64,000 nt of DNA from Pyropia yezoensis. Lineage: Eukaryota > Rhodophyta > Bangiophyceae > Bangiales > Bangiaceae. The notes under the pieces were generated by a model that saw nothing but the letters and a program-made list of their open reading frames with translations, was not told where the DNA came from and did no database searches. This document shows, piece by piece, positions 1-64,000 of the stretch. The stretch lies in assembly GCA_009829735.1 (NCBI GenBank), contig CM020618.1, forward strand, positions 15,048,568-15,112,567, read 5' to 3'. A program made the translations under genes and the position numbers. Position 1 is the stretch's first letter, and each line of letters begins with the position of its first letter.

Positions 1-56
1 CCGGTGCTGGCGCACCCGTCCAGCACCGCCGCGTCACGTAGACTGGTTCTCGCCAG

Positions 57-1976
57 TTGGCTGCAGGGTCAAGCTCCCCAGGCGGCCAGCGTACTACCCC
101 CACGTACGCTGACACTGTCCGTGGAGGGAGCCGGTCGACGCCCCGTCAAGATCCGCCTATTCTACCGGCGGCATCTAGGAGTGCGGCAGGCCATGGGCAT
201 CCTCGCGAGAATCAGCCTCGCGAGGGCGTTGTCAGTCGAGGGGCAGACTCCTCTCCGACCGCCCCGGGGGCCTCACTTCCGACAGCGGGCTTTCCTCCTC
301 TGTCAATTGAGTCACCTGCGGCGGCTGGTTGTGTCGCGGGTGGCTCGGGCGAGCCAGCCCACGTGATTGCCGCTGCCCCTGCCCCTGCGCTCACCAATCC
401 GCGGATCAGCACCCGCCGGCACGACAAGTCGCCTGCACGGCCGGCCCGTTCTACGGCCGCAGTTGCAAGTGCCCCGCCTACTGATGAGCATCCTGACGTC
501 GCCAGCCGCGCTCGTCTGTGGGCAGGCCCCAACGCGGGCGACTTCTCATCTTCGGATGGCTGCAACCCGGGGGCGAGCGTCGCGTCGTCCCCGACGCCCC
601 CCTCTCCGAGTTCTCCTTCTGCGGCGGCGGCCGCGCCTGGAAGCGGTGCTACCTATCCCAGTGGTTCAAGCGCGCCCAGCCAGCGTGCGTCCGCGGGCGG
701 TGCGGCCCGCCCGACTGCACGTCAGCCTCAGCAGACTGAGGCAGGTTCTTCGCCCGAGAATAGGCCGTCGGCGGCGCGCCCTCCGACTCCACCCAACTCC
801 TCCGGTTCGTCCACGTTGGCCGATGCATTGGCGGCCGGCACGTGCCCGCTCCGCCTCCTCATCGCGCAGGTGGACACCAATGTGGACGACCTGACGGACT
901 CCATGCGCGACCTGCGCGTCAAACTGGAGCTGCTGTCACGCGCGCACGAGCGCCATGCCTCAATGATGCAGTCTATGCAGTCATCCGTGGTTCAGGGCTC
1001 TGCGCAGCTCAGCTCGCAGTTGGCGACTGCGGGGGGCAGCCACGGGATGGGCGGTGGCCATAACGGCGGCAACACCGGCCACGTGGACGAGATGGCGCGC
1101 ATCAGCGAGGTTAAGGCGGCGTTCCGCAAGCAGTTTCTCGAGCGTATGGCGACAACCAGGCGCACCTCGGGCGTGTACATGAACACCGCCCGTACCTGGA
1201 CTGAGCTGGTGGATGTCGTCATCGGGGCTCTGCGCATCTCTGGGGAGGAGGCCTGCAGCTGGCTGCTCTCCTACGTGCAGGTGCCGTCCCGCCGCAACCC
1301 GCAGACGACTGTCTCCATGCGTCGTTGCGTGCCTATCCTGCGGGCAAAACCGCACATGATGCAGACGATCGAGGAGGCTGTGCTGTCGGCCTACTTTGAG
1401 AGCATCGGCCTTGCGCGGGAGGAAGTCACGGATGACCTTGCCAGTCTGTGGCTGGACAACAACGCCTACTTGGAGTCCGAGCGCGGCTTCCTTGGCATGG
1501 TCGTTTCGAGTGGCGAGATCCTGAAACTAGTGGGCGCATCTCATCACATCAAGACTCCCACCTCTATCGGCGACGTCGGGTTTGTGAAGTGCCTGCTGGG
1601 CATCTTTGCCCTTGCTTCCTGCCTTGTGCGCTGCTTCCTAGAGACCAAGGCTGGTCTGCGGACGCGGCGTCGGGCTGGTGTTGGGGAGGGCATCTTCGAC
1701 AGCTGGGAGACGGAGTTAGCGCGCGCGGACAGCTATTTGCCGCAAGACGATGAGGTCCACCGTGGCCTGCGCATCATTGACGGCCTCGACCCCCGCCGTG
1801 GCTTCGTCGACATTTCGGAGCTTCCCTTACAGCAGCATCCGATAGCAGCCGAGGATGACGGGGACTTCGCGGACAACGGGGAGGTGGCCGACGGGGACGA
1901 GGTTAATGGGGACTTCCCCGCCGATGGCGAGGGGATGGCTGACGGAGAGGGTTCCGCTGATGTGGGTGAGGAGTGA
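57..1976 (+). CDS. Unrecognised protein, 3' part of a gene (5' end unresolved)
   Basis: The frame is open from a stop at 39-41 to the TGA at 1974-1976. The first in-frame ATG is only at 903; the codon at 57 is TTG. Either translation begins at 903 (about 357 aa) or an upstream exon lies outside the window, and the TAG at 39-41 could be a splice acceptor. The first ~280 codons are rich in Ala, Pro, Ser and Gly. Around 880-990 a Leu/Met/Arg-rich stretch looks like a short helical or coiled segment. About 1090-1800 encodes a non-repetitive, probably folded region containing a hydrophobic stretch near 1590-1640. The C-terminus is an acidic Asp/Glu/Gly repeat. I recognise no family. The Pro/Ser-rich N-terminus followed by a folded domain would also suit a retroelement gag-like ORF, but nothing else supports that. 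Confidence 0.5.
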   Translation: MAAGSSSPGGQRTTPTYADTVRGGSRSTPRQDPPILPAASRSAAGHGHPRENQPREGVVSRGADSSPTAPGASLPTAGFPPLSIESPAAAGCVAGGSGEPAHVIAAAPAPALTNPRISTRRHDKSPARPARSTAAVASAPPTDEHPDVASRARLWAGPNAGDFSSSDGCNPGASVASSPTPPSPSSPSAAAAAPGSGATYPSGSSAPSQRASAGGAARPTARQPQQTEAGSSPENRPSAARPPTPPNSSGSSTLADALAAGTCPLRLLIAQVDTNVDDLTDSMRDLRVKLELLSRAHERHASMMQSMQSSVVQGSAQLSSQLATAGGSHGMGGGHNGGNTGHVDEMARISEVKAAFRKQFLERMATTRRTSGVYMNTARTWTELVDVVIGALRISGEEACSWLLSYVQVPSRRNPQTTVSMRRCVPILRAKPHMMQTIEEAVLSAYFESIGLAREEVTDDLASLWLDNNAYLESERGFLGMVVSSGEILKLVGASHHIKTPTSIGDVGFVKCLLGIFALASCLVRCFLETKAGLRTRRRAGVGEGIFDSWETELARADSYLPQDDEVHRGLRIIDGLDPRRGFVDISELPLQQHPIAAEDDGDFADNGEVADGDEVNGDFPADGEGMADGEGSADVGEE

Positions 1977-4565
1977 GGTGTGACCTGAGAGCATGAGCCC
2001 GCGTAGTGTCGCTTTGTTCTGTGTGGTTTCAGTCTGCATGCTGTTGTTCGTGGCTTGAGATTCTATTTGGGTTGTGACGCTCGCCATTGCCTCAGCTCCC
2101 GTGCGTACTGCTTTCCTTATGCGTGTGGTCTTCGTGTCCATGGGCTCGTCTTCCTTGTGCTCGTTGGTATCTGCTTTTCATGCGTGCGTATTGTGTTTCT
2201 GTGTGTATGGGAGTCTCTTCTGTGGGCGTACGCCGTCAATCCGCGCGCCCGCGCCATGTATCTTTCGTGTGCTTTGCGCACTGGTGGGATAGCGTTAGTA
2301 TAGCACTGCTGAGTGCTTTCCGCTCCTGCCCTTCCGGCGCCAGGAGAGCACTGCTTGCCGTGCGGTGGAGGGCAACGTGGGAGGTCATCAGCACCGACGT
2401 ACGAAAGCATACAGCCCTGCCTGGATGCATCCCGGAGCCGCATCCGCGTGCGCGTCAGCTGCGCAACGCGTGATCCCTCATCTTAAGATGGGCGGGCGTT
2501 ACGCGCTGGAAACGTTTTCCAAGGGGACGTTTCCAGAATTGTCATTGGTTCCGAAACAGGGTATACGGAGTCGCGAGACTGGCGCCCATCCAGGCCCCAT
2601 CCGCTGATGACCATCGAGCGCCCGTGACGCAACTCGAACGAGCAGCCGCTTTGATAGGGTATCAAGGGTGGCTCTAAATTTGAGCTTCGATGGGGAAAAA
2701 GGTATCGGTGACGATACAGGCATGCAACCCACAGGCCTTCAGGACCCAGCCGACTCTTCCTCCCAACTCAACCGTCGCTTGCGCTGATGATCTTCTTGGG
2801 TGTTGCCTGACAGTCGGCGCCGACTGCCGCGGCGCATGCTGTATCAATGGGAGGGGGGATCGAGTGAGCCCCCACCTCACAATTCATCGAAGGGATGAAC
2901 CGAATACACAGAAATCCATACTGTCATGGAACTTTCTAAGTTTCTATATTAAAATAACAATGTCACAGAGTACGCTGGTATCGAGTTAGTTGTGACGTTG
3001 TTGCCCCCACCATTGACGGAAGGGGAGACGAATTTCGCTCCCGGGCTCCGGCTGCGGCCAGACACTCTCCTTTATTCATTGTAAACCCTCCCGCCCCTCA
3101 ACATCAACCTCTCTTACTGCCTCCGCAGCTGCTCCACCCACACGGGAAGGGCCTTACCCCACATAGACCCGAGTCGAGAGAGTCGCCGCAAGGCGCACCA
3201 GGTGCACTTACCTCAAAGCCTTGTTCATGGGGGCGCCAAGGGCGCACCGGGCGACACTCAAAGCTGCGTGCATCCCTGGAAGCTCAGCGCAGGTGCATCG
3301 GGGAAACGGCGCAGGTCACGGTACCCGCGTGACGCGGCGGTGATTCGCCGTTTACGATCCCAGGTCTCCACATCCAGCACGGGAGGGAATGCATGGAGCA
3401 AAACACAGTACAGGCGTGGGTAGAGTCTTGATACCTACAGTTTCGTATGTACAAAGCGTTGAGACGCTTCAGACAGAGGCCAGTACACGGAGGGCAGCTG
3501 CAACAGAGGGAACGCCCCGACGTCGGCATTCAGCAATACGAACGAGGAGAGTGACATCTGCGTCAGAGCCGCGGCGAGGCAGCTCTCTCCCCAGCCCTCT
3601 GTAGCTGATGGAGAGGTTGAGTACCGATGTAGCGCCCTCAGTTTCTTGTTCGTGAACGACAACGCCCACGAATGATATTGGGCGCCATGGACCAGACAGT
3701 TGAGTGGACGGCCGGTCTGTGTTTCCGAGAGATCTGATCAGGCTCCCGGCTCAGTGCGGATACAATTCGCTCAGAACTCGACGAACGTGCTGTGTCTTGG
3801 ATTGATGTCAAAGAGGCGCGGCCATACAGCCGCCTCTGCCGCCGCAGAGGGCGGGTCGCCAACAGGATCGGCCACTGCTGCTGCCCGCCACCGCCGATCC
3901 CAACGGCTGTGTAGGTAGACCCCGCCCCGCGATCCTCGCTCTTGGCTGGTGGCGATTGTCTCGAGAGTGGCCACAGCTCGGCCAACCCGCTGCAGCGGTG
4001 CTTTGTGGCCTGCCCGTCCGCGCGGACAGGCCCGTTAGAGTGGGCGGGAAACCAGCTGCCGTTGAAATAGCGCAGGGCGGGCGGAGGAGGTGGCGGTGTC
4101 CTCCGCTGGCCGAGACAGCTTCCCCCAGGCGTCGCGAGCGAGCTCTGGGCCGACTGGGATGCAGGGCCGTTCTTGCGCCCGCCGCCCTGTCGAGGCGCGC
4201 CAGGGGGGTGTGGCGTTTATGGCGGTGGCGGGAGCACATCCCGCCATCACGTGCACCTCCCCGGTGTGCGCGGGTCGTGGCACAACGGCAGTGCCCGGCA
4301 GCCGTTCCGCGCCGCCGTGGGGCCTGCGTAAAAGGCCCCATCTCGGCGACGTTGGCGGTGCACGCGCGTGCCGCGGACACCGCACCTCGGCGGGCACCGC
4401 GCCTCAGCACGGCCGTCTTGCTCGCTGTCTGCCCTCCCGCCGACCTCTGGTTACCCCGCCTGTGCCCTTCCGTGCCCTTCTGTCTACGAGCAAGCCCTCT
4501 GTTGGCTTTTCCTCTCCGCTGCTGCCCCTCCTGCCGGGCCCCCCCCCTGCTCTGGCTGTGCAACT
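1977..4565. other. Intergenic stretch, no supported gene
   Basis: About 2.6 kb between the unrecognised gene and the Hint-domain gene. The first ~300 bp are T-rich on the plus strand and probably 3' UTR. ORFs of 60-250 codons occur in several frames near 3.6-4.6 kb but have no motifs and overlap each other on both strands, as expected for GC-rich DNA. Confidence 0.5.
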
Positions 4566-6824
4566 ATGCGGGCGCCGTGGAGACGACTGATCGTCGCCGC
4601 CGCCGCGGCGGCGGTGGCGACTGTTGCGTCTGTGTCCCATGGTAACGCAGTCAGCCTGATCGCCCCCCCCACGCCGCTGCCTACTCCCTTTGTCATTTTC
4701 ACGTCGGACACAGCGCAGTATTTGCGGCTGCCGCTACGCGGGGACGGCAACGACTCTGACGATGACGAGGCCCCGCGCGTGGCCGTGAATGGGCCGCGCG
4801 TCGTGGACGATGGGAGCGGCGACTTCGTTTCGCCGCTCGGTTGCGGCGCTGGTGGGGTGGGCACCCTGGGCTGCTCTTACCGGTCCATCACGATTGCGAC
4901 GCTGGGCGCCAACGGGAGTGTCATCACCAACGCCTCAGTCATTACGCACCAGCAGGGCGGGTTTGAGTTTGAGGAGCGAGGCGACTTCTCGTTTGGCCGC
5001 TCCATGGCCGTCATTAATGGTCAACTGGTGGTGAGCTCTGGGACGGACCAGTCAGACGACCCAGCGCCGGCGCTTATCACGCTACGGCTTGGCCTCGACA
5101 ACACCGTCACGTCTACTTCACGAATGGACTTGCGGCCGGTGCTGTGTGGCGGCAACACCGACGACGAAGACGACGACGACGACGACAGTGACGACTTGTC
5201 GTGTGCGCCAGCACGCGTGACGGACTTTTTCTTGCGAGCGGTTGGCGACGTGGATGGTGATGGTGTGGAAGATGCGCTCGTCTACATGTTCCGTTCCATC
5301 CACATCATCTTTCTGACCCCCGACAGCTCGGGTATCAAGGGCTTTCGCTCCACCTTCCTCCCTGAGCTGTTTTCTCTCTTTTACGGTCGTTTCAGCGCCT
5401 CAAACGTGGCCGTTCTGCCTGACATCAATCGTGACGGGGTGGCCGAGGTGGCGGTGCAGGGAGTGGCGACGCCCCAAGCGGCCGATGCTGATCCATCGTC
5501 GGGACCGCCACAAGTGGTGCCGACCCGCGTATGGGTGCTATTCCTGAACGCCTCTGGAGCGGTAAGCTCGCGGTCGCCGACGCCGTTTGGGTTTGGTGCT
5601 GGCGGCTTTTCGGGACGTCCGAGGACGCCTTTTAACCCAGATGACTTTGATGTGAGCGGCTCGGACGTGGCGTCTTTTGGTTCCATGTTGGTAGCCATGC
5701 CCCGCCTCACTGATGGGCGCTCACTTCTGCTCGTTGGCTCGGACCCCCGCGAGGCCATATGGGTGGTTAGCGTCGCCGGTAACGGCTACGCACTCGCTAC
5801 CGACACTATTCCTATTAACGAGGAGCTCTTCCCGGGTGCCGAGCAGGTGGTGGGCGTGGCACCGCTCGGTGAGGCGTCGTCGGATGACCAGGCGCAGCGG
5901 GTGCTAGTGACTACAGACGCCGGACTCGATTCACGACGGTGGCTGCTGGGTCTTAACGTGCTTGCTACACCAGACGCGGCGCGGCTTCCATCAGTGCCAG
6001 TGTCTCCCACGCCGACCCCCGAGACGCAGGAGCCGTCGGTTGTGGTCGTACCCGTTCTCCAACCTACCTCCGCGCCTGCGCCCACTCCGGCGCCCGCCCC
6101 TGCGCCTGCGCCCACACCTGCGCCTGCGCCCACACCTGCGCCTGCGCCTGGTCCCCCACCAACTTCATCCCCCAATGCAACGGAAGATGACAGTGACAGT
6201 GACGATGACGATGACGATCAAGGGCGGCAGGCCGGTGATCCTCTCGAGATGACCGAAGAGCCGTCTGACATGGAAGACTCGGAATGCTTCCCCGGGGACG
6301 CGACGGTTGAGCTTGACGATGGACGGCACATCCCTATGGCCCTCCTGGTGGTTGGCGACCGAGTACGGGTTTCGGCTACTCTGTTTTCTCCTGTCTTCCT
6401 CTTCACCCACAAGCTGGCGGCCGGCGCCCACAATTTTGTGCGTCTGTCCACCGCCTCGGGCTCGTCGCTGCGGATGACCCCCGGTCACTATGTGTACGCC
6501 AATGGCCGACTGACGGCAGCGGCAGCGGTTCGGGTGGGCGACCGCCTGGAGCGGCACGGACTGCGCCGCGGATGCGACGTTGTTACCGCCACAGACCGGG
6601 TGGTTGGGACGGGCCTGTACAACCCACAAACCATCCACGGTGACATCGTGGTCGACGGTGTTCGCGCGAGCACCTACACGACCGCGGTAGAGCCGGCCAT
6701 CGCGTCGGCCCTACTGTCCCCGCTTCGGGCGCTCTTCCACGCTACAGGCCGCAGCACAGTCCTACTTGATGGTGGGAGCGCGAGACTCGCAGCATTGCTG
6801 CCCGGTGGAGCGCAAGCGTACTGA
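4566..6824 (+). CDS. Secreted FG-GAP-like protein with C-terminal Hint (Hedgehog/intein-type) domain
   Basis: A single-exon frame of 752 aa from ATG 4566. The frame is open further upstream, but this ATG begins a classic signal peptide: Arg residues, an Ala/Val core, then a Ser-His-Gly-Asn-Ala exit, residues 1-31. Two Asp-rich calcium-binding-like motifs of FG-GAP/VCBS type (GDVDGDGVED near residue 226 and PDINRDGVAE near 285) suggest a beta-propeller-like ectodomain. An Asp-rich run lies near 195-215. A Pro/Ala/Thr linker (about 495-540) leads to an acidic segment and then a Hint domain starting at Cys574 (CFPGD). The domain has the Thr638-Pro-Gly-His641 motif, matching the nucleophile Cys and TxxH of Hedgehog Hog and intein domains. 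By family knowledge it would cleave itself at Cys574 through a thioester. The natural acceptor is unknown; no cholesterol-binding region is evident. Confidence 0.85.
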   Translation: MRAPWRRLIVAAAAAAVATVASVSHGNAVSLIAPPTPLPTPFVIFTSDTAQYLRLPLRGDGNDSDDDEAPRVAVNGPRVVDDGSGDFVSPLGCGAGGVGTLGCSYRSITIATLGANGSVITNASVITHQQGGFEFEERGDFSFGRSMAVINGQLVVSSGTDQSDDPAPALITLRLGLDNTVTSTSRMDLRPVLCGGNTDDEDDDDDDSDDLSCAPARVTDFFLRAVGDVDGDGVEDALVYMFRSIHIIFLTPDSSGIKGFRSTFLPELFSLFYGRFSASNVAVLPDINRDGVAEVAVQGVATPQAADADPSSGPPQVVPTRVWVLFLNASGAVSSRSPTPFGFGAGGFSGRPRTPFNPDDFDVSGSDVASFGSMLVAMPRLTDGRSLLLVGSDPREAIWVVSVAGNGYALATDTIPINEELFPGAEQVVGVAPLGEASSDDQAQRVLVTTDAGLDSRRWLLGLNVLATPDAARLPSVPVSPTPTPETQEPSVVVVPVLQPTSAPAPTPAPAPAPAPTPAPAPTPAPAPGPPPTSSPNATEDDSDSDDDDDDQGRQAGDPLEMTEEPSDMEDSECFPGDATVELDDGRHIPMALLVVGDRVRVSATLFSPVFLFTHKLAAGAHNFVRLSTASGSSLRMTPGHYVYANGRLTAAAAVRVGDRLERHGLRRGCDVVTATDRVVGTGLYNPQTIHGDIVVDGVRASTYTTAVEPAIASALLSPLRALFHATGRSTVLLDGGSARLAALLPGGAQAY

Positions 6825-6977
6825 GTGCTTCACGACCGCCCTCGGCTGGTAGCGAGATTGGCAGAGTCTTAAACTTTAGGTCATCGCTTTGTTCGGTTAT
6901 TTGCTCGACACTGCTCTTCATGTGGTTGTTGCCTGGCCCTTGTCACAGCGCTAGCAGCCAGCTTTCTATATCCTCGT

Positions 6978-7050
6978 GGGTCCGTGCCGGGTCACGAGGG
7001 CGTTGTTCATGATGATGACCAACGCCCTCCTCGTCGCCCGGCACGGATCC
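6978..7050. repeat. Imperfect hairpin downstream of the Hint gene
   Basis: The arm at 6978-7005 is largely complementary to 7020-7050 (shared core GTCCGTGCCGGG, then ACGAG and GGCGTTG), separated by a 14-nt loop and with a 3-nt bulge on the right arm. It lies about 150 bp after the Hint stop codon, so it is probably in or just beyond the 3' UTR. It could be an RNA structure or a tiny foldback element. Confidence 0.5.
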
Positions 7051-9465
7051 CGGGGTTGTCGGTCATCTCCTTGCGCCTCGGTGGCCACCGGCACAGCCTC
7101 CCTCTAAAGCGCATGCCACGGACGGCGAGCGTCAACACCCCATGGCGCCGAGTCGAAAACAGCGCGACTGAGGGTGGGCCTGGCTGACCGCGCTGACGGA
7201 GCACAGGAGACAGGCATGACGATCACAACCAGAGCCTCTAGGGCGACTTTCGGACAGTTCAGTTCTCGGCTTGGCAGCTTCTGCAGGCCACGCGGTGGTG
7301 CGCTGCTGTTTCCTTACGTGGCGCTTGCCGCCCATGGTCTCAACCACCACTCGCACCGCCGCAAGTGACGGACAGTCGCTTGGTAAGCCTGGTGGGCGGC
7401 CCCTCGTCTTTGCGTCTGTACGGGGGGGGCAGCTCTTGTGCAAACCGGGAGCAGTGCGGTGGGTGAGCGGGCGGCGGGTGACTGGGGCGGGCCCGCGGCT
7501 CGGGCGGGGGTGTGGAATCCTTGGCGCGGGCGCCAGCCACTGGGCAAAGGCGGTGGCAATGTCCGGGAAGCGGGGGTTAAAGAATCATGGGGGGGAAGGG
7601 TGGGGGGGTCCCTCCGTGGGGCGCGGGCCGGGCAAATACCCTCCAGCCAGATGCAGGCTACCGCTGCGCTCGCTCTTCCAGTTGGAGAGCCCGCCGCGCG
7701 CCGTGAAGGGGCAGCCGCGGCGGTGATACCAAACCGTGACCACTGCCCGCTCGCCCGTGCGCCGGTGCAGCAGCTGCCCAGCTGGGCAGCGGCCGCGGAC
7801 TGCGGTGCGTGCCCAACCCGTCATGCCGCGGCGCGCCACGGGCGGGCCCCGTCAGCCCCGCCACGAACAGCCCGCCCAGCCGGCCCCCCCCGCCACGTCG
7901 CCCCTTCCCACGCCGCGGCCTCGCCGCGTCGGCGGTCGCCCCACCCAAAAACCAGGAGGTGGGCGGGTGTACAGCAGAACACTGTACACAGTGGGTGCAG
8001 AAGGAACACAATGAGGGGAGGGTGGCGCCAACCCCCCGGTGCGTTCCTGCTGGGCCGGAGCCAGCCGGCCGGCCGGGGGGGTTCGCTGCTGCGCGGCTGG
8101 CGGCGGGACCCCCGCGCCGCGAGGGACACGGTGGGCCCGCGCCGCCGCGCCCGCCCACCGCGCCCGCCCACCGGGCCAGCGCGGCCAGCCGGCCGTCGCG
8201 CCACGAAGCGACGCGCCCGCGGCGGCGGCCGTGGGGGGCGCCTGGCGGAGAAGACAGCCCTGTGTGCCTGACAGACAGCCACCACCGTGACTGCTGGCAA
8301 GCGCCCCAGCAGGCCGCGCCGCGCGGCCGCCACGGCGGCCTCGTCACTGCGCGGGCCGGCCGGGTGCCCCCCCCACGCCCTCCCACGAGCCCGCTCTCTC
8401 GAGCCGCACCCGCCGCCGGCCACCCGCCCCGCCCTCCCACAGTCCACCCCCGCGCTGCTTTCCCGCCCCATCTCCCTCCGCCCACTCCCCTGCAGCGCCT
8501 TTCCTCCTCCTTCCGCTTCTTCCTCCTCAAGTACATACATTTCCACACCTTCCCCACACGTGCGGGTCGTGGAGGGAACCGCCTCATGACGTGCTGGAAG
8601 GCCAGACTCGGTGACCCCCCTCATCCACTTGCCCGCCTACTCCCCCGCCGGCCGGCGCTACTGGACCTGTGAACATTGTCCTGGCGCAGGTGACGGCCTG
8701 CGGAGGCGTTGTGGGGGTGGGACCGTTTCCCTGTTGTACCCCTGGCCTGTGTATGGATGAACTGATGACAATGTCCATTACGAGCTCTGGCCGCTGGGGG
8801 GGGGCGCCGCCACCACCACTGCAGCGGCGGCCTTCTACCGCAGCGGTTGTTGCGGCGCGGCGGCGCGGCGGGGGGGGATGCTCCCGCCGCGAGCCACCGC
8901 CGCACGCGACGCGGGGTGGCAGACGGGGTCGGTTCAGGCGGCTGGACGGCCGGCCCGCCCCCACGGGGACGTCGCGACACGGGCCGGGGAGCATCCCCCC
9001 ACCCCCCCCGCAATCCCCCCAACCCGACCCAGCCCCATTCCGACCTACACCGTCCAACCCCACGCCACACACAAAACGACATGTACCCGGTCGCCAGGAC
9101 GACCGACAGTGGGCCGTGGGACGCAGCTCGCTCAGTCGGCCGGCCGTCTACGTCGCGGCAGCGCAGCGCGTCGCGCGGGGTCCACCAAGCGACACGGGGA
9201 TGCGGCGTCGCTGCGCGTGTGGGCCGTCCACTCAGTCGCTGCGGGCGGCACCCGAAGCAGCGGGGTTGCCCGTCGGTACGGTGGTGACGCGGACCACGGG
9301 TGCCCAGCGGCGGGGTGGACACGACCGACGGGGGGTTCAGTGGGCAGCAGTTGCCCGCGTGGGGATGCGTGGCGCTCTGGCCGCGGGCACCACACCCAGC
9401 CAATTCAACGCCACAGCCATGTTGCACTGCGCAGTCCTACCACGCGCGCCCACCGTGGGCAGCCT
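7051..9465. other. Very GC-rich intergenic stretch, no supported gene
   Basis: About 2.4 kb of extreme GC content with many C and G homopolymer runs. All six frames hold ORFs of 100-370 codons, none with a motif. The translated products are mainly Pro, Arg, Gly and Ala, the signature of stop-poor GC-rich DNA. I see no gene here. Confidence 0.45.
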
Positions 9466-10287
9466 CTACCCATCCACACGGGACCCCGCGTACCGACACA
9501 GGCGGATCCAGCCGAGGCCTGCTCCCCCCCCCCTAGTGTTCTCCCCGCCCCCGGCAACCAGGGCCACCCGAACGGGTGGCAGATGCGGGTCTGGGGGCAC
9601 GAACCGCGGGCCACGGCGGTGGACGCGGGACAAGGCGGCCGCCAGTGCCGCGTGAAGGGCCTCGTTGGCCCCCAGGTCTTGCGCCTCCACCACCACCCGC
9701 ACGCCCTCTCCCAGCCCGAGCTGCGCGTCCAGCGACGGCGCGCGCCGGGGGGGCACCGGCGAAAGGCCCCCCATGGGGGGGGGCGGCGGCCAACGGGGAA
9801 CCGACCGCATCGCGGACCCCACAGGGGGTGGAGGGCGCCAACCACTGGGGGGCCAGCTCCCGTGGGAACGTGGCGGTTGCGGGGGCAGTGGCGGCGGTGG
9901 CGGCGGCTGCGGCGGCGGGGTCGGAGGCGGCGGCGGCGGTGGGGGGCGGGATACAAAGGCCACGTGCCGGGCGGCCAGTAGCGGGGAGATGAGCGCCAGG
10001 GAGGGCGCCACCACCGACGCGAGCGGAATTTCCACCACCGTCTGCTGGGGCCACCCGGTCGTCGGCGCCGCAGTCGTCACCGCGGCCGGCATACGGAACC
10101 AGGGCGGCACGTCAAGCGGGGAAAGGCCGCACCCGGGGGGGAGGCGCACGACCAGCCGACGATCCGTCAGGGTGGTCTGGCCATAGATATCAAAGCCCGT
10201 GCAGTGGCTGCGAACGGGCAGAGGACGCGGTGGGGGGGCACAGAGCAGGGAAGAAGAGTTCAGGTCGTGTCGCCACCACGGGGACAT
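9466..10287 (-). CDS. Possible unrecognised protein (weak)
   Basis: A minus-strand frame of about 273 codons from ATG 10287 to the stop at 9466. It differs from surrounding spurious ORFs in having two non-repetitive, mixed-hydrophobicity segments (roughly residues 35-110 and 185-260), separated by a poly-Pro run encoded near 9830-9960. The frame continues open to a GTG at 10320, and a hydrophobic, signal-peptide-like stretch lies in another frame near 10400-10456. A short upstream exon is therefore possible. No family is recognised. It may be a chance ORF. Confidence 0.3.
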   Translation of the reverse strand: MSPWWRHDLNSSSLLCAPPPRPLPVRSHCTGFDIYGQTTLTDRRLVVRLPPGCGLSPLDVPPWFRMPAAVTTAAPTTGWPQQTVVEIPLASVVAPSLALISPLLAARHVAFVSRPPPPPPPPTPPPQPPPPPPLPPQPPRSHGSWPPSGWRPPPPVGSAMRSVPRWPPPPPMGGLSPVPPRRAPSLDAQLGLGEGVRVVVEAQDLGANEALHAALAAALSRVHRRGPRFVPPDPHLPPVRVALVAGGGENTRGGGAGLGWIRLCRYAGSRVDG

Positions 10288-11163
10288 CAACGAACACGGC
10301 CGCAGCGCCAGAAGCGGCACGGCAGTGAGAGCGGTCGGCGTCAGCCGTGCAAAAAAAAGAAAAACTCAGGAGTGCATCGGCCGCAGCAGACCCGCATGCA
10401 AAGACACGCCGCACCACCATCACCAGCAGCACAGAAAGAAGAGCCGCACAAACCAAAAGACGGTTGCGGGGCGGTTAGGGCGACCCACACGCTCCAACAG
10501 CGAGCTCGTCAAAAGGGCTCCAGACGCGGCGCCACGCGGCCGGACGTGTGCGGCCGCCGCCCCCACGTCAGCACCCCGCGGCGCGCGGCGGGGGCACCGC
10601 AAGGCACAGCCGCCGCCAGTCTCGGCGCGTGCCACCGACAAGCAGCCTCGTCGGCTACCCGTAGGCCCCCTGCGTTGCCCTGAATGACCCGGCGCACACC
10701 TCACCCTCCCCGACCGGCGGTGAGGGAAAAAATATGAACAGCGCGAGGCACAGGTGGTGGACAAGCGAACTCCCCCCCATCCGCCCCCCTCCGTTTAAGC
10801 CCCCAACGCCTCCCCACTTGTCCCCCGGTCGCCGCCGTTCAGCGTACTACTCCCGCACCGCCCATCTGCCCTGTGCGTGGGAGAGAGGACAGTTCTAACG
10901 TACGCAGAAGCAGAGGCGATGGGCAGGACGCGGAGGTTGACGGCCGCCGCGCGGGAGCACCACAAGCGGGGTTCGGCGTCGAGCGCAAGCGGTGAGGCAC
11001 TGCTGGTAGCCATCTTGGGCCTACGAGGGGGTAGGCGCGCGTAGGGAAGCTCACCCTTGTCCTCCACACTTGGCGCGAGCAGAAACGTAGGGGACGACTC
11101 GCTGTGTCTCGGCTCGTCTGTTCTCGTTGAATGTCCAAACCGTTGAATCCGCTCTGTTGGGAA
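10288..11163. other. Intergenic stretch, no supported gene
   Basis: About 0.9 kb with no ORF carrying motifs. It ends at the left arm of the inverted-repeat element. Confidence 0.4.
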
Positions 11164-11635
11164 CACTATTGCAGTTCTCCCAATTTTGGCCGATCCGGAC
11201 AAGAACAAGAACAACAGTCCACTGACCAATGACATGCCTCACAGGATGCCTATTTGACCAATGAGAGCTCCGCATTAGCCTCCATTGTTGTGCAAACAGT
11301 AAGATCTGCGACTGTTCCGGGACTCCAAGCACATGTAGGGGAGAACCCGAGTGGAACAGACACGAAGACAAGCTGGACAACTGTTCCGGAGAGGAACGAG
11401 CCGATGTGGGAGGAATCTTCGGCGATCTCAGCCGAGAGAACAACAATGTTTTGACCAATCAGCGATTGGTAAGAGGCCCACTTTGGCTGCAGCCAATCAT
11501 CTGCTCTGGGCGATCGGGCCCCTAGAGCACGCGATTGGGTCGCCCTCACCTGCCAGCACGCGATTGGCTCACACAGTTGTTCATGCAGTGTTGTTCTTGT
11601 CCGGATCGGCCAAAATTGGGAGAACAGCAATAGTG
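11164..11635. mobile_element. Small non-autonomous inverted-repeat (MITE-like) element
   Basis: The 45-bp segment starting at 11164 (CACTATTGCAGTTCTCCCAA...) recurs in reverse complement ending at 11635, with about one mismatch over the arm. The ~380 bp between the arms is noncoding, lower in GC than its surroundings and contains several CCAAT motifs. Ends beginning CACTA resemble CACTA-superfamily termini, but the flanking bases (GAA and CAG) do not form a clear 3-bp target duplication, so the superfamily is not settled. It lies about 450 bp upstream of the FtsH-like gene and could influence its promoter. Confidence 0.7.
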
Positions 11636-11847
11636 CAGCGTGTACGCCAGGCCACGTGGCCGGTCTCTTCTATCTGAGGCCACTTGGTGGCCACAGGATC
11701 CCGACAGAGCGGCCACACGCGCTCGTTGGCCAGCTTCCACCCCCCTACTGGTTGTATGGAGGTGCCGGTGACTCGTCATTGGCTCATGGGATGATGGTTT
11801 GCACGCGCGTCGCGGGCACTTCGGCGTTGTCTACTTACTGCCTACAG

Positions 11848-11858
11848 TATTAAAAATA
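11848..11858 (+). promoter_or_regulatory. Candidate TATA-like element for the FtsH-like gene
   Basis: An isolated A/T run (TATTAAAAATA) in otherwise GC-rich DNA, 226 bp upstream of the ATG at 12084. Placement is plausible for a TATA-type element with a pyrimidine-rich 5' leader, but nothing else supports it. Confidence 0.3.
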
Positions 11859-12083
11859 CTCCCTCCGCGTCACACGGTCCCAAAGCCCGTGTCAACCCGC
11901 TTCACCCGACGCCTCGGCAACCTTTGACTTGTAGGCTACTGACCATATTGTCTTTGTTACGCCGCTCGCCCTCCTCACACTCGCTGAGTTGGTCCCCCTC
12001 GCCCGACTCGTAGCGCTTCCTTTCTGGCCAGCGCGCACGCCTCCCCTCCCCTCACCTATCCCCTCACCATTGTCAGCGCTACC

Positions 12084-13595
12084 ATGACGTCCCCACGCCC
12101 CCGCGTTGCGGCAGCGGTGCCCGTGGCGGCCGCGTTTGTCCCCTTCGCGCCTGTTGGTGCTCTCGCCACCACTACCGGCCGGCGTGCGTACCACACCGGC
12201 GCTCCCACCCCGCGGCGTATGGGGGCGCCGCTGCCGTCCCGGCGCGCTTGCGTACCCGCCGCCGCCGCGGCCGCCGGCCGCAGGCCGCCGCCGACCATGG
12301 CCCTGGCTGCTGGCGACTCGGCCACGCTGGAAGACGCTGCCGTCGTGGCGGCCATCACCGACGCTGCGGCCGCGGGTCGCTTCCACGACGCTGTCACTGC
12401 GCTGGCGGCGGCTCCACGGCAGCTCCACCTCCCCGCGTCTGCCGCGACGGCGCTCCTTAACGCCGCCGCCGTTGTGCTGCCCTCATCGGCCAAGGCGGTG
12501 GCCGCCACTTCCGCCACGGCGGGGACGCCCACGGCGGGGCCGCCAGACGGGTCGTCGTCGCCGCCACCTGGCGCGACGGCCGCGGACATTGCGGCCTTGT
12601 CAGACAGTGCGGACGTGACGCTCCTTTATGCAGAGCTCCAAGCTCGTGGCCACCTCCCCGCGTTTGGGTGCGCCGCGACGGCCGGGTCACGACCGCTGGT
12701 GCCCAGAGTCGTGGATGCAGCGGACCTGGAGGCGCGGGCGGGCGTGCCCATCGGGGCGCTGGCTCCCCGCCGGTCGACGGCATTTTGGTGGCAGCTAGCA
12801 GGGGTGGGGCTGGTTGTGGGTGTGAATGCTCTCGCAGCCGCGGCGGGGGTGGAGGGTCTGGCCCAGCCGGCGCTGGCGGTCCTCTTTCTCGCCTGGGTGG
12901 CGGACGCGCGGTTGGCGCGGGGGGCTGTGTTTGAAACGCTCTACCGTGCCGTCAAGCCCGAGTACGCTGAGAAGGTACTCAAGCACGAGGCGGGCCATTT
13001 TCTGAGTGCCTACCTGATGGGCTCTCCCGTTCGAGGCTACGTCCTTTCCGCGGCGGACGCACTGAAGGCGGGTATTCCCGGCCAGGCCGGAACCGTTTTT
13101 ACCGATGCTCGCCTCGAGGCGGAGCTGCAGAGGGGAAAGCTCAGTGGCTCTGCGCTGGAGCGCTTTTCCATTGTCCTGATGGCGGGCATCGCGGCTGAGG
13201 CGCTCATGTATGGGCAGGCTGAAGGGGGTGCGTCGGACGAGGCGGTGCTGGTGGGCATCCTGGGCGGCATCAGCCCGCCGTGGCCACCGGCGGCGGTGGT
13301 TAATCATGCGCGGTGGGCTGCGTTAGAGGCCATCCTGCTGCTGCGGCAACACTCCGCGGCGTACGAGGCGCTGGTGGACGCAATGCGTGCCAAGAAACCA
13401 CTCGGTGAGTGCGTGGCCGTCATTGAGCGCCACATGACGGTACCGACGCCGAGGGTAGAGGCGCCGGCGCCGGCGGCGGTGGCACCGCCACCCACCGCCC
13501 AGGACATTGCGGCCACGGAGGAGCGGATGGCGGAGCGGGAGCAGGAGTTGAACGAGCGGCTGGCTAAAATCAACTCCAAGCTTGAGGGCATGTAA
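12084..13595 (+). CDS. ATPase-less FtsH-like (peptidase M41-like) membrane protein, probably plastid-targeted
   Basis: A single-exon protein of 503 aa from ATG 12084. The N-terminal ~70 residues are rich in Ala, Pro, Thr and Arg and poor in acidic residues, like a plastid transit peptide. Hydrophobic segments near residues 232-285 look like one or two membrane spans. The zinc-protease motif HEAGH is at residues 301-305, and a downstream Gly-Ala-Ser-Asp with Asp385 is a candidate third metal ligand. There is no Walker A/B ATPase module, unlike true FtsH at about 600-700 aa. Residues ~480-503 form a charged coiled coil. Plants have comparable ATPase-less FtsH-like proteins in chloroplasts. The intact motif is compatible with an active protease, but activity cannot be inferred from sequence alone. 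Confidence 0.85.
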   Translation: MTSPRPRVAAAVPVAAAFVPFAPVGALATTTGRRAYHTGAPTPRRMGAPLPSRRACVPAAAAAAGRRPPPTMALAAGDSATLEDAAVVAAITDAAAAGRFHDAVTALAAAPRQLHLPASAATALLNAAAVVLPSSAKAVAATSATAGTPTAGPPDGSSSPPPGATAADIAALSDSADVTLLYAELQARGHLPAFGCAATAGSRPLVPRVVDAADLEARAGVPIGALAPRRSTAFWWQLAGVGLVVGVNALAAAAGVEGLAQPALAVLFLAWVADARLARGAVFETLYRAVKPEYAEKVLKHEAGHFLSAYLMGSPVRGYVLSAADALKAGIPGQAGTVFTDARLEAELQRGKLSGSALERFSIVLMAGIAAEALMYGQAEGGASDEAVLVGILGGISPPWPPAAVVNHARWAALEAILLLRQHSAAYEALVDAMRAKKPLGECVAVIERHMTVPTPRVEAPAPAAVAPPPTAQDIAATEERMAEREQELNERLAKINSKLEGM

Positions 13596-15469
13596 GGGGG
13601 GCCGGGGCCCTGGGGGTGGGGAGCCAAACGAGGTCGAGGCGGGTTGCGCAGTGGAACGTAGTTGTGATAACATTGCATAGCCGCGGGAAAACGGCAACCG
13701 CCACTGCAGTGCCCAGCTTGCCCGTCCTGAACGGACTCGGCACCGTCGACCAGCCCCGGTGGCCATGCGCGGCCGGCTCTCGGTAAGGAGCTTTGATGCC
13801 CTTCAGTCGATGTGGACCAAGCACATGGAGCGTCTTGTACACAAAGTGGGGATCAGGATGGCCTGCACCTCGACGCCATCCATGCTGTGGGGTGCGGTGA
13901 GGAGGGGTAAGGAAGGTGGGAGCAGCTAGCCTCAACATGGGCTCGTTCCTCCGCCGAGGCGCTAGGTCCTTCTCCCCGACGACCGACAGTTCGCTGTAGA
14001 GGATGGTGGTGCCGCTGGCCGCCCAGTCTTTTTGCAATACACCCAGACACTGGGCACGGCGCCGTCTGGAAAGTCAAGTTCTCCTTTTCTCTCGGCTCCA
14101 ACGAGCGTGGCGGCACCGCAATGACGGGCAGCAGACACAGTAGCCATGCCAGGGGAGCAACGGCGGGGCTCTATGCTGTCGTCTCGCCTATTGTCGCATC
14201 CGCTGCTGGCACTCTGCTCCTTATTCTCGACTCGACATCCTCGACCAGAAACGTCTGACGCGATGCCCACATCCGGCTTAAAAAAGCGCTCCATGTCTCG
14301 CAGGGCTCCACGTTTTTGCCTGTCCCATGTCAGTGCTGGGCGTCCTGGCAAGCCTGACCCACTCCTCGTGTATGTATGAACGTACTCCACCTCTTTCTTC
14401 CATCGTTGCACCCCCCCCCGTCAACTCTCAGTCGATCAGCGCTGCCGCTCCCGGAAACTCCCCTGTCTCCGGCCGAGTGGGTGGAGGTGCAGTCATGAGG
14501 GCATGCAAAGCGCCTGCTGGAGCTCGGAGGGACAGGACCACGGCTGGTACCAGCTGGCAGCATGTCTGGATGTCCGGATGCGTGTGGGCGGAATACTCCT
14601 TGCTTGGTCTCTTGCCCGAATCTTGTGAGCTAGCCTAATATTCGGGGCGCGCTGTGCGCCACACGTTGGGGTGCTTTCACTTGCTCGCCCTTTGCATGAG
14701 GCATGACCTGTGGCACCGTCATTGCTGTCACTCATGAGCCCTGCACGGGATATGAGTGGCACCTGCGAGGGGGAATTACTTCTCTTTTCTATGTACAGTC
14801 TTTCTCCTTTGTTGAGCACCCTTTGTGGCGACCGTAAGCCCAAGAAAAGTAATTTGATTTCGCCCTCTGATTGGTCGGTAACAACGATCGATTGCTGACA
14901 CATACGTTGATCGCACCGTAGAGGTCGGTCGACCTGCATTGGTTACTAGACACCGTGCCCAACAAAGGATGTCACAGCAATGGAGAAGGACTGTATGGCC
15001 AAGAGAGCGCCACTCCCAAGTCCAGGTGCCTGTCGACGCGTGGCCCGCGGCCATGGCCCGCCGCCGTGACAGCATCAGGTGGACGCGTGCTGGTCCACAC
15101 ACCGGGCTCAGACGCAAAAGGGCTTGTTTTGGCCACTGCGTCGACTGTGGCTCGACGCGACACCCAACCCGCCTCCCTCACCATCCTGCCGTCCGCTGCG
15201 CATCCCCCGTACATACATGCGCTCTTCCCCCCTCGACACATAGCTGCCTAGCCCTTCCCCGCTCGCCGCGAAAACGATCGTTTTCCCCCTGCACGTCTTG
15301 GTCTCCGACGCACCAGGCACGACGGCGGGGGACAGCGCCATTGGCCGTCGCCGGCCCGAGGCGCGCTCGGCGGCCTCTAGTGCCGTCGTCCATACGGAGC
15401 TGAACCGGCATCAATATCGCACGACTGCGAAACGAGCACGCTCTTAGCCTCTGGGGGAAAGCCAGCCTG
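13596..15469. other. Intergenic stretch, no supported gene
   Basis: About 1.9 kb between two tandemly oriented genes. It contains only short overlapping ORFs without motifs and is somewhat less GC-rich near 14.6-14.9 kb. I see no RNA gene or repeat. Confidence 0.45.
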
Positions 15470-17500
15470 ATGGCACCCTTTTATGGTGCCTCTGCGCTGG
15501 ACTCGGATGCGGCCGCGTCGCTGATATCAGACCGTGGTGGGCCCTTTTGTCTGCTCCCTGACGCTGAGCAGCGGGCCCTGGGGGGGGGTACGATCCGGTC
15601 GCCCCCGTCGGGGGTGTCCCAGTGGGTGCGCCATGGGGTGGTGAATGGGTCGCCCGACGGGTCGGCGCCCGGCTCGTCGTCGTGCCTGTCGCGGCCCCTC
15701 AAGTTTACCCTCCGCCCGCCGACGGTTATGTGCCCGGATGGCCGCCAGTGTGTCAATGATGCGGTTGCGGAGGTGTGGGCGCGTGGCGGTGGCGCCTCGT
15801 GGCTGCCCGGCGCGCCGGCGGTCAACTATTCCCCCGCCGCGGGGGGGTGCTTTGCGTTGGCCACCGCCGACGGGGGCCCCCTGAGTGATGCGGCCCTGTC
15901 AGCGGCACTGGACTCGATTGAGTCTGCCGCGCTGGACGCGTGCGTGTCGCGCCATCTGGTGGAGGGTGGGGATGACCGCCTGCATCTGACCGACGAAGGG
16001 GTCAACCGGTACTTTTGTGCGCCCGTGGCGCCCCCCCGTGACACCATCCTCCGTGGCGCGTGCACGTGCTCACCCCCCACCCCGGCCGGGTGGCATTCCG
16101 CGTGTGGGCTTCTGCGGGACCTGTGGACGGGGTGCACCACGTTTGAGCAGGCCACCCTGTCCATCCGCGACCGCCTACCCGCCGCCCTCGGCCTGGAGCC
16201 CCACATGCTGCCGCCCGCAGAGCGCGATGTGCAGGTGGTGCTCCACCCGAGCGGCTCTGACGCGGAGCTAGTGCCGCTGGCGATTGCCGAGGCGCGGGCG
16301 GCGGAGGCGGGTTGCGGTCGGGTAGTCAACATTATTGCGGCTGCTGGGGAGGTGGGGTCGGGAACTGCTCCGGCGGCGGGCGGCCGCCACTTCTCGGCCT
16401 TTCCCCCCGTTGGCGAACGCGTGCTTCTGGATGGGGTGGCCGCGGGCTTTTCCTCGAACACCACCGTCGTGGAGCTGCCGCCCCGGGGCGCCAATGGGCA
16501 GGTACTCGGCGACTATGACGAACGCTTTGTGGCGGCGGTGGACGCGGCAGAGGCGGCGGCGGTCGAAGCGGCCGAGGCGCCCCCCTTCTTTGTGCTCCAC
16601 GCGGTGGACGGTTCCAAGACAGGCCTCCGTGTGCCGAGTGTGTCGGTAATGGACCAGCTGCGCACCCGCCTGGGGCCCCGCGTCCTCCTTGTCCTCGATG
16701 CCTGCCAATGCCGGTCCGACGCGGCGGAGCTGGCGTGGTACCTTGGCCGTGGCGCCGTCGTGCTGGTGACGGCGTCCAAGTTCTTTGCGGCGCCTGGTTT
16801 TTGTGGCGCCGTGCTGGTGCCTCCGTCGGCTGCGGGTCCTCTGTCGACGGGGCCGAGCGAGGCCATCCCGCGGGGCTTCCGCGACTATCTTACGTGCTCC
16901 GAGGTGCCCCACTCGATGCCGTCGCTTCGGCAAGCGTTGCCAACGGGCCCCAACAATGTGGGCCTCCTCCTCCGCTGGGAGTGTGGCCTCACTGAGATGG
17001 AGCTGTACGCCAAGCAGCGGTCGTGTCTGGACGCTCCCATCCGCACCTGGATCCACCGCGTCAAGCAGCTGGTCCGCCTGCGTGCACCTCGGCTGTCGCT
17101 CCTCGACGAGGTGGACGAATGCGCGGTGGCGGCGGGCACCACGGGCGTCACGCGTGTGGGCGGCGTCAATACGATTGTGTCAGTCAAGTTCCTGTCGGGC
17201 TGCGGGGAGGGCCTGCTCACCGCGGTGGACCTCCGCAAGCTCCACCGGTACCTCACTCGCGATGCGTCAGCCGCTCTGCCGCCGTCTGCCACACCAGAGG
17301 AGCGCGCTGCTGTGACCCACGTTTGCATGGTTGGTCAGCCCGTCAAGCTGGGGCCGTATGGCGTGCTGCGTCTGGCCATGAGTGCGCCGCTGGCGCGCAA
17401 GATTGCCACTGCGGCGGGGCTCGAAGAGGCGCTGCAGCAGGACGCGATTGTGCTGGACAAGATGGTGATCCTCGGGCGGTACTGCGACGTCCTGGCTTAG
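15470..17500 (+). CDS. PLP-dependent (fold-type I) transferase-like protein
   Basis: A single-exon protein of 676 aa from ATG 15470. The middle third reads as a fold-type-I pyridoxal-phosphate enzyme. There is a Ser-Gly-Ser-Asp cofactor-loop-like motif (~residues 262-266), a Val-Leu-Asp-Ala segment with Asp410 placed to bind the pyridine nitrogen, and Thr-Ala-Ser-Lys with Lys437 as the candidate Schiff-base lysine, followed by Phe-Phe-Ala-Ala-Pro-Gly-Phe. The first ~230 residues include several Cys residues and resemble no module I know. The C-terminal ~200 residues look like the small domain. The reaction is unknown; cysteine-desulfurase-like or other class-V-like activity is possible but unproven. 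The gene is convergent with the ERGIC3 gene. Confidence 0.75.
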   Translation: MAPFYGASALDSDAAASLISDRGGPFCLLPDAEQRALGGGTIRSPPSGVSQWVRHGVVNGSPDGSAPGSSSCLSRPLKFTLRPPTVMCPDGRQCVNDAVAEVWARGGGASWLPGAPAVNYSPAAGGCFALATADGGPLSDAALSAALDSIESAALDACVSRHLVEGGDDRLHLTDEGVNRYFCAPVAPPRDTILRGACTCSPPTPAGWHSACGLLRDLWTGCTTFEQATLSIRDRLPAALGLEPHMLPPAERDVQVVLHPSGSDAELVPLAIAEARAAEAGCGRVVNIIAAAGEVGSGTAPAAGGRHFSAFPPVGERVLLDGVAAGFSSNTTVVELPPRGANGQVLGDYDERFVAAVDAAEAAAVEAAEAPPFFVLHAVDGSKTGLRVPSVSVMDQLRTRLGPRVLLVLDACQCRSDAAELAWYLGRGAVVLVTASKFFAAPGFCGAVLVPPSAAGPLSTGPSEAIPRGFRDYLTCSEVPHSMPSLRQALPTGPNNVGLLLRWECGLTEMELYAKQRSCLDAPIRTWIHRVKQLVRLRAPRLSLLDEVDECAVAAGTTGVTRVGGVNTIVSVKFLSGCGEGLLTAVDLRKLHRYLTRDASAALPPSATPEERAAVTHVCMVGQPVKLGPYGVLRLAMSAPLARKIATAAGLEEALQQDAIVLDKMVILGRYCDVLA

Positions 17501-18088
17501 TTGACGCTCGTGACTTCGCGAACTGTTGCCGGGGGTTGCGTGTTTATTTGTTCCCTGGGCTTCCCCCCCCCTCCTTTGTTTTCTTGTTTGTTATTGTACC
17601 TTGCCATTGTGGAGGTGGCTGCTGTGGTGCTATTGACCCGCCTCATATGGGCAGGTCTTGCTGTGGCTCTGTTGTTGTTTTTTTCCTCCCTCGTGTCTAG
17701 TCGGTGTAGCGGAGGGTGCCTGCGCCCGTTTGGCCACGTCGCCTTGCTGCTCGCGCTGCCGCTAGTGGAGCGCTTGACACTCTACACACAACGGCAGTGG
17801 CTGCCCGCGTTGCGCTCGTGCTCTGCCGGCCTGTGGGGGGCCTGCCAAGCATAGACCCGGCGACTGCAGGTGTCTTCATACTATTCCAGTGACCGTCCGC
17901 CGCGACCACGGCCACGACAACGGGACAGACGGCGCTCGGAGATAGCCAGGGCGACCACGCACGGTGGGTGCTCTTGGTGCGTGGACCGGCACTGGGTGGG
18001 GCTCCTGTTGTTTGCTTCTCCGACTCTGTGTGTCGCTGGCCACTGGCAGGGGTGGGCCAGACCGTGAACGCCGTGCGTGCGCCTTGTT
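17501..18088. other. Probable 3' UTR and intergenic spacer
   Basis: A T/G-rich stretch after the PLP gene stop. A 117-codon frame follows immediately (17501-17854) and is hydrophobic, but it has no credible ATG or motif. I read it as 3' UTR. Confidence 0.45.
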
Positions 18089-18636
18089 GGCTGGCTGCCG
18101 CTGTTGATAAGTGACTGGTTGCCTCAGGGGGGGGGTAGCCGACGGCGCTGCTTTGTATGTTCCCCCTTCGGCTCCCAGCAGAGCTGCGTGCAGAGACGAT
18201 GGGAGAACGAGCCTCACATGCTCTTCCTCAGGGAGCGCTGGTCTACACAAATGACGAGGAAAACGCTGTTGTTGTAGGCGAATGGCTCTCAGGAGATACA
18301 TTCTGACAAGATGGGGAACTGTGGCCGCCTGGAGGTGGGCTTTTATCGTGGCTCGCACGCGGCTGGCTGCCGCTCTTGATCAGTGACTGGTTGCCCCAGG
18401 GTTTTGTGATCGACGTCGCTGTGTTATATTTTCCCCCTTCGGTTCCCAGCTGAGCTGCGTGCAGCGTGAGGACGATGGGAGAACGAGCCTCACAATCTCT
18501 TCCTCAGGGAGCGCTGGTCTACACAAATGACGAGGAAAACGCTGTTGTTGTAGGCGAATGGCTCTCAGGAGAAACATACTGGCAAGAATGGGACCGGTCG
18601 CCACCTAAAGGAGGGGTTTTATCGTGGCTCGCACGC
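18089..18636. repeat. Two-copy tandem duplication, about 272-276 bp per copy
   Basis: Copy 1 is 18089-18360 and copy 2 is 18361-18636. They align end to end with scattered substitutions and small indels, and the central ~100 bp (18231-18295 versus 18505-18569) is almost identical. The pair sits between the convergent PLP and ERGIC3 genes, ending 40 bp from the ERGIC3 stop codon, so it probably lies in the ERGIC3 3' UTR or terminator region. Both strands hold short ORFs across it, but none is convincing. Confidence 0.85.
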
Positions 18637-18676
18637 ATCGATGCCCATGCAGAAAGCGTGCGGGAAAGAGTTTTTT

Positions 18677-20791
18677 CTAAATGTGCTTGCCCAGACCCCT
18701 CTTCTCTCTCAGCACGCGGGCACCATGGAATATGCCCATATCCACCATGCCAGCCATAGCCCACACGCCGCCCACAATGGCAGACAGCTGAACGAGGAAG
18801 TGAGGAAAGGAGCGACGCTTGTCCTCGTACTCGACACGAAGGGGGGAGAGCTCATAGAAAACAAACACACCAGGAAGCAGCTGCCCGTCCTTGTTCGGAT
18901 CGCTCGGCCTGAAGAATTCTGTCACAGAGTACTGTTACAGAGAACAGAGGAACAGAGAAAAGAGCAAAGAGGGGGGCAAACCACGTGCGACAAACGGGGG
19001 CAATCGCAAGAGTAAAAAAACTGCACGACGCATACACCCGTCTGAACCAAGACGATAGTAGCCATCGACCAACCGAAACAGAAGGAAAAACAAGCGTCGG
19101 ACAGCACGTGCGAGAGAGCGCCAAAGATAAGCTGAGTTGTGCATACCTGGTTGGTTTTGAGGGGCCGTCCCCGAGTCTTCTTGTACGTCGTCGGCACAAG
19201 CTTAATGAAGTACTCGTGCTGTCCCATCGACTGCTCAGCGGGAGCAGACTTGACCGTTCCGTCCAAAGGGTTCTTCTGACCCGGGTAGGCCGCGCCAAAC
19301 GATAGCGACCGAATCGTATGGCTGAGGTCCAGCTGCCTGTTGCGGAAGACGCTCATGTCGTGAAGATTGTGCCCTTTCCAAGCCACACTGTGGCCTGGCG
19401 TCTGTCGGTAGAAAAAAAAAAGAAACATCACACCAATGGGTGAGGGCATCCAAAACCCATTGCAGAACGCGGTCAGAAATGCCGCACCAGAAAGCATAAG
19501 TGCACCAAAGCAAACGCACACACCAAGGTACACGCCCACACCACGGCACGCGCCCAGACGATGAACACTGAGGGCAGATACAACCACTCGAAAAAACGAA
19601 AGCACAGGCCCACAGCGCAAACCCATGGCGTACCAAGTGGAACTTGCCCGACAGTTTCAGCACCTCGATGTAGCCTTTGACGTTACAGCCTTCAGTTGGA
19701 TCGTATTCCGCGGAGGCCAGCGTCTTCACGCCCTCCCTCGCGCACTGCTCGACCCCGTCGAGGTCGGTCAGCAGCCAGCCACGCTTCTCATAGGCCTCTT
19801 TCACGTCGTTGCACGTATTGCAACAGGTTGTCTGCGACACCGTCAAGGAAAGAAAACGGGACAGCGCAACACCACACCCAGACCGCCACATACAATATTG
19901 GTGAGTGAGCACAAACCAAACTGGGGAGCAAGCACCCAGTCAACCAGTACTGACAGTGACCAATACGAGCAAAACCAACTCTGGTACACCTCCCAGTTGC
20001 CTCAACATGAGCACATGAAGCCATACGTACATCCGGTGCTGCACCATAGCAGCTGCCGCAGTAACCAGGCGGGAGCTCAGCCTGCTTGACAGCTGGCACC
20101 GCTTGCCTCACTGGGTTGCGCTCCACGCGCTTCTTCTTGTCCCCGCGAATGACTGTCCCAGACAGGTCCAACCGAGTCTTGTACATGTGGTTTGTAATCT
20201 CCAGCTGCATGTTGCCAGACTCTGCCATAACCCAAGACAAGGCACATCCACCGGCAAGGGAAAGTAACACACAGCACAGAAGAGACAAATGCACAGGCCG
20301 AAAATAATATGTGTCAGATATCTCTCCATCAGCGAAGGCAACATACGCACTCACTCCCTAGCACAACCCCCCCTGTCCCGAGTAGGCACCAGTCCGCCTT
20401 CGCATGAACATCCCGCCAGCGCACACCCGGCCGTTCGCCGCTGGCCTACTGTGGATGAGATAGCTGATGGTGGAGCAATGGGCGCTGCGTGTGGGGGCAC
20501 TGGCGTACCGTCTAGAGCGTCCACGCCAATCACGTCGCAGTTTAACCGAGGAAAGTCGACGTTGATGTAGATCCTCAGCGTCTCATTTCGCACATCATCG
20601 ACCGAGATGTTGACAGTACGCTCCGCGCTGAGAAAGGTAGACGTTTCGGACAGGACCAGAACGGCGATGATGAGGAGTGCTGCGACCGACACGAAGCCCC
20701 CACTGGCCGTCTTCACACGAAAGTCATCGAGGGTCTTGGGGAAGGCGTCCGCAGAGCGGACGCGGCGGCTCACGGAGCGCAACACATCCAT
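18677..20791 (-). CDS. ERGIC3: ERGIC3/Erv46-type COPII cargo receptor, five exons
   Basis: The exons, in minus order, are 20791-20509, 20221-20031, 19831-19634, 19401-19147 and 18931-18677. All introns are GT-AG with donors such as GTACGC and GTACGT, and exon phases are consistent throughout, giving 393 aa (the family is about 380). The N-terminus carries the family signature (AFPKTLDDFRVKT), then a membrane span near residues 22-45. The lumenal domain has the conserved CGSCYG and CCNTC cysteine motifs across the exon 2/3 junction. Exon 4 has the HDMSVF and YFIKLVPT motifs. Exon 5 has the LPGVFVFYELSP motif, a second membrane span and a basic cytosolic tail. By family it cycles between ER and Golgi with Erv41/ERGIC2 to retrieve or export cargo. 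The gene looks complete and functional. Confidence 0.95.
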
Positions 20792-21032
20792 GGGGCCCTC
20801 CCTCCCCCCGGGGACCAGACGCGGCCCAGCCGAGAGGGATACCGCACCAGCAAAAAAAAGGTGAGGTGGAGGGGCGCGACCAAAAGGCAAAAGGCGAGCA
20901 GGAGAGACCTCAAAGGAGGGCGCCTGGGGCGAGAGTCACCAGCGGGGCACGCCGCTGCGCCGGGGCGAGGAAAAGGTCGCGAGGAGGCGCGCGGCCGGCA
21001 AACCAGAAAGACAGGGGTTGGCGCGCGGTCCA

Positions 21033-21186
21033 GCGCAGTGGGTCTAAGACCGAGTACCTACATTTCCGTGCAAGATGGCCTTTACGGCCTCTGTGGGAGG
21101 GTCGGCTTCTGTAAGCAGGCCCTCACGACCCCCTGAGGGCCGTCTTGCACGGAAATGTAGGTACTCGGTTTTAGACCCACTGCGCA
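21033..21186. repeat. Long near-perfect hairpin (48-bp arms)
   Basis: 21033-21080 and 21139-21186 are reverse complements over 48 bp with two mismatches, enclosing a 58-bp loop. The hairpin lies between the ERGIC3 start (20791) and the 3' end of the oxidase-like gene (21713), both on the minus strand. It could be a minimal foldback transposon or a transcribed small-RNA precursor. Confidence 0.85.
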
Positions 21187-21712
21187 GGGGGACGGCAGCA
21201 AACGAGACAACGTGCTGGCTGGCGCTGGCGGTCACGAAAGACTTAATGAGGATTTACCAGTAGCGACGGGATGGGTCGAGGATCAGGTCCTGTCAGCAGG
21301 CAATGAGCGCGCACGCAGAAGCGCTAAACGTAGCTGGCAGACCCCGCCCATAAATGTGCATCGCCCAGCCACTATTGACCACACGGCAGCAGCCCCACGG
21401 CTTGCCCCATCACACTTTTGGTCTCCCTCAGCGCGACCGTGCGACTCCATGCTTTCGCCCCCTATACGAAGGACGCCCGGCCAATACCTAATTGAACATG
21501 CCTCGTCAGGCGTAAACTGGTGGCAAGTGCTACGGGGACTCGCCACTGCCACTGCCGTCACAGCCGCCACCTCCGACGAACAACAGCCCTCCCCTACATC
21601 TGCCTCAACATAACCGCTGCAGTCAGGCGCCAACTTGAGCTCAGGTGGCTGGTCCCCTGGGCAATGCGCCCACCGCCTCCCCATCGACCACCCCACCCCC
21701 GATGCCCGAACT

Positions 21713-22375
21713 TCACGGGTTCACCTCCACGGCCGACCAACCCCCATCTTCGCCGCGCCCTGCCTCGTACACGGTGCGCACAAAGGGGGTGACGCCCAGC
21801 TGCAGTCGCTCCGCGCGGACCACCTGCACTTCTACCACCACAAACGCATCGGGCGGCGTGTCCGCCGCCACCCCCTCCGTCGCAGCATCCGCCGACGGGC
21901 GGTCGGTGCCCAGCGGTGCGCCGGGGGGCCCCCAAAAGAACCACTCCCGAGCACTCGCACCAAGACCCCGCCAAGCCGTTGGTCGGGCACCGACAGGGGG
22001 CGCGGGGTCGTCGTCGCGGCCAGCCCCCCCCCCAACCCCCCCCTGGTCCCGCCCCCCATCGTCCCCTCGGGACGCCGGGCCCAGCACCACCGCCTCGCCA
22101 GACAGGCGGTATTGTTCGCGGGTATCGGGAAAGTGGAAGCACAGTTCGGTGGCGGAAGTGGCGGCCAGCTCCCCTGCTTTGGCCGACCGCCCGTCACTGA
22201 TAAAGGTGTAGGTGGACGGCTCGGGCCACCCTCGCACATTGACACTCCGCACAGCAGGGGTGCCCGCTGGGGTGACCGTCGCGAGCGCGCCCACCGATGG
22301 CAGTGGGCCGGTGCAAGCGGCTATCGCCGCCGCCAGCGGCGCACGCCATGGGGGGAGGGGGGGAGGGGGAGGCAT
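21713..22375 (-). CDS. Pyridoxamine 5'-phosphate oxidase-like flavoprotein (Alr4036 / PPOX2-like)
   Basis: A single-exon protein of 220 aa from ATG 22375; the frame extends to 22429, but only with a GTG. In order: a TrpArg start helix; a beta-strand with AVRSVNVRGW (~41-50); TFISDGRSAKAGEL (~57-70); the LCFHF-PDTREQYRLSG segment (~79-93), which in this family binds FMN phosphate; an REWFFW motif in the second half; and a C-terminal Trp-containing strand ending Val-Asn-Pro. This order and the VNP tail are typical of the Alr4036-family FMN-binding domain found in cyanobacteria and plants. The likely role is vitamin B6 salvage or related flavin chemistry. It is divergent from the GATA-finger gene across about 0.9 kb. 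Confidence 0.85.
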   Translation of the reverse strand: MPPPPPLPPWRAPLAAAIAACTGPLPSVGALATVTPAGTPAVRSVNVRGWPEPSTYTFISDGRSAKAGELAATSATELCFHFPDTREQYRLSGEAVVLGPASRGDDGGRDQGGVGGGAGRDDDPAPPVGARPTAWRGLGASAREWFFWGPPGAPLGTDRPSADAATEGVAADTPPDAFVVVEVQVVRAERLQLGVTPFVRTVYEAGRGEDGGWSAVEVNP

Positions 22376-23283
22376 CGTGGCTACAAAAATCAAAAGGGGA
22401 GAGGAGGGAGTGGGGAAGGAGGGGGGCACAACGTTGTACTCGCTGCGGAGATTGCCGCAGGGGGGGCGGACAAATAGAGAAGCGGGGTCGGGGAGGAGGC
22501 TGCGAGGCAGGTATGTAAAACGAGCTCGTGCGGTATCGATGCTACGGGTTGCGCCCGGCTACGGTATGTACGTGTCGGTGTGGCGTCGAGGCTCGCAGTG
22601 GAAGCGGTCTCGATGAGTCGATCGATCGTGCTGCAAGAAATCGGGAATCACTTCACTCTGCGATGCTGTGGCGTCGCGGACAGTCGGTTGGATCGGGCGC
22701 CGCGTTCCGAAGGTTGCCGGGTCTATTCGCCTCGCACTACTAAACTTGAGGCACCTGCTGATCGCCGAAACAAGCCCAGAAGCCACAATGAGAATGCTGA
22801 GAAGAGCGTTAATGGTGCTCCATTTAGATATATGTCGTACTTCTCCACCGAGGCGTCCGACGATCGCTCCGCGGCAGTCATCAAGGCCCATTTGCGAAGA
22901 TTGTCCGCACAGGTTCTGTGTCGGATATCGCTTCGAGCCATCTCGTAAACAATCCCCCCCCGATCAACGCGATCTTTCATTGGTCGAGGGTGACCTCTCT
23001 ACCTCTCCCCCCTCGCTGGCCCGCGCCGCCGCTTGGCGCGGGCGGGCGTGGTGGGGGGTTCGTGAACCCGAAGCATACATATGGGAGACGCGCGCGCGCG
23101 CGCGCCACCTCTGCTTGCGGCTGGCCGCGGACAGCGGTCGTCGCCACCGACGACGACGTCGTGCTCCTGGCGGCGCAAACGACTGTGCGGCCTTACCGTC
23201 AGCTTCCCGCGACTCCCCCTGCCTGTGTGGGTTGCTCTGGGGGCGCCCGGCTGCGTTCGCGACGCCCCTGCGTGCGGGCCATC
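22376..23283. other. Divergent intergenic region
   Basis: A 908-bp spacer between the start codons of the minus-strand oxidase-like gene and the plus-strand GATA-finger gene, so it probably holds both promoters. It has a short alternating CG run near 23089-23105 and an isolated CATACATATG at about 23072. The ORFs running through 22668-23283 have no motifs. Confidence 0.4.
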
Positions 23284-26200
23284 ATGTGGCGGGGCCAGCC
23301 GCGGCGGGTGGAGTGGGCGGCCGGGGCGCGGCCTGCGGCACCTGCGGCGGCGATGGGCGCAGAGGCGCTTGCCGCGGCGGCGGCGGCGGCTCGCCGCCGC
23401 GCCCAGGCCGCGGCGGCCGACGCGGCGGTGCTCGAGGCGGCGGCGCGGGTGGCGGCGTCGGACGCGGCGGAAGAGGCGGCGGCGATGGCGGCGATGGTGG
23501 CGGCGGCACCGCGTCGAATGTCAGCCGCTGGCGCGGGCGCGGCGTCGGGGCACGCGTGGAACGCCTCGCCGCCCGCGATGGGCGGAACGGCCCGGTGGCG
23601 ATGCCAGCACTGCTCCTCCCGGGACATGTTTTGTCACCGCCCAGGGCCAGGCGGCGTGGGAACCCTGTGCAATGGTATGGTTAGTAGTAAAAGGGGCGTG
23701 TGGGGTGAGAGGGCGGTTGGGAGCTTGCGACGGTTTGTCTGTGTGGGAGGGGTGGGCGGCGGGGGCCTGGGGATGTAGGTGTGTGTGTGTGTGGACGGAA
23801 CTTCATCGGGAGGAACTGACGGCCGTGTGTTTGCTCGCCGGTGTTTTCTACTGTCCACCCCCCTGTGCTGGCGGGTTTTTTGGCGCTGGGCCCACAGCGT
23901 GTGGGATCAAGTGGCGGGACCAGCAAGTTCGGGAGAACCGGGCCGCCTTTGCAGCCTCCGCCGACGACGCCTCGGCGGCGGCGTATGCGGCTGACGATGG
24001 TGCGTATGGTGGTCACTCCGACGACGGCGGCGCCTATGGGTTTGCCGGCGGTGGGGGAGGGCGGCGCGTCGCGGTGGCGGCGGCGGCGGCGGGGCGCGCA
24101 GCCGGCCCGCCCCCTGTGCCCAGCCTGGCGCGGCGTCGCCCGCGGGGGCGAGCATCGATGCGGGGGGGCACTGGGCCGTGGCGGTGCCAGCGGTGCCTCA
24201 AATGTGTCACTCCTTGTCACCGGCCGGGCCCGGGGGGGAAGGGCACGCTGTGCAACGGTACGTGCGCTGGCGGGGCAGTGCGTGTGGTGTGGAGACGGTG
24301 GAGGGGGGGCCGCTGTGGGCGGAGAATTGTGGTGGGCGTGGATTTTTGTTGTTGGTTTTCTTGGTGCAGCGGCAACCGGGCGGCTGGCCGTTTGGACTGG
24401 CAGTGTTGTTGGGGTTGAGGATGGGGAGGTGGACGTCTCTTTTCTCTTCTCTTTCATTGTGGAGTGGCGTGCTGTGCCCGGGTGGGTCATTCCTCATGAT
24501 GGGGCATACGCTGACATACATGTTTTTCTCTTGTCGTTTTCCTGGTGTCGTGGTCGTCCTCCTCGCACCTACGCGACGACGGTACGTCTGTGGGGGATTA
24601 CGAATGTGATTGGTGGGTGTGCGGCGGTCGGCGACTCAGCGTGTGGGCTGAGGTGGCGGGACGAACAGAAGCGGGGGGAGAACGCGGCGGCGCTGCGTGG
24701 CGAAAGCCCGCTTGGGAGGAATGCTGCGGCTGTGTCCGCCGCTCCGTCCTCTTCCGCGCCCGTAGAGGCGGCTGCCAATGGCGCGGAGCAGGGGGTTGCC
24801 GGCGGTGTGGTGCAGGCGGTTGCCGACGGTACGGAGCAAGCAGTTGCCGACAGCGCGGAGCAGGCGGTTGCCGACGGTACGGACCAGGCGGCTGCCGCGT
24901 TGTCTGCTGCCACTGCAGAGGCGCAGGCGGCCGCTGCCCAGGTGGTGGCCGCGGCAGACTCTCCGGCCCCGTCGGGCAGCCCTACCGTCGATGTGGCCGC
25001 TGGGGTGCCTTCGATAAGGCCGTCTGCGGACGCATTCACAGACGGCGCGACGGGGCCCGCTCCCCCCGGTAGCGCCTCCGCCTCCCCCTCTACGCGGCCA
25101 CAGGCGGCTGGCACACCGGTCCGCAACCCCTCTCCGGTAGCAGACACTGCATCCGAGCGCTCGTTCGAGCAGGAAGGGGCGGACCCCTGGTGGTGCCCTC
25201 AGTGCGCCACGCCCGATTTGCCGTGCCCCCGTGTGGAGCGAGGCGGAAAGGCGCGGTGTGAAGGTACGTTTGCGGTGGGCGGAGGGTGAGGCCTGGGGTG
25301 GGGAAAGGGATGGGTTTGGGGCTGCGGAGGGGCAGGTCTCCTGATTGCTCTAGTGCCAGCCTATGGAGTGGTTGCCCCAGTGCACGCTGCCCTGCCCTGT
25401 TTCTTGGTGCGCTAAGCATGACACGTGCTGACGGTCCTTTTGCCCGCCACCACTTTGCCGTCATTGCGTCTGCCTACCCGTGTTGCCTGTTTGTCTCTGG
25501 ATGGGGCTGGCCCTCTGGGTGCGTTTGGGACTGCAGTGTGTGGGCTGACGTGGACCGATGAGCAGGTGCGGGAGCAGCTAGGCGGCACGTCTGATGGAGG
25601 CACGCCAATGGAGATGGACGCTGCGGCGGCTGATGGTGCGGCGCAGGAGGATGTGGAGCAGGGCACGTCAGGCGCGTGGCAGTGCCATCATTGCGGCACG
25701 TTTGACGGCTTTTGTCATCGCCCGGGGCCAGGCGGCGTGGGAACTCTGTGCAACAGTGCGTCTGCCGGCGGATGTTCAGCGAGGAGAAAGTGCGGAGGGG
25801 TCCGGAAGAGGGTTGTAGAGTGGCTTGCGCAAGTGGGGTCAGAGCGCTCGTTTTGTATGTCAGACGTGTCAGCCGGGGCGACTGGATACCACTAGAGTGC
25901 CCCCCTTTCCCCGATTGGCGCTGACGGGCTTTATCAATTGCTGTTGTCTTGTCTGATTCCTCTGCGTTTGTCTGTCGCCGGTGGTGATCGTTGGTGCCCG
26001 GAATGCGGCGAATCGGTGCGGCGGGGTCACAGGCTGTGGAATCAGGTGGAGGGACCAGCAAGCACGTGAGCAGCAGCAGCAAGCAGCAGCATCGGTGCCT
26101 GATGCTTCGCAAGAGGCAGCCGCTGCTGCTGCCGTTGCTGCGCAGGGGCCATGGGAATGTCATCGGTGCGGCGTGACCTACACTCCCTGCAAGCGTAACG

Positions 26201-29096
26201 GGCCAAGTGGAAAGAAGACGCTTTGCAACGGTACGACTGTGGGGGTGAGGGGAGGGGCATGAGGGGCGGGGGCTGGAAAAAAAAATCGATCTTGTTGGCT
26301 GAGGGTGAGAGAGCTCTGTCTTGTTGTATCCGCGTGTCGCAGCCGGGCGGCGGGTCTCTTGTGTATTATCCCTTGTGACGGGCCTTCTTTGTAACGGGCA
26401 CCTCTTCTAACGTGGCTCACCTTCGTGCCTGCTGTGCACCGCCCTTTGGATGTGCGTTTGCTCTGGGCTGGATTGTATGGATGGTTGTTGTGTGGATGCA
26501 TTGGGATGGTTAATGCTGCAGCCTGTGGACTCAAGTGGAAGGACCAGCTGAGGCGGGAGGAGCGCGCGGCTGCTCTGGCTGCAGAGTCTGCCCTGGATAC
26601 GGATGTCGCTGTGGCTGCTGCTGCTGTGCAAAAGCGGCTGGATGAATCGTTGGCAGCGGCCGCTTCGCGACCCGCGGTGGACCGGGCAGTCTCAGGGGCG
26701 TGGCAATGCGAGCACTGCGGCTCCCAGGACATGTTTTGCCACCGCCCCGGCCCAAGTGGAATGGGCACCCTGTGCAATGGTATGGTTGGTTGAGGCCGTG
26801 AGGGGGGAGGGAGGGGGGAGCAAACTGTGGGATGCTTCTTGGGGTCGGGGGCTACGTGAGTGGCGGAGCGGCTGTCTCTTGTTGTTCTTCTTGCTGGTAG
26901 CAACCAGGATGCGACCGATGTGGTTAATCTTGCTGGCGGCGGGACGGCCACTTACGGACTTGTTTGTGAACATTTCTTCCCTGGACGCTTGATTTGCGTC
27001 TCTGTGACGTTTATACTGTCCAATGGGTTGGACGCGGTGAACGCTGGCCGGGCTTGCAGCGTGTGGACTGAAGTGGAGGGACGAACAGATGCAGCAGCAG
27101 CTGGCCGTTGTGTCGAACACAGACGCCGTGCACGAGTCTTCAGTCGTCGCTGCCGATGTGGCTCCCGCGCGGCCAGTAGCCGCCGCTCCTGACCCTTTCC
27201 TCACTGCCCCGCGGAAGGCATCATCCGAGCCGTGGGAGTGCCAGCGGTGCACCGTCACCTCCACCACCTGCCGCCGTTCGGGGCCAGGCGGAAGGAGCAC
27301 GCTCTGCAATGGTATGTCTTTAAGAGGGGGGTGCGGTGGGGGCGGAGCAGGGGGGGTGCTGATTGCGGCTGCTTTTCTCTTTGGTGGCGGCCGGGTGGCC
27401 TACAGGTTGCCCGTCGCAGAGGGACTTGCGACTGACGGATTCCCCTCCCCTTGTTGTTTTCTGCTCTTATGTTGTGTTGTGCTTGGATGATTGGGCGGGC
27501 GTGTGGTCGATTGGGTGGTTACGGGGCACTTGGCGCCGCAGCTTGTGGGCTGAGGTGGAAGGATCAGCTGAAGCGGGAGAAGAAGGCGGCTGCACTGGCT
27601 GCAGAGTCTGCGCTGGATACAGATGTCGCTGTGGCGGCTGCCGCTGTGCAGCAGCAGCTCGATGAGGTGTCGGCCGCCGCCGCCACTGTCCAGGTTGCCC
27701 CAGAGCGGGAGGCGGGGGAACCATGGCAGTGCCAGCATTGCGCCACCCGCAATTCGTTTTGCCACCGTCCCGGGCCAAACGGGATGGGCACGCTTTGCAA
27801 TGGTATGTTGTAGCGGGGGACGCCGCGGAGGCGGGTGCTGTTTTTGTGGAGACCCGCTGCTGTTTTTTTTTGAATGGCAGCCTGTCAACTGCTCTTGGCT
27901 TGCCACTCTAGTCGCGCGTAGACGCTGACGGACTGCTTGCTACACATGTTTCTCCTGTGCTTGTCCTTGGCACCTCTCTGTTTGTGGTGCGGCGTGATTC
28001 GTGGACGGCCGCCGGGGTGCCGCAGCTTGTGGGCTCAAGTGGAGGGACGAACAGATGCGGGCGCAGCTGGCCGCCGTGGGGGATGCAGACGCTGCTGTGG
28101 AGACAGTGACCTCTGCCGCTGCCGCTGTGGCGCAGGAGATGGCACGCCCCCCGTGGCGATGTGAGCATTGTGCCACTCACGAAACGGCATGCCGCCGTGC
28201 GGGGCCGAGCGGGAGCGAGTCGCTTTGCAATGGTGCGTCTGTCTTGGACGGCAAGGATGGAGGGTGGTGTGCGATTCGCTGGGGGAAGGGTGTGGTGACA
28301 AGGGGGCCGTTTTGGTCAGTCGCTTTCTATAGGGCAGCTACCCCGGGGCCTCGGCCCCCGGCGGTTATCCCTCGCGGCGGAGCATGTACTGACTTACTTT
28401 GGGCCCCACCATCGTTCCTCTTCCCCGTTGGTGAATCGTGTGTGTGGGTTGGGTGGGTGTGGAACATCGCGAATTGCAGAGTGTGGGCTGAGGTGGAGGG
28501 ACGAACTGTACCGGGGCGAAGTTGCTGTCCCACCGGCTGCCGACGTGTCGCGTGAAGCTGCTGCCAGTGCGGCTGCGGCAGCGAGTGCCGCCGGTCCGCG
28601 CCGGGTAATGGAGGTTCCTATGCCGCAGCCGCGTCAGCGGAAGCCAAAACCGCCTTGGAACTGCCAGCGGTGTTCGACGAGCGTTACCCCCTGCCATCGG
28701 CCTGGGCCGGGCGGGAAGGCGACACTTTGCAACGGTACGTCTGCTGAAGGAGGGGGGACGGAGGAGGTTCTGGAGAAAAGGAGAGGGTACTCTTTTCGCG
28801 CTTTTGCAGGGTCTGTGCGGGAGGCTCTCCCCCTGTGTAGGATTCCTACCCCATTGGGCGTGCACTTACCGATAACCCTTGGCTGTGCTTTCCTTCATGA
28901 CTGCGCTCGCTGACCATGGCTGGGGCACTCTTAATTGTGGATGGGCGGTGTGTCGGGCGGCGGGGCTCCAGCTTGTGGGCTGAAGTGGAGGGACCAGCAA
29001 AAGCGGCAGGAGCGGGCTGCTTCTTCTGCGGCTACGCTGGCTTGCGAGCAGGGTGCCGCTGCTGCGTCGGCCACTACTCCACCACCAGATGTGTGA
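23284..29096 (+). CDS. Ten-finger GATA-type zinc finger protein built from tandemly duplicated exons
   Basis: The exons are 23284-23674, 23898-24257, 24640-25263, 25537-25755, 26033-26230, 26522-26779, 27060-27311, 27542-27802, 28026-28232, 28480-28734 and 28972-29096, giving 1049 aa with TGA at 29094-29096. Every intron (223-382 bp) is GT-AG and phase 1, and falls at the same codon. The exon 5' to the intron ends Leu-Cys-Asn plus one base; the next exon begins with two bases and then Cys-Gly-(Ile/Leu)-x-Trp. Joining them rebuilds ten fingers of form C-x2-C-x18-C-x2-C (finger 3 is x17), most closing as LCNACGLRW-like. The codon split by the intron varies (Ala, Val, Ser, Glu) but always gives a sense codon. 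Ala-rich linkers separate the fingers. Each finger has an extra Cys, and the usual GATA-finger Trp after it is His, Arg, Lys or Pro. The basic tail of DNA-binding GATA fingers is replaced by an Arg-Asp-Gln/Glu motif. DNA, RNA or protein binding is undetermined. The first exon is the least certain. Confidence 0.85.
24778..24900 (+). repeat. Short in-frame repeat in exon 3 of the GATA-finger gene
   Basis: About four copies of a ~30-bp unit encoding Glu-Gln-Ala-Val-Ala-Asp-Gly-Thr-like decapeptides in the long linker before finger 3. This helps explain why exon 3 is 624 bp when most other internal exons are 198-261 bp. Confidence 0.75.
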
Positions 29097-30610
29097 CGGC
29101 CGTCTTGGGTGCCGCTGCGGCTTCCCGCCATGACGACCACTTAGGGACGACGCGTCGAATGGCTTTTGCATGCCTTTCAGGTTGGCGGTCGTGGCTGCTT
29201 TGTCGGGTTTACCCGCCCCAGTGGGTGCGGTGGGGCTGCGCCGGTGGTATTGATGGGCGGCAAGAGTCGTCGGCGCCGTGGCTCCAGCCCTTCCATCCCG
29301 GTCGTTGCACTGGCCGCCCCTGTTGGTCGGGTAGCAATACAATGTTTGCGTCGTGGAAGTCGGGAATGGCGGGCTGTGCGGGTTGTCAACTGTACCTCCT
29401 TTTGTTTTTTTTAGTGGGCCTACGCGGCTTGCACTTCGTGTGTGGGGAGTGGAGGGGTCGGTGGTATTGTGTGGGTGGGCGTGCGCACTTGTATTTTTGC
29501 AGTGGTGTCCCCTACGGGAAAAAAATACTTCCTTTGAGGGCAGTTTTAGCTCGATATCGTGCTTTTCTATAAAATATACTTGGGTGCCATGCACATACGA
29601 GATTTGTGATTCGATTAGGAACGCTTTTGAATTTTGCTTGAAGCTTCCTGTGATATATGAAACGTTTAATATTTGAGCATTTCCTGCTCGCCATATATCT
29701 ATCTGGCATGCGGTGAACAGAGCGGCGTGTAGCACTGACAATTTTTGACCTTCAGGAGGAGCTCTTTATCGGAGACATACAATGATGCAGAGAGAGCGCT
29801 AAGAGGGTGAGGAGGAGGCGCCATCTCACGAACGGTGTTTGATGGCGGCGTCGGCGTACGGCTTCGTCGGGCAGCTCTCGCAGATGACTCGAGGAAAACG
29901 ACGCGAGCAGAGTGAAGGCGAGGGGAGGGAGTGGGAGTGCTTTTCAATGTAGAAATAGGTGAGGCTCTGTGAGGAGCGGGGGCGTGGGGTGTGTTTGCGT
30001 GGGTCGCCGCCGTCCCGCGGCCTGGCACACGCTGACCACGCCGCCGTGCTCCGAGGGCGTCACCTGGGTTATGCCGGGGAAGGTCATCACGGCGAGCCAC
30101 GCACAGCTGGCTCGTCTCGGCCGCGCGCTCCTCGAATCGGGGGTGGTGGTGCTGCCGGAGCGGCCGACGCAGCCGCTCAACGGTCGCAAGGTGCTGTCCA
30201 ACGGCGCGTAGGGCGGGCAGGAATGACTTTTGGGAACAGCTTGGAGGAGGGGGGAAGGGGGATGGGTGAGAGGGGACGAAGGTGGGGAAGCGACTGAGGG
30301 CGCTCCCGGAGGGCTGGTTGTCAGGGGACTGCCAGCCGCTGCCGGGGTATTCCTTGGTCGGTGGCTGTTTAAACTCATACGTACACATCGCTGCGGACGT
30401 GCCAACGACTCTCGGATGGGTCGCGGAAGAACAGGGGCCTCCCCGCATGCGTGATGCGGGGGCGCGACTGAGGTGCCTGTGGATGAAGAGCGCGAGAATG
30501 GACCAAGTGGACAGTGAGAGAGGGGGCGGGTGCCGGGGCGGAGAGATGGGCGTAGCCCAGGTGGCGAGACGGTGACGGGAGGCGACTGCTCGAAACCTAC
30601 CCGTGGCCAA
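29097..30610. other. 3' flank of the GATA-finger gene, then no supported gene
   Basis: 29.10-29.70 kb is probably 3' UTR and becomes clearly AT-richer near 29.52-29.70 kb. A short plus frame at 29969-30211 encodes a non-repetitive tail, but it starts with GTG and has no motif. A minus frame across 29699-30613 looks spurious. Confidence 0.4.
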
Positions 30611-31594
30611 CATGTGTGGCGCATGACGATAGAAACCTCATCTTTTTGAAGCCCCCCCGAGCCGAGATAGCGGGCTTTGAAAAATGTGATCCCTAAAGTC
30701 TCCCGGAGGCGCTGTCAGCATCCCTGGTGTGGATTGACAGAAGTGACCCGACGGGAGCCCAGCACCGGCGCTGGCAGCGCGGACGCCACGCCGTAGGTGG
30801 CGTGGCCATGGACGCACCACGACAAGCGTCCGCTTCTGCGGGCAGCTCGCGGCAGCAGGCTGAGCGGCGCTGTCTTCCCCATCGGGGTCTGACCCAGCAG
30901 GTACGTCGGCCGTGCCCACCACGCACAGGGTGCACCAAGCGTCAGCCACGAGTCGACCTGCATGGCTCCCGTGCCGTGACGTCTACGAGGGCGCCGTCTT
31001 GGTACGTTGTGCTGTCACCTTGCGTGGGTGTGGCGACCCCGGTCTTCCCCTCTTTATCGTGGCCCTCGCGCCGTACCGCCCGCCCCAGTCCCTTCACGTC
31101 CGCCTTCTGGTAACCGTTCTTCTCACAAGCCTCATACGCATCATGCCTCAGTCTTTATTTTTGGCATGCCTGGACTCCCTGCGCAGTACGTAGTCATCAC
31201 CGCCCAGCGAGAACCAGTCGTGTCTCCGCGGCCATTCAGCGCAGTCGCACCAGGGGGCACTTCTGCACACCAGCTTTCTTCGTGCAGCCTCGTGAGAATG
31301 GACTGATGGCGCACTGGCCGCTGGGGTCTACCTGTGCAACGCACGTGGGCTTTAGCTTCAGCGACGCACGCGTATTTGAAGTGTACAGGCTGGCAGAGCG
31401 CGCCCGCTGGTGCAGGTCACGCTGACCAGCAGTGTGAAGCCGCTAGCTGACCCGCAGTACCTCGGGCTACACCTCAGGGCCTGGGCGGCAGCGGGGCGTG
31501 GGAGAGACGCAAGCCGCGGCCGGATAGCACACCATAGAGGCTCTGCAGGACTGGAAGAAGCAAGAACCGCTTTGCCGATTTCACTGGGGCTTTT

Positions 31595-33682
31595 GTGGAC
31601 AAGCTCGGAGTCGAGTGCGTCGATGACCTGCAGCTGGTGACGTCAGAGGACTTGCCTACTGTTGGGCTGAAGCCAGTGCAGGCCAGACGGTTCATGAGCA
31701 TTCAAGCCGCGCGTACCAGAAAACTGAACGACACTGTGCCGCCACCGTTATCCCCTCGTGCTCATACCTCTTCTGGCCATACGCACTTGACCTCGCGGTC
31801 AACCGACTCTTCTTGGCATCCAAGCGATGAGGCTTCCCCTGGTGACGGTCCACCTCTCGAGAGGGTTGGGCGCCGTGGAGGGAGCTTGGACGGAGCACCT
31901 CTCCCGCACGATCTCCGACAGGCGCCATCTGACGAGCGGCAACTCGTGGCCATCGGCACGCCCAGCCGAGGTGAGACCGACGATGATGGGGCGGACTCCG
32001 ATGAACATGTACGGGAAAGCTGCTCGCCGCCCTCGAAGCGGCGCAAGGTCAACCGATTGTCGGAGCAGCAGCGCAGTGGCACTGTCTTGACCAAAATGAT
32101 GGGCACAGGGCGTGTCCGCTTACCAGTGGCGCGTGACAACGGCAAGCACAAGGGTCCGAGCGAGGCGGCCTTTCACCGGGGCACTGGCCATGCTCCCAAG
32201 GCCGACGGCAATGAGTGCCCCTGCGCTGCTGTTTTTTTTTCTCTGGCTCCACAGTTTTCGGTGGCCAAGCAGACGGCTCGGGAGGCGCAGCGGGTGGAAT
32301 CTTTCAGCGGTACACGCGTCCAACGGTACCAGACAGAGTACAACTACGCTCGGCTTGGTCGGGTGGCGATAAGTGTTCTGTTTGATGGGCGCGGGAACTG
32401 GTTGGTGCACGAGGCGCGCGCACGGCAACACCTACAGGTGTCCAATGCGTGGTTGGCGCGCTGCCACAACCGCGCGATCGAGGCAGCGCACATCCCAACG
32501 GTGCGTATGACCAAGAGCGCAATTGCTAGCAGCACCAACGTGGACTCCCTCGTGATGCGAATCCGGCGGCCTGACGACTGCCTGCTGTCTACCGCCCAGT
32601 TCTTCAAGACTAGTGCCCTCAACACGGTCTTTGACGTGGCTGCGACCGTAAGTCACGGTCTCTGCGGCGCGCCGTCCAACAGAACGAAGTTCGCGGAGCG
32701 CAAGCTGTTCGTCGACTTCGTGCGTGCCAACCGCTCACCAACTGGTCGCACACCGGACAAGAATGGACGCTTTCACGGTGCTGTCTTCTATCTGGACTCG
32801 AAGTGGTCAGTGCTGCGCAAGGCCAAGCCCGATGACACCCGTCTGTCTTTTTCTGTATCATTCAACGCCGCGCTGGAAGCTGCAGGGAGGCCCACTGTGC
32901 ACGACGACATCCCTTTGCGCTGGCTTCGTTCCTTCTTTGGTTCCACTACCCGTGTCAACGGGCAGTACGCCCCATCCGACCAGCACACCATTCTCCACCC
33001 GCACAAGACGGACGCGTGCACAACCTGTGAGTTCTTTCACTCTGACCTCCGTTCAGACAAGCAGTCTCTGAAGCGCCACAACCAGCAGAGCGACCAAGCG
33101 TCGATGCAGCGCCAGAACGGCATCCGCGAGGTTAAGACGGACATCTTGCATCTGGAGGAGGCCTTGCAGGAGCGCAAGGACGAGGCAAGCGTGGCACTAC
33201 GCTTCCATAAGCAGGCTCTTTCGAACGCTGCTGCTAAGAACGAGGCTCTGGTGAACATGTTTACCGTTGTCATGTCCACAACGCCTCAGGAGGTCGAAGG
33301 GACTCACCTGCAGTAGCATGAGATGGACAACCTCGTTAGCATGGCTTCCAAGGACTGGTTCGAGGTCTCATCAGACTACCAGCAAGACAAGTCCGTTCCG
33401 TCCTTGAACCAGTCGACGCAGCCCGGTCCCACCTACTTTATGTCGGGTGAGACGCACTACATCCACATATTCTGCTTGGAGAGCTGCGGCCAAGCGACGG
33501 GTACGTCGCGCTTTTCGCGCAACATTGTGTACTCTCGCAGCGAGCGCGTGGGCGGTGCCAAGTCCTCCGACGATACGTTGTCGACATTGAGCGATATGCT
33601 CCTCGGAGGGGCGCGCATTGGCGTGGACGACCCTCCCGTGTACCGGTCTGGTTTCGGCTCCGACGGCCGCTTGGCGTCGTAG
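31595..33682 (+). pseudogene. SAM-like domain plus N-terminal half of a DDE-like (DUF7869-type) transposase, with an in-frame stop
   Basis: One frame is open from before 31595 to 33682 except for a TAG at 33314-33316. The codon at 31595 is GTG and the coding sense continues upstream, so the start is unresolved. The first ~45 codons resemble a SAM domain (LGVECVDDLQLVTSEDLPTVG). A low-complexity acidic/basic linker follows. From about 32140 the sequence is non-repetitive and includes a Lys-Thr-Asp-Ala-Cys-Thr-Thr-Cys motif and a coiled coil (33060-33250) of the kind preceding the DDE core in DUF7869-type transposase-like proteins. After the TAG, about 120 codons match the next part of that family order, then a stop. 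The missing C-terminal half is on the minus strand at 33944-35175. Confidence 0.6.
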
Positions 33683-33943
33683 GTAATGAGCGATTGTGCT
33701 TGTGTGGCGAAGCGCGATTCATGCGCGTGGTGTGCACCATGTCTTTTCCTACGACGAGTGCTTGTGTGGCGCTCATGCATCCCGCAAAAGTCTACCACCG
33801 TCACGCCACCATCCCTCCAGACCGCGCCGTGCCAGCCTCGCCCTCGCCCTGATGAGTCCCAGCGAGCTTCTCAGCACCAGCTGAGCGCCGCAACAACAGC
33901 GGACGTCATCTACTTTATGAATGAAGGGAGACGAAGCACAACA

Positions 33944-35175
33944 TCAGAGAGATATGTCGGGGCGCGCCTTGGCGAGCAACTTCGCGTGCCGCTTCAAAGT
34001 CTGCACATCCCATACCAGCCCCTCCTCAGGGGCGGGCATCTTGTCCACAAGAGGTCTCCAACCAGGCAGCTTCTTGGGGAGGACCCCGTTAAAAGGCGGC
34101 GAGAGAAGCGCTGACAACAGCGGCTTTGCGTGAGCAGCTGCGGACCACCGCACTTTCCCGGCCTTAGGCGCCGGCTCCTCTGTGACTGGCGTCGCGCCCA
34201 GACCTGCAACGTTGCCACTGGTGTGAGTTGAGGGCCGCGCAGCTGACGGTACGCTCGGCCTACTCAGCGTTGTCTGCGTCAGTGTGCCCGTGCACCCGGC
34301 TTCAGGGATGGAGAAGCGATCAGGTACAAACTCGGGCGGAACGTACTTGGCATACTGGTCCGCGATGTCTTTTGCCTTCGAGCCGTAGGCCTCCTTCCGC
34401 ATCTGTGGATGGGCGGCGTACTGATGAACAGACGCCAGCGCCGCGTTGAGCGCCTCCAGCGATGGGCAGCGCATCCACCCTGACTGCTCCCGCCAAAAAG
34501 AATCACTAACGTTTCGCCTGGTAAACAGCCGCACTCGACGAAACGACGTCACGGACTCGGGCAACAGGTTAGTAGACCGACCCAGGCTTTCCGTGTAAAG
34601 AGGAACAGCGCGCTCACCGACGCCACGGTACTGCCTACGACGTAACGTCGGAAAGACGACCGTGCGCAGCCGCCGCTGCGCAGCCTTCTCGCATTCGCGC
34701 ATTAGGTCGGCGTCATGGAAAAGGCTTCCGCCATCCAGAAACGGGTCGAAGTCCGCTGGAGGTGCAACAGGATCGAGGCGAACGTTACCATCGTCCGCCA
34801 ACACCACAAAACACCGGTAGGACATGATGCGCACGATCGGAGAAAATAGCTCCTGCGTCCCCATCTTCCACGTCTGCAGCATGGTTTCGTCGTACGCACC
34901 AGCCGTGGCGTACTTGGAGATGTGGTCGACCAGCTGTCCGTGGTTGAACGTGTCGCGGGAATGGTAGCGCCCTGCAATCTGCCGTGCGACATGGTCCGGC
35001 CCAAACTTCGTGTGTCCCACCACCATGTAGACAACCATGGCACAGTCCAGCAGGCCTGTCGCCAGCATCAGCCCTATGCCTCCGTAGAAGAAATGAGACT
35101 TGTTGGTGCCTGGGCAAGAGTCCATGTGCAGCCGCAACTTGCGCACAAAGCGGAGCGGGACCACTTGGCGAAGAT
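33944..35175 (-). pseudogene. C-terminal half of a DDE-like (DUF7869-type) transposase, opposite strand
   Basis: A minus-strand frame ending at the stop at 33944. The recognisable part begins near 35175. It contains Leu-His-Met-Asp-Ser-Cys-Pro-Gly-Thr-Asn-Lys-Ser (about 35100-35140), then a hydrophobic helix, then Val-Gly-His-Thr-Lys (about 34998-35015). This is the Asp-Cys-x-x-x-Asn-Lys and VGHT(K/H) pair typical of the family's catalytic core. The frame stays open upstream through the minisatellite to 36355, but that part is low complexity and probably not native coding. It looks like the missing end of the plus-strand transposase fragment, inverted. A separate convergent gene is the alternative. 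Confidence 0.55.
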
Positions 35176-35414
35176 GTGCTACGGTGCCATCTTGCGCCGT
35201 ATCATCAGCGGGTCCATCACCGCTGCCAGCTGTGCCACCACTATGGCGAAGAGCAGCAATGTCCGCGGGACCACCTCCTGCGCTCTCGCTGGACGCGTCA
35301 GCACGGTCAGGTACAGCGGAAGTGCGGCTGAAGCCGCCTTCACCAGTTCCACCGACGGATCGGCTCCCACCGTCGACAGCCCCAGAAGATCTCGGAGGCG
35401 AGAGTGTTACAGCG

Positions 35415-36110
35415 GGGCCCCCGTTGACCACAGCGTCCCCAAGCGGACCCACACCCGCGGCGACGACCAGAGGGGGAGCACCAGCAACACCAACAACGGC
35501 GCCAGGTAGACCACTGCCACCACCCGCGACGCGAGAAGGACGGGAAGGGGGGTGGCCAGTGCGCCCGCCAGGAGGACCCCCACCGAGCGGACCAACACCC
35601 GCGGCGACGACCTTGGGAAGAACGCAGGCACCACCAGCGCTGCCGCCAGGCCCACCGCCACCACCAACCGCGACGGGAGAAGGACGGGGCCGGGAGTGGC
35701 CAGCGCGCCCGCCGGGAGCACCCCCACCAAGCGGACCAACACCCGCGGCAACGACCTTGGGGAGAACGCCAGCACCACCAGCGCTGCCGCCAGGCCCACC
35801 GCCACCACCAACCGCGACGGGAGAAGGACGGGGCGGTGAGTGGCCAGCGCGCCCGCCGGGAGCACCCCCACCAAGCGGACCCACACCCGCGGCAACGACC
35901 TTGGGGAGAACGCCGGCACCACCAGCGCTGCCGCCAGGCCCACCGCCACCACCAACCGCGACGGGAGAAGGACGGGGCGGGGGGGGGGCACCGCGCCCCC
36001 CGGGAGCACCCCCACCGAGCGGACCCACACCCGCGGGGAGGACGAGGAGGGGAGCACCAGCACCACCGACGTCGCCGCCAGGCCGGCCGCCACCGCTGTC
36101 CTCGAGTGCA
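35415..36110. repeat. 144-bp minisatellite, about 4.8 copies
   Basis: Units begin at about 35408, 35552, 35696, 35840 and 35984, a constant 144-bp step. The central two are nearly identical and the outer ones diverged. Because 144 is a multiple of three, a 48-residue Gly/Pro/Ala repeat is open on both strands, which produces long artificial ORFs. Confidence 0.9.
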
Positions 36111-36790
36111 GAGCGCCTGGGAGCGACGGGGGCAGCGGCACCGCCGTGGACGTCAGGCATGTCGATGGCGTGTCGACCCCACCGCGCGTCACGGCTGGAG
36201 GGGACGGGCGGTGAGCAATGCGAGGGTGGGGAAGAGAAGAGCGCACGTACATGAGGGCATGAGGGTGGGCCCCGGGTGGTCGAAGTTGCCGCGCGCGCCA
36301 AAACGCGGCGCGCTGGACGCACGTCTGGGTTCCCAGTAGTTCTGCCAAAGGTCATATTTGGATAAGTAGCCCTCCAAAAACGTCTATGGCTTCTGCACTT
36401 TTCTTCGCGTCTCGAAAGTAAGCTGAAGTGTAAGATTCTGCTTACACTGGAGAATGTTTGTCAGATTTCATGCACTTAGGAAAAAAACAACTGCAAACGA
36501 CAGATTTCGATGTGGCGCAGCTGCTGATGCCAGAAACTCGAAGTGCAAAAAGCCAAATAGAATGAGGTTTCTATCGTCATGAGCCACATGTGTTCAAAAA
36601 GTCGACACTATATTATATTTTGTGTTATTTGTCACGGTCGTCGAGGTCATGAGGTGAAAGTGTTATCCCAAGGATTCTATAGGCTGGTGCCCGGCGACCT
36701 TGCTGCGCTGGGGGCCATCCGTTACCAGGTGCGGCCAGGATAGGTCGAGAGCTCGGCACGAGGTCCCCACGTTAACAGAGAGGTCAGATT

Positions 36791-37675
36791 CTATTGGCCG
36801 GCTGAATTGGGAATCTCGATTGTGCGTAGCACCTGAGCCTCGAAAGCTCCCTGACGCGGGAAATTCGAGATTAAATGCAAAGGGAAGAACGGGTCAGGCC
36901 AGCCGTCTCCCGCCCCCGTGTGGTGCGCCCCGTCCCCTGTGATGGGCCAGTTTTGCCACAGGGGGACCGGAGCGCTCAGAAGAGATAAAGAACGCGACCA
37001 CGGTGAGCGTTCTGTGCGAGGTGTGGCAGCGGGCAGTGGGGCGCCATCGGGCGGAGGGGTACCACGTAGCAGTGCGGTTCCACTCGGAAACCGTGTGCCT
37101 GAGGGCGGTGGAGTGCGTGCACGTGGTAGAGGAGATGGCTCGAGCAGAGGCTGTGATGCAGCAGCGGACCCCACTGGAACGGCCGACGTCCGCAACTTCT
37201 TGCCGGTGAGGCCCGGAACACCCGTCGCCATGCGCACAAGGAACTGCATCTGCTCCCAGGTCGTCCGCCACGAAGATGCGTGTACCTCTACCAGTTTGTC
37301 GCGCCCTACCGGCGTCTCCGCCGCGCCCATCCCCGTCGGTTTAAGCGCCCGCTTGTCCATGTGCGACTTGATAGATTCCAGAATGCGCTTCAACGCGAGT
37401 GGCTCGATCCACGTGCCAGCGTTGCCTAAAGAATGTTGATGGCTAGCGCCGGGCCTGACGCGCTTTCTTAAGTCGACCCCAACTCCATAATGGAGAGGCG
37501 TGCTTCGGCCTTGAAACTGTCACCAGGTAGCTTTGGATTCTTTGCGGGATCTACATTGCCGGCGTTTAAGGCGTGAACACCCAGAGCCTGACCACCCCGC
37601 CGCTCATTGCGTGTCTTGACCGAAGTGTCCTTGGAACACTGTCGTTGATGGGCAACGTCACCCTGACCTGGCCCA
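36791..37675 (-). CDS. Possible unrecognised exon or transposon fragment
   Basis: A minus-strand frame open from a TGA at 37678-37676 to a stop at 36791, about 295 codons. The first two thirds are compositionally ordinary protein with many Lys, Asp, Glu and Asn residues, unlike spurious GC-rich ORFs; the last third is Pro/Ser-rich. No ATG lies near its beginning, so it would be an internal or truncated exon. No family recognised. Confidence 0.3.
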
Positions 37676-38158
37676 TCAGGTTAAGGGCATGCCCTTGGTT
37701 GCGGACATTCGGGAATACACGCGGGGCTTTGGGGTACTGGCTGCACACGGGCTGACATGGGCGTCCTCTGCTCAGTGGACGGCGGTACCTGGCTAGACGC
37801 GGTCACCATCGAGGACGTCTGCCTGGCCGAGTGCCCCACCCTTATCTGCGCTTGCGTGAGACATTGCTTCCTGAAGCAGAAGGGAAGGTACAAGGCAAGA
37901 CAAGTCGAAGGAGAACGAATAGAAAAAACGAAGTGATCGGGAGGACCGCCGGTGGGGCACAAAGAGTTAGACCACTGGCAGTAGCAGCAAACCTCGGAGA
38001 CAGGAGACGACGTGAACATTTCCAGCTAGTGCCCCTCAAAGCGCGAGGCAGCAGTGGGATCATAGAAGAGCAAGTCATGTACTTACCTTCTGTGGATGCC
38101 TCCTGCTAGTGTGTGGGGACGGGCAACGGGAAGGGGCAGGTCCGGTAAGAGTGCTCAG
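37676..38158. other. Intergenic stretch, no supported gene
   Basis: About 480 bp between the possible exon and the inverted LTR copy. No motif-bearing ORF or repeat was seen. Confidence 0.4.
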
Positions 38159-38627
38159 TGTGGCAAAAACCACCCGCACACGCGACACCCAAGTTGGGGC
38201 GGTGCGCAAGGGCTGCCTTCCGTGTCGGGGGAACCGGAAGAAGTGCAAGTCGCACACACTCTATCCCTGTTGTGGGGCAATCCCCCCACTGACAAACAAG
38301 GAGATGGTGTATGGGCCAACAGTTTCTTGGTCGGGACGGGGAAGCGAGGCCAAGCCCCGCTGTCCCTCCCCTTATCCCCCCAGGGTCCCCTCAGAATCTC
38401 GCCACTCAAAATCTCCCAACCCAGCACCTGCCCATCGGGCGACACGAAAATTGAATACGATAAATGCAGAAAACCCTCAAATCCACGTTGGATTTACTAC
38501 TAAGCTAACTATCCCAAACTTAGGGAATATGGACCCAACTGCAGGGGGAGGAACGGATCAGGCTAGTGGCCTGCCGCCCCTTGCATGACAAGTGTTGCCC
38601 CCCTATCTGGGGGTCAATACTGCCACA
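38159..38627 (-). repeat. Inverted copy of the family-A LTR
   Basis: 469 bp that is the reverse complement of the LTR at 38914-39382, with the same TGTGGCA...TGCCACA ends and only scattered differences. It is separated from that LTR by 286 bp. No 5-bp target duplication is evident at its edges, so it may be a remnant of a rearranged or nested element and not a clean solo LTR. Confidence 0.9.
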
Positions 38628-38913
38628 CTCCCCTCTCCTCAGTTCCGACCGACCCGGTCGGCCCTGCGAGGGGGCGTAAAAACGCACATCGCGGCGTTGG
38701 GGGCGCGACTTGCTGTCCCCCCGGTTCGTCACGTGGACGTGGCGGCGGTCACGTTGACCGCCGCTCTCTTCAAGCTTGCCCAATTGGCAGCTTGCTCTTA
38801 TCGGTACTCACCTCACCACCACCAACACATCCTCTTGACCTTACCCTGGGCCGCCCCACGCTGGGGAGGCCACCCATCTACCCGCGATCCGAGCCCCCCT
38901 CAACGCGAGGTGG

Positions 38914-39382
38914 TGTGGCAGTATTGACCCTCAGGTAGGGGGGCAACACTTGCCATGCAAGGGGCGGCAGGCCACTAGCCTGATCCGTTCCTCCCCCTGC
39001 AGTTGGGTCCATATTCCCTAAGTTTGGGATAGTTAGCTTAGTAGTAAATCCAACGTGGATTTGAGGGTTTTCTGCATTTATCGTATTCAATTTTCGTGTC
39101 GCCCGATGGGCAGGTGCTGGGTTGGGAGATTTTGAGTGGCGAGATTCTGAGGGGACCCTGGGGGGATAAGGGGAGGGACAGCGGGGCTTGGCCTCGCTTC
39201 CCCGTCCCGACCAAGAAACTGTTGGCCCATACACCATCTCCTTGTTTGTCAGTGGGGGGATTGCCCCACAACAGGGATAGAGTGTGTGCGACTTGCACTT
39301 CTTCCGGTTCCCCCGACACGGGAGGCAGCCCTTGCGCACCGCCCCAACTTGGGTCTCCCGTGTGCGAGTGGTTTTTGCCACA
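38914..39382 (+). repeat. 5' LTR of family-A retrotransposon
   Basis: 469 bp with inverted ends TGTGGCA / TGCCACA, directly followed by a tRNA-primer site. The family assignment comes from the gag-pol that follows. Confidence 0.88.
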
Positions 39383-39384
39383 TT

Positions 39385-39402
39385 TGGTGGAGCAGCACGG
39401 GA
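39385..39402 (+). other. Primer-binding site of family-A retrotransposon
   Basis: TGGTGGAGCAGCACGGGA begins 2 bp after the LTR end. Its first 13 bases are the same as at the equivalent position in the chromovirus of this window, so both probably use the same tRNA, whose 3' end would read TGCTGCTCCACCA. Confidence 0.75.
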
Positions 39403-39501
39403 AAGAGGTAAACTTTACCTCCGGGTGCACCCGGGTGTAGGGGGCCCTCTGTCTCAGAGGAACGGTGGACTTGGACCGTGTCATACGGATCGTTAGCCAA
39501 C

Positions 39502-41451
39502 ATGGCCGGTTTGGACCCCCCGTCGTCCGGGGAGTACACGGGTGACGCACGTACTTCAGTGCCTTCGAATACTGGTGAGACACAGGTGAGCTTACCTGGG
39601 GTCGCAGAGGGACTAGAGGTCCCTCAAGCCAGCAGGACTGGAAGTACGGGCGGGCAACAGGCCACCCCGACTCAGACGGGAGTTCATTCGGGTGACACTT
39701 CTGATGTGGGTGGGCCGAAGTCTGGCCACCGTGTGGTACACTCAACGGGAACGTCCCAAGGTGAGAGGACTGTCCCCGCGGGATCCACTCGGGTTGGAGC
39801 CAACTTTGGCTTGGAGCCGTCGCCAACTAGGCTCTCGGAGGACGGCGGACCTCCGTTGGTCGGCGATGGGCTCGCGCCCATGCCCCCGGTTGAGACCCCT
39901 GAGGAACGTGGTTACCCCTCAGGTGGACTCCCGGAGGCGGACCGAGAATCAACTGGAGTCGACAATCCACTCCTCGCGGAAACTGTCCGTCAGGAGGCGA
40001 CCAATGTGTTACGGCAGACTTTGCCGGACCTGGTGGTCACGATGACGAATGCTGTTCTGAATCAGATTGTGGCGAGTTTGCCAGATGGCCTTAATGTCCA
40101 GACCGGATTGGGGCTTTCGAGCCCTCAGACGCAGAGGGAATCCCTCCTCACGCCTATCTCGGGTCGCCCCGAACCGCGGGCGACCCCTGTGACTCCCAAC
40201 GAGGGAGCCATACCAATCTCGGTGGGGCGTACGCCCTTCACGAAGGAGTTCCCCTCGGAAACGCCGGCGGCTACACCAAGCTCGCCGCAGCAGACGACAG
40301 GCACTGCGAGTCAACTCACCCCATTGCCTCAGCGGCTTTTCCCTCAACATGAAGTGCCCCCCAAGATCCAGGTAGCCAACCCGGTCTACCAGAGGATCTT
40401 TGACTGTGAGACCTACGCCCTCCACAACAAGTCGGTGGCGTACGGTCCTATTCAGGTCCGAGCCATGGGCCGTGCCAAGAAGAATGCACTTCACTCTTTT
40501 GGGCACAAAGCGGAGTGGGATGGAACTCCCCCCCTCCGTGTCTTTGAGCTTCTACGTCGTCTCACAAAAGCCTGTGACGACAATGCCATAAGTGAAGGCA
40601 TGGCTTTCTATATGCTACAGGAGTTTACGAAGGGCGACCTCCGGACAGAACTTATTTCCGTTATGCCCAGTTCCTCAAGTGGAGGCGCTGGTGAGGTGAC
40701 TTCCTATTTGAAGCTCGTCAACTGGTTGTTGAGAGCAATGGTGGATGAAGCAGCGTTGGCTTCTCAGGTCGAGGAGTTTACCCAAGCTCATCAGGAAGAG
40801 ATTGAGGGCGAGTTGTCCTTTGCGGAGCGGGTTCGTAAGCTCAACAACCATCTTTGTGGGTTTCTTCATCCACAAGCTGTGGTGAAGAGTCGGTTTGTTG
40901 AGGGACTCCATTGGTCAGTCCGCATGGAGACCCGGGAGCATAATACTGCCCGGGCGACACTGGACGAGTTGGCTAGGTTCGCCTACCGCAGAGGTGAGGC
41001 CTACCGCAAGTTGCGGGAGGAACAACGCCAGGAGCGTCAGGCCGAGTTGGCCAAGAAGCGAAAGGAGGCGCGCCAGGCCAGAGAGCTGCGAGAGGCACGC
41101 CGAATCCGCAAGGAGAGGGTCGTAGCTGCCGTGGGAACTTCCCAGGGAACCTCGTCGGCTTCCCCCGTCGGGAAGACCCCTCCGGGAACTGACAATCGGT
41201 GCTCGAACTACAACTCCGATGGACACTGGGCATAAGATTGCCCTGTGTTGAGTAAACGCATTCAACAACTTGTTAAGAATGCGAGTAAGAAGTCGGATAC
41301 GAACAAAGTACGTTCGCGCCGCGAGGGTGGACCTCGACCGGTAGTGGCGGTCGCCACACTCTCGGCGGAGGGGGCGGACACGTCGTCCTCGGACTCGTCG
41401 TCTTCCCCTTCGCCCTCGGACTCAGACGCCAAGTCAGCGGGAAACGAATGA
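39502..41451 (+). pseudogene. Gag of family-A retrotransposon, copy 1 (nonsense mutation)
   Basis: ATG 39502 starts a long frame. A Thr/Pro/Gly-rich N-terminal third is followed by a folded capsid-like region (about 40340-40960), a Glu/Arg coiled coil (40960-41130) and a nucleocapsid zinc knuckle. A TAA at 41233-41235 interrupts the knuckle, and one of its cysteines is also replaced (CSNY where copy 2 has CWNC). The same frame then continues to the TGA at 41449-41451. Two independent knuckle lesions mark it as dead. Gag normally packages the element RNA. Confidence 0.85.
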
Positions 41452-42422
41452 CCGTTGGAGCTGGTCGTTCTAGGCTCACAACGGCAGCCTCGGCCAAGTG
41501 GGTCAAGAGGACGAACCAACCCTGCCGGATACTGCGGCGACCTAAGGGAGTCCGCCCACGTCGGGTAAGACTCCCCAAGAACGTAAACCCACGTCGGGTC
41601 ATCGCAGTGCTGACGGGTGAGAACTTCCAGGTGGCTGGACGGGTGCAACTAGCCCCCGGCCGTGCCTGTTGTGCCCGTATCGTACTTGATACCGGGTCAG
41701 GAGCCTCCTTGATACGCAAGTCGCTATTACCAAAGGAGATGGAGCTCCAACGCTGGAGGTCTAAAGCTGACCATATGATTGACATCATTGGTGGGATACT
41801 TCCCATCGTTGGTGCCATGACCCTACCAACTAGGTTGGGAACCCATGAGGTCGACGTGGCCTATGGAGTGGTCGAGATTATGTCGGTACCCCTGCTTCTG
41901 GGTACCCCTTATGTTGTAATACAAGTGCCTTTGATTTGTGGCCCTGAGTATTGGGTCAAGTTGATGAATGGGGAGACCATCCCCATCCTTGGTAAGGAAG
42001 AGTCTGTGGCTCCTGTGACAGTCTCACAGTCGAAGCCTGTTTGCTCCGTGAGAGAAGGGCTTACTGCTACCCTACATTTAGCCCGCAAAGTCACGTTGCC
42101 CCCCAACTCGGTGGCGCACGTTGACATTGTAACTGATTATACGGGGAACGGGTTGGTGCACCCTCACCCCCGCCTTGCTCGCAAGCACCAAGTTCATGTT
42201 GCCCTTGGCACGATGGACTCCAAAGCCGGAGTCCCGTGGCGGATCCAGGTGATGAACCTGAGCTCTTCGCCCAAGTACTTCAAGTCGGGAGCCAAGTTCG
42301 GCTATATCGACCAACATGAGGGACCAGTAGTAGCGGTCACCCTCAACGCGGGCGCGAGTAGCGACCCGAAGTCCGGAAAGGACAAGCACCAAGCCAAGCC
42401 GGCCGCCTCTCCTCGGCCCCAT
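41448..42422 (+). pseudogene. Protease-containing start of pol, family A, copy 1 (truncated)
   Basis: ATG 41448 overlaps the gag stop. The retropepsin active site Leu-Asp-Thr-Gly-Ser-Gly lies at about 41687-41704. Sequence similarity to copy 2 continues through the region after protease and stops at 42422, before reverse transcriptase. The frame then runs on to 42719 through unrelated sequence, which should not be read as native protein. Confidence 0.82.
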
Positions 42423-45400
42423 CGTCGGCGACCGGAACCACGCGCGATGCGTTGCATCTTGGAATTTCGACACTGTAACTGTTTGCAATTGCTGCAATCC
42501 CCTGCAGTACAAAATGGTGCACCAAGTACGACTGAACGGCCTTCGTACTGCAAAGCATGCATTTCATTGAACTGCCGTGTTGTTCGGTGCATGTCAGTGC
42601 GATGCAAAATTCTCAGATTGCCTCGAAGCCACGCAGCCGTACGTCTTGCGGATGACTGGAGAAAGGCAGGCTGCGGCCTCGGGCTCTACCAAACTGAACT
42701 CCTCCACAACGAGCACTGAGCGGCCCCTTTGTTCAAAATACACTCCCAACTTTGTTGAACCCGTCCGATAATTTGCTCCAGCCCTCCCAGTTCTCGTCGT
42801 CGGGGCGATTCGTGCTTGAGCGACGTCACGGCACCGCGTCCAAAGCTCAATACGCAGGGGCTACCTGGAGGCACCCCGTCCAGGCTACGCAGTTCCCCGC
42901 GCCCGCGCTCACGCAGAGCTGATTCACGACAGAGGTTCTCTCCGTCAGCTCTGATTCTCTTCTCTTGCCATCTGAGCAGTGGATCTTGCCACAAGATCGC
43001 ACTTGACGCACGTTGAGAATAACCGATCCCCCCTCAGAGCTCTCATGGGACCGGGTCCGACCGATTCTGCGACCAAGTCAGAGCATAATCGACTTGGTAC
43101 CACCAACAGACAACAACGGCTCACTCCGTGACCTGACAACGATTTGTGATTTCCTTTCACCGCCCCGTCTCCAGGTACAACGAGCGGTTCCCACCACACA
43201 TTCCTGAAATCGCTCTCCGTCACTGTTCAATCACGGCTTAACAGGACATCAACGCTGCCTTTCACCGCGAGGTACCATTTCTGTCGAGACCAAGTCACAG
43301 CTGAACACCTCTCTAGACGGAAAAAGAGCAACGGGAAGAAGACGCGTATCATGCAGTGTCACGAGAGCTACATGTCCAGTCGAGAGCTTCCATATCATAT
43401 ACCGCTTTTCTCTGCGAACACATGCAAAGCGAACCAATACACGACACTGATCAAGGCAAGGAAAGAATAACAAGAGAACACGATGCGAATACAAGGCAAT
43501 ACAGACGTTATCACGCGTACAGAGGCACTGTCCTTCAGGAGTACAGGAACCACTCAGTTCTACTGCACAAACGCATTGATTATAAACCGCCGCTGCTCGA
43601 GATCATCGGCATCTATCGGATGCGTGGACGGGAGGTCGTCGAGGCTATGCCGGCTCAACCAATCTTCCCAGTCATGCTCCACACAGAGCACCTTGGTGAT
43701 GACGCCCAAGTCGATGGCCTCAAGCTCAACAGCAGCAGAGCACGGCTGAAGTGCCCAGCGCAACCGCGTGCACCCATACGCGGCAAACGGACAGTCAGGG
43801 CGGGGTGTCGCAACCTTGGCTCGTTCAACGACCACCTTTCGACACATAGAACCAGCTAGACTTGCCACTAAGACTCGGACCCGACCGTACTGCTCCGTCC
43901 CGTCAGACCTCCGATAGCGCACCCAATCAAACCAAGGACGACCTTTAAGATTATCGGCCGCCCACACGGTTTACCTACGCCCATCAGCCTTGCGATCGGC
44001 CGCATCGGACAGCCAAGCGCCCGACTGCAGGACGACACTGGTAGATGCATCACACTGCAAGGCATCGCAGAGATTGGGCAAGTTCAGGTCCTCTGCAAGA
44101 GCACCAGCGACAAATGGTCTGCCTCGGACCCTGACACGTCGGCGGCGGTTTCCCTCGCGCCTCCCTTCCTTCTGCTCCACTTCGAAGGGGGCGATAAGCG
44201 TAGAGATCTGCTCTGCCAGCACCATCTGCAACGCTGCATGTTGCCGCGTCTTATTTGTGAGTTGGAAAGCCCGCTTGACGAACTTGTGCAGCGCCTCGTT
44301 CATCCCAGTGTTGCCATCATACACATTGCCCCGCAGAAGGAACTCATCCTTGAGATGAGATACAGTCCAATGCACCTTGGTGGTGTTCGTCTCACCAAAA
44401 AGCCCGTGAAAGTCATTCTCAATCCACTCGGATAACCGCTCGCACAAGCTCTTAGCACGCCGCCATGTCATCGGGCTTGGGTTGAAGATGTCCCGCAGAA
44501 GCGCGGCCAGCTCACAGAGGCTCCAGGTCAAAGTCCCATGGTACAGTCGGCCCGGTGCATTGCGACCGAAGAATCCAGCCACCGCGAACGGCAGAAAGTG
44601 CACGGCATCGCGGAGGCCCTTCCCCTTGAGAGTTGCTTGCAGAACTCCAGGCTTAATGAAGTAGCCTGGTGAGACAGAAGGGACATGATGAGTGCGGCAA
44701 GCATATAGAAATATCTTGTTTGCGTGCCGAACAGTTTCCGTGTCCGTCCCATGAAGAAGAAGGCCTTGGCGCGCAGTCGCCTTGGAGTAATTGTAGACGC
44801 CCTTGGTCAGCTCGCGACACACACCAAGATCAAGCACCTGTCAAGCAAACGTTACACCAGTGTCCAGGTAGCACACACAACAAAACACCAACCGAAACGT
44901 CAACAACACAGACAATGACGCACGATCACACACACTCATACTGAGACGTACAAACAATCACAAAAAGACATAAAATCCAATGCATTGCGTGACACATAAC
45001 TAACACACTCGAGTGTAGAACGTACATGTAAACGATCGAAGCCAAAGATCTGGTATAGCAGAAGGCATCCGGACCCGAGGCCTGCCCAGGCCGCCAGAGC
45101 TGGCACGATGCAGTGAATACTGTATTTCATCTCCGTCGCATCGATGACAACACCTGTGCCATACGTTCCCCGCATCCTCCCTCCCTCGAGTTGCTTGCCC
45201 ACCATCTTCAGCACGTTGCGCTTCTTCGGCGGCACGCCAGAACGTCTACCGCAGGAGCTTGCTGGCGCCACACAGGTTGTACAACCAAATGCCGTTCCTT
45301 GGCGCTTCAGGCACACAATGTCTCGCTCTTCAGGCTGGTCACTCACATACAGTACGACGCGAGGCGATACAGAACCTTGCGTGCCATCCATCATTGTCAC

Positions 45401-47346
45401 AGTCACGCCAAAGTGGCTCGCCTGCATCAGCTCCTTGAAAGCCAGGTTGAGCGTGTGTTGAAGCACCTGTGCGCGAGCAGTGGCGGCGTTGGCGGCGGAC
45501 CTTTTTTGAAAGTCAGCCCACACCTGCGGAACGTACGCAACAGTGACCCAGACGGGCACACGGGACAACAGGTTCATGATTCTCAATCGTATAGGATATG
45601 CAAAGACACCTGAGGACAGCAACACATACGATATGAAGCGGACATACAGGCAGTGTCTACCACACTGATCTACAATGCACATAGGGACACAACGGCACAC
45701 AAGAACATACAAAGCGAGAACACCCACCGCAAGCCACGAGCTCGCCAACGCGAACCCTGAAGTGTCTTTGCGACTGAGATGCAACGGGCTTCGCTTACCT
45801 CCTGAGCTTGTGACAACGGTACTGTCGGTGTAAAGGGCCAAAGCCAGCATGAGCGCCTTGACCCCGAGCACTCGGATGACGTCAGCCCTCTGCGCCTCGT
45901 AAGCCTTTCCGTCGAAACAATCACGCATGACGTCGTCGTTCTGCGTCGGAGAGAGTTGTGGACCATCTTTCTTGTGAACGACAGGAGTACATGTCGGGCA
46001 CCCGAGCTGAACTCCGCCAGTCTCGTCCTCGTCGTTGCCTGAATCACATTGCGTGGCACAGTCGTAGCGCACACCCTCGCGACAGTTGCAACCTTCGCCA
46101 CCACGCTCCCACCGAATTGCGGGCGCCGATGCGATGGCCTTCATGATCTCAAGCATGCCACTGCGGAATATGATGCGCTGAGGGCCTAGAACAGTTGGCG
46201 CGTCGGCCTCCATCCAACCCAGGAGCTGCAACAGTCCCTTTTTCTCCTTCTGAACAGCCTCTTTGATGGCAGTCTTGGACTTGAAGACGTCCTTGATTGG
46301 TCTGGTAGTTGAACCGGTCCCGTCCTCGACCCGACGACAGAGGCGATAAAGCCTGGCGACCTCGCCCTTGGACACACCTGCGCCGCCGGAGGTGCAAGCA
46401 TGAAAGAAGAACTGTCTTGTTGCCGGAGAGCGAAATGCAGAGACATGCGTGCGCGACGATGCGAACGATGCAGGGTGATACACCGGGTTGCTCACACATG
46501 GCACTGCATTGTAGTGGTCCCATACCTGCCCACACAACGAGCTGCCGAGGTCGCCCGCTCCAATGTCCACCTCCCTAGGGTGATGACGGGCGGCGAGAGA
46601 GTACAGCTCATACAGAGCACGATTCTCCATATCGTCAAGAGGGTCGGCGGAGCCCGCTGTCCCAAGCGCTCTTGTCGTGCTACACTCGCCCTCCTCCACA
46701 GGGACTCCGTCGACTCTGGTTCGTACATCGTCCACTGACACGTCATTGCAGCCACCACTTGCAACGCCGGCCGCACTCCGTCCTGACTCACTGCTCTCCC
46801 CGTCACTTGTCCCGACCGAGCTTGTTTCATCATCCGATCCCCTGTCCTCGTCTGCGCTGCCACACGCGTCGCCTCCTCCAGCATCGGCGCAGCTACCATG
46901 ACGGACGACTCCGTCGACAGCCACAGCCTCACCGCTACCGTCTACGTCGCTACCACCGGTGTCGCCAGTCGCCAGCAGCACCCCAACTTGTGCCGGCTCC
47001 GAAATCGTATGTCGCCGGCGTAGATGACGACCAAGAAGAATGGCATGGACGAACTCGTCCGGACAACCGTCCACAGGGCAACCGATCATCGCACGAGGTA
47101 GGCGATCACAACACCGTGCAACTCTTTGTAAGGCACACTGCAACGCGCTGCAACGTGACAGCTGCACGGGTCACGGGCGAGCAGACAATGGAGAAGATGA
47201 TGAACGAGGACGCGCACGACGCCAGCCTTGCGGACGCGTGCCCCACCGGACTCGGCACGCTGCGCAACGGCACAGTCGCCGAGGTCAATGTCAGCGGCGA
47301 GGCGTACCGCCGTGCAATTGCGTGATTCCGGATGCCAATGTGAGGC
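42423..47346. mobile_element. Plavaka/CACTA-like DNA transposon (ends approximate)
   Basis: The interval lies between the break in the family-A retrotransposon and the LTR of the chromovirus, and contains a complete Plavaka-like transposase gene. A CACTGTAACTG at 42471 is a plausible left terminus for a CACTA-type element, but I could not find its inverted partner before 47346, so the ends are inferred. Short TGCAA/TTGCA motifs cluster near both edges (42450-42495 and 47120-47160), as in subterminal repeats of CACTA elements. 42.72-43.97 kb holds no supported gene. Confidence 0.55.
43971..47089 (-). CDS. Plavaka-like (CACTA superfamily) transposase, three exons
   Basis: The exons are 47089-45799, 45609-45026 and 44837-43971, with GT-AG introns (GTAAGC and GTACGT donors) and matching phases. 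Removing the introns gives an open 913-codon frame. A C2H2-like finger sits at residues 4-27 (C-x4-C-x12-H-x4-H). An acidic Ser/Asp/Gly region follows to about residue 170. Then come features of Plavaka transposases: a Tyr-x-Asp-Ser-Thr segment before intron 1, a PIRLRIMNLL-containing segment at the start of exon 2, a Tyr-x-x-Asp-x-Pro-Glu motif followed by Cys-x2-Cys, and the Phe-Asp-Arg-Leu-His-Val-Leu-Asp-Leu-Gly motif spanning exons 2 and 3. No stop or frameshift is seen in the exons, so it could be active. Confidence 0.8.
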
Positions 47347-47709
47347 TGTAGCACAATAGGAATCCGTCGCACGTCCACTCTCAGGGAACACTCACCAAGG
47401 GGGATCGGCACCAACGTCACCGGGAGGCCAAGGTTGCTGTCCTTGGAGCGCAAGCCACGGGACCAAGATGGGAGCCCAAATGGGAGGGGTTTGTTGTTCT
47501 ACCTTGGCCGGCGGTGGATTCGCCACCGGCCCCCTCGTTATAAACCCTCGGAGACACTACAAACTACCCTCCACCCCAAGATGCAAGTCCCTCTGGTCAT
47601 ACGTAACTTATAGATACCGTGACCAGTTCGGACTCTCAAATTGAAAGTTAAGGATTAGAAGTAGCCCCCCTAATATTAGGGTCACAATACGGACAACCAT
47701 ATTGCTACA
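47347..47709 (-). repeat. 3' LTR of the chromovirus
   Basis: 363 bp with inverted termini TGTAGC / GCTACA. A TTATAA element at 47538-47543 is palindromic, so it could serve as a TATA box on either strand. On the plus strand it faces the antisense ORF at 48298. Confidence 0.9.
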
Positions 47710-47722
47710 TATCCCCCCCTTA
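47710..47722 (-). other. Polypurine tract of the chromovirus
   Basis: On the minus strand an A/G run with six to seven consecutive G abuts the LTR start TGTAGC. This is the expected position for the plus-strand DNA primer. Confidence 0.7.
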
Positions 47723-48297
47723 GATTCGGCCCGTCCTCGGGTCGAGTTGCATTCGGGGTACCGAATGTAAGTGGGTCGCGTGACCGTTTACCCGTCGGGT
47801 GGGGCTTTGCGCCCCGTCGCGACAGACACCCCTTTTCGAGATTGTCTCAGGGGGGTGCCCCCCTTTGCGTGGTACACACACACGATCCGTTTTCCGGACC
47901 GTTAAATTCCCGATGCGGGTTGCTGTTCACGCCCCCCCTTTCCGAGGGGTGGTGCAAGCGGATCCGCCACCAGGTGCCTGGTGGTAGGGGCGCCCCTCTC
48001 GTGTGGACGATTGAGTGGGGGGGCTGGGGCTGCCCGCGTTGCGTGGGGGCGGTTGGGGGTGACCCCCCTTACTTACCCCGTGTGTGGGTGTGGCCCCGTC
48101 CCGCCCAGGTGCCTGGGTGGAGCGCGGTCGTAGCCCCGTGGGGCGCGGGTCGACCCGCGTGCCTGCGGCGCTTCTCGTGGCCGTTTGTGGTCATAAGCGC
48201 GGGTGCCCGCGCTTCCCTGGCTCGTCCCGGTTAACCCACCGTACCGGGTCGTAGCCGTCGACGGCTTGTGGGCGCGGGGGACTCCGCACCCGTTATC

Positions 48298-50745
48298 ATG
48301 TCCTATCCCCAGGTGCTTGAAGAGGAGGAAGACCTCCTGATCGGGGAGGAGATGGAGGACGACGCGCCTGTCGGTCCCGACGCCGCGCGTTACGGGGTGA
48401 GCTCGTCTGACGACGACGGGCCTGCGGTGTCCGTCCGTCTGTCGGCCGGAGGACTGTCGTCCGTGTGCAGCGGCACGACGGTGCCGTCGGCCGGCGGTCA
48501 ACCCGGCGGTCAACCGCGCGTGGCGGCTTCTACCCCCCCTCTGCCGGCTGCCCGGATGGAGCCTGGTGCCGGTGCCGGCTCACCGCAGCTACCTCAAGAT
48601 GGTCCGCCCTGCGGCGGAGGTGGCGACCCGCAGCCGACTCCGGCTGGTCAAGGTGGTCCGGGTGTCCGGGCGGTGACTCCTCGAGGCGGTCCCGACGTTG
48701 ACGCGGGTGGTGGTGGCGGTGCGACACCCGGTGCGGCGGGTCAAGACGGTGCGGGTGTCCGCACGGCCGGGGCCCCGGCTCCGGAGGCTGTCCAAGTGCC
48801 TTCCCCTTCCGAGGCGGGGGCTACGCCGACGGGTGGTGCCGGCGCCGGTGCCGTACCTGCGGTGCCGCGGGCGTCGAGCGGTCAAGACGCTCCTTCTCCC
48901 ATGGCGGTTGACACCGGGAGTTACTCCGGGCGGACGCCCGCCCTTCTTCTTCCTCCTCGGCCTCGTCCATCTCCGACGTCGGCCCCTCTGCCGGTGGTGC
49001 GTCCCCCGGCGCCCCCGATTCTTCCTGGTCCTGCCCGGGTTGCCCCGTTGGGTGGCGGCGTCGCCGTGGCGGCGGGTCAACCCGCCATGTCGGTGTCCGA
49101 CTTGGTGGCTCGGGTTCGAGGCCTCACGGTGCAAGAGTCGATGGAGTCCGATGGGCGTATGCGGGTGGACTTCCACCTGGTGCATCCCCGTGGAGAGTCC
49201 TCCCGCCGCGTTTAGGTGGACCCGAGCTGGGAGCGGGAGTTGGTGCGGCTGGTCAACCAGCCGAACGCGGTCCGGGTGGAACATCATTGGATCCTGAGTC
49301 AGCCGGACGACCGGCATGCGCAGCTTTGGCGCACCCGGGTGGGACGGGGTGAGGTCTACCTCGACCCCAACTTCGGGGTCTGCGACTTGATTGCCCCCGC
49401 GTTGCCGCGGGAGATTGACTACCCGGCTAGTGCTCGGGGGATTGCGGCGGCGGCGGAGCCGGTTGCGTTTGGGGAGACGGTGAGCCGTACCGGTCGGTAT
49501 CCCGACTTTGACTACTACCCGGGGGTACCCCCGTATCTGTCGTTGACGGCTCCCTGCCCGCCCATGGCGGGGTTGAAGTCGGCGTCGAGTTGGCGACGTA
49601 ACCATGGTGTCATGGCGGATGCGTTCCGCACGGATATAACGTGTGCGTTGCAGACCGGCAACGGTCGTGCTCCGGTATACACTCCCGTGCGCCCGCCGCT
49701 ATGGCAGGAGGGGTGGGAACCCGCCCCTGCTTTCCGGTTTGACACCGGCTCCTGCCTTCGCTACTTCGGGAGTGTGTTGGCCTCGCGACCGGTCCACCCG
49801 TTGCAGGGTACCTTCACCCTTGAGGTTACCCTCGGGCAGGCTTCATCCTTCTTGCTGTCCGTCCGCCGGCAGGGTCGTCTGTTTCATCTCCCGACGGGTG
49901 TCCGTCGGCACATCGCGCAGTTGGGCGTGGATCTGATAGCCGCCAAGACCGGGTTGGCCCGGGAGTTCGAAGCCCTGCTGGCTGTTCACGATGCCGTGAA
50001 CTGGGCTGGGGTGTTGGCCCTTCCCCCGTACCGGGACCCGCAGGCTGGGGCTTCCCCCTTGCCTCGTCACTCGTTGCGTGTCCGGCGTACTCAGCCGGGT
50101 GAGCCCAGTTGCCATGGGTGGGCATCCACCGAGGCTGTTGCTGACCTGGGTATTCCCATGGTTATCCATGACCCTCTTCAGGTCCTTGCTCCGTGGTTCG
50201 GTAACCCGATGCCGGCGGCGGTTGGCCGTCGTCCCCGAGAGTGGGGCTCTGTGGGTGGGGAGCGTGAGGTGTCCCGTCGTCGGGCGGAGTACCGCCGTGG
50301 TTACGGTGGAGCCCCTTCGGTAGGGTCCTACCGGGCCTCGTATCAGGTGCCACCGGCTCCGGTGGTAGCCGTGTGGGCTCCTGTGGCTCCACTGGCTGCG
50401 CCAGTGTCACCTCCCGCCCCTGTCCTACATGACGGGGGTCCCCGTCTCTGGTATGAGGGCGTTGACGCCCTTGTTGCCCGCGCAATGCGTGGGGGTCTCT
50501 CTGTTAGCTGGGGGGATATCCCCCCAGGTGCTGCGCTGGTTGGGTCAGCGCGTTGCTTCGGTGGTGTGCTGGACCGCCTCCAGAAAGCTCTGGAGGACGT
50601 GGAGGCTGGCCGCAGCACCCTCGTCCAGCTATGCACCGAGGTAACTCGGGTGGTCGACCGTCGTGACGTTGCCGACAGGTGGAGCACGGAGGTCTACGCG
50701 CTTACGCGTGAGTGGCCTCCCTCGGGCAGTGGGTCTACCCACTGA
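48298..50745 (+). CDS. Antisense accessory ORF inside the chromovirus (amber codon at 49213)
   Basis: It reads opposite to gag-pol, between pol and the 3' LTR. From ATG 48298 the frame is open for 305 codons to a TAG at 49213-49215, then continues in the same frame for 509 more codons to a stop at 50743-50745. The first part is acidic, then Gly/Pro/Ala-rich and probably disordered; the last ~45 codons before the TAG, and the first ~330 after it, are non-repetitive and look folded. The reading frame is unbroken across the TAG, with no good ATG just after it, so the product is either made by readthrough or damaged by one mutation. No family is recognised. Its promoter could be the left LTR, whose TATA-like site is about 750 bp upstream. 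Confidence 0.6.
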
Positions 50746-51224
50746 GGAGTGCTATTGTTTGTGCGGGAGAGGGCCCCGGCAACCCTTATGGTAGCCGGGT
50801 AGTAGTGAGTATAAACTCATCCCCTTTGGGGGCATTGCTTGCCTCTGTTTGCTGCTCTGGGGAGTACCCCTTCTGGCTCAGTGGTGCCTTGCCTCCCGTC
50901 CAACTTCTTCCGGTAGGTTCATGTTTGGGGAGGTCATCCTCCCTCACTTGGTGTCTTGGCTTGGGGAGGTCATCCTCCCGTGTAAGCTCCCTAGTTACTT
51001 CGATATTATCGGAGTTAGCCTTTACCTTTAAGTTAACTTATTAAGGTTCAGGTTTTACTTAGTTACCTAAGCTTAGCTCTACTTAGTTACCTAAGCTTGG
51101 TTCGACTTAGAAACCTAAGTCTGATTTGACTTAGAAACCTAAGTCTGCCGTAACCACGTCACACCCTACTTAGTAGGTATAAGCCTCACCCCCCCAACAG
51201 CCGAAGTCGGTGTCGGTTGGGTTG
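50746..51224. other. Spacer between convergent antisense ORF and pol
   Basis: Holds two copies of a short palindrome-containing unit (TTGGGGAGGTCATCCTCCC at 50925 and 50961) and the 24-bp hairpin array at 51057-51152. It probably contains the 3' ends of both converging transcripts. Confidence 0.5.
51057..51152. repeat. Four tandem 24-bp hairpin units
   Basis: Units start at 51057, 51081, 51105 and 51129. Each contains ACTTAG, a short spacer and CTAAG, so each can fold on itself. The third and fourth form a perfect ACTTAG/CTAAGT pair. The array lies between the convergent antisense ORF and pol. Confidence 0.85.
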
Positions 51225-54200
51225 TTACAGTAGGCGTCGTCGCCTCATGTAAGGCATGAGTAGTTGGCGGGGTATATTCGCCGCCTGTTCCCAGGTGGGT
51301 GAGTCGTATCCGACCCACATAACCTTGACGTACCAGGGTCCTGGCAGGTCCGGGTCGGTGTGTCCGACCACGCTCTCTACTTGGTATGGAATCCCATCCG
51401 GTCCCACCGGGTCATCTGACCGGTGGGTTGTAAGAGCTTCATGTAGCAACCCAGCCGGTACCGGCTGAGGCTGTTCCGGCATCGGAGCCGGTGTGACGTC
51501 ATTCATGCTGATGCGTTGAATCTCCGTATCGGAGTGTAAGATAACAGAGTGGTCATCTCTGTGGAGGATCTGGTACGGTCCCTTGACCGGTTGCATAAGC
51601 TTGTTCCCTCGGAACTTCTGGTGTCTGATATAGACCCAGTCACCTGTTACCAGGGTTGCGTTGCGCACCCGTAGTCGGGCGTCGAAGTTCTTCTTGTATC
51701 GAAGTTTTGTTCTGTCAAGGGCACCCTTGAGCTTAGGAATCATCCACGATAGCTTGGCCAACCAAGCTAGGTGGATGCGTTCGGCGGGTCGGCCCTTCGG
51801 TGTATCATACCGAGTGCACCTGCCGGGTGGCAGCGTCAGGTTACCGACGCCTAGTGGCATGACCCACTCCAGCGGAGCAATGTTTGTGCTCCGATGTGGC
51901 CTGGCATTGTATGCCAGGGTGAGTACGGACAGAAGCCTGTCCCAAGTGTTCGTGTGCTCGGCCACGTAGCACTGTAGCATCTTTACGATGGTGCGGTTGA
52001 ACCGCTCCACCTGCCCGTTGGACTGCGGGTGGTAGTCGGATGCCCGACGTGGTTCGATACCGAACATGCCCAGGACCTTAGTGCAGAATGCCGACGTAAG
52101 GTTTGCTCCGTTATCGGAGAGGAGTTGCTTCATGACTCCGTATGCACTGATCCAGTGGTCAACCACTGCGTTCATGATCGTGTATGCCGTATCATTCGGG
52201 ATGGCTGCCGCTCTTGACAGCTTAGTGAAGCGGTCAGACATGACCAGGATGTACCTGTTCCCTTCTTCCGTTATCGGAAGTGGCCCGAGTATGTCGATAG
52301 CGACTTGCTCGTTGGGCCCATCAGGTGGGAGTAGCTTCATGGCAGACGCCCGCCTATGTAGACTCATGCGGTTACGTGCACAGGGGTGGCATCCCCTTAC
52401 GTGGTCGACCACGTCGACGGCCATTGCTGGCCAGTAGAAGAACCTTCGCATTGCTGCGAACATACGTGAACCCCCCGGGTGTCCGGCTGTAGGGTTCTCA
52501 TGTTCTCGTTTCATGACGGCTTGCCGTAAGGACACGGGAACCACGACTTGATGTCGTCCATCGGCGGGTGCCCGCCGGTATATGAGTCCGTCTTCGTTCT
52601 CGGAGAAGATGCCGGCCGTACCGGCCAGGAGGTTAGCACGATGACGTATACAGTCATCGTCGTTGGCCTGTGCCTCGCGGAAGTCCGCGAGGGTCAATGG
52701 GCCCGCAAGGTGTGCCATGGTATGGTCAGCCATACCCTGGGTAGCATTACCCACCATGCACACCGGTACCACCGGGATGTCCTCGTCCACCGGGCGGGTA
52801 TCCCCGCTCGGGGTGTCGAGTCTAGACAACGCGTCTCCGAGGTGGTGGGTTTACCCAGCCTTATACACCGTGCGGTAGTCGTGCTCGGCCATCTTCAGCC
52901 TCCATCGGGCTAGCCTCCCATGGCTATCGGAATCCTTGTCACCGAGGTTGAGGAGCCATCGTAGGGGTTCCTGGTCGGACCTCACGATGAACCTGGAGCC
53001 CTCCAGGTATGGACGGAGCAGTTGCACTGCCCATATAACTCCGAGGCATTCACGCTCGGTGGCACTATAGTTCCGTTCAGCCGGGTTGAGTGTCCGGCTG
53101 AAGTACCCTACCGGACGTAGGTCCGGGATAACGTTGTCGGTACCTATCAGCGTCTCTCCCTGTAACAGGGTGCATCCCACTTGTGTATCACACGCATCGA
53201 CATCGATGACGAAGGTACCCCGTCTATGCGGTAACGCAAGGACGGGTGGGGCTAGTAGGGCTCGCTTCAGCGACTCGAATGCCTCCTCTTCGCTAGGCGA
53301 AGGGGGTTGGAGTACCTTGGGCAAGGTACTGCTCGTAAGAACCGTTAACGGTTTAGCTATCCGAGCGAAGTCCTTGACGAATCGTCGGTATACATTGCAC
53401 ATTCCCAGGAAGCTCTTGAGCTGCGTCTGGGTGTTAGGGAACCGGGCATCCCGGAGTGCCCGGGTATTGGCTTCGAGTACCCCTAGTTTACCAGGGGTTA
53501 TCTGGTGGCTCAGATATTCGACCGTCTGTTGGAAGAAGGCGCACTTCTTCAGACGCAGGGTTACCCCGGCGTTCCTCAAGAGGGTGAGTACCTCGTCAAC
53601 ATGTTGTACATGGTCATCCATGTTACGCGAGAAGACGATGACGTCATCGAGGTACACTAGGCAGTTACGCCACTTCACCCCCGACAGTATGATGTCGATA
53701 GCCCGCTGGAATGTAGCGGGGGCGTTGGACAATCCGAAGGGCATCCTTAGGAACTCGTACACTCCACTGTGACAGACGAATGCCGTCTTGGGGATATCCT
53801 CGTCCGCCACCGGGGTCTGCCAGTATCCGGCATTGCAGTCGATGGTGGTAAACACCGTAGCCTCCCCCAGGGAGTCGATGCATTCATCCATCCTTGGTAA
53901 AGGGTATGAGTCCTTCTTGGTAACCAAGTTGAGGCGTCGATAATCGATGCAAAACCGAGGGGTTTGATCCTTCTTCGGCACAATAACGACTGGGGCACCC
54001 CATTCCGACATCGAAGGTCGGATCACCTTAGCTTCACTCATCCTCTTCACTTCTCCATCAACGATCTCTCGTTGCATGGGTCCCGCTCGGTGCGGTTGTG
54101 AGCGGGCGGGTCGTGCGCCTGGTACCAGGTCTATACGATGTTGAGTTGCCCCAATGGTCCCCAAGGCCCCGCCTGTCCACATAACGTCATGCTTTCTTAG

Positions 54201-55391
54201 CATCCGTCGTACCCCTTCGGCTACCGAAGGGTGAAGGTGGTCGAGGTCAGCCTCGGCTAGTGCCTTCAAGGCCTCTTGGTCCTTTGGCGGCAGGTCCGCC
54301 GGAGCCGCCGATGGGTTAGGCCTCCCGTCATCGGGTTGCTGTCGCTCGGTGGTCTCGGCGACCGCCAGTACTTCAAGTGGTTCCACTTGACCTTCCTTAT
54401 CAGGGGTAAGGATATCTCCTTCGTAGAGTTCGGCAATCCCGAGGATAGTTCCCTTCGGGAGGGTGACTGCCTTACGGCGGTAGTTCGCCATCACAAGGAG
54501 GGACGACCCTCCTGCTGGGAGGTCTATGAGACCGTTGGCCATGGTCAACCCATGGCGCTTGTACGTCCGTAGGTTGGACTGGACTCTGCAGATGCCTGCG
54601 AGGTCGCAGTTAACCGGGAGGACTGTCTCTGACAACGGCTCAAAGCGAGTTCGCTTTGCCAATCGAAGTGTCTTCGGCTCGACGCTTGCGTACACCTCAG
54701 CCACGTTAACGTGGCTTCGTTGTAGCGTCAGGTCCCTGACGATAGCCGTGTGTCCTCGCTTCGTCCCGTCGGCTTCTTGAAGCTCGACGGTCCTCCGGCC
54801 TGGCCGGATTGCATCAACGTGAACGTTGATGAAGGTGCACCCCAGTATGCAGGGCACCGATAGCGTTTCACATACCAGGAAGTCAACTTCCGTGGTGAGA
54901 ACCCCGATGGTAACCTGCAGCGACATCGCTGCGGTCGTACGAATGAGTCGACCATTCGCGTCCTTGATGGTGGGTCCCCGAGTCACTCTGACTCGTGGAA
55001 GCCACTTGTCCGGGAGGGTATCCTTCCGGATAAGGTTGGGTCCAGCCCCTGTGTCCAGTACAGGGTAGTACGATCGTGTCGACTGGGGGTCAACCCCCAG
55101 TGTGGCTGATACCTTGAAGTTCTCCAAGGTAAACAACACATGTCCTACACCGATATCCGGTGTAGCTCGGGCATCCTGAACAGGGCCCTTGTCTGGTTCA
55201 ACGTGACGGGGTTTCCCGTCCTCTCCTCCCAACCTTGGAGGTTGGTCATCAATCCCCTGACGCCGTGTCGTCGGGGCCGGAAGGTGTACCCGGGGGTTGA
55301 TGCGGCGTCGGCTCAACCGCGCTCTCCGTGGGGCTTTCCCCGCGGTACTCCGGGGTGGCTTGCTTGGGTAACCCCAGCGCCCCCCGGTCAT
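51225..55391 (-). pseudogene. Pol of the chromovirus: protease, RT, RNase H, integrase, chromodomain (one nonsense codon)
   Basis: ATG 55391 lies just after the gag stop, in another frame. Domains in order: retropepsin with Asp113-Thr-Gly-Ala; reverse transcriptase with the catalytic Tyr-Leu-Asp-Asp at residue 580; RNase H with an Asp-Val-Asp-Ala strand and a Thr-Glu-Arg-Glu helix; then a TAA at 52853-52851 between RNase H and integrase. The same frame continues into a His-His-Cys-Cys zinc-binding domain, an integrase core with its Asp, Asp and Glu motifs, and a C-terminal chromodomain-like end (Tyr-x-Val-Lys-Val-x-Trp-x-Gly-Tyr-Asp...Thr-Trp-Glu). The chromodomain defines the chromovirus lineage. 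The lone stop in an otherwise clean frame suggests recent inactivation or an assembly error. Confidence 0.9.
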
Positions 55392-55399
55392 CCTTCCTC

Positions 55400-57553
55400 T
55401 TACTCGTTTCCCGCCCTTGGTAGGGTGCTCTCCGCCGGGACATCCGGCTGAGGAGGTGCCCCCTCGACGGCCAGTACTCCCCCTGGAGCTGGCTGCCTAC
55501 CCGGTGCGGGTCCGGGTGCTCGGGCGGGATACCCCCCGGTGGATGCCTTGCGTTGCGCCGCTGCCCGTCGAGACTCCTCGGGGATGAGTGGGCAGGAAGA
55601 CACCCAGTGCTGGGGATCCCCACACAACATACACCCGGACGTGCCGGTTCCCCCTTGAGTTCGCATCGGGGTAGCCCCGTAGCTACGGTTGCCTCCCTCG
55701 GGCGCCCGAGTGCCTGCTCCCTGGTAGGCCTTGCGTCCTTGGGTCAACCGGAACATGGACTCCCCCAACCGGTTGGGTCGGCCCGCAATCTGCGGAGGTG
55801 CCTCCGTGCGCACCGCCCATGTTGGCAAGGGTTGGTGAGGGTTACCCGTCACCGGGGAGTACCCCGTAGTCCGCACATACGGGACGCGCCGTCCCGTTCC
55901 TTCGTTGACCTGGAACTGGGTTCCAGCCGGGGCGATGTACGCTACCGTACCATGTTCATCAATCACCGGCGTCGCCGGTAGCAACAGGTGGCCCTGTTGG
56001 TCGACTAGAGGGTCATCCTCACCAATAGGGGTATGTTCGGTCGCCACCAGTACTGGTGCGGCCTTACGTTCCACCTTCTCTTGCCTCGGTACCGGGGTAA
56101 GACTGGGCTTGCCTCCCTCACCCTTGGGCTTCGGGGCCAAGGCACACTCCGGGTGTAGAACCCGGTAGGCGTCCCCTAGGGACTTGCACATATGCATCAG
56201 TCGACTGAAGTTCGTCCGTGCCGTGTTGGCGCCCCGTGCGGATATCCGCACGTAGTTGGGTACTCCTCCGAACAGGATGGCCCGTAGCTCCCCTTCTCCG
56301 AGGAGCTTCCCCAGCTCGTAGTCGAGCTCTTGGATCCGGTGTCCAAACATCTCCTCATCCTCCCAGGACTGGGCGGTGGCAGTGCGAAGGGCCCGATAGT
56401 GGTCCTCGCACTTGTCCTCACTGAGGTAGCTGCTCAGCAGCTCCTTCAATATCCCACGGTAATCCATGGGGGTGGCCGCGACCCTCATTCCCGGCATCGG
56501 GGATGCCTGGCGAAGAATGCCTCGCACCCGTTCATCAACAAAGAACGGGAGGATCTCCAGGGCCAGCCCCTCGTTAACGAGCGCCTTGTCTGCGGCTGCC
56601 TTGAAGCTAGTCAAGAAGCCGATGACTGCCAACGGGCGTCCGTTCGGCCCCCCGAACATAGGGACTCCCTTCATAAGGGTCTGCATAGAGCGGATCGCCC
56701 GATGCGACGTATTACGCATCGATTCCGATACGGTGGTAGAGCGGTCCTCCAAACGATAACGTTCCGGAGTAAGAACCGACCGGAAGACCTCGTTGACGAT
56801 CTCCGTGTCAGCGTCCTGGATATCCAGTCGCTTAGCCAGTTGATGAGCGAACTCATCGGACTCCATCCGCTTCAGTAGGCTCGCAGTTACCTGCGCGGTC
56901 ATAGCTTCCACCACTGAAGATGATACTTCAGGCGTCGGCACCTCGGGAACCCGAGTTGCCTGGCCTCCTTCGTCGTGGGGGTACTGCGAGAGGGTACCCC
57001 CTCCCCCAATAACCGACTCTCCCCCGGCGTACGTATCCGCCGGGTCGTGTCCGCGGAGTCCGCTTCGGGTGCTCCGAGCGTATCGCTCCGTGTGACTCCG
57101 TTCCAACTCTGCCGACGAGTCGGACCCATACCCCATTGTGTCCGGGGGTTGTCCAGGAGGAGCAACACCGGGGTTGACCCTGGTGGACTCCAAAAGTAGT
57201 CCGGCCGGTTCAAACCGTACCGGGGTGGGAGGAACACGACGGGGTCCCGTCGTGTGCCGTGTTGACATCAACACTGCCATTGCGTCCTCCGTCCGATCTT
57301 GACGGGCGTCGAGCCCGGAAAACCGGGCCTCGATGCGGGCCAATGATGCCATCAGGGAATCCCCTGGTGAAGGAGGCGGCGGAGTGAGGTCGGTCGACGA
57401 CAGTTGAGGCGGGCCCCCGCCTCCTGCCGTCCGAGCCGTGCCAAACGTCGATCCGGCACCGGAAAGCATTGGCGTCTCAATGTTATCGATCGGGTTCCCG
57501 ATCCCGGTTCCCGTAGTCACCTCCGGAGTCGGCGTCGACGGCCGATCCGTCAT
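55400..57553 (-). CDS. Gag of the chromovirus
   Basis: 717 aa from ATG 57553. The N-terminal third is Thr/Pro/Gly/Asp-rich. A capsid-like helical region follows (about residues 240-470). Near the C-terminus is one zinc knuckle of the form C-x2-C-x4-H-x4-C (CMLCGDPQHWVSSC), then a Pro/Ala tail. No internal stop. The stop codon is about 10 bp before the pol ATG in a different frame, so pol needs frameshifting or reinitiation. Confidence 0.88.
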   Translation of the reverse strand: MTDRPSTPTPEVTTGTGIGNPIDNIETPMLSGAGSTFGTARTAGGGGPPQLSSTDLTPPPPSPGDSLMASLARIEARFSGLDARQDRTEDAMAVLMSTRHTTGPRRVPPTPVRFEPAGLLLESTRVNPGVAPPGQPPDTMGYGSDSSAELERSHTERYARSTRSGLRGHDPADTYAGGESVIGGGGTLSQYPHDEGGQATRVPEVPTPEVSSSVVEAMTAQVTASLLKRMESDEFAHQLAKRLDIQDADTEIVNEVFRSVLTPERYRLEDRSTTVSESMRNTSHRAIRSMQTLMKGVPMFGGPNGRPLAVIGFLTSFKAAADKALVNEGLALEILPFFVDERVRGILRQASPMPGMRVAATPMDYRGILKELLSSYLSEDKCEDHYRALRTATAQSWEDEEMFGHRIQELDYELGKLLGEGELRAILFGGVPNYVRISARGANTARTNFSRLMHMCKSLGDAYRVLHPECALAPKPKGEGGKPSLTPVPRQEKVERKAAPVLVATEHTPIGEDDPLVDQQGHLLLPATPVIDEHGTVAYIAPAGTQFQVNEGTGRRVPYVRTTGYSPVTGNPHQPLPTWAVRTEAPPQIAGRPNRLGESMFRLTQGRKAYQGAGTRAPEGGNRSYGATPMRTQGGTGTSGCMLCGDPQHWVSSCPLIPEESRRAAAQRKASTGGYPARAPGPAPGRQPAPGGVLAVEGAPPQPDVPAESTLPRAGNE

Positions 57554-57789
57554 CTTGAACGTTCCCCGTCTCTTGGGTAGACATAGTCACAATCAGTCCA
57601 CCGACGCGACGATCACCACGAATAAGAGAGCGAGGGGGTAGATTGGGGAGAGTAACAGTATGTCACAGTCACAGGTAAAATCTCAACAACAATCGATCAG
57701 GTCGCAACACCACGAGTACAAGAAAAGGACCGGATCCCTATCCGTGTGCCAGGGCCGAAGACGGCGTCACCACAAGGGTGACGGAAACC

Positions 57790-57808
57790 CGTCCCCTGCT
57801 GCTCCACC
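57790..57808 (-). other. Primer-binding site of the chromovirus
   Basis: On the minus strand TGGTGGAGCAGCAGGGGAC begins two bases inside the right LTR. It shares its first 13 bases with the family-A primer site. Confidence 0.75.
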
Positions 57809-57810
57809 AA

Positions 57811-58121
57811 TGTAGCACAATAGGAATCCGTCGCACGTCCACTCTCAGGGAACACTCACCAAGGGGGATCGGCACCAACGTCACCGGGAGGCCAAGGTTG
57901 CTGTCCTTGGAGCGCAAGCCACGGGACCAAGATGGGAGCCCAAATGGGAGGGGTTTGTTGTTCTACCTTGGCCGGCGGTGGATTCGCCACCGGCCCCCTC
58001 GTTATAAACCCTCGGAGACACTACTAAACTACCCTCCACCCCAAGATGCAAGTCCCTCTGGTCATACGTAACTTATAGATACCGTGACCAGTTCGGACTC
58101 TCAAATTGAAAGTTAAGGATT
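57811..58121 (-). repeat. 5' LTR of the chromovirus, cut by assembly gap
   Basis: Matches 47347-47656 with one inserted T near 58025. The remaining ~50 bp fall in the gap. A TTATAA element at 58002-58007 on the minus strand is the candidate TATA box for gag-pol. Confidence 0.9.
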
Positions 58122-58621
58122 NNNNNNNNNNNNNNNNNNNNNNNNNNNNNNNNNNNNNNNNNNNNNNNNNNNNNNNNNNNNNNNNNNNNNNNNNNNNNNN
58201 NNNNNNNNNNNNNNNNNNNNNNNNNNNNNNNNNNNNNNNNNNNNNNNNNNNNNNNNNNNNNNNNNNNNNNNNNNNNNNNNNNNNNNNNNNNNNNNNNNNN
58301 NNNNNNNNNNNNNNNNNNNNNNNNNNNNNNNNNNNNNNNNNNNNNNNNNNNNNNNNNNNNNNNNNNNNNNNNNNNNNNNNNNNNNNNNNNNNNNNNNNNN
58401 NNNNNNNNNNNNNNNNNNNNNNNNNNNNNNNNNNNNNNNNNNNNNNNNNNNNNNNNNNNNNNNNNNNNNNNNNNNNNNNNNNNNNNNNNNNNNNNNNNNN
58501 NNNNNNNNNNNNNNNNNNNNNNNNNNNNNNNNNNNNNNNNNNNNNNNNNNNNNNNNNNNNNNNNNNNNNNNNNNNNNNNNNNNNNNNNNNNNNNNNNNNN
58601 NNNNNNNNNNNNNNNNNNNNN
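58122..58621. other. Assembly gap (500 N)
   Basis: Exactly 500 consecutive N, probably a nominal gap size. It hides the outer end of the chromovirus 5' LTR, the junction to the next element and the 3' end of the family-A copy 2. Confidence 0.98.
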
Positions 58622-61600
58622 CTGGGTCGCCTGCAGGCGGTGGTGCAACTTTGACCACGTCCTGTCCGTTCACTGTGCGGACCCCATCGTCACTTTCGAT
58701 GGTGAAGCGCCGCCCATCAGTACGAAGGACCTGGTACGGTCCCTTCGTCTGGAATACCAGCTTACCCCCAGTTGGGGTGTGCGAGTGTACCAGCACCCAG
58801 TCACCCTGCTCGGGGACATGTTTAGCATTGCGCACCTTGTTGTCAAAGGTACGCTTGTAGCGCTTTTGTGCTTTGTCCATCTCAGCCCTGACTTTAGGGA
58901 TGAGGTTTTTCAAGCCTAGCGGCGAACTCCGCCTTACTCTTAGTAGGAGTAGGCGTACTGCCACTACCCTCCCCAGTTGGGAGCGACCGCCGCACGGCAA
59001 TAGACCGCACACGACGGGGGGTCACAAAAGCGAGGGGTACTTCCCCTGTAGATGAGTGAACCTGCGAATTGTAGGCAGTAGTAAGGATAGAAATGTATTG
59101 GTCCCACGTCTTCACGTGCTCACTCACATAGTGGCGCAGCTGCCTAACAATAGTTTTGTTGAAGGGCTCCACCTGCCATTAGTTCGTGGGTGGTAGGGGG
59201 TGGCATAGTTTGCCTTAACCCCCAACATATCCAGCACTCCCTGAAACAGTACAGACGCAAATTGCTGTCCATTGTCGATAGTGTACTATCTGGGATGCCA
59301 TACGCGGCAACCCAGTGATCTAGGAAGGCTGACACGACCGACATGGCCGTGATCTCTGCCAGTGGGATCGCTCGCGTAAGTTTCGTGAAGCGGTCACAGA
59401 TGACCAGGAGGTACTGGTTGCCTTCCTCGGTCACTGGCAGTGGCCCAAGGATGTCCATCGCCAACGCGGCGAAGGGCTCCTTGGCCGGAACAATAACATA
59501 GCCGTACTAGGCCGCCGTTCCATCAGACGGTTCTGTGCACAACTTGTGCAGGCAGCCACCCAACTGTAGATGTCCACCACCATGAACGGCCAGTAGTACC
59601 TGGTCCTCAGGGTCTGGTACAGTTTACTAGACCCCAGGTGTCCACCCGTGGGAGCGTTGTGCTCCCTCTCAAGGATACTGTCCTTGAGGGATGCGGGGAC
59701 GACAAGTTGTTCAGTCCCCTGGAATATCCCCTCCTCATGAGGAGGCCATCATCTCCCAGAAAGAAGCGCGTCTCAACCACCGTATCCAATGTATCCCTCT
59801 GCGACTTGCAGAAGGGATCCTCGGCCTGGGCCTTCACCACCTCGTCCAGGGACAGGGGCAAGTACTTCTTGTTCCCTGGCGCCTCGGGGTTCAACGCCTG
59901 ACCCGAGCGCGTGACTACCCCACGATGGGGATGTCCTCATCGACTGGGCTAGTGTCCAGCCCCTCGGTGGGTACCCGAGAGAGGCCATCGGCAAGGGCAT
60001 GTTGCCTGCCAGGTCGGTACTCAATGTCAAAGTTGAAGGGTGCCAGTCGCACCCTCCACCGGTTGAGACGAGTGTTCGTACAATCCGTCTTGAAGATGAA
60101 CTGCAACGCGCGGTGGTCACAGCGGATGAGGAACTTCTCACCCTCTAGGTAGTGACGAAGTGACGTCACCGCCCATACCACTGCGAGTCCTTCCAACTCG
60201 GTGACTCCGTAGTTCTTCTCGGCCGAGTTCAGCCCCTTACTGAAGTATCCCACCGGCAAGTACTCCTTGTCCGGCTGCTGCTGAAGCAACACACAACCAA
60301 GTTGGTCGTCGCTAGCGTCCACATCCAGGATGTAGTGGCCTCCCAACCTGGGAATTGCCAAGATGGGGGGCTTCAGCAGAAGGTCCCGAAGAGCCTCAAA
60401 GGATTCCTGCTCCACCCGACTTGGGGGAGGCAGGTTCTTCGGTAGCGTTGAGCTCACTAGCTCATTCAATGGCTTCGCCACCTTGGCGAAGCCCTTGGTG
60501 AAACGTCGGTACACGTTACACATCCCGAGGAAGCTCCTCATCTGGGTCTGGGTCCGGGGGTACTGAGCCTTACGTATGGCCTCAAGTTCTTCTCGTTAAC
60601 ACTGAGACGCCCCGGACGGACAACATGTCCCAAGTACTCCACCTCTTGAGTGAAGAGGTGGCACTCACTCGCCTTCAGTGACACACCGGCGTCAGCAAGT
60701 AGCTTGAACACCTGGCCAAGATGGCCAATGTGTTCCTCCGGACTTCGGGAGAACACAATGATGTCGTCTAGGTACACAAGACAGATCTGCCACCGTACTC
60801 CGGCCAGAATCATGTCCATAGCGCGCTGGAAAGTTGCCGGCGCGTTACACAGACCAAACGGTAGGCGCTTGCACTGGTAGGTACCACAGTGACAGGTAAA
60901 GGTAGTTTTATGCCTGTCCTCCGGGGCAATGGGAATTTGCCAGTACCCCGCGTTACAGTCCAGGGTAGAGAACACGTTCGCCTCCCCCGAGAGTCCAGAC
61001 AGTCCTCCATCCTAGGTAGGGGATAACTGTCCTTCACCGTGCTCTCGTTGAGCTTACGGTAGTCGATACAAAACCGGGGGGTCCCATCAACTTTGGGGAC
61101 TATAACCACCGGACTCGCCCACTCGGCGTTGCTGGCCTCGATCACATCGAGGGCCTCCATGCGAGCAACTTGCTCCTTAACGAGGGCCCTTGAACGGGGT
61201 CCTCCCCTATACGGTTGTTGGCGTATAGGGGGTGCACCGGGCTTCAACTCGATCCGGTGTTGGGTAGCTCTCATGAGTCCCAATTGACCATCCCACAACT
61301 TGTGATATTGGTCCAAGAGGCGTTCAACTTGAACCCTCAACCTGGGGGGAACACCCTCCATGTTCACATGGGGCCGAGGAGAGGTGGCCGACTTGGCTTG
61401 ATGCTTCTCCTTGCCGGACTTCGGGTCGCTACTTGCGCCCGCGTTGAGGGTGACCGCTACTACCGGTCCCTCATGTTGGTCGATATAGCCGAACTTGGCT
61501 CCCGACTTGAAGTACTTGGGCGTCGGGCTCAGGTTCATCACCTGGATCCTCCACGGGACTCCGGCTTTGGAGTCCATCGTGCCAAGGGCTACATGCACTT

Positions 61601-62342
61601 GGTGCTTGCGAGCAAGACGGGGGTGAGGGTGCACCAACCCGTTCCCCGTAAAATCAGTTACAACATCAACGTGCGCCACCGAGTTGGGGGGCAACGTGAC
61701 TTTGCGGGCTAAACGCAGGGTAGCAGTAAACCCTTCCCTCACAGAGCAAACAGGCTTCGACTATGAGACTGTCACAGGAGCCACAGACTTTCCCTTACCA
61801 AGGCTGGGGATAGTCTCCCCATTCATCAACTTGACCCAGTACTCGGGGCCACAGATCAATGGCACTTGTGTTACGACATAAGGGGTACCCAGAAGCAGGG
61901 GTACCGATATATTCTCAACTACACCATAGGTCACGTCAACCTCATGGGTCCCCAACCTAGTTGGTAGGGTCACGGCACCAACGATGGGAAGTACCCCACC
62001 ATTGATGTCAATCATATGGTCAGCCTTGGACCTCCAGCGTTGGAGCTCCATCTCCTTTGGTAATAGCGACTTGCGTATCAAGGAGGCTCCTGACCCGGTA
62101 TCAAGCACGATACGGGCACAACAGGCGCGGCCGGGGGCAAGTTGCACCCGTCCAGCCACCTGGAAGTTCTCACCCGTCAGCACCGCGATGACCCGACGTG
62201 GGTTTACGTTCTTGGGGAGTCCTACCCGAGGTGGGCGGACTCCCTTAGGTCGCCGCAGTATCCGGCACGGTTGGTTCGTCCTCCTGGCCCACTTGGCCGA
62301 GGCTGCCGTTGTGAGCTTCGGACGGCCAGCTCCAACGGTCAT
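58622..62342 (-). pseudogene. Pol of family-A retrotransposon, copy 2 (multiple lesions)
   Basis: Starts at ATG 62342, overlapping the gag stop by ATGA. The order is protease (Leu-Asp-Thr-Gly-Ser-Gly), a TAG at 61763-61761, RT start (FCIDYRKLN), a frameshift near 61000, RT with Tyr-Leu-Asp-Asp (~60765-60780), a frameshift near 60560-60580, RNase H (60540-59915), then integrase in at least three frames (59894-59607, 59464-59144, 59172-58622), whose C-terminal region reaches the gap. The lesion count shows an older insertion than the chromovirus. Because of the gap, a chromodomain cannot be confirmed or excluded. Confidence 0.88.
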
Positions 62343-64000
62343 TCGTTTCCCGCCGACTTGGCGTCCGAATCTGAGGGCGGGGAGGAAGACGACGAGTCCG
62401 AGGACGACGTGTCCGCCTCCTCCGCCGAGGGTGTGGCGACCGCGACGACCGGTCGAGACCCACCCTCGCGGCGTGATCGTACTTCGCTCGTAGCCGACTT
62501 CTTACTCGCATTCCTAACAAGTTGTTGGATGCGTTTCCTCAACTTGGGGCAGTCATATGCCCAGTGTCCATCGGAGTTGCAGTTCCAACACCGATGGTCA
62601 GTTCCCGGAGGGGTCTTCCCAACTGGGGAAGACGAAGAGATACCCTGGGAAGTTCCCACGGCAGCTACCACCCTCTCCTTGCGGATTCGGCGTGCCTCTC
62701 TCAACTCTCTGGCTTGGCGCGCCTCCTCCCGTTCCTTGGCCAACTCGGCCTGACGCTCCTGGCGTTGTTCCTCCCGCAACTTGAGGTAGGCCTCGCCTCT
62801 GCGATAGGCGAACCTGGCCAACTCGGCCAGGGTCGCCCGGGCAGTGTTATGCTCCCGGGTCTCCATCCGGACTGACCAATGGAGTCCCTCCACAAACCGA
62901 CTCTTCACCACAGCTTGTGGATGAAGAAACCCACAAAGATTGTTGAGCTTACGGACTCGCTCCGCAAAGGACAACTCGTCCTCCGCCTCTTCCTGATGGG
63001 CTTGCGTAAACTCCTCGACTTGAGAAGCCAACGCTGCCTCATCAACCATGGCTCTCAACAACCAGTTGACGAGCTCCAAATAGGACGTCACCTCCCCAGC
63101 GCCTCCACTTGAGGAGCTGGGCATGACGGACATAAGTTCTGTCCGCAGGTCTCCCTTCGTAAACTCCTGTAGCATGTAAAAAGCCATGCCTTCACTTATG
63201 GCATTGTCGTCACAGGCTTTTGTGAAACGACGTAGGAACTCAAAGACACGGAGGGGGGGAGTTCCATCCCACTCCGCTCTGTGCCCAAAAGAATGAAGTG
63301 CATTCTTCTTGGCACGGCCCATAGCTCGGGCCTGGTCAGGACCATACGCCACCGACTTGTTGTGGAGGGCGTAGGTCTCACAGTCAAAGATCCGCTGGTA
63401 GACCGGGTTGGCTACCTGAATCTTGGGCGGTACCTCACGTTGAGGGAACAGCCGCTGTGGCACTGGGGTAAGTCCACCCTCAGTGCCTGTAGTCTGGTAC
63501 GGCGAGCTTGGTGTAGCCGCCGGCGTTTCCGAGGGGAACTCCCCCGTGAAGGGCGTACGCCCCACCGCGTATGGTGTGGCTCCCTCGTTGGGAGTCACAG
63601 GTGTCGCCCCCAGTTCGGGGCGACCCGAGGTAGGCGTCAGGAGAGATTCCCCCTGCGCCTGTGAGCTCGAAGGCCCCAATCCGGTCTGGACATTAAGGCC
63701 ATCTGGCAAACTCGCCACAATCTGATTCAGAATAGTATTCGTCATCGTGACCACCAGGTCCGGCAAAGTCTGCCGCAACACATTGGTCGCCTCCCGACGG
63801 ACGGTTTCCGCGAGGAGGGGATTGACGACTCCAGTTGAGTCTCGGTCCGCCTCCGGGAGTCCACCTGAGGGGTAACCACGTTCCTCAGGGGTCTCAACCG
63901 GGGGCCTGGGCGCGAGCCCATCACCGACCAACGGAGGTCCGCCGTCCTCCGAGAGCCTAGTTGGCGACGGCTCCAAGCCAAAGTTGGCTCCAACCCGAGT
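62339..64000 (-). CDS. Gag of family-A retrotransposon, copy 2 (N-terminus outside window)
   Basis: Open from the right edge to the TGA ending at 62339, about 553 codons. By comparison with copy 1, only the first ~100 residues are missing. It has the capsid-like region, the Glu/Arg-rich coiled coil and an intact zinc knuckle C-x2-C-x4-H-x4-C (CWNCNSDGHWAYDC, about 62550-62595), then an acidic Ser-rich tail. No internal stop is seen, so gag survived longer than pol in this copy. Confidence 0.88.
   Translation of the reverse strand, partial: TRVGANFGLEPSPTRLSEDGGPPLVGDGLAPRPPVETPEERGYPSGGLPEADRDSTGVVNPLLAETVRREATNVLRQTLPDLVVTMTNTILNQIVASLPDGLNVQTGLGPSSSQAQGESLLTPTSGRPELGATPVTPNEGATPYAVGRTPFTGEFPSETPAATPSSPYQTTGTEGGLTPVPQRLFPQREVPPKIQVANPVYQRIFDCETYALHNKSVAYGPDQARAMGRAKKNALHSFGHRAEWDGTPPLRVFEFLRRFTKACDDNAISEGMAFYMLQEFTKGDLRTELMSVMPSSSSGGAGEVTSYLELVNWLLRAMVDEAALASQVEEFTQAHQEEAEDELSFAERVRKLNNLCGFLHPQAVVKSRFVEGLHWSVRMETREHNTARATLAELARFAYRRGEAYLKLREEQRQERQAELAKEREEARQARELREARRIRKERVVAAVGTSQGISSSSPVGKTPPGTDHRCWNCNSDGHWAYDCPKLRKRIQQLVRNASKKSATSEVRSRREGGSRPVVAVATPSAEEADTSSSDSSSSSPPSDSDAKSAGNE

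What the first reader, a model, noticed from the sequence alone, without database searches (positions are those of the whole stretch)
23284..29096. Ten GATA-type fingers, each split by an intron at the same codon, built by tandem exon duplication
Eleven exons encode ten C-x2-C-x17/18-C-x2-C fingers. All ten introns are phase 1 and fall between Leu-Cys-Asn and the closing Cys-Gly, so no exon carries a whole finger and every internal exon is a symmetric phase 1-1 module that can be duplicated or skipped without breaking the frame. Ordinary GATA proteins have one or two fingers. The layout means exon skipping would still leave a correct hybrid finger, allowing combinatorial isoforms with different finger numbers and pairings. 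I know of no described GATA family with this arrangement.
Basis: partly seen in the sequence, partly recalled or inferred. Interest (0 to 1): 0.92.

Follow-up and report, generated by a model that had tools for sequence, protein, structure and literature searches.

The report
Ten-finger split GATA gene, red alga
A gene of a nori-type red seaweed encodes ten copies of a zinc-binding finger that most proteins carry once or twice, each cut by an intron at the same spot so that exons can be copied or skipped without breaking the protein; the gene is real and conserved, but its fingers have changed a usually conserved position and use of exon skipping is not yet shown.

Summary
Eleven exons (23284-29096, +) join through ten GT-AG, phase 1 introns into a 1049-aa frame with ten C-x2-C-x17/18-C-x2-C fingers; Pfam GATA matches at 5e-60 in nine stretches. 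A Pyropia vietnamensis protein aligns in the same order, though its model lacks F2 and F3, and twelve read-through ORFs from other contigs stop matching at the same exon edges. Corrections: (1) four GATA genes with one finger seen, and a three-finger paralogue, have the same split site in this genome, so the intron probably came first; (2) fingers alternate between two types and the clearest duplication is a two-exon block; (3) all ten fingers have Cys-His/Arg/Lys/Pro where most have x-Trp, so GATA binding cannot be assumed; (4) GATA proteins with four or five fingers exist. One gene model skips exon 5, leaving an intact hybrid finger, but it is a prediction. New variant of a known kind.

The parts
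23284..23674 (+). exon 1: Ala-rich N-terminus and N-half of finger 1 (type A)
   Evidence: Met-Trp start region aligned with P0001, which has four more residues before it
23898..24257 (+). exon 2: C-half of F1, N-half of F2 (type B)
   Evidence: read-through ORFs P0020, P0016
24640..25263 (+). exon 3: C-half of F2, long spacer, N-half of divergent F3 (x17, RCE)
   Evidence: F3 conserved in P0016
24766..24897 (+). 24-bp tandem repeat inside exon 3; 24766 is also the exon 3 start used by gene model P0011
25537..25755 (+). exon 4: C-half of F3, N-half of F4 (type A)
   Evidence: P0012, P0083, P0112, P0135
26033..26230 (+). exon 5: C-half of F4, N-half of F5 (type B); skipped in gene model P0011
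26522..26779 (+). exon 6: C-half of F5, N-half of F6 (type A); duplicate of exon 8
27060..27311 (+). exon 7: C-half of F6, N-half of F7 (type B); probable partner of exon 9
27542..27802 (+). exon 8: C-half of F7, N-half of F8 (type A)
28026..28232 (+). exon 9: C-half of F8, N-half of F9 (of neither type clearly)
28480..28734 (+). exon 10: C-half of F9, N-half of F10 (type B, closest to F2)
28972..29096 (+). exon 11: C-half of F10, tail, stop
23675..28971 (+). span of the ten introns between these exons, 223-382 bp each, GT-AG, phase 1; similarity to each other about at chance level

Best explanation
This is one gene of Bangiales red algae (the genome is probably Neopyropia yezoensis) that encodes a protein with ten GATA-type zinc fingers. 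Its ancestor was, I infer, a GATA gene whose finger was already cut by a phase 1 intron between Leu-Cys-Asn and the last Cys; copying the stretch between two such introns adds a whole finger without breaking the frame, and repeated copying, at least partly in two-exon blocks of finger types A and B, built the array. Shown: structure, coding status, conservation of order and of exon edges, the shared intron site. Inferred: all exons are normally included and the product is a multivalent nucleic-acid or chromatin binding regulator in which the ten fingers act together. Every finger has Cys plus His, Arg, Lys or Pro where most GATA fingers have x-Trp, so it probably does not read WGATAR in the ordinary way.
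For: Clean 11-exon model; Pfam GATA 5.3e-60; orthologue P0001 aligned in order over F1 and F4-F10, each of E5-E10 best matching the same-numbered P. vietnamensis unit; exon edges conserved in 12 of 12 read-through proteins from other contigs that were compared, each with at least one edge inside its ORF; same intron site in a three-finger paralogue L029 and in four genes with one finger seen in the fetched 2.5-3.5 kb: L030, L031, L036, L037; E6/E8 spacer score 138 against at most 57 for the other pairs; A/B split best of 35 partitions, 3.75 against 0.98 for the next; third-position bias in four of five exon pairs; loop Cys in 10 of 10 window fingers against 0 of 284 fingers of other fetched proteins, Trp 0 of 10 against 271 of 284.
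Against: No transcript seen. The P. vietnamensis model has only eight whole fingers: F2 and F3 are missing; P0016 has the N-halves of both, so a prediction gap is likely but not proven. P0011 joins E2-E3 differently and skips E5. E7/E9 show no third-position bias, and by protein score E7 is slightly closer to E10 (178) than to E9 (172). Independent gain of an intron at one favoured site in several GATA genes was not excluded by a tree. Net charge of the 20 residues after the last Cys runs from -3 to +3, against +3 in four plant factors, so a basic tail is not general. No functional data.
Confidence: 0.6

Rival explanations
1. Cassette array: exons are skipped in a regulated way, giving isoforms with different finger numbers and hybrid fingers.
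For: Junction codons of all 55 forward joins hold no stop; gene model P0011 skips E5 and leaves a hybrid finger; if it is of the 2013 set, cDNA and EST hints were used. Precedent: Drosophila serpent makes one- or two-finger isoforms from a duplicated exon with mutually exclusive splicing (passages of PMC8844375).
Against: P0011 is a prediction, the 2013 assembly was fragmented (contig N50 1,669 bp), and P0011 also uses an unusual E3 start; P0001 includes E4-E11 without skipping; symmetric exons are expected from duplication alone and do not show skipping.
Confidence: 0.22
2. The fingers are protein-binding modules rather than DNA-binding ones, like the FOG-binding role of animal N-fingers (recalled); the array is a scaffold.
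For: The loop x-Trp that most GATA fingers keep is changed in all ten; several post-finger tails are not basic.
Against: In the nine fingers other than F3, the Arg after the changed pair and the LCN core are invariant; overall profile match; nearest solved chain by sequence is a plant GATA factor, GATA18, 4.6e-07.
Confidence: 0.3
3. Decaying array: only part of the exons is used.
For: F3 is divergent; both outside models leave out part of E2-E3.
Against: F3 is conserved in P0016; no stops; third-position bias in four of five pairs; order conserved between species.
Confidence: 0.07

Closest known systems
GATA zinc finger domain proteins (Pfam PF00320)
   Same: C-x2-C-x17/18-C-x2-C, LCN-x-C core in nine of ten, strong profile match
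   Different: Ten fingers; loop Cys-His/Arg/Lys/Pro instead of x-Trp; every finger intron-split
Multi-finger plant GATA proteins (rice OsGATA24 with four; Alopecurus P0013 with five)
   Same: More than two GATA fingers in one protein (passages of PMC4401516, non-overlapping pattern)
   Different: Fewer fingers, Trp in the loops of P0013; their exon structure was not examined here
Nematode ELT-2/ELT-3/END GATA genes with an intron in the finger
   Same: Intron inside the finger next to the third Cys (passages of PMC7712238 and PMC6945043)
   Different: In C. elegans ELT-2 the intron lies 1 bp after the third-Cys codon, one codon upstream of the site here
Drosophila serpent
   Same: Finger exon thought to be duplicated; isoforms with different finger number (passages of PMC8844375)
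   Different: Whole fingers per exon, two at most; isoforms shown there, not here

Membership tests
GATA-type zinc finger (PF00320) | CX2CX17-20CX2C | tested here: met
   10 of 10 fingers
GATA-type zinc finger (PF00320) | Profile score over the curated cut-off | tested here: met
   199.1 bits against 26.8 for the whole protein; 9 stretches
GATA-type zinc finger (PF00320) | LCNAC around the second Cys pair | tested here: met
   LCNAC in 7 of 10, LCNxC in 9 of 10
WGATAR-binding GATA transcription factor | Loop x-Trp-Arg (Trp conserved) | tested here: not met
   Trp 0 of 10; 271 of 284 in other fetched fingers
WGATAR-binding GATA transcription factor | Basic region after the finger | tested here: inconclusive
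   net charge of 20 residues -3 to +3
WGATAR-binding GATA transcription factor | Binding to WGATAR DNA | not testable with these tools
   none; so it is filed under the finger fold, not as a GATA-binding factor
Duplicated-exon cassette array (serpent-like) | Tandemly duplicated, frame-neutral exons | tested here: met
Duplicated-exon cassette array (serpent-like) | Alternative inclusion in transcripts | tested here: inconclusive
   one predicted model with E5 skipped

The most novel reading that the evidence does not exclude
A splice-programmable zinc-finger array: regulated skipping of split-finger exons yields many isoforms whose fingers are hybrids of any N-half and any later C-half, giving one red algal gene a repertoire of multi-finger proteins with altered, non-GATA specificity.
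Probability: 0.18. Interest if true: 0.85.

Novelty: new variant of a known kind. Interest (0 to 1): 0.6.

Why it matters
Ten is more GATA fingers than in any of the 193 proteins held from the three protein searches by a non-overlapping pattern (one search listed 120 of its 533 hits, and searches scored only about 8,000 candidates each); the next is the orthologue P0001 with eight in its model. It gives a concrete case in which an intron inside a domain turned the domain into a unit that can be multiplied by exon duplication, and it makes finger-number isoforms directly testable by RNA sequencing. It also marks a red algal finger subclass with a Cys-His/Arg loop signature, shared by two of three fingers of the paralogue.

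Tried and rejected
The first protein search (577 to 1836 aa candidates by the length rule) returned ten proteins, one of them red algal, so two shorter queries were used. Intron-to-intron alignment to date duplications gave nothing: best off-diagonal score 31 of 45 pairs against a shuffled 99th percentile of 29 and maximum 35 of 500. In one search the row for F3 was out of register (its loop is one residue shorter) and its identities are not used. A FastTree of finger N-halves pairs window and P. vietnamensis F5, F6, F7, F8, F9 and F10 with each other or with relatives of the same number, but supports are low, the F8 rows of P0132 and P0134 fall beside window F1, and P. vietnamensis F4 and F1 do not pair with the window's; used only as illustration. 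The paralogue's finger 1 was missed by the 17-18 loop pattern; read by eye it has a 20-residue loop, and its first exon's start was not settled. Of the other fetched places, L032 and L033 and L038 and L039 gave no split finger by the patterns used; L034 and L035 hold unsplit fingers. Two further rows that end at profile positions 22 and 23 were not fetched. The lax family search also rings in three bacterial control genomes, so its weak rows count only where the sequence was read. Literature searches for red algal, many-fingered or split GATA genes (listings; passages of eleven papers) showed me no description of this gene or of a split-finger array; the library is partial and no paper was read whole. 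Structure prediction was off, so the place of the extra Cys relative to zinc is unknown. An earlier count said Trp is replaced by Cys; the better reading is that the residue before Trp became Cys and Trp became His, Arg, Lys or Pro.

Full report
What is there. On the + strand, exons 23284-23674, 23898-24257, 24640-25263, 25537-25755, 26033-26230, 26522-26779, 27060-27311, 27542-27802, 28026-28232, 28480-28734 and 28972-29096 join to a 1049-aa frame ending in a stop at 29096. All ten introns (223-382 bp) are GT-AG and phase 1; each splits the codon between the Asn after the third Cys (Glu in finger 3) and the fourth Cys. The nine internal exons are all multiples of three. Nine fingers have an 18-residue loop, F3 has 17.

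Is it real coding sequence? Pfam GATA matches the joined protein at 5.3e-60 with nine separate stretches. The nearest protein, P0001 of Pyropia vietnamensis (MMPV_009975, 920 aa), matches residues 500-1035 at 4.4e-280, 74% identity, and aligns in order: E1 103 of 128 aligned residues identical, E2 47 of 84, E3 58 of 105, and E4-E11 aligned over their lengths or all but a residue. Its model lacks F2 and F3; it has eight whole fingers. Between duplicate exons E6 and E8, differences fall 14, 17 and 36 at codon positions 1, 2 and 3 over 85 codons; over the last 30 codons, E2/E10 (5, 7, 19), E4/E6 (7, 3, 17) and E4/E8 (8, 6, 17) show the same bias, E7/E9 (14, 8, 14) does not.

Exon edges in relatives. 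Thirteen proteins from unspliced ORFs were compared with the exons; one of them, P0133, bears no source, which marks the window's own. In the other twelve, wherever a splice edge lies inside the ORF, similarity starts at CG and ends at LCN (or LCE), followed by Gly or Ser, which fit a GT donor after G or A: for example P0012 E5 1-65 of 65, P0016 E3 1-207 of 207, P0131 E6 1-85 of 85, P0132 and P0134 E8 1-86 of 86, P0135 E4 1-72 of 72. P0020, P0032, P0135 and P0027 are nearly identical to the window (118/119, 129/130, 70/72, 56/59); the others are more distant (58-84% for their best exons). P0016 and P0131 share a contig length of 3959, P0134 and P0137 of 2508, so I infer that they lie on the same contigs. 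P0016 holds the N-halves of both F2 and F3, with F3 conserved.

Where the split came from. A family search of the own genome (61 rows at E up to 10) lists six of the ten window half-fingers, two of the paralogue's, and four other rows that end at profile position 24. All four were fetched and read: L030, L031, L036, L037. Each has a donor right after LCN-G and an acceptor 200-421 bp on, before CGLR or CGIR, and a canonical Trp (QWR); one finger was seen in each fetched stretch of 2.5-3.5 kb. Of the 30 rows at E up to 0.001, 27 run past the site (one with a TAG inside the match); eight of them were read and are unsplit. So the same phase 1 site occurs in other GATA genes, and the simplest account is that the split is older than the array; repeated gain at one site was not excluded. 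A paralogue at G000:C2:28003500-28010500 (L029) has three split fingers and introns of 344, 442 and 318 bp at the same site. These joins, too, are read from the DNA alone.

How the array grew. N-halves fall into type A (F1, F4, F6, F8) and type B (F2, F5, F7, F10); of the 35 ways to part these eight fingers four and four, this one separates best, 3.75 against 0.98 for the next. F3 and F9 were left out of this test as divergent. E6 and E8 share their spacer (score 138, other pairs at most 57), and E7 and E9 are each other's best matches in DNA (71); by protein score E7 is closest to E10 (178), then E9 (172). I read this as a two-exon block duplication, older than the split from P. vietnamensis, since E5-E10 each match the same-numbered unit there best. 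Introns keep no similarity above about chance.

The fingers are unusual. At loop positions 7-8 the window has CH, CR, CK or, in F3, CP; in 284 pattern matches with 18-residue loops in 165 other held proteins, position 7 is never Cys and position 8 is Trp in 271 (these proteins were found because they resemble the query, so this is not a random sample). That these positions touch DNA or the core in GATA proteins is recalled, not tested. In the paralogue, F2 and F3 have the same signature and F1 has Ala-Arg.

Does skipping happen? P0011 (EukProt, contig_28141_g6913) is identical, 488 of 488, to a join of the window's E2 (from an internal ATG at 24158), E3 from 24766, E4, E6, E7 and part of E8. 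E4-E6 gives LCN-T-CGLKW, a whole hybrid finger. The 2013 P. yezoensis models were made by AUGUSTUS with cDNA and EST hints; whether reads cover this join I could not see. The junction codons of all 55 forward joins are free of stops. The mechanism therefore works on paper; its use is open.

Comparison. Multi-finger GATA proteins are known (OsGATA24 with four; P0013 with five by pattern). The finger intron of C. elegans ELT-2 lies one codon upstream of the site here, and in the ancestral animal layout each finger sits whole in its exon (passages of PMC2383905). Serpent shows that a duplicated finger exon can give isoforms of different finger number. None of these combines ten fingers with a split in each. 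Organism: 107.5 Mb in 11 contigs and the identity of P0011 point to Neopyropia yezoensis; this is inference.

Odds. On rechecking, the E7/E9 codon result and the closeness of E7 to E10 were added as evidence against, and the confidence in the best explanation was lowered from 0.62 to 0.60.

Noticed in passing
window 38159-38628 and 38913-39382: Inverted repeat with 470-nt arms, 99% complementary; a 755-nt unit of it recurs at 90-95% identity in 41 other listed places of the genome (only the best candidates were scored), so it is probably a repeat element with an extra inverted arm here.
   Followed up: partly
window 4368-6824 (+): Long ORF with a Hint module, E 1.2e-23.
   Followed up: no
window 35439-36158: Tandem repeat of 144-bp period, about four copies, inside a long ORF on the - strand with a weak DUF7869 match under its cut-off.
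   Followed up: no
window 44936-47167 (-) and 52851-55391 (-): Plavaka transposase match (2.8e-08) and a reverse transcriptase with RNase H (8.5e-34): mobile elements further along the window.
   Followed up: no
P0031 (389 aa, source ena): An unnamed protein with four divergent GATA-like fingers without Trp in the loop and a precomputed PF13920 match (a RING-type domain, recalled): another unusual finger array.
   Followed up: no
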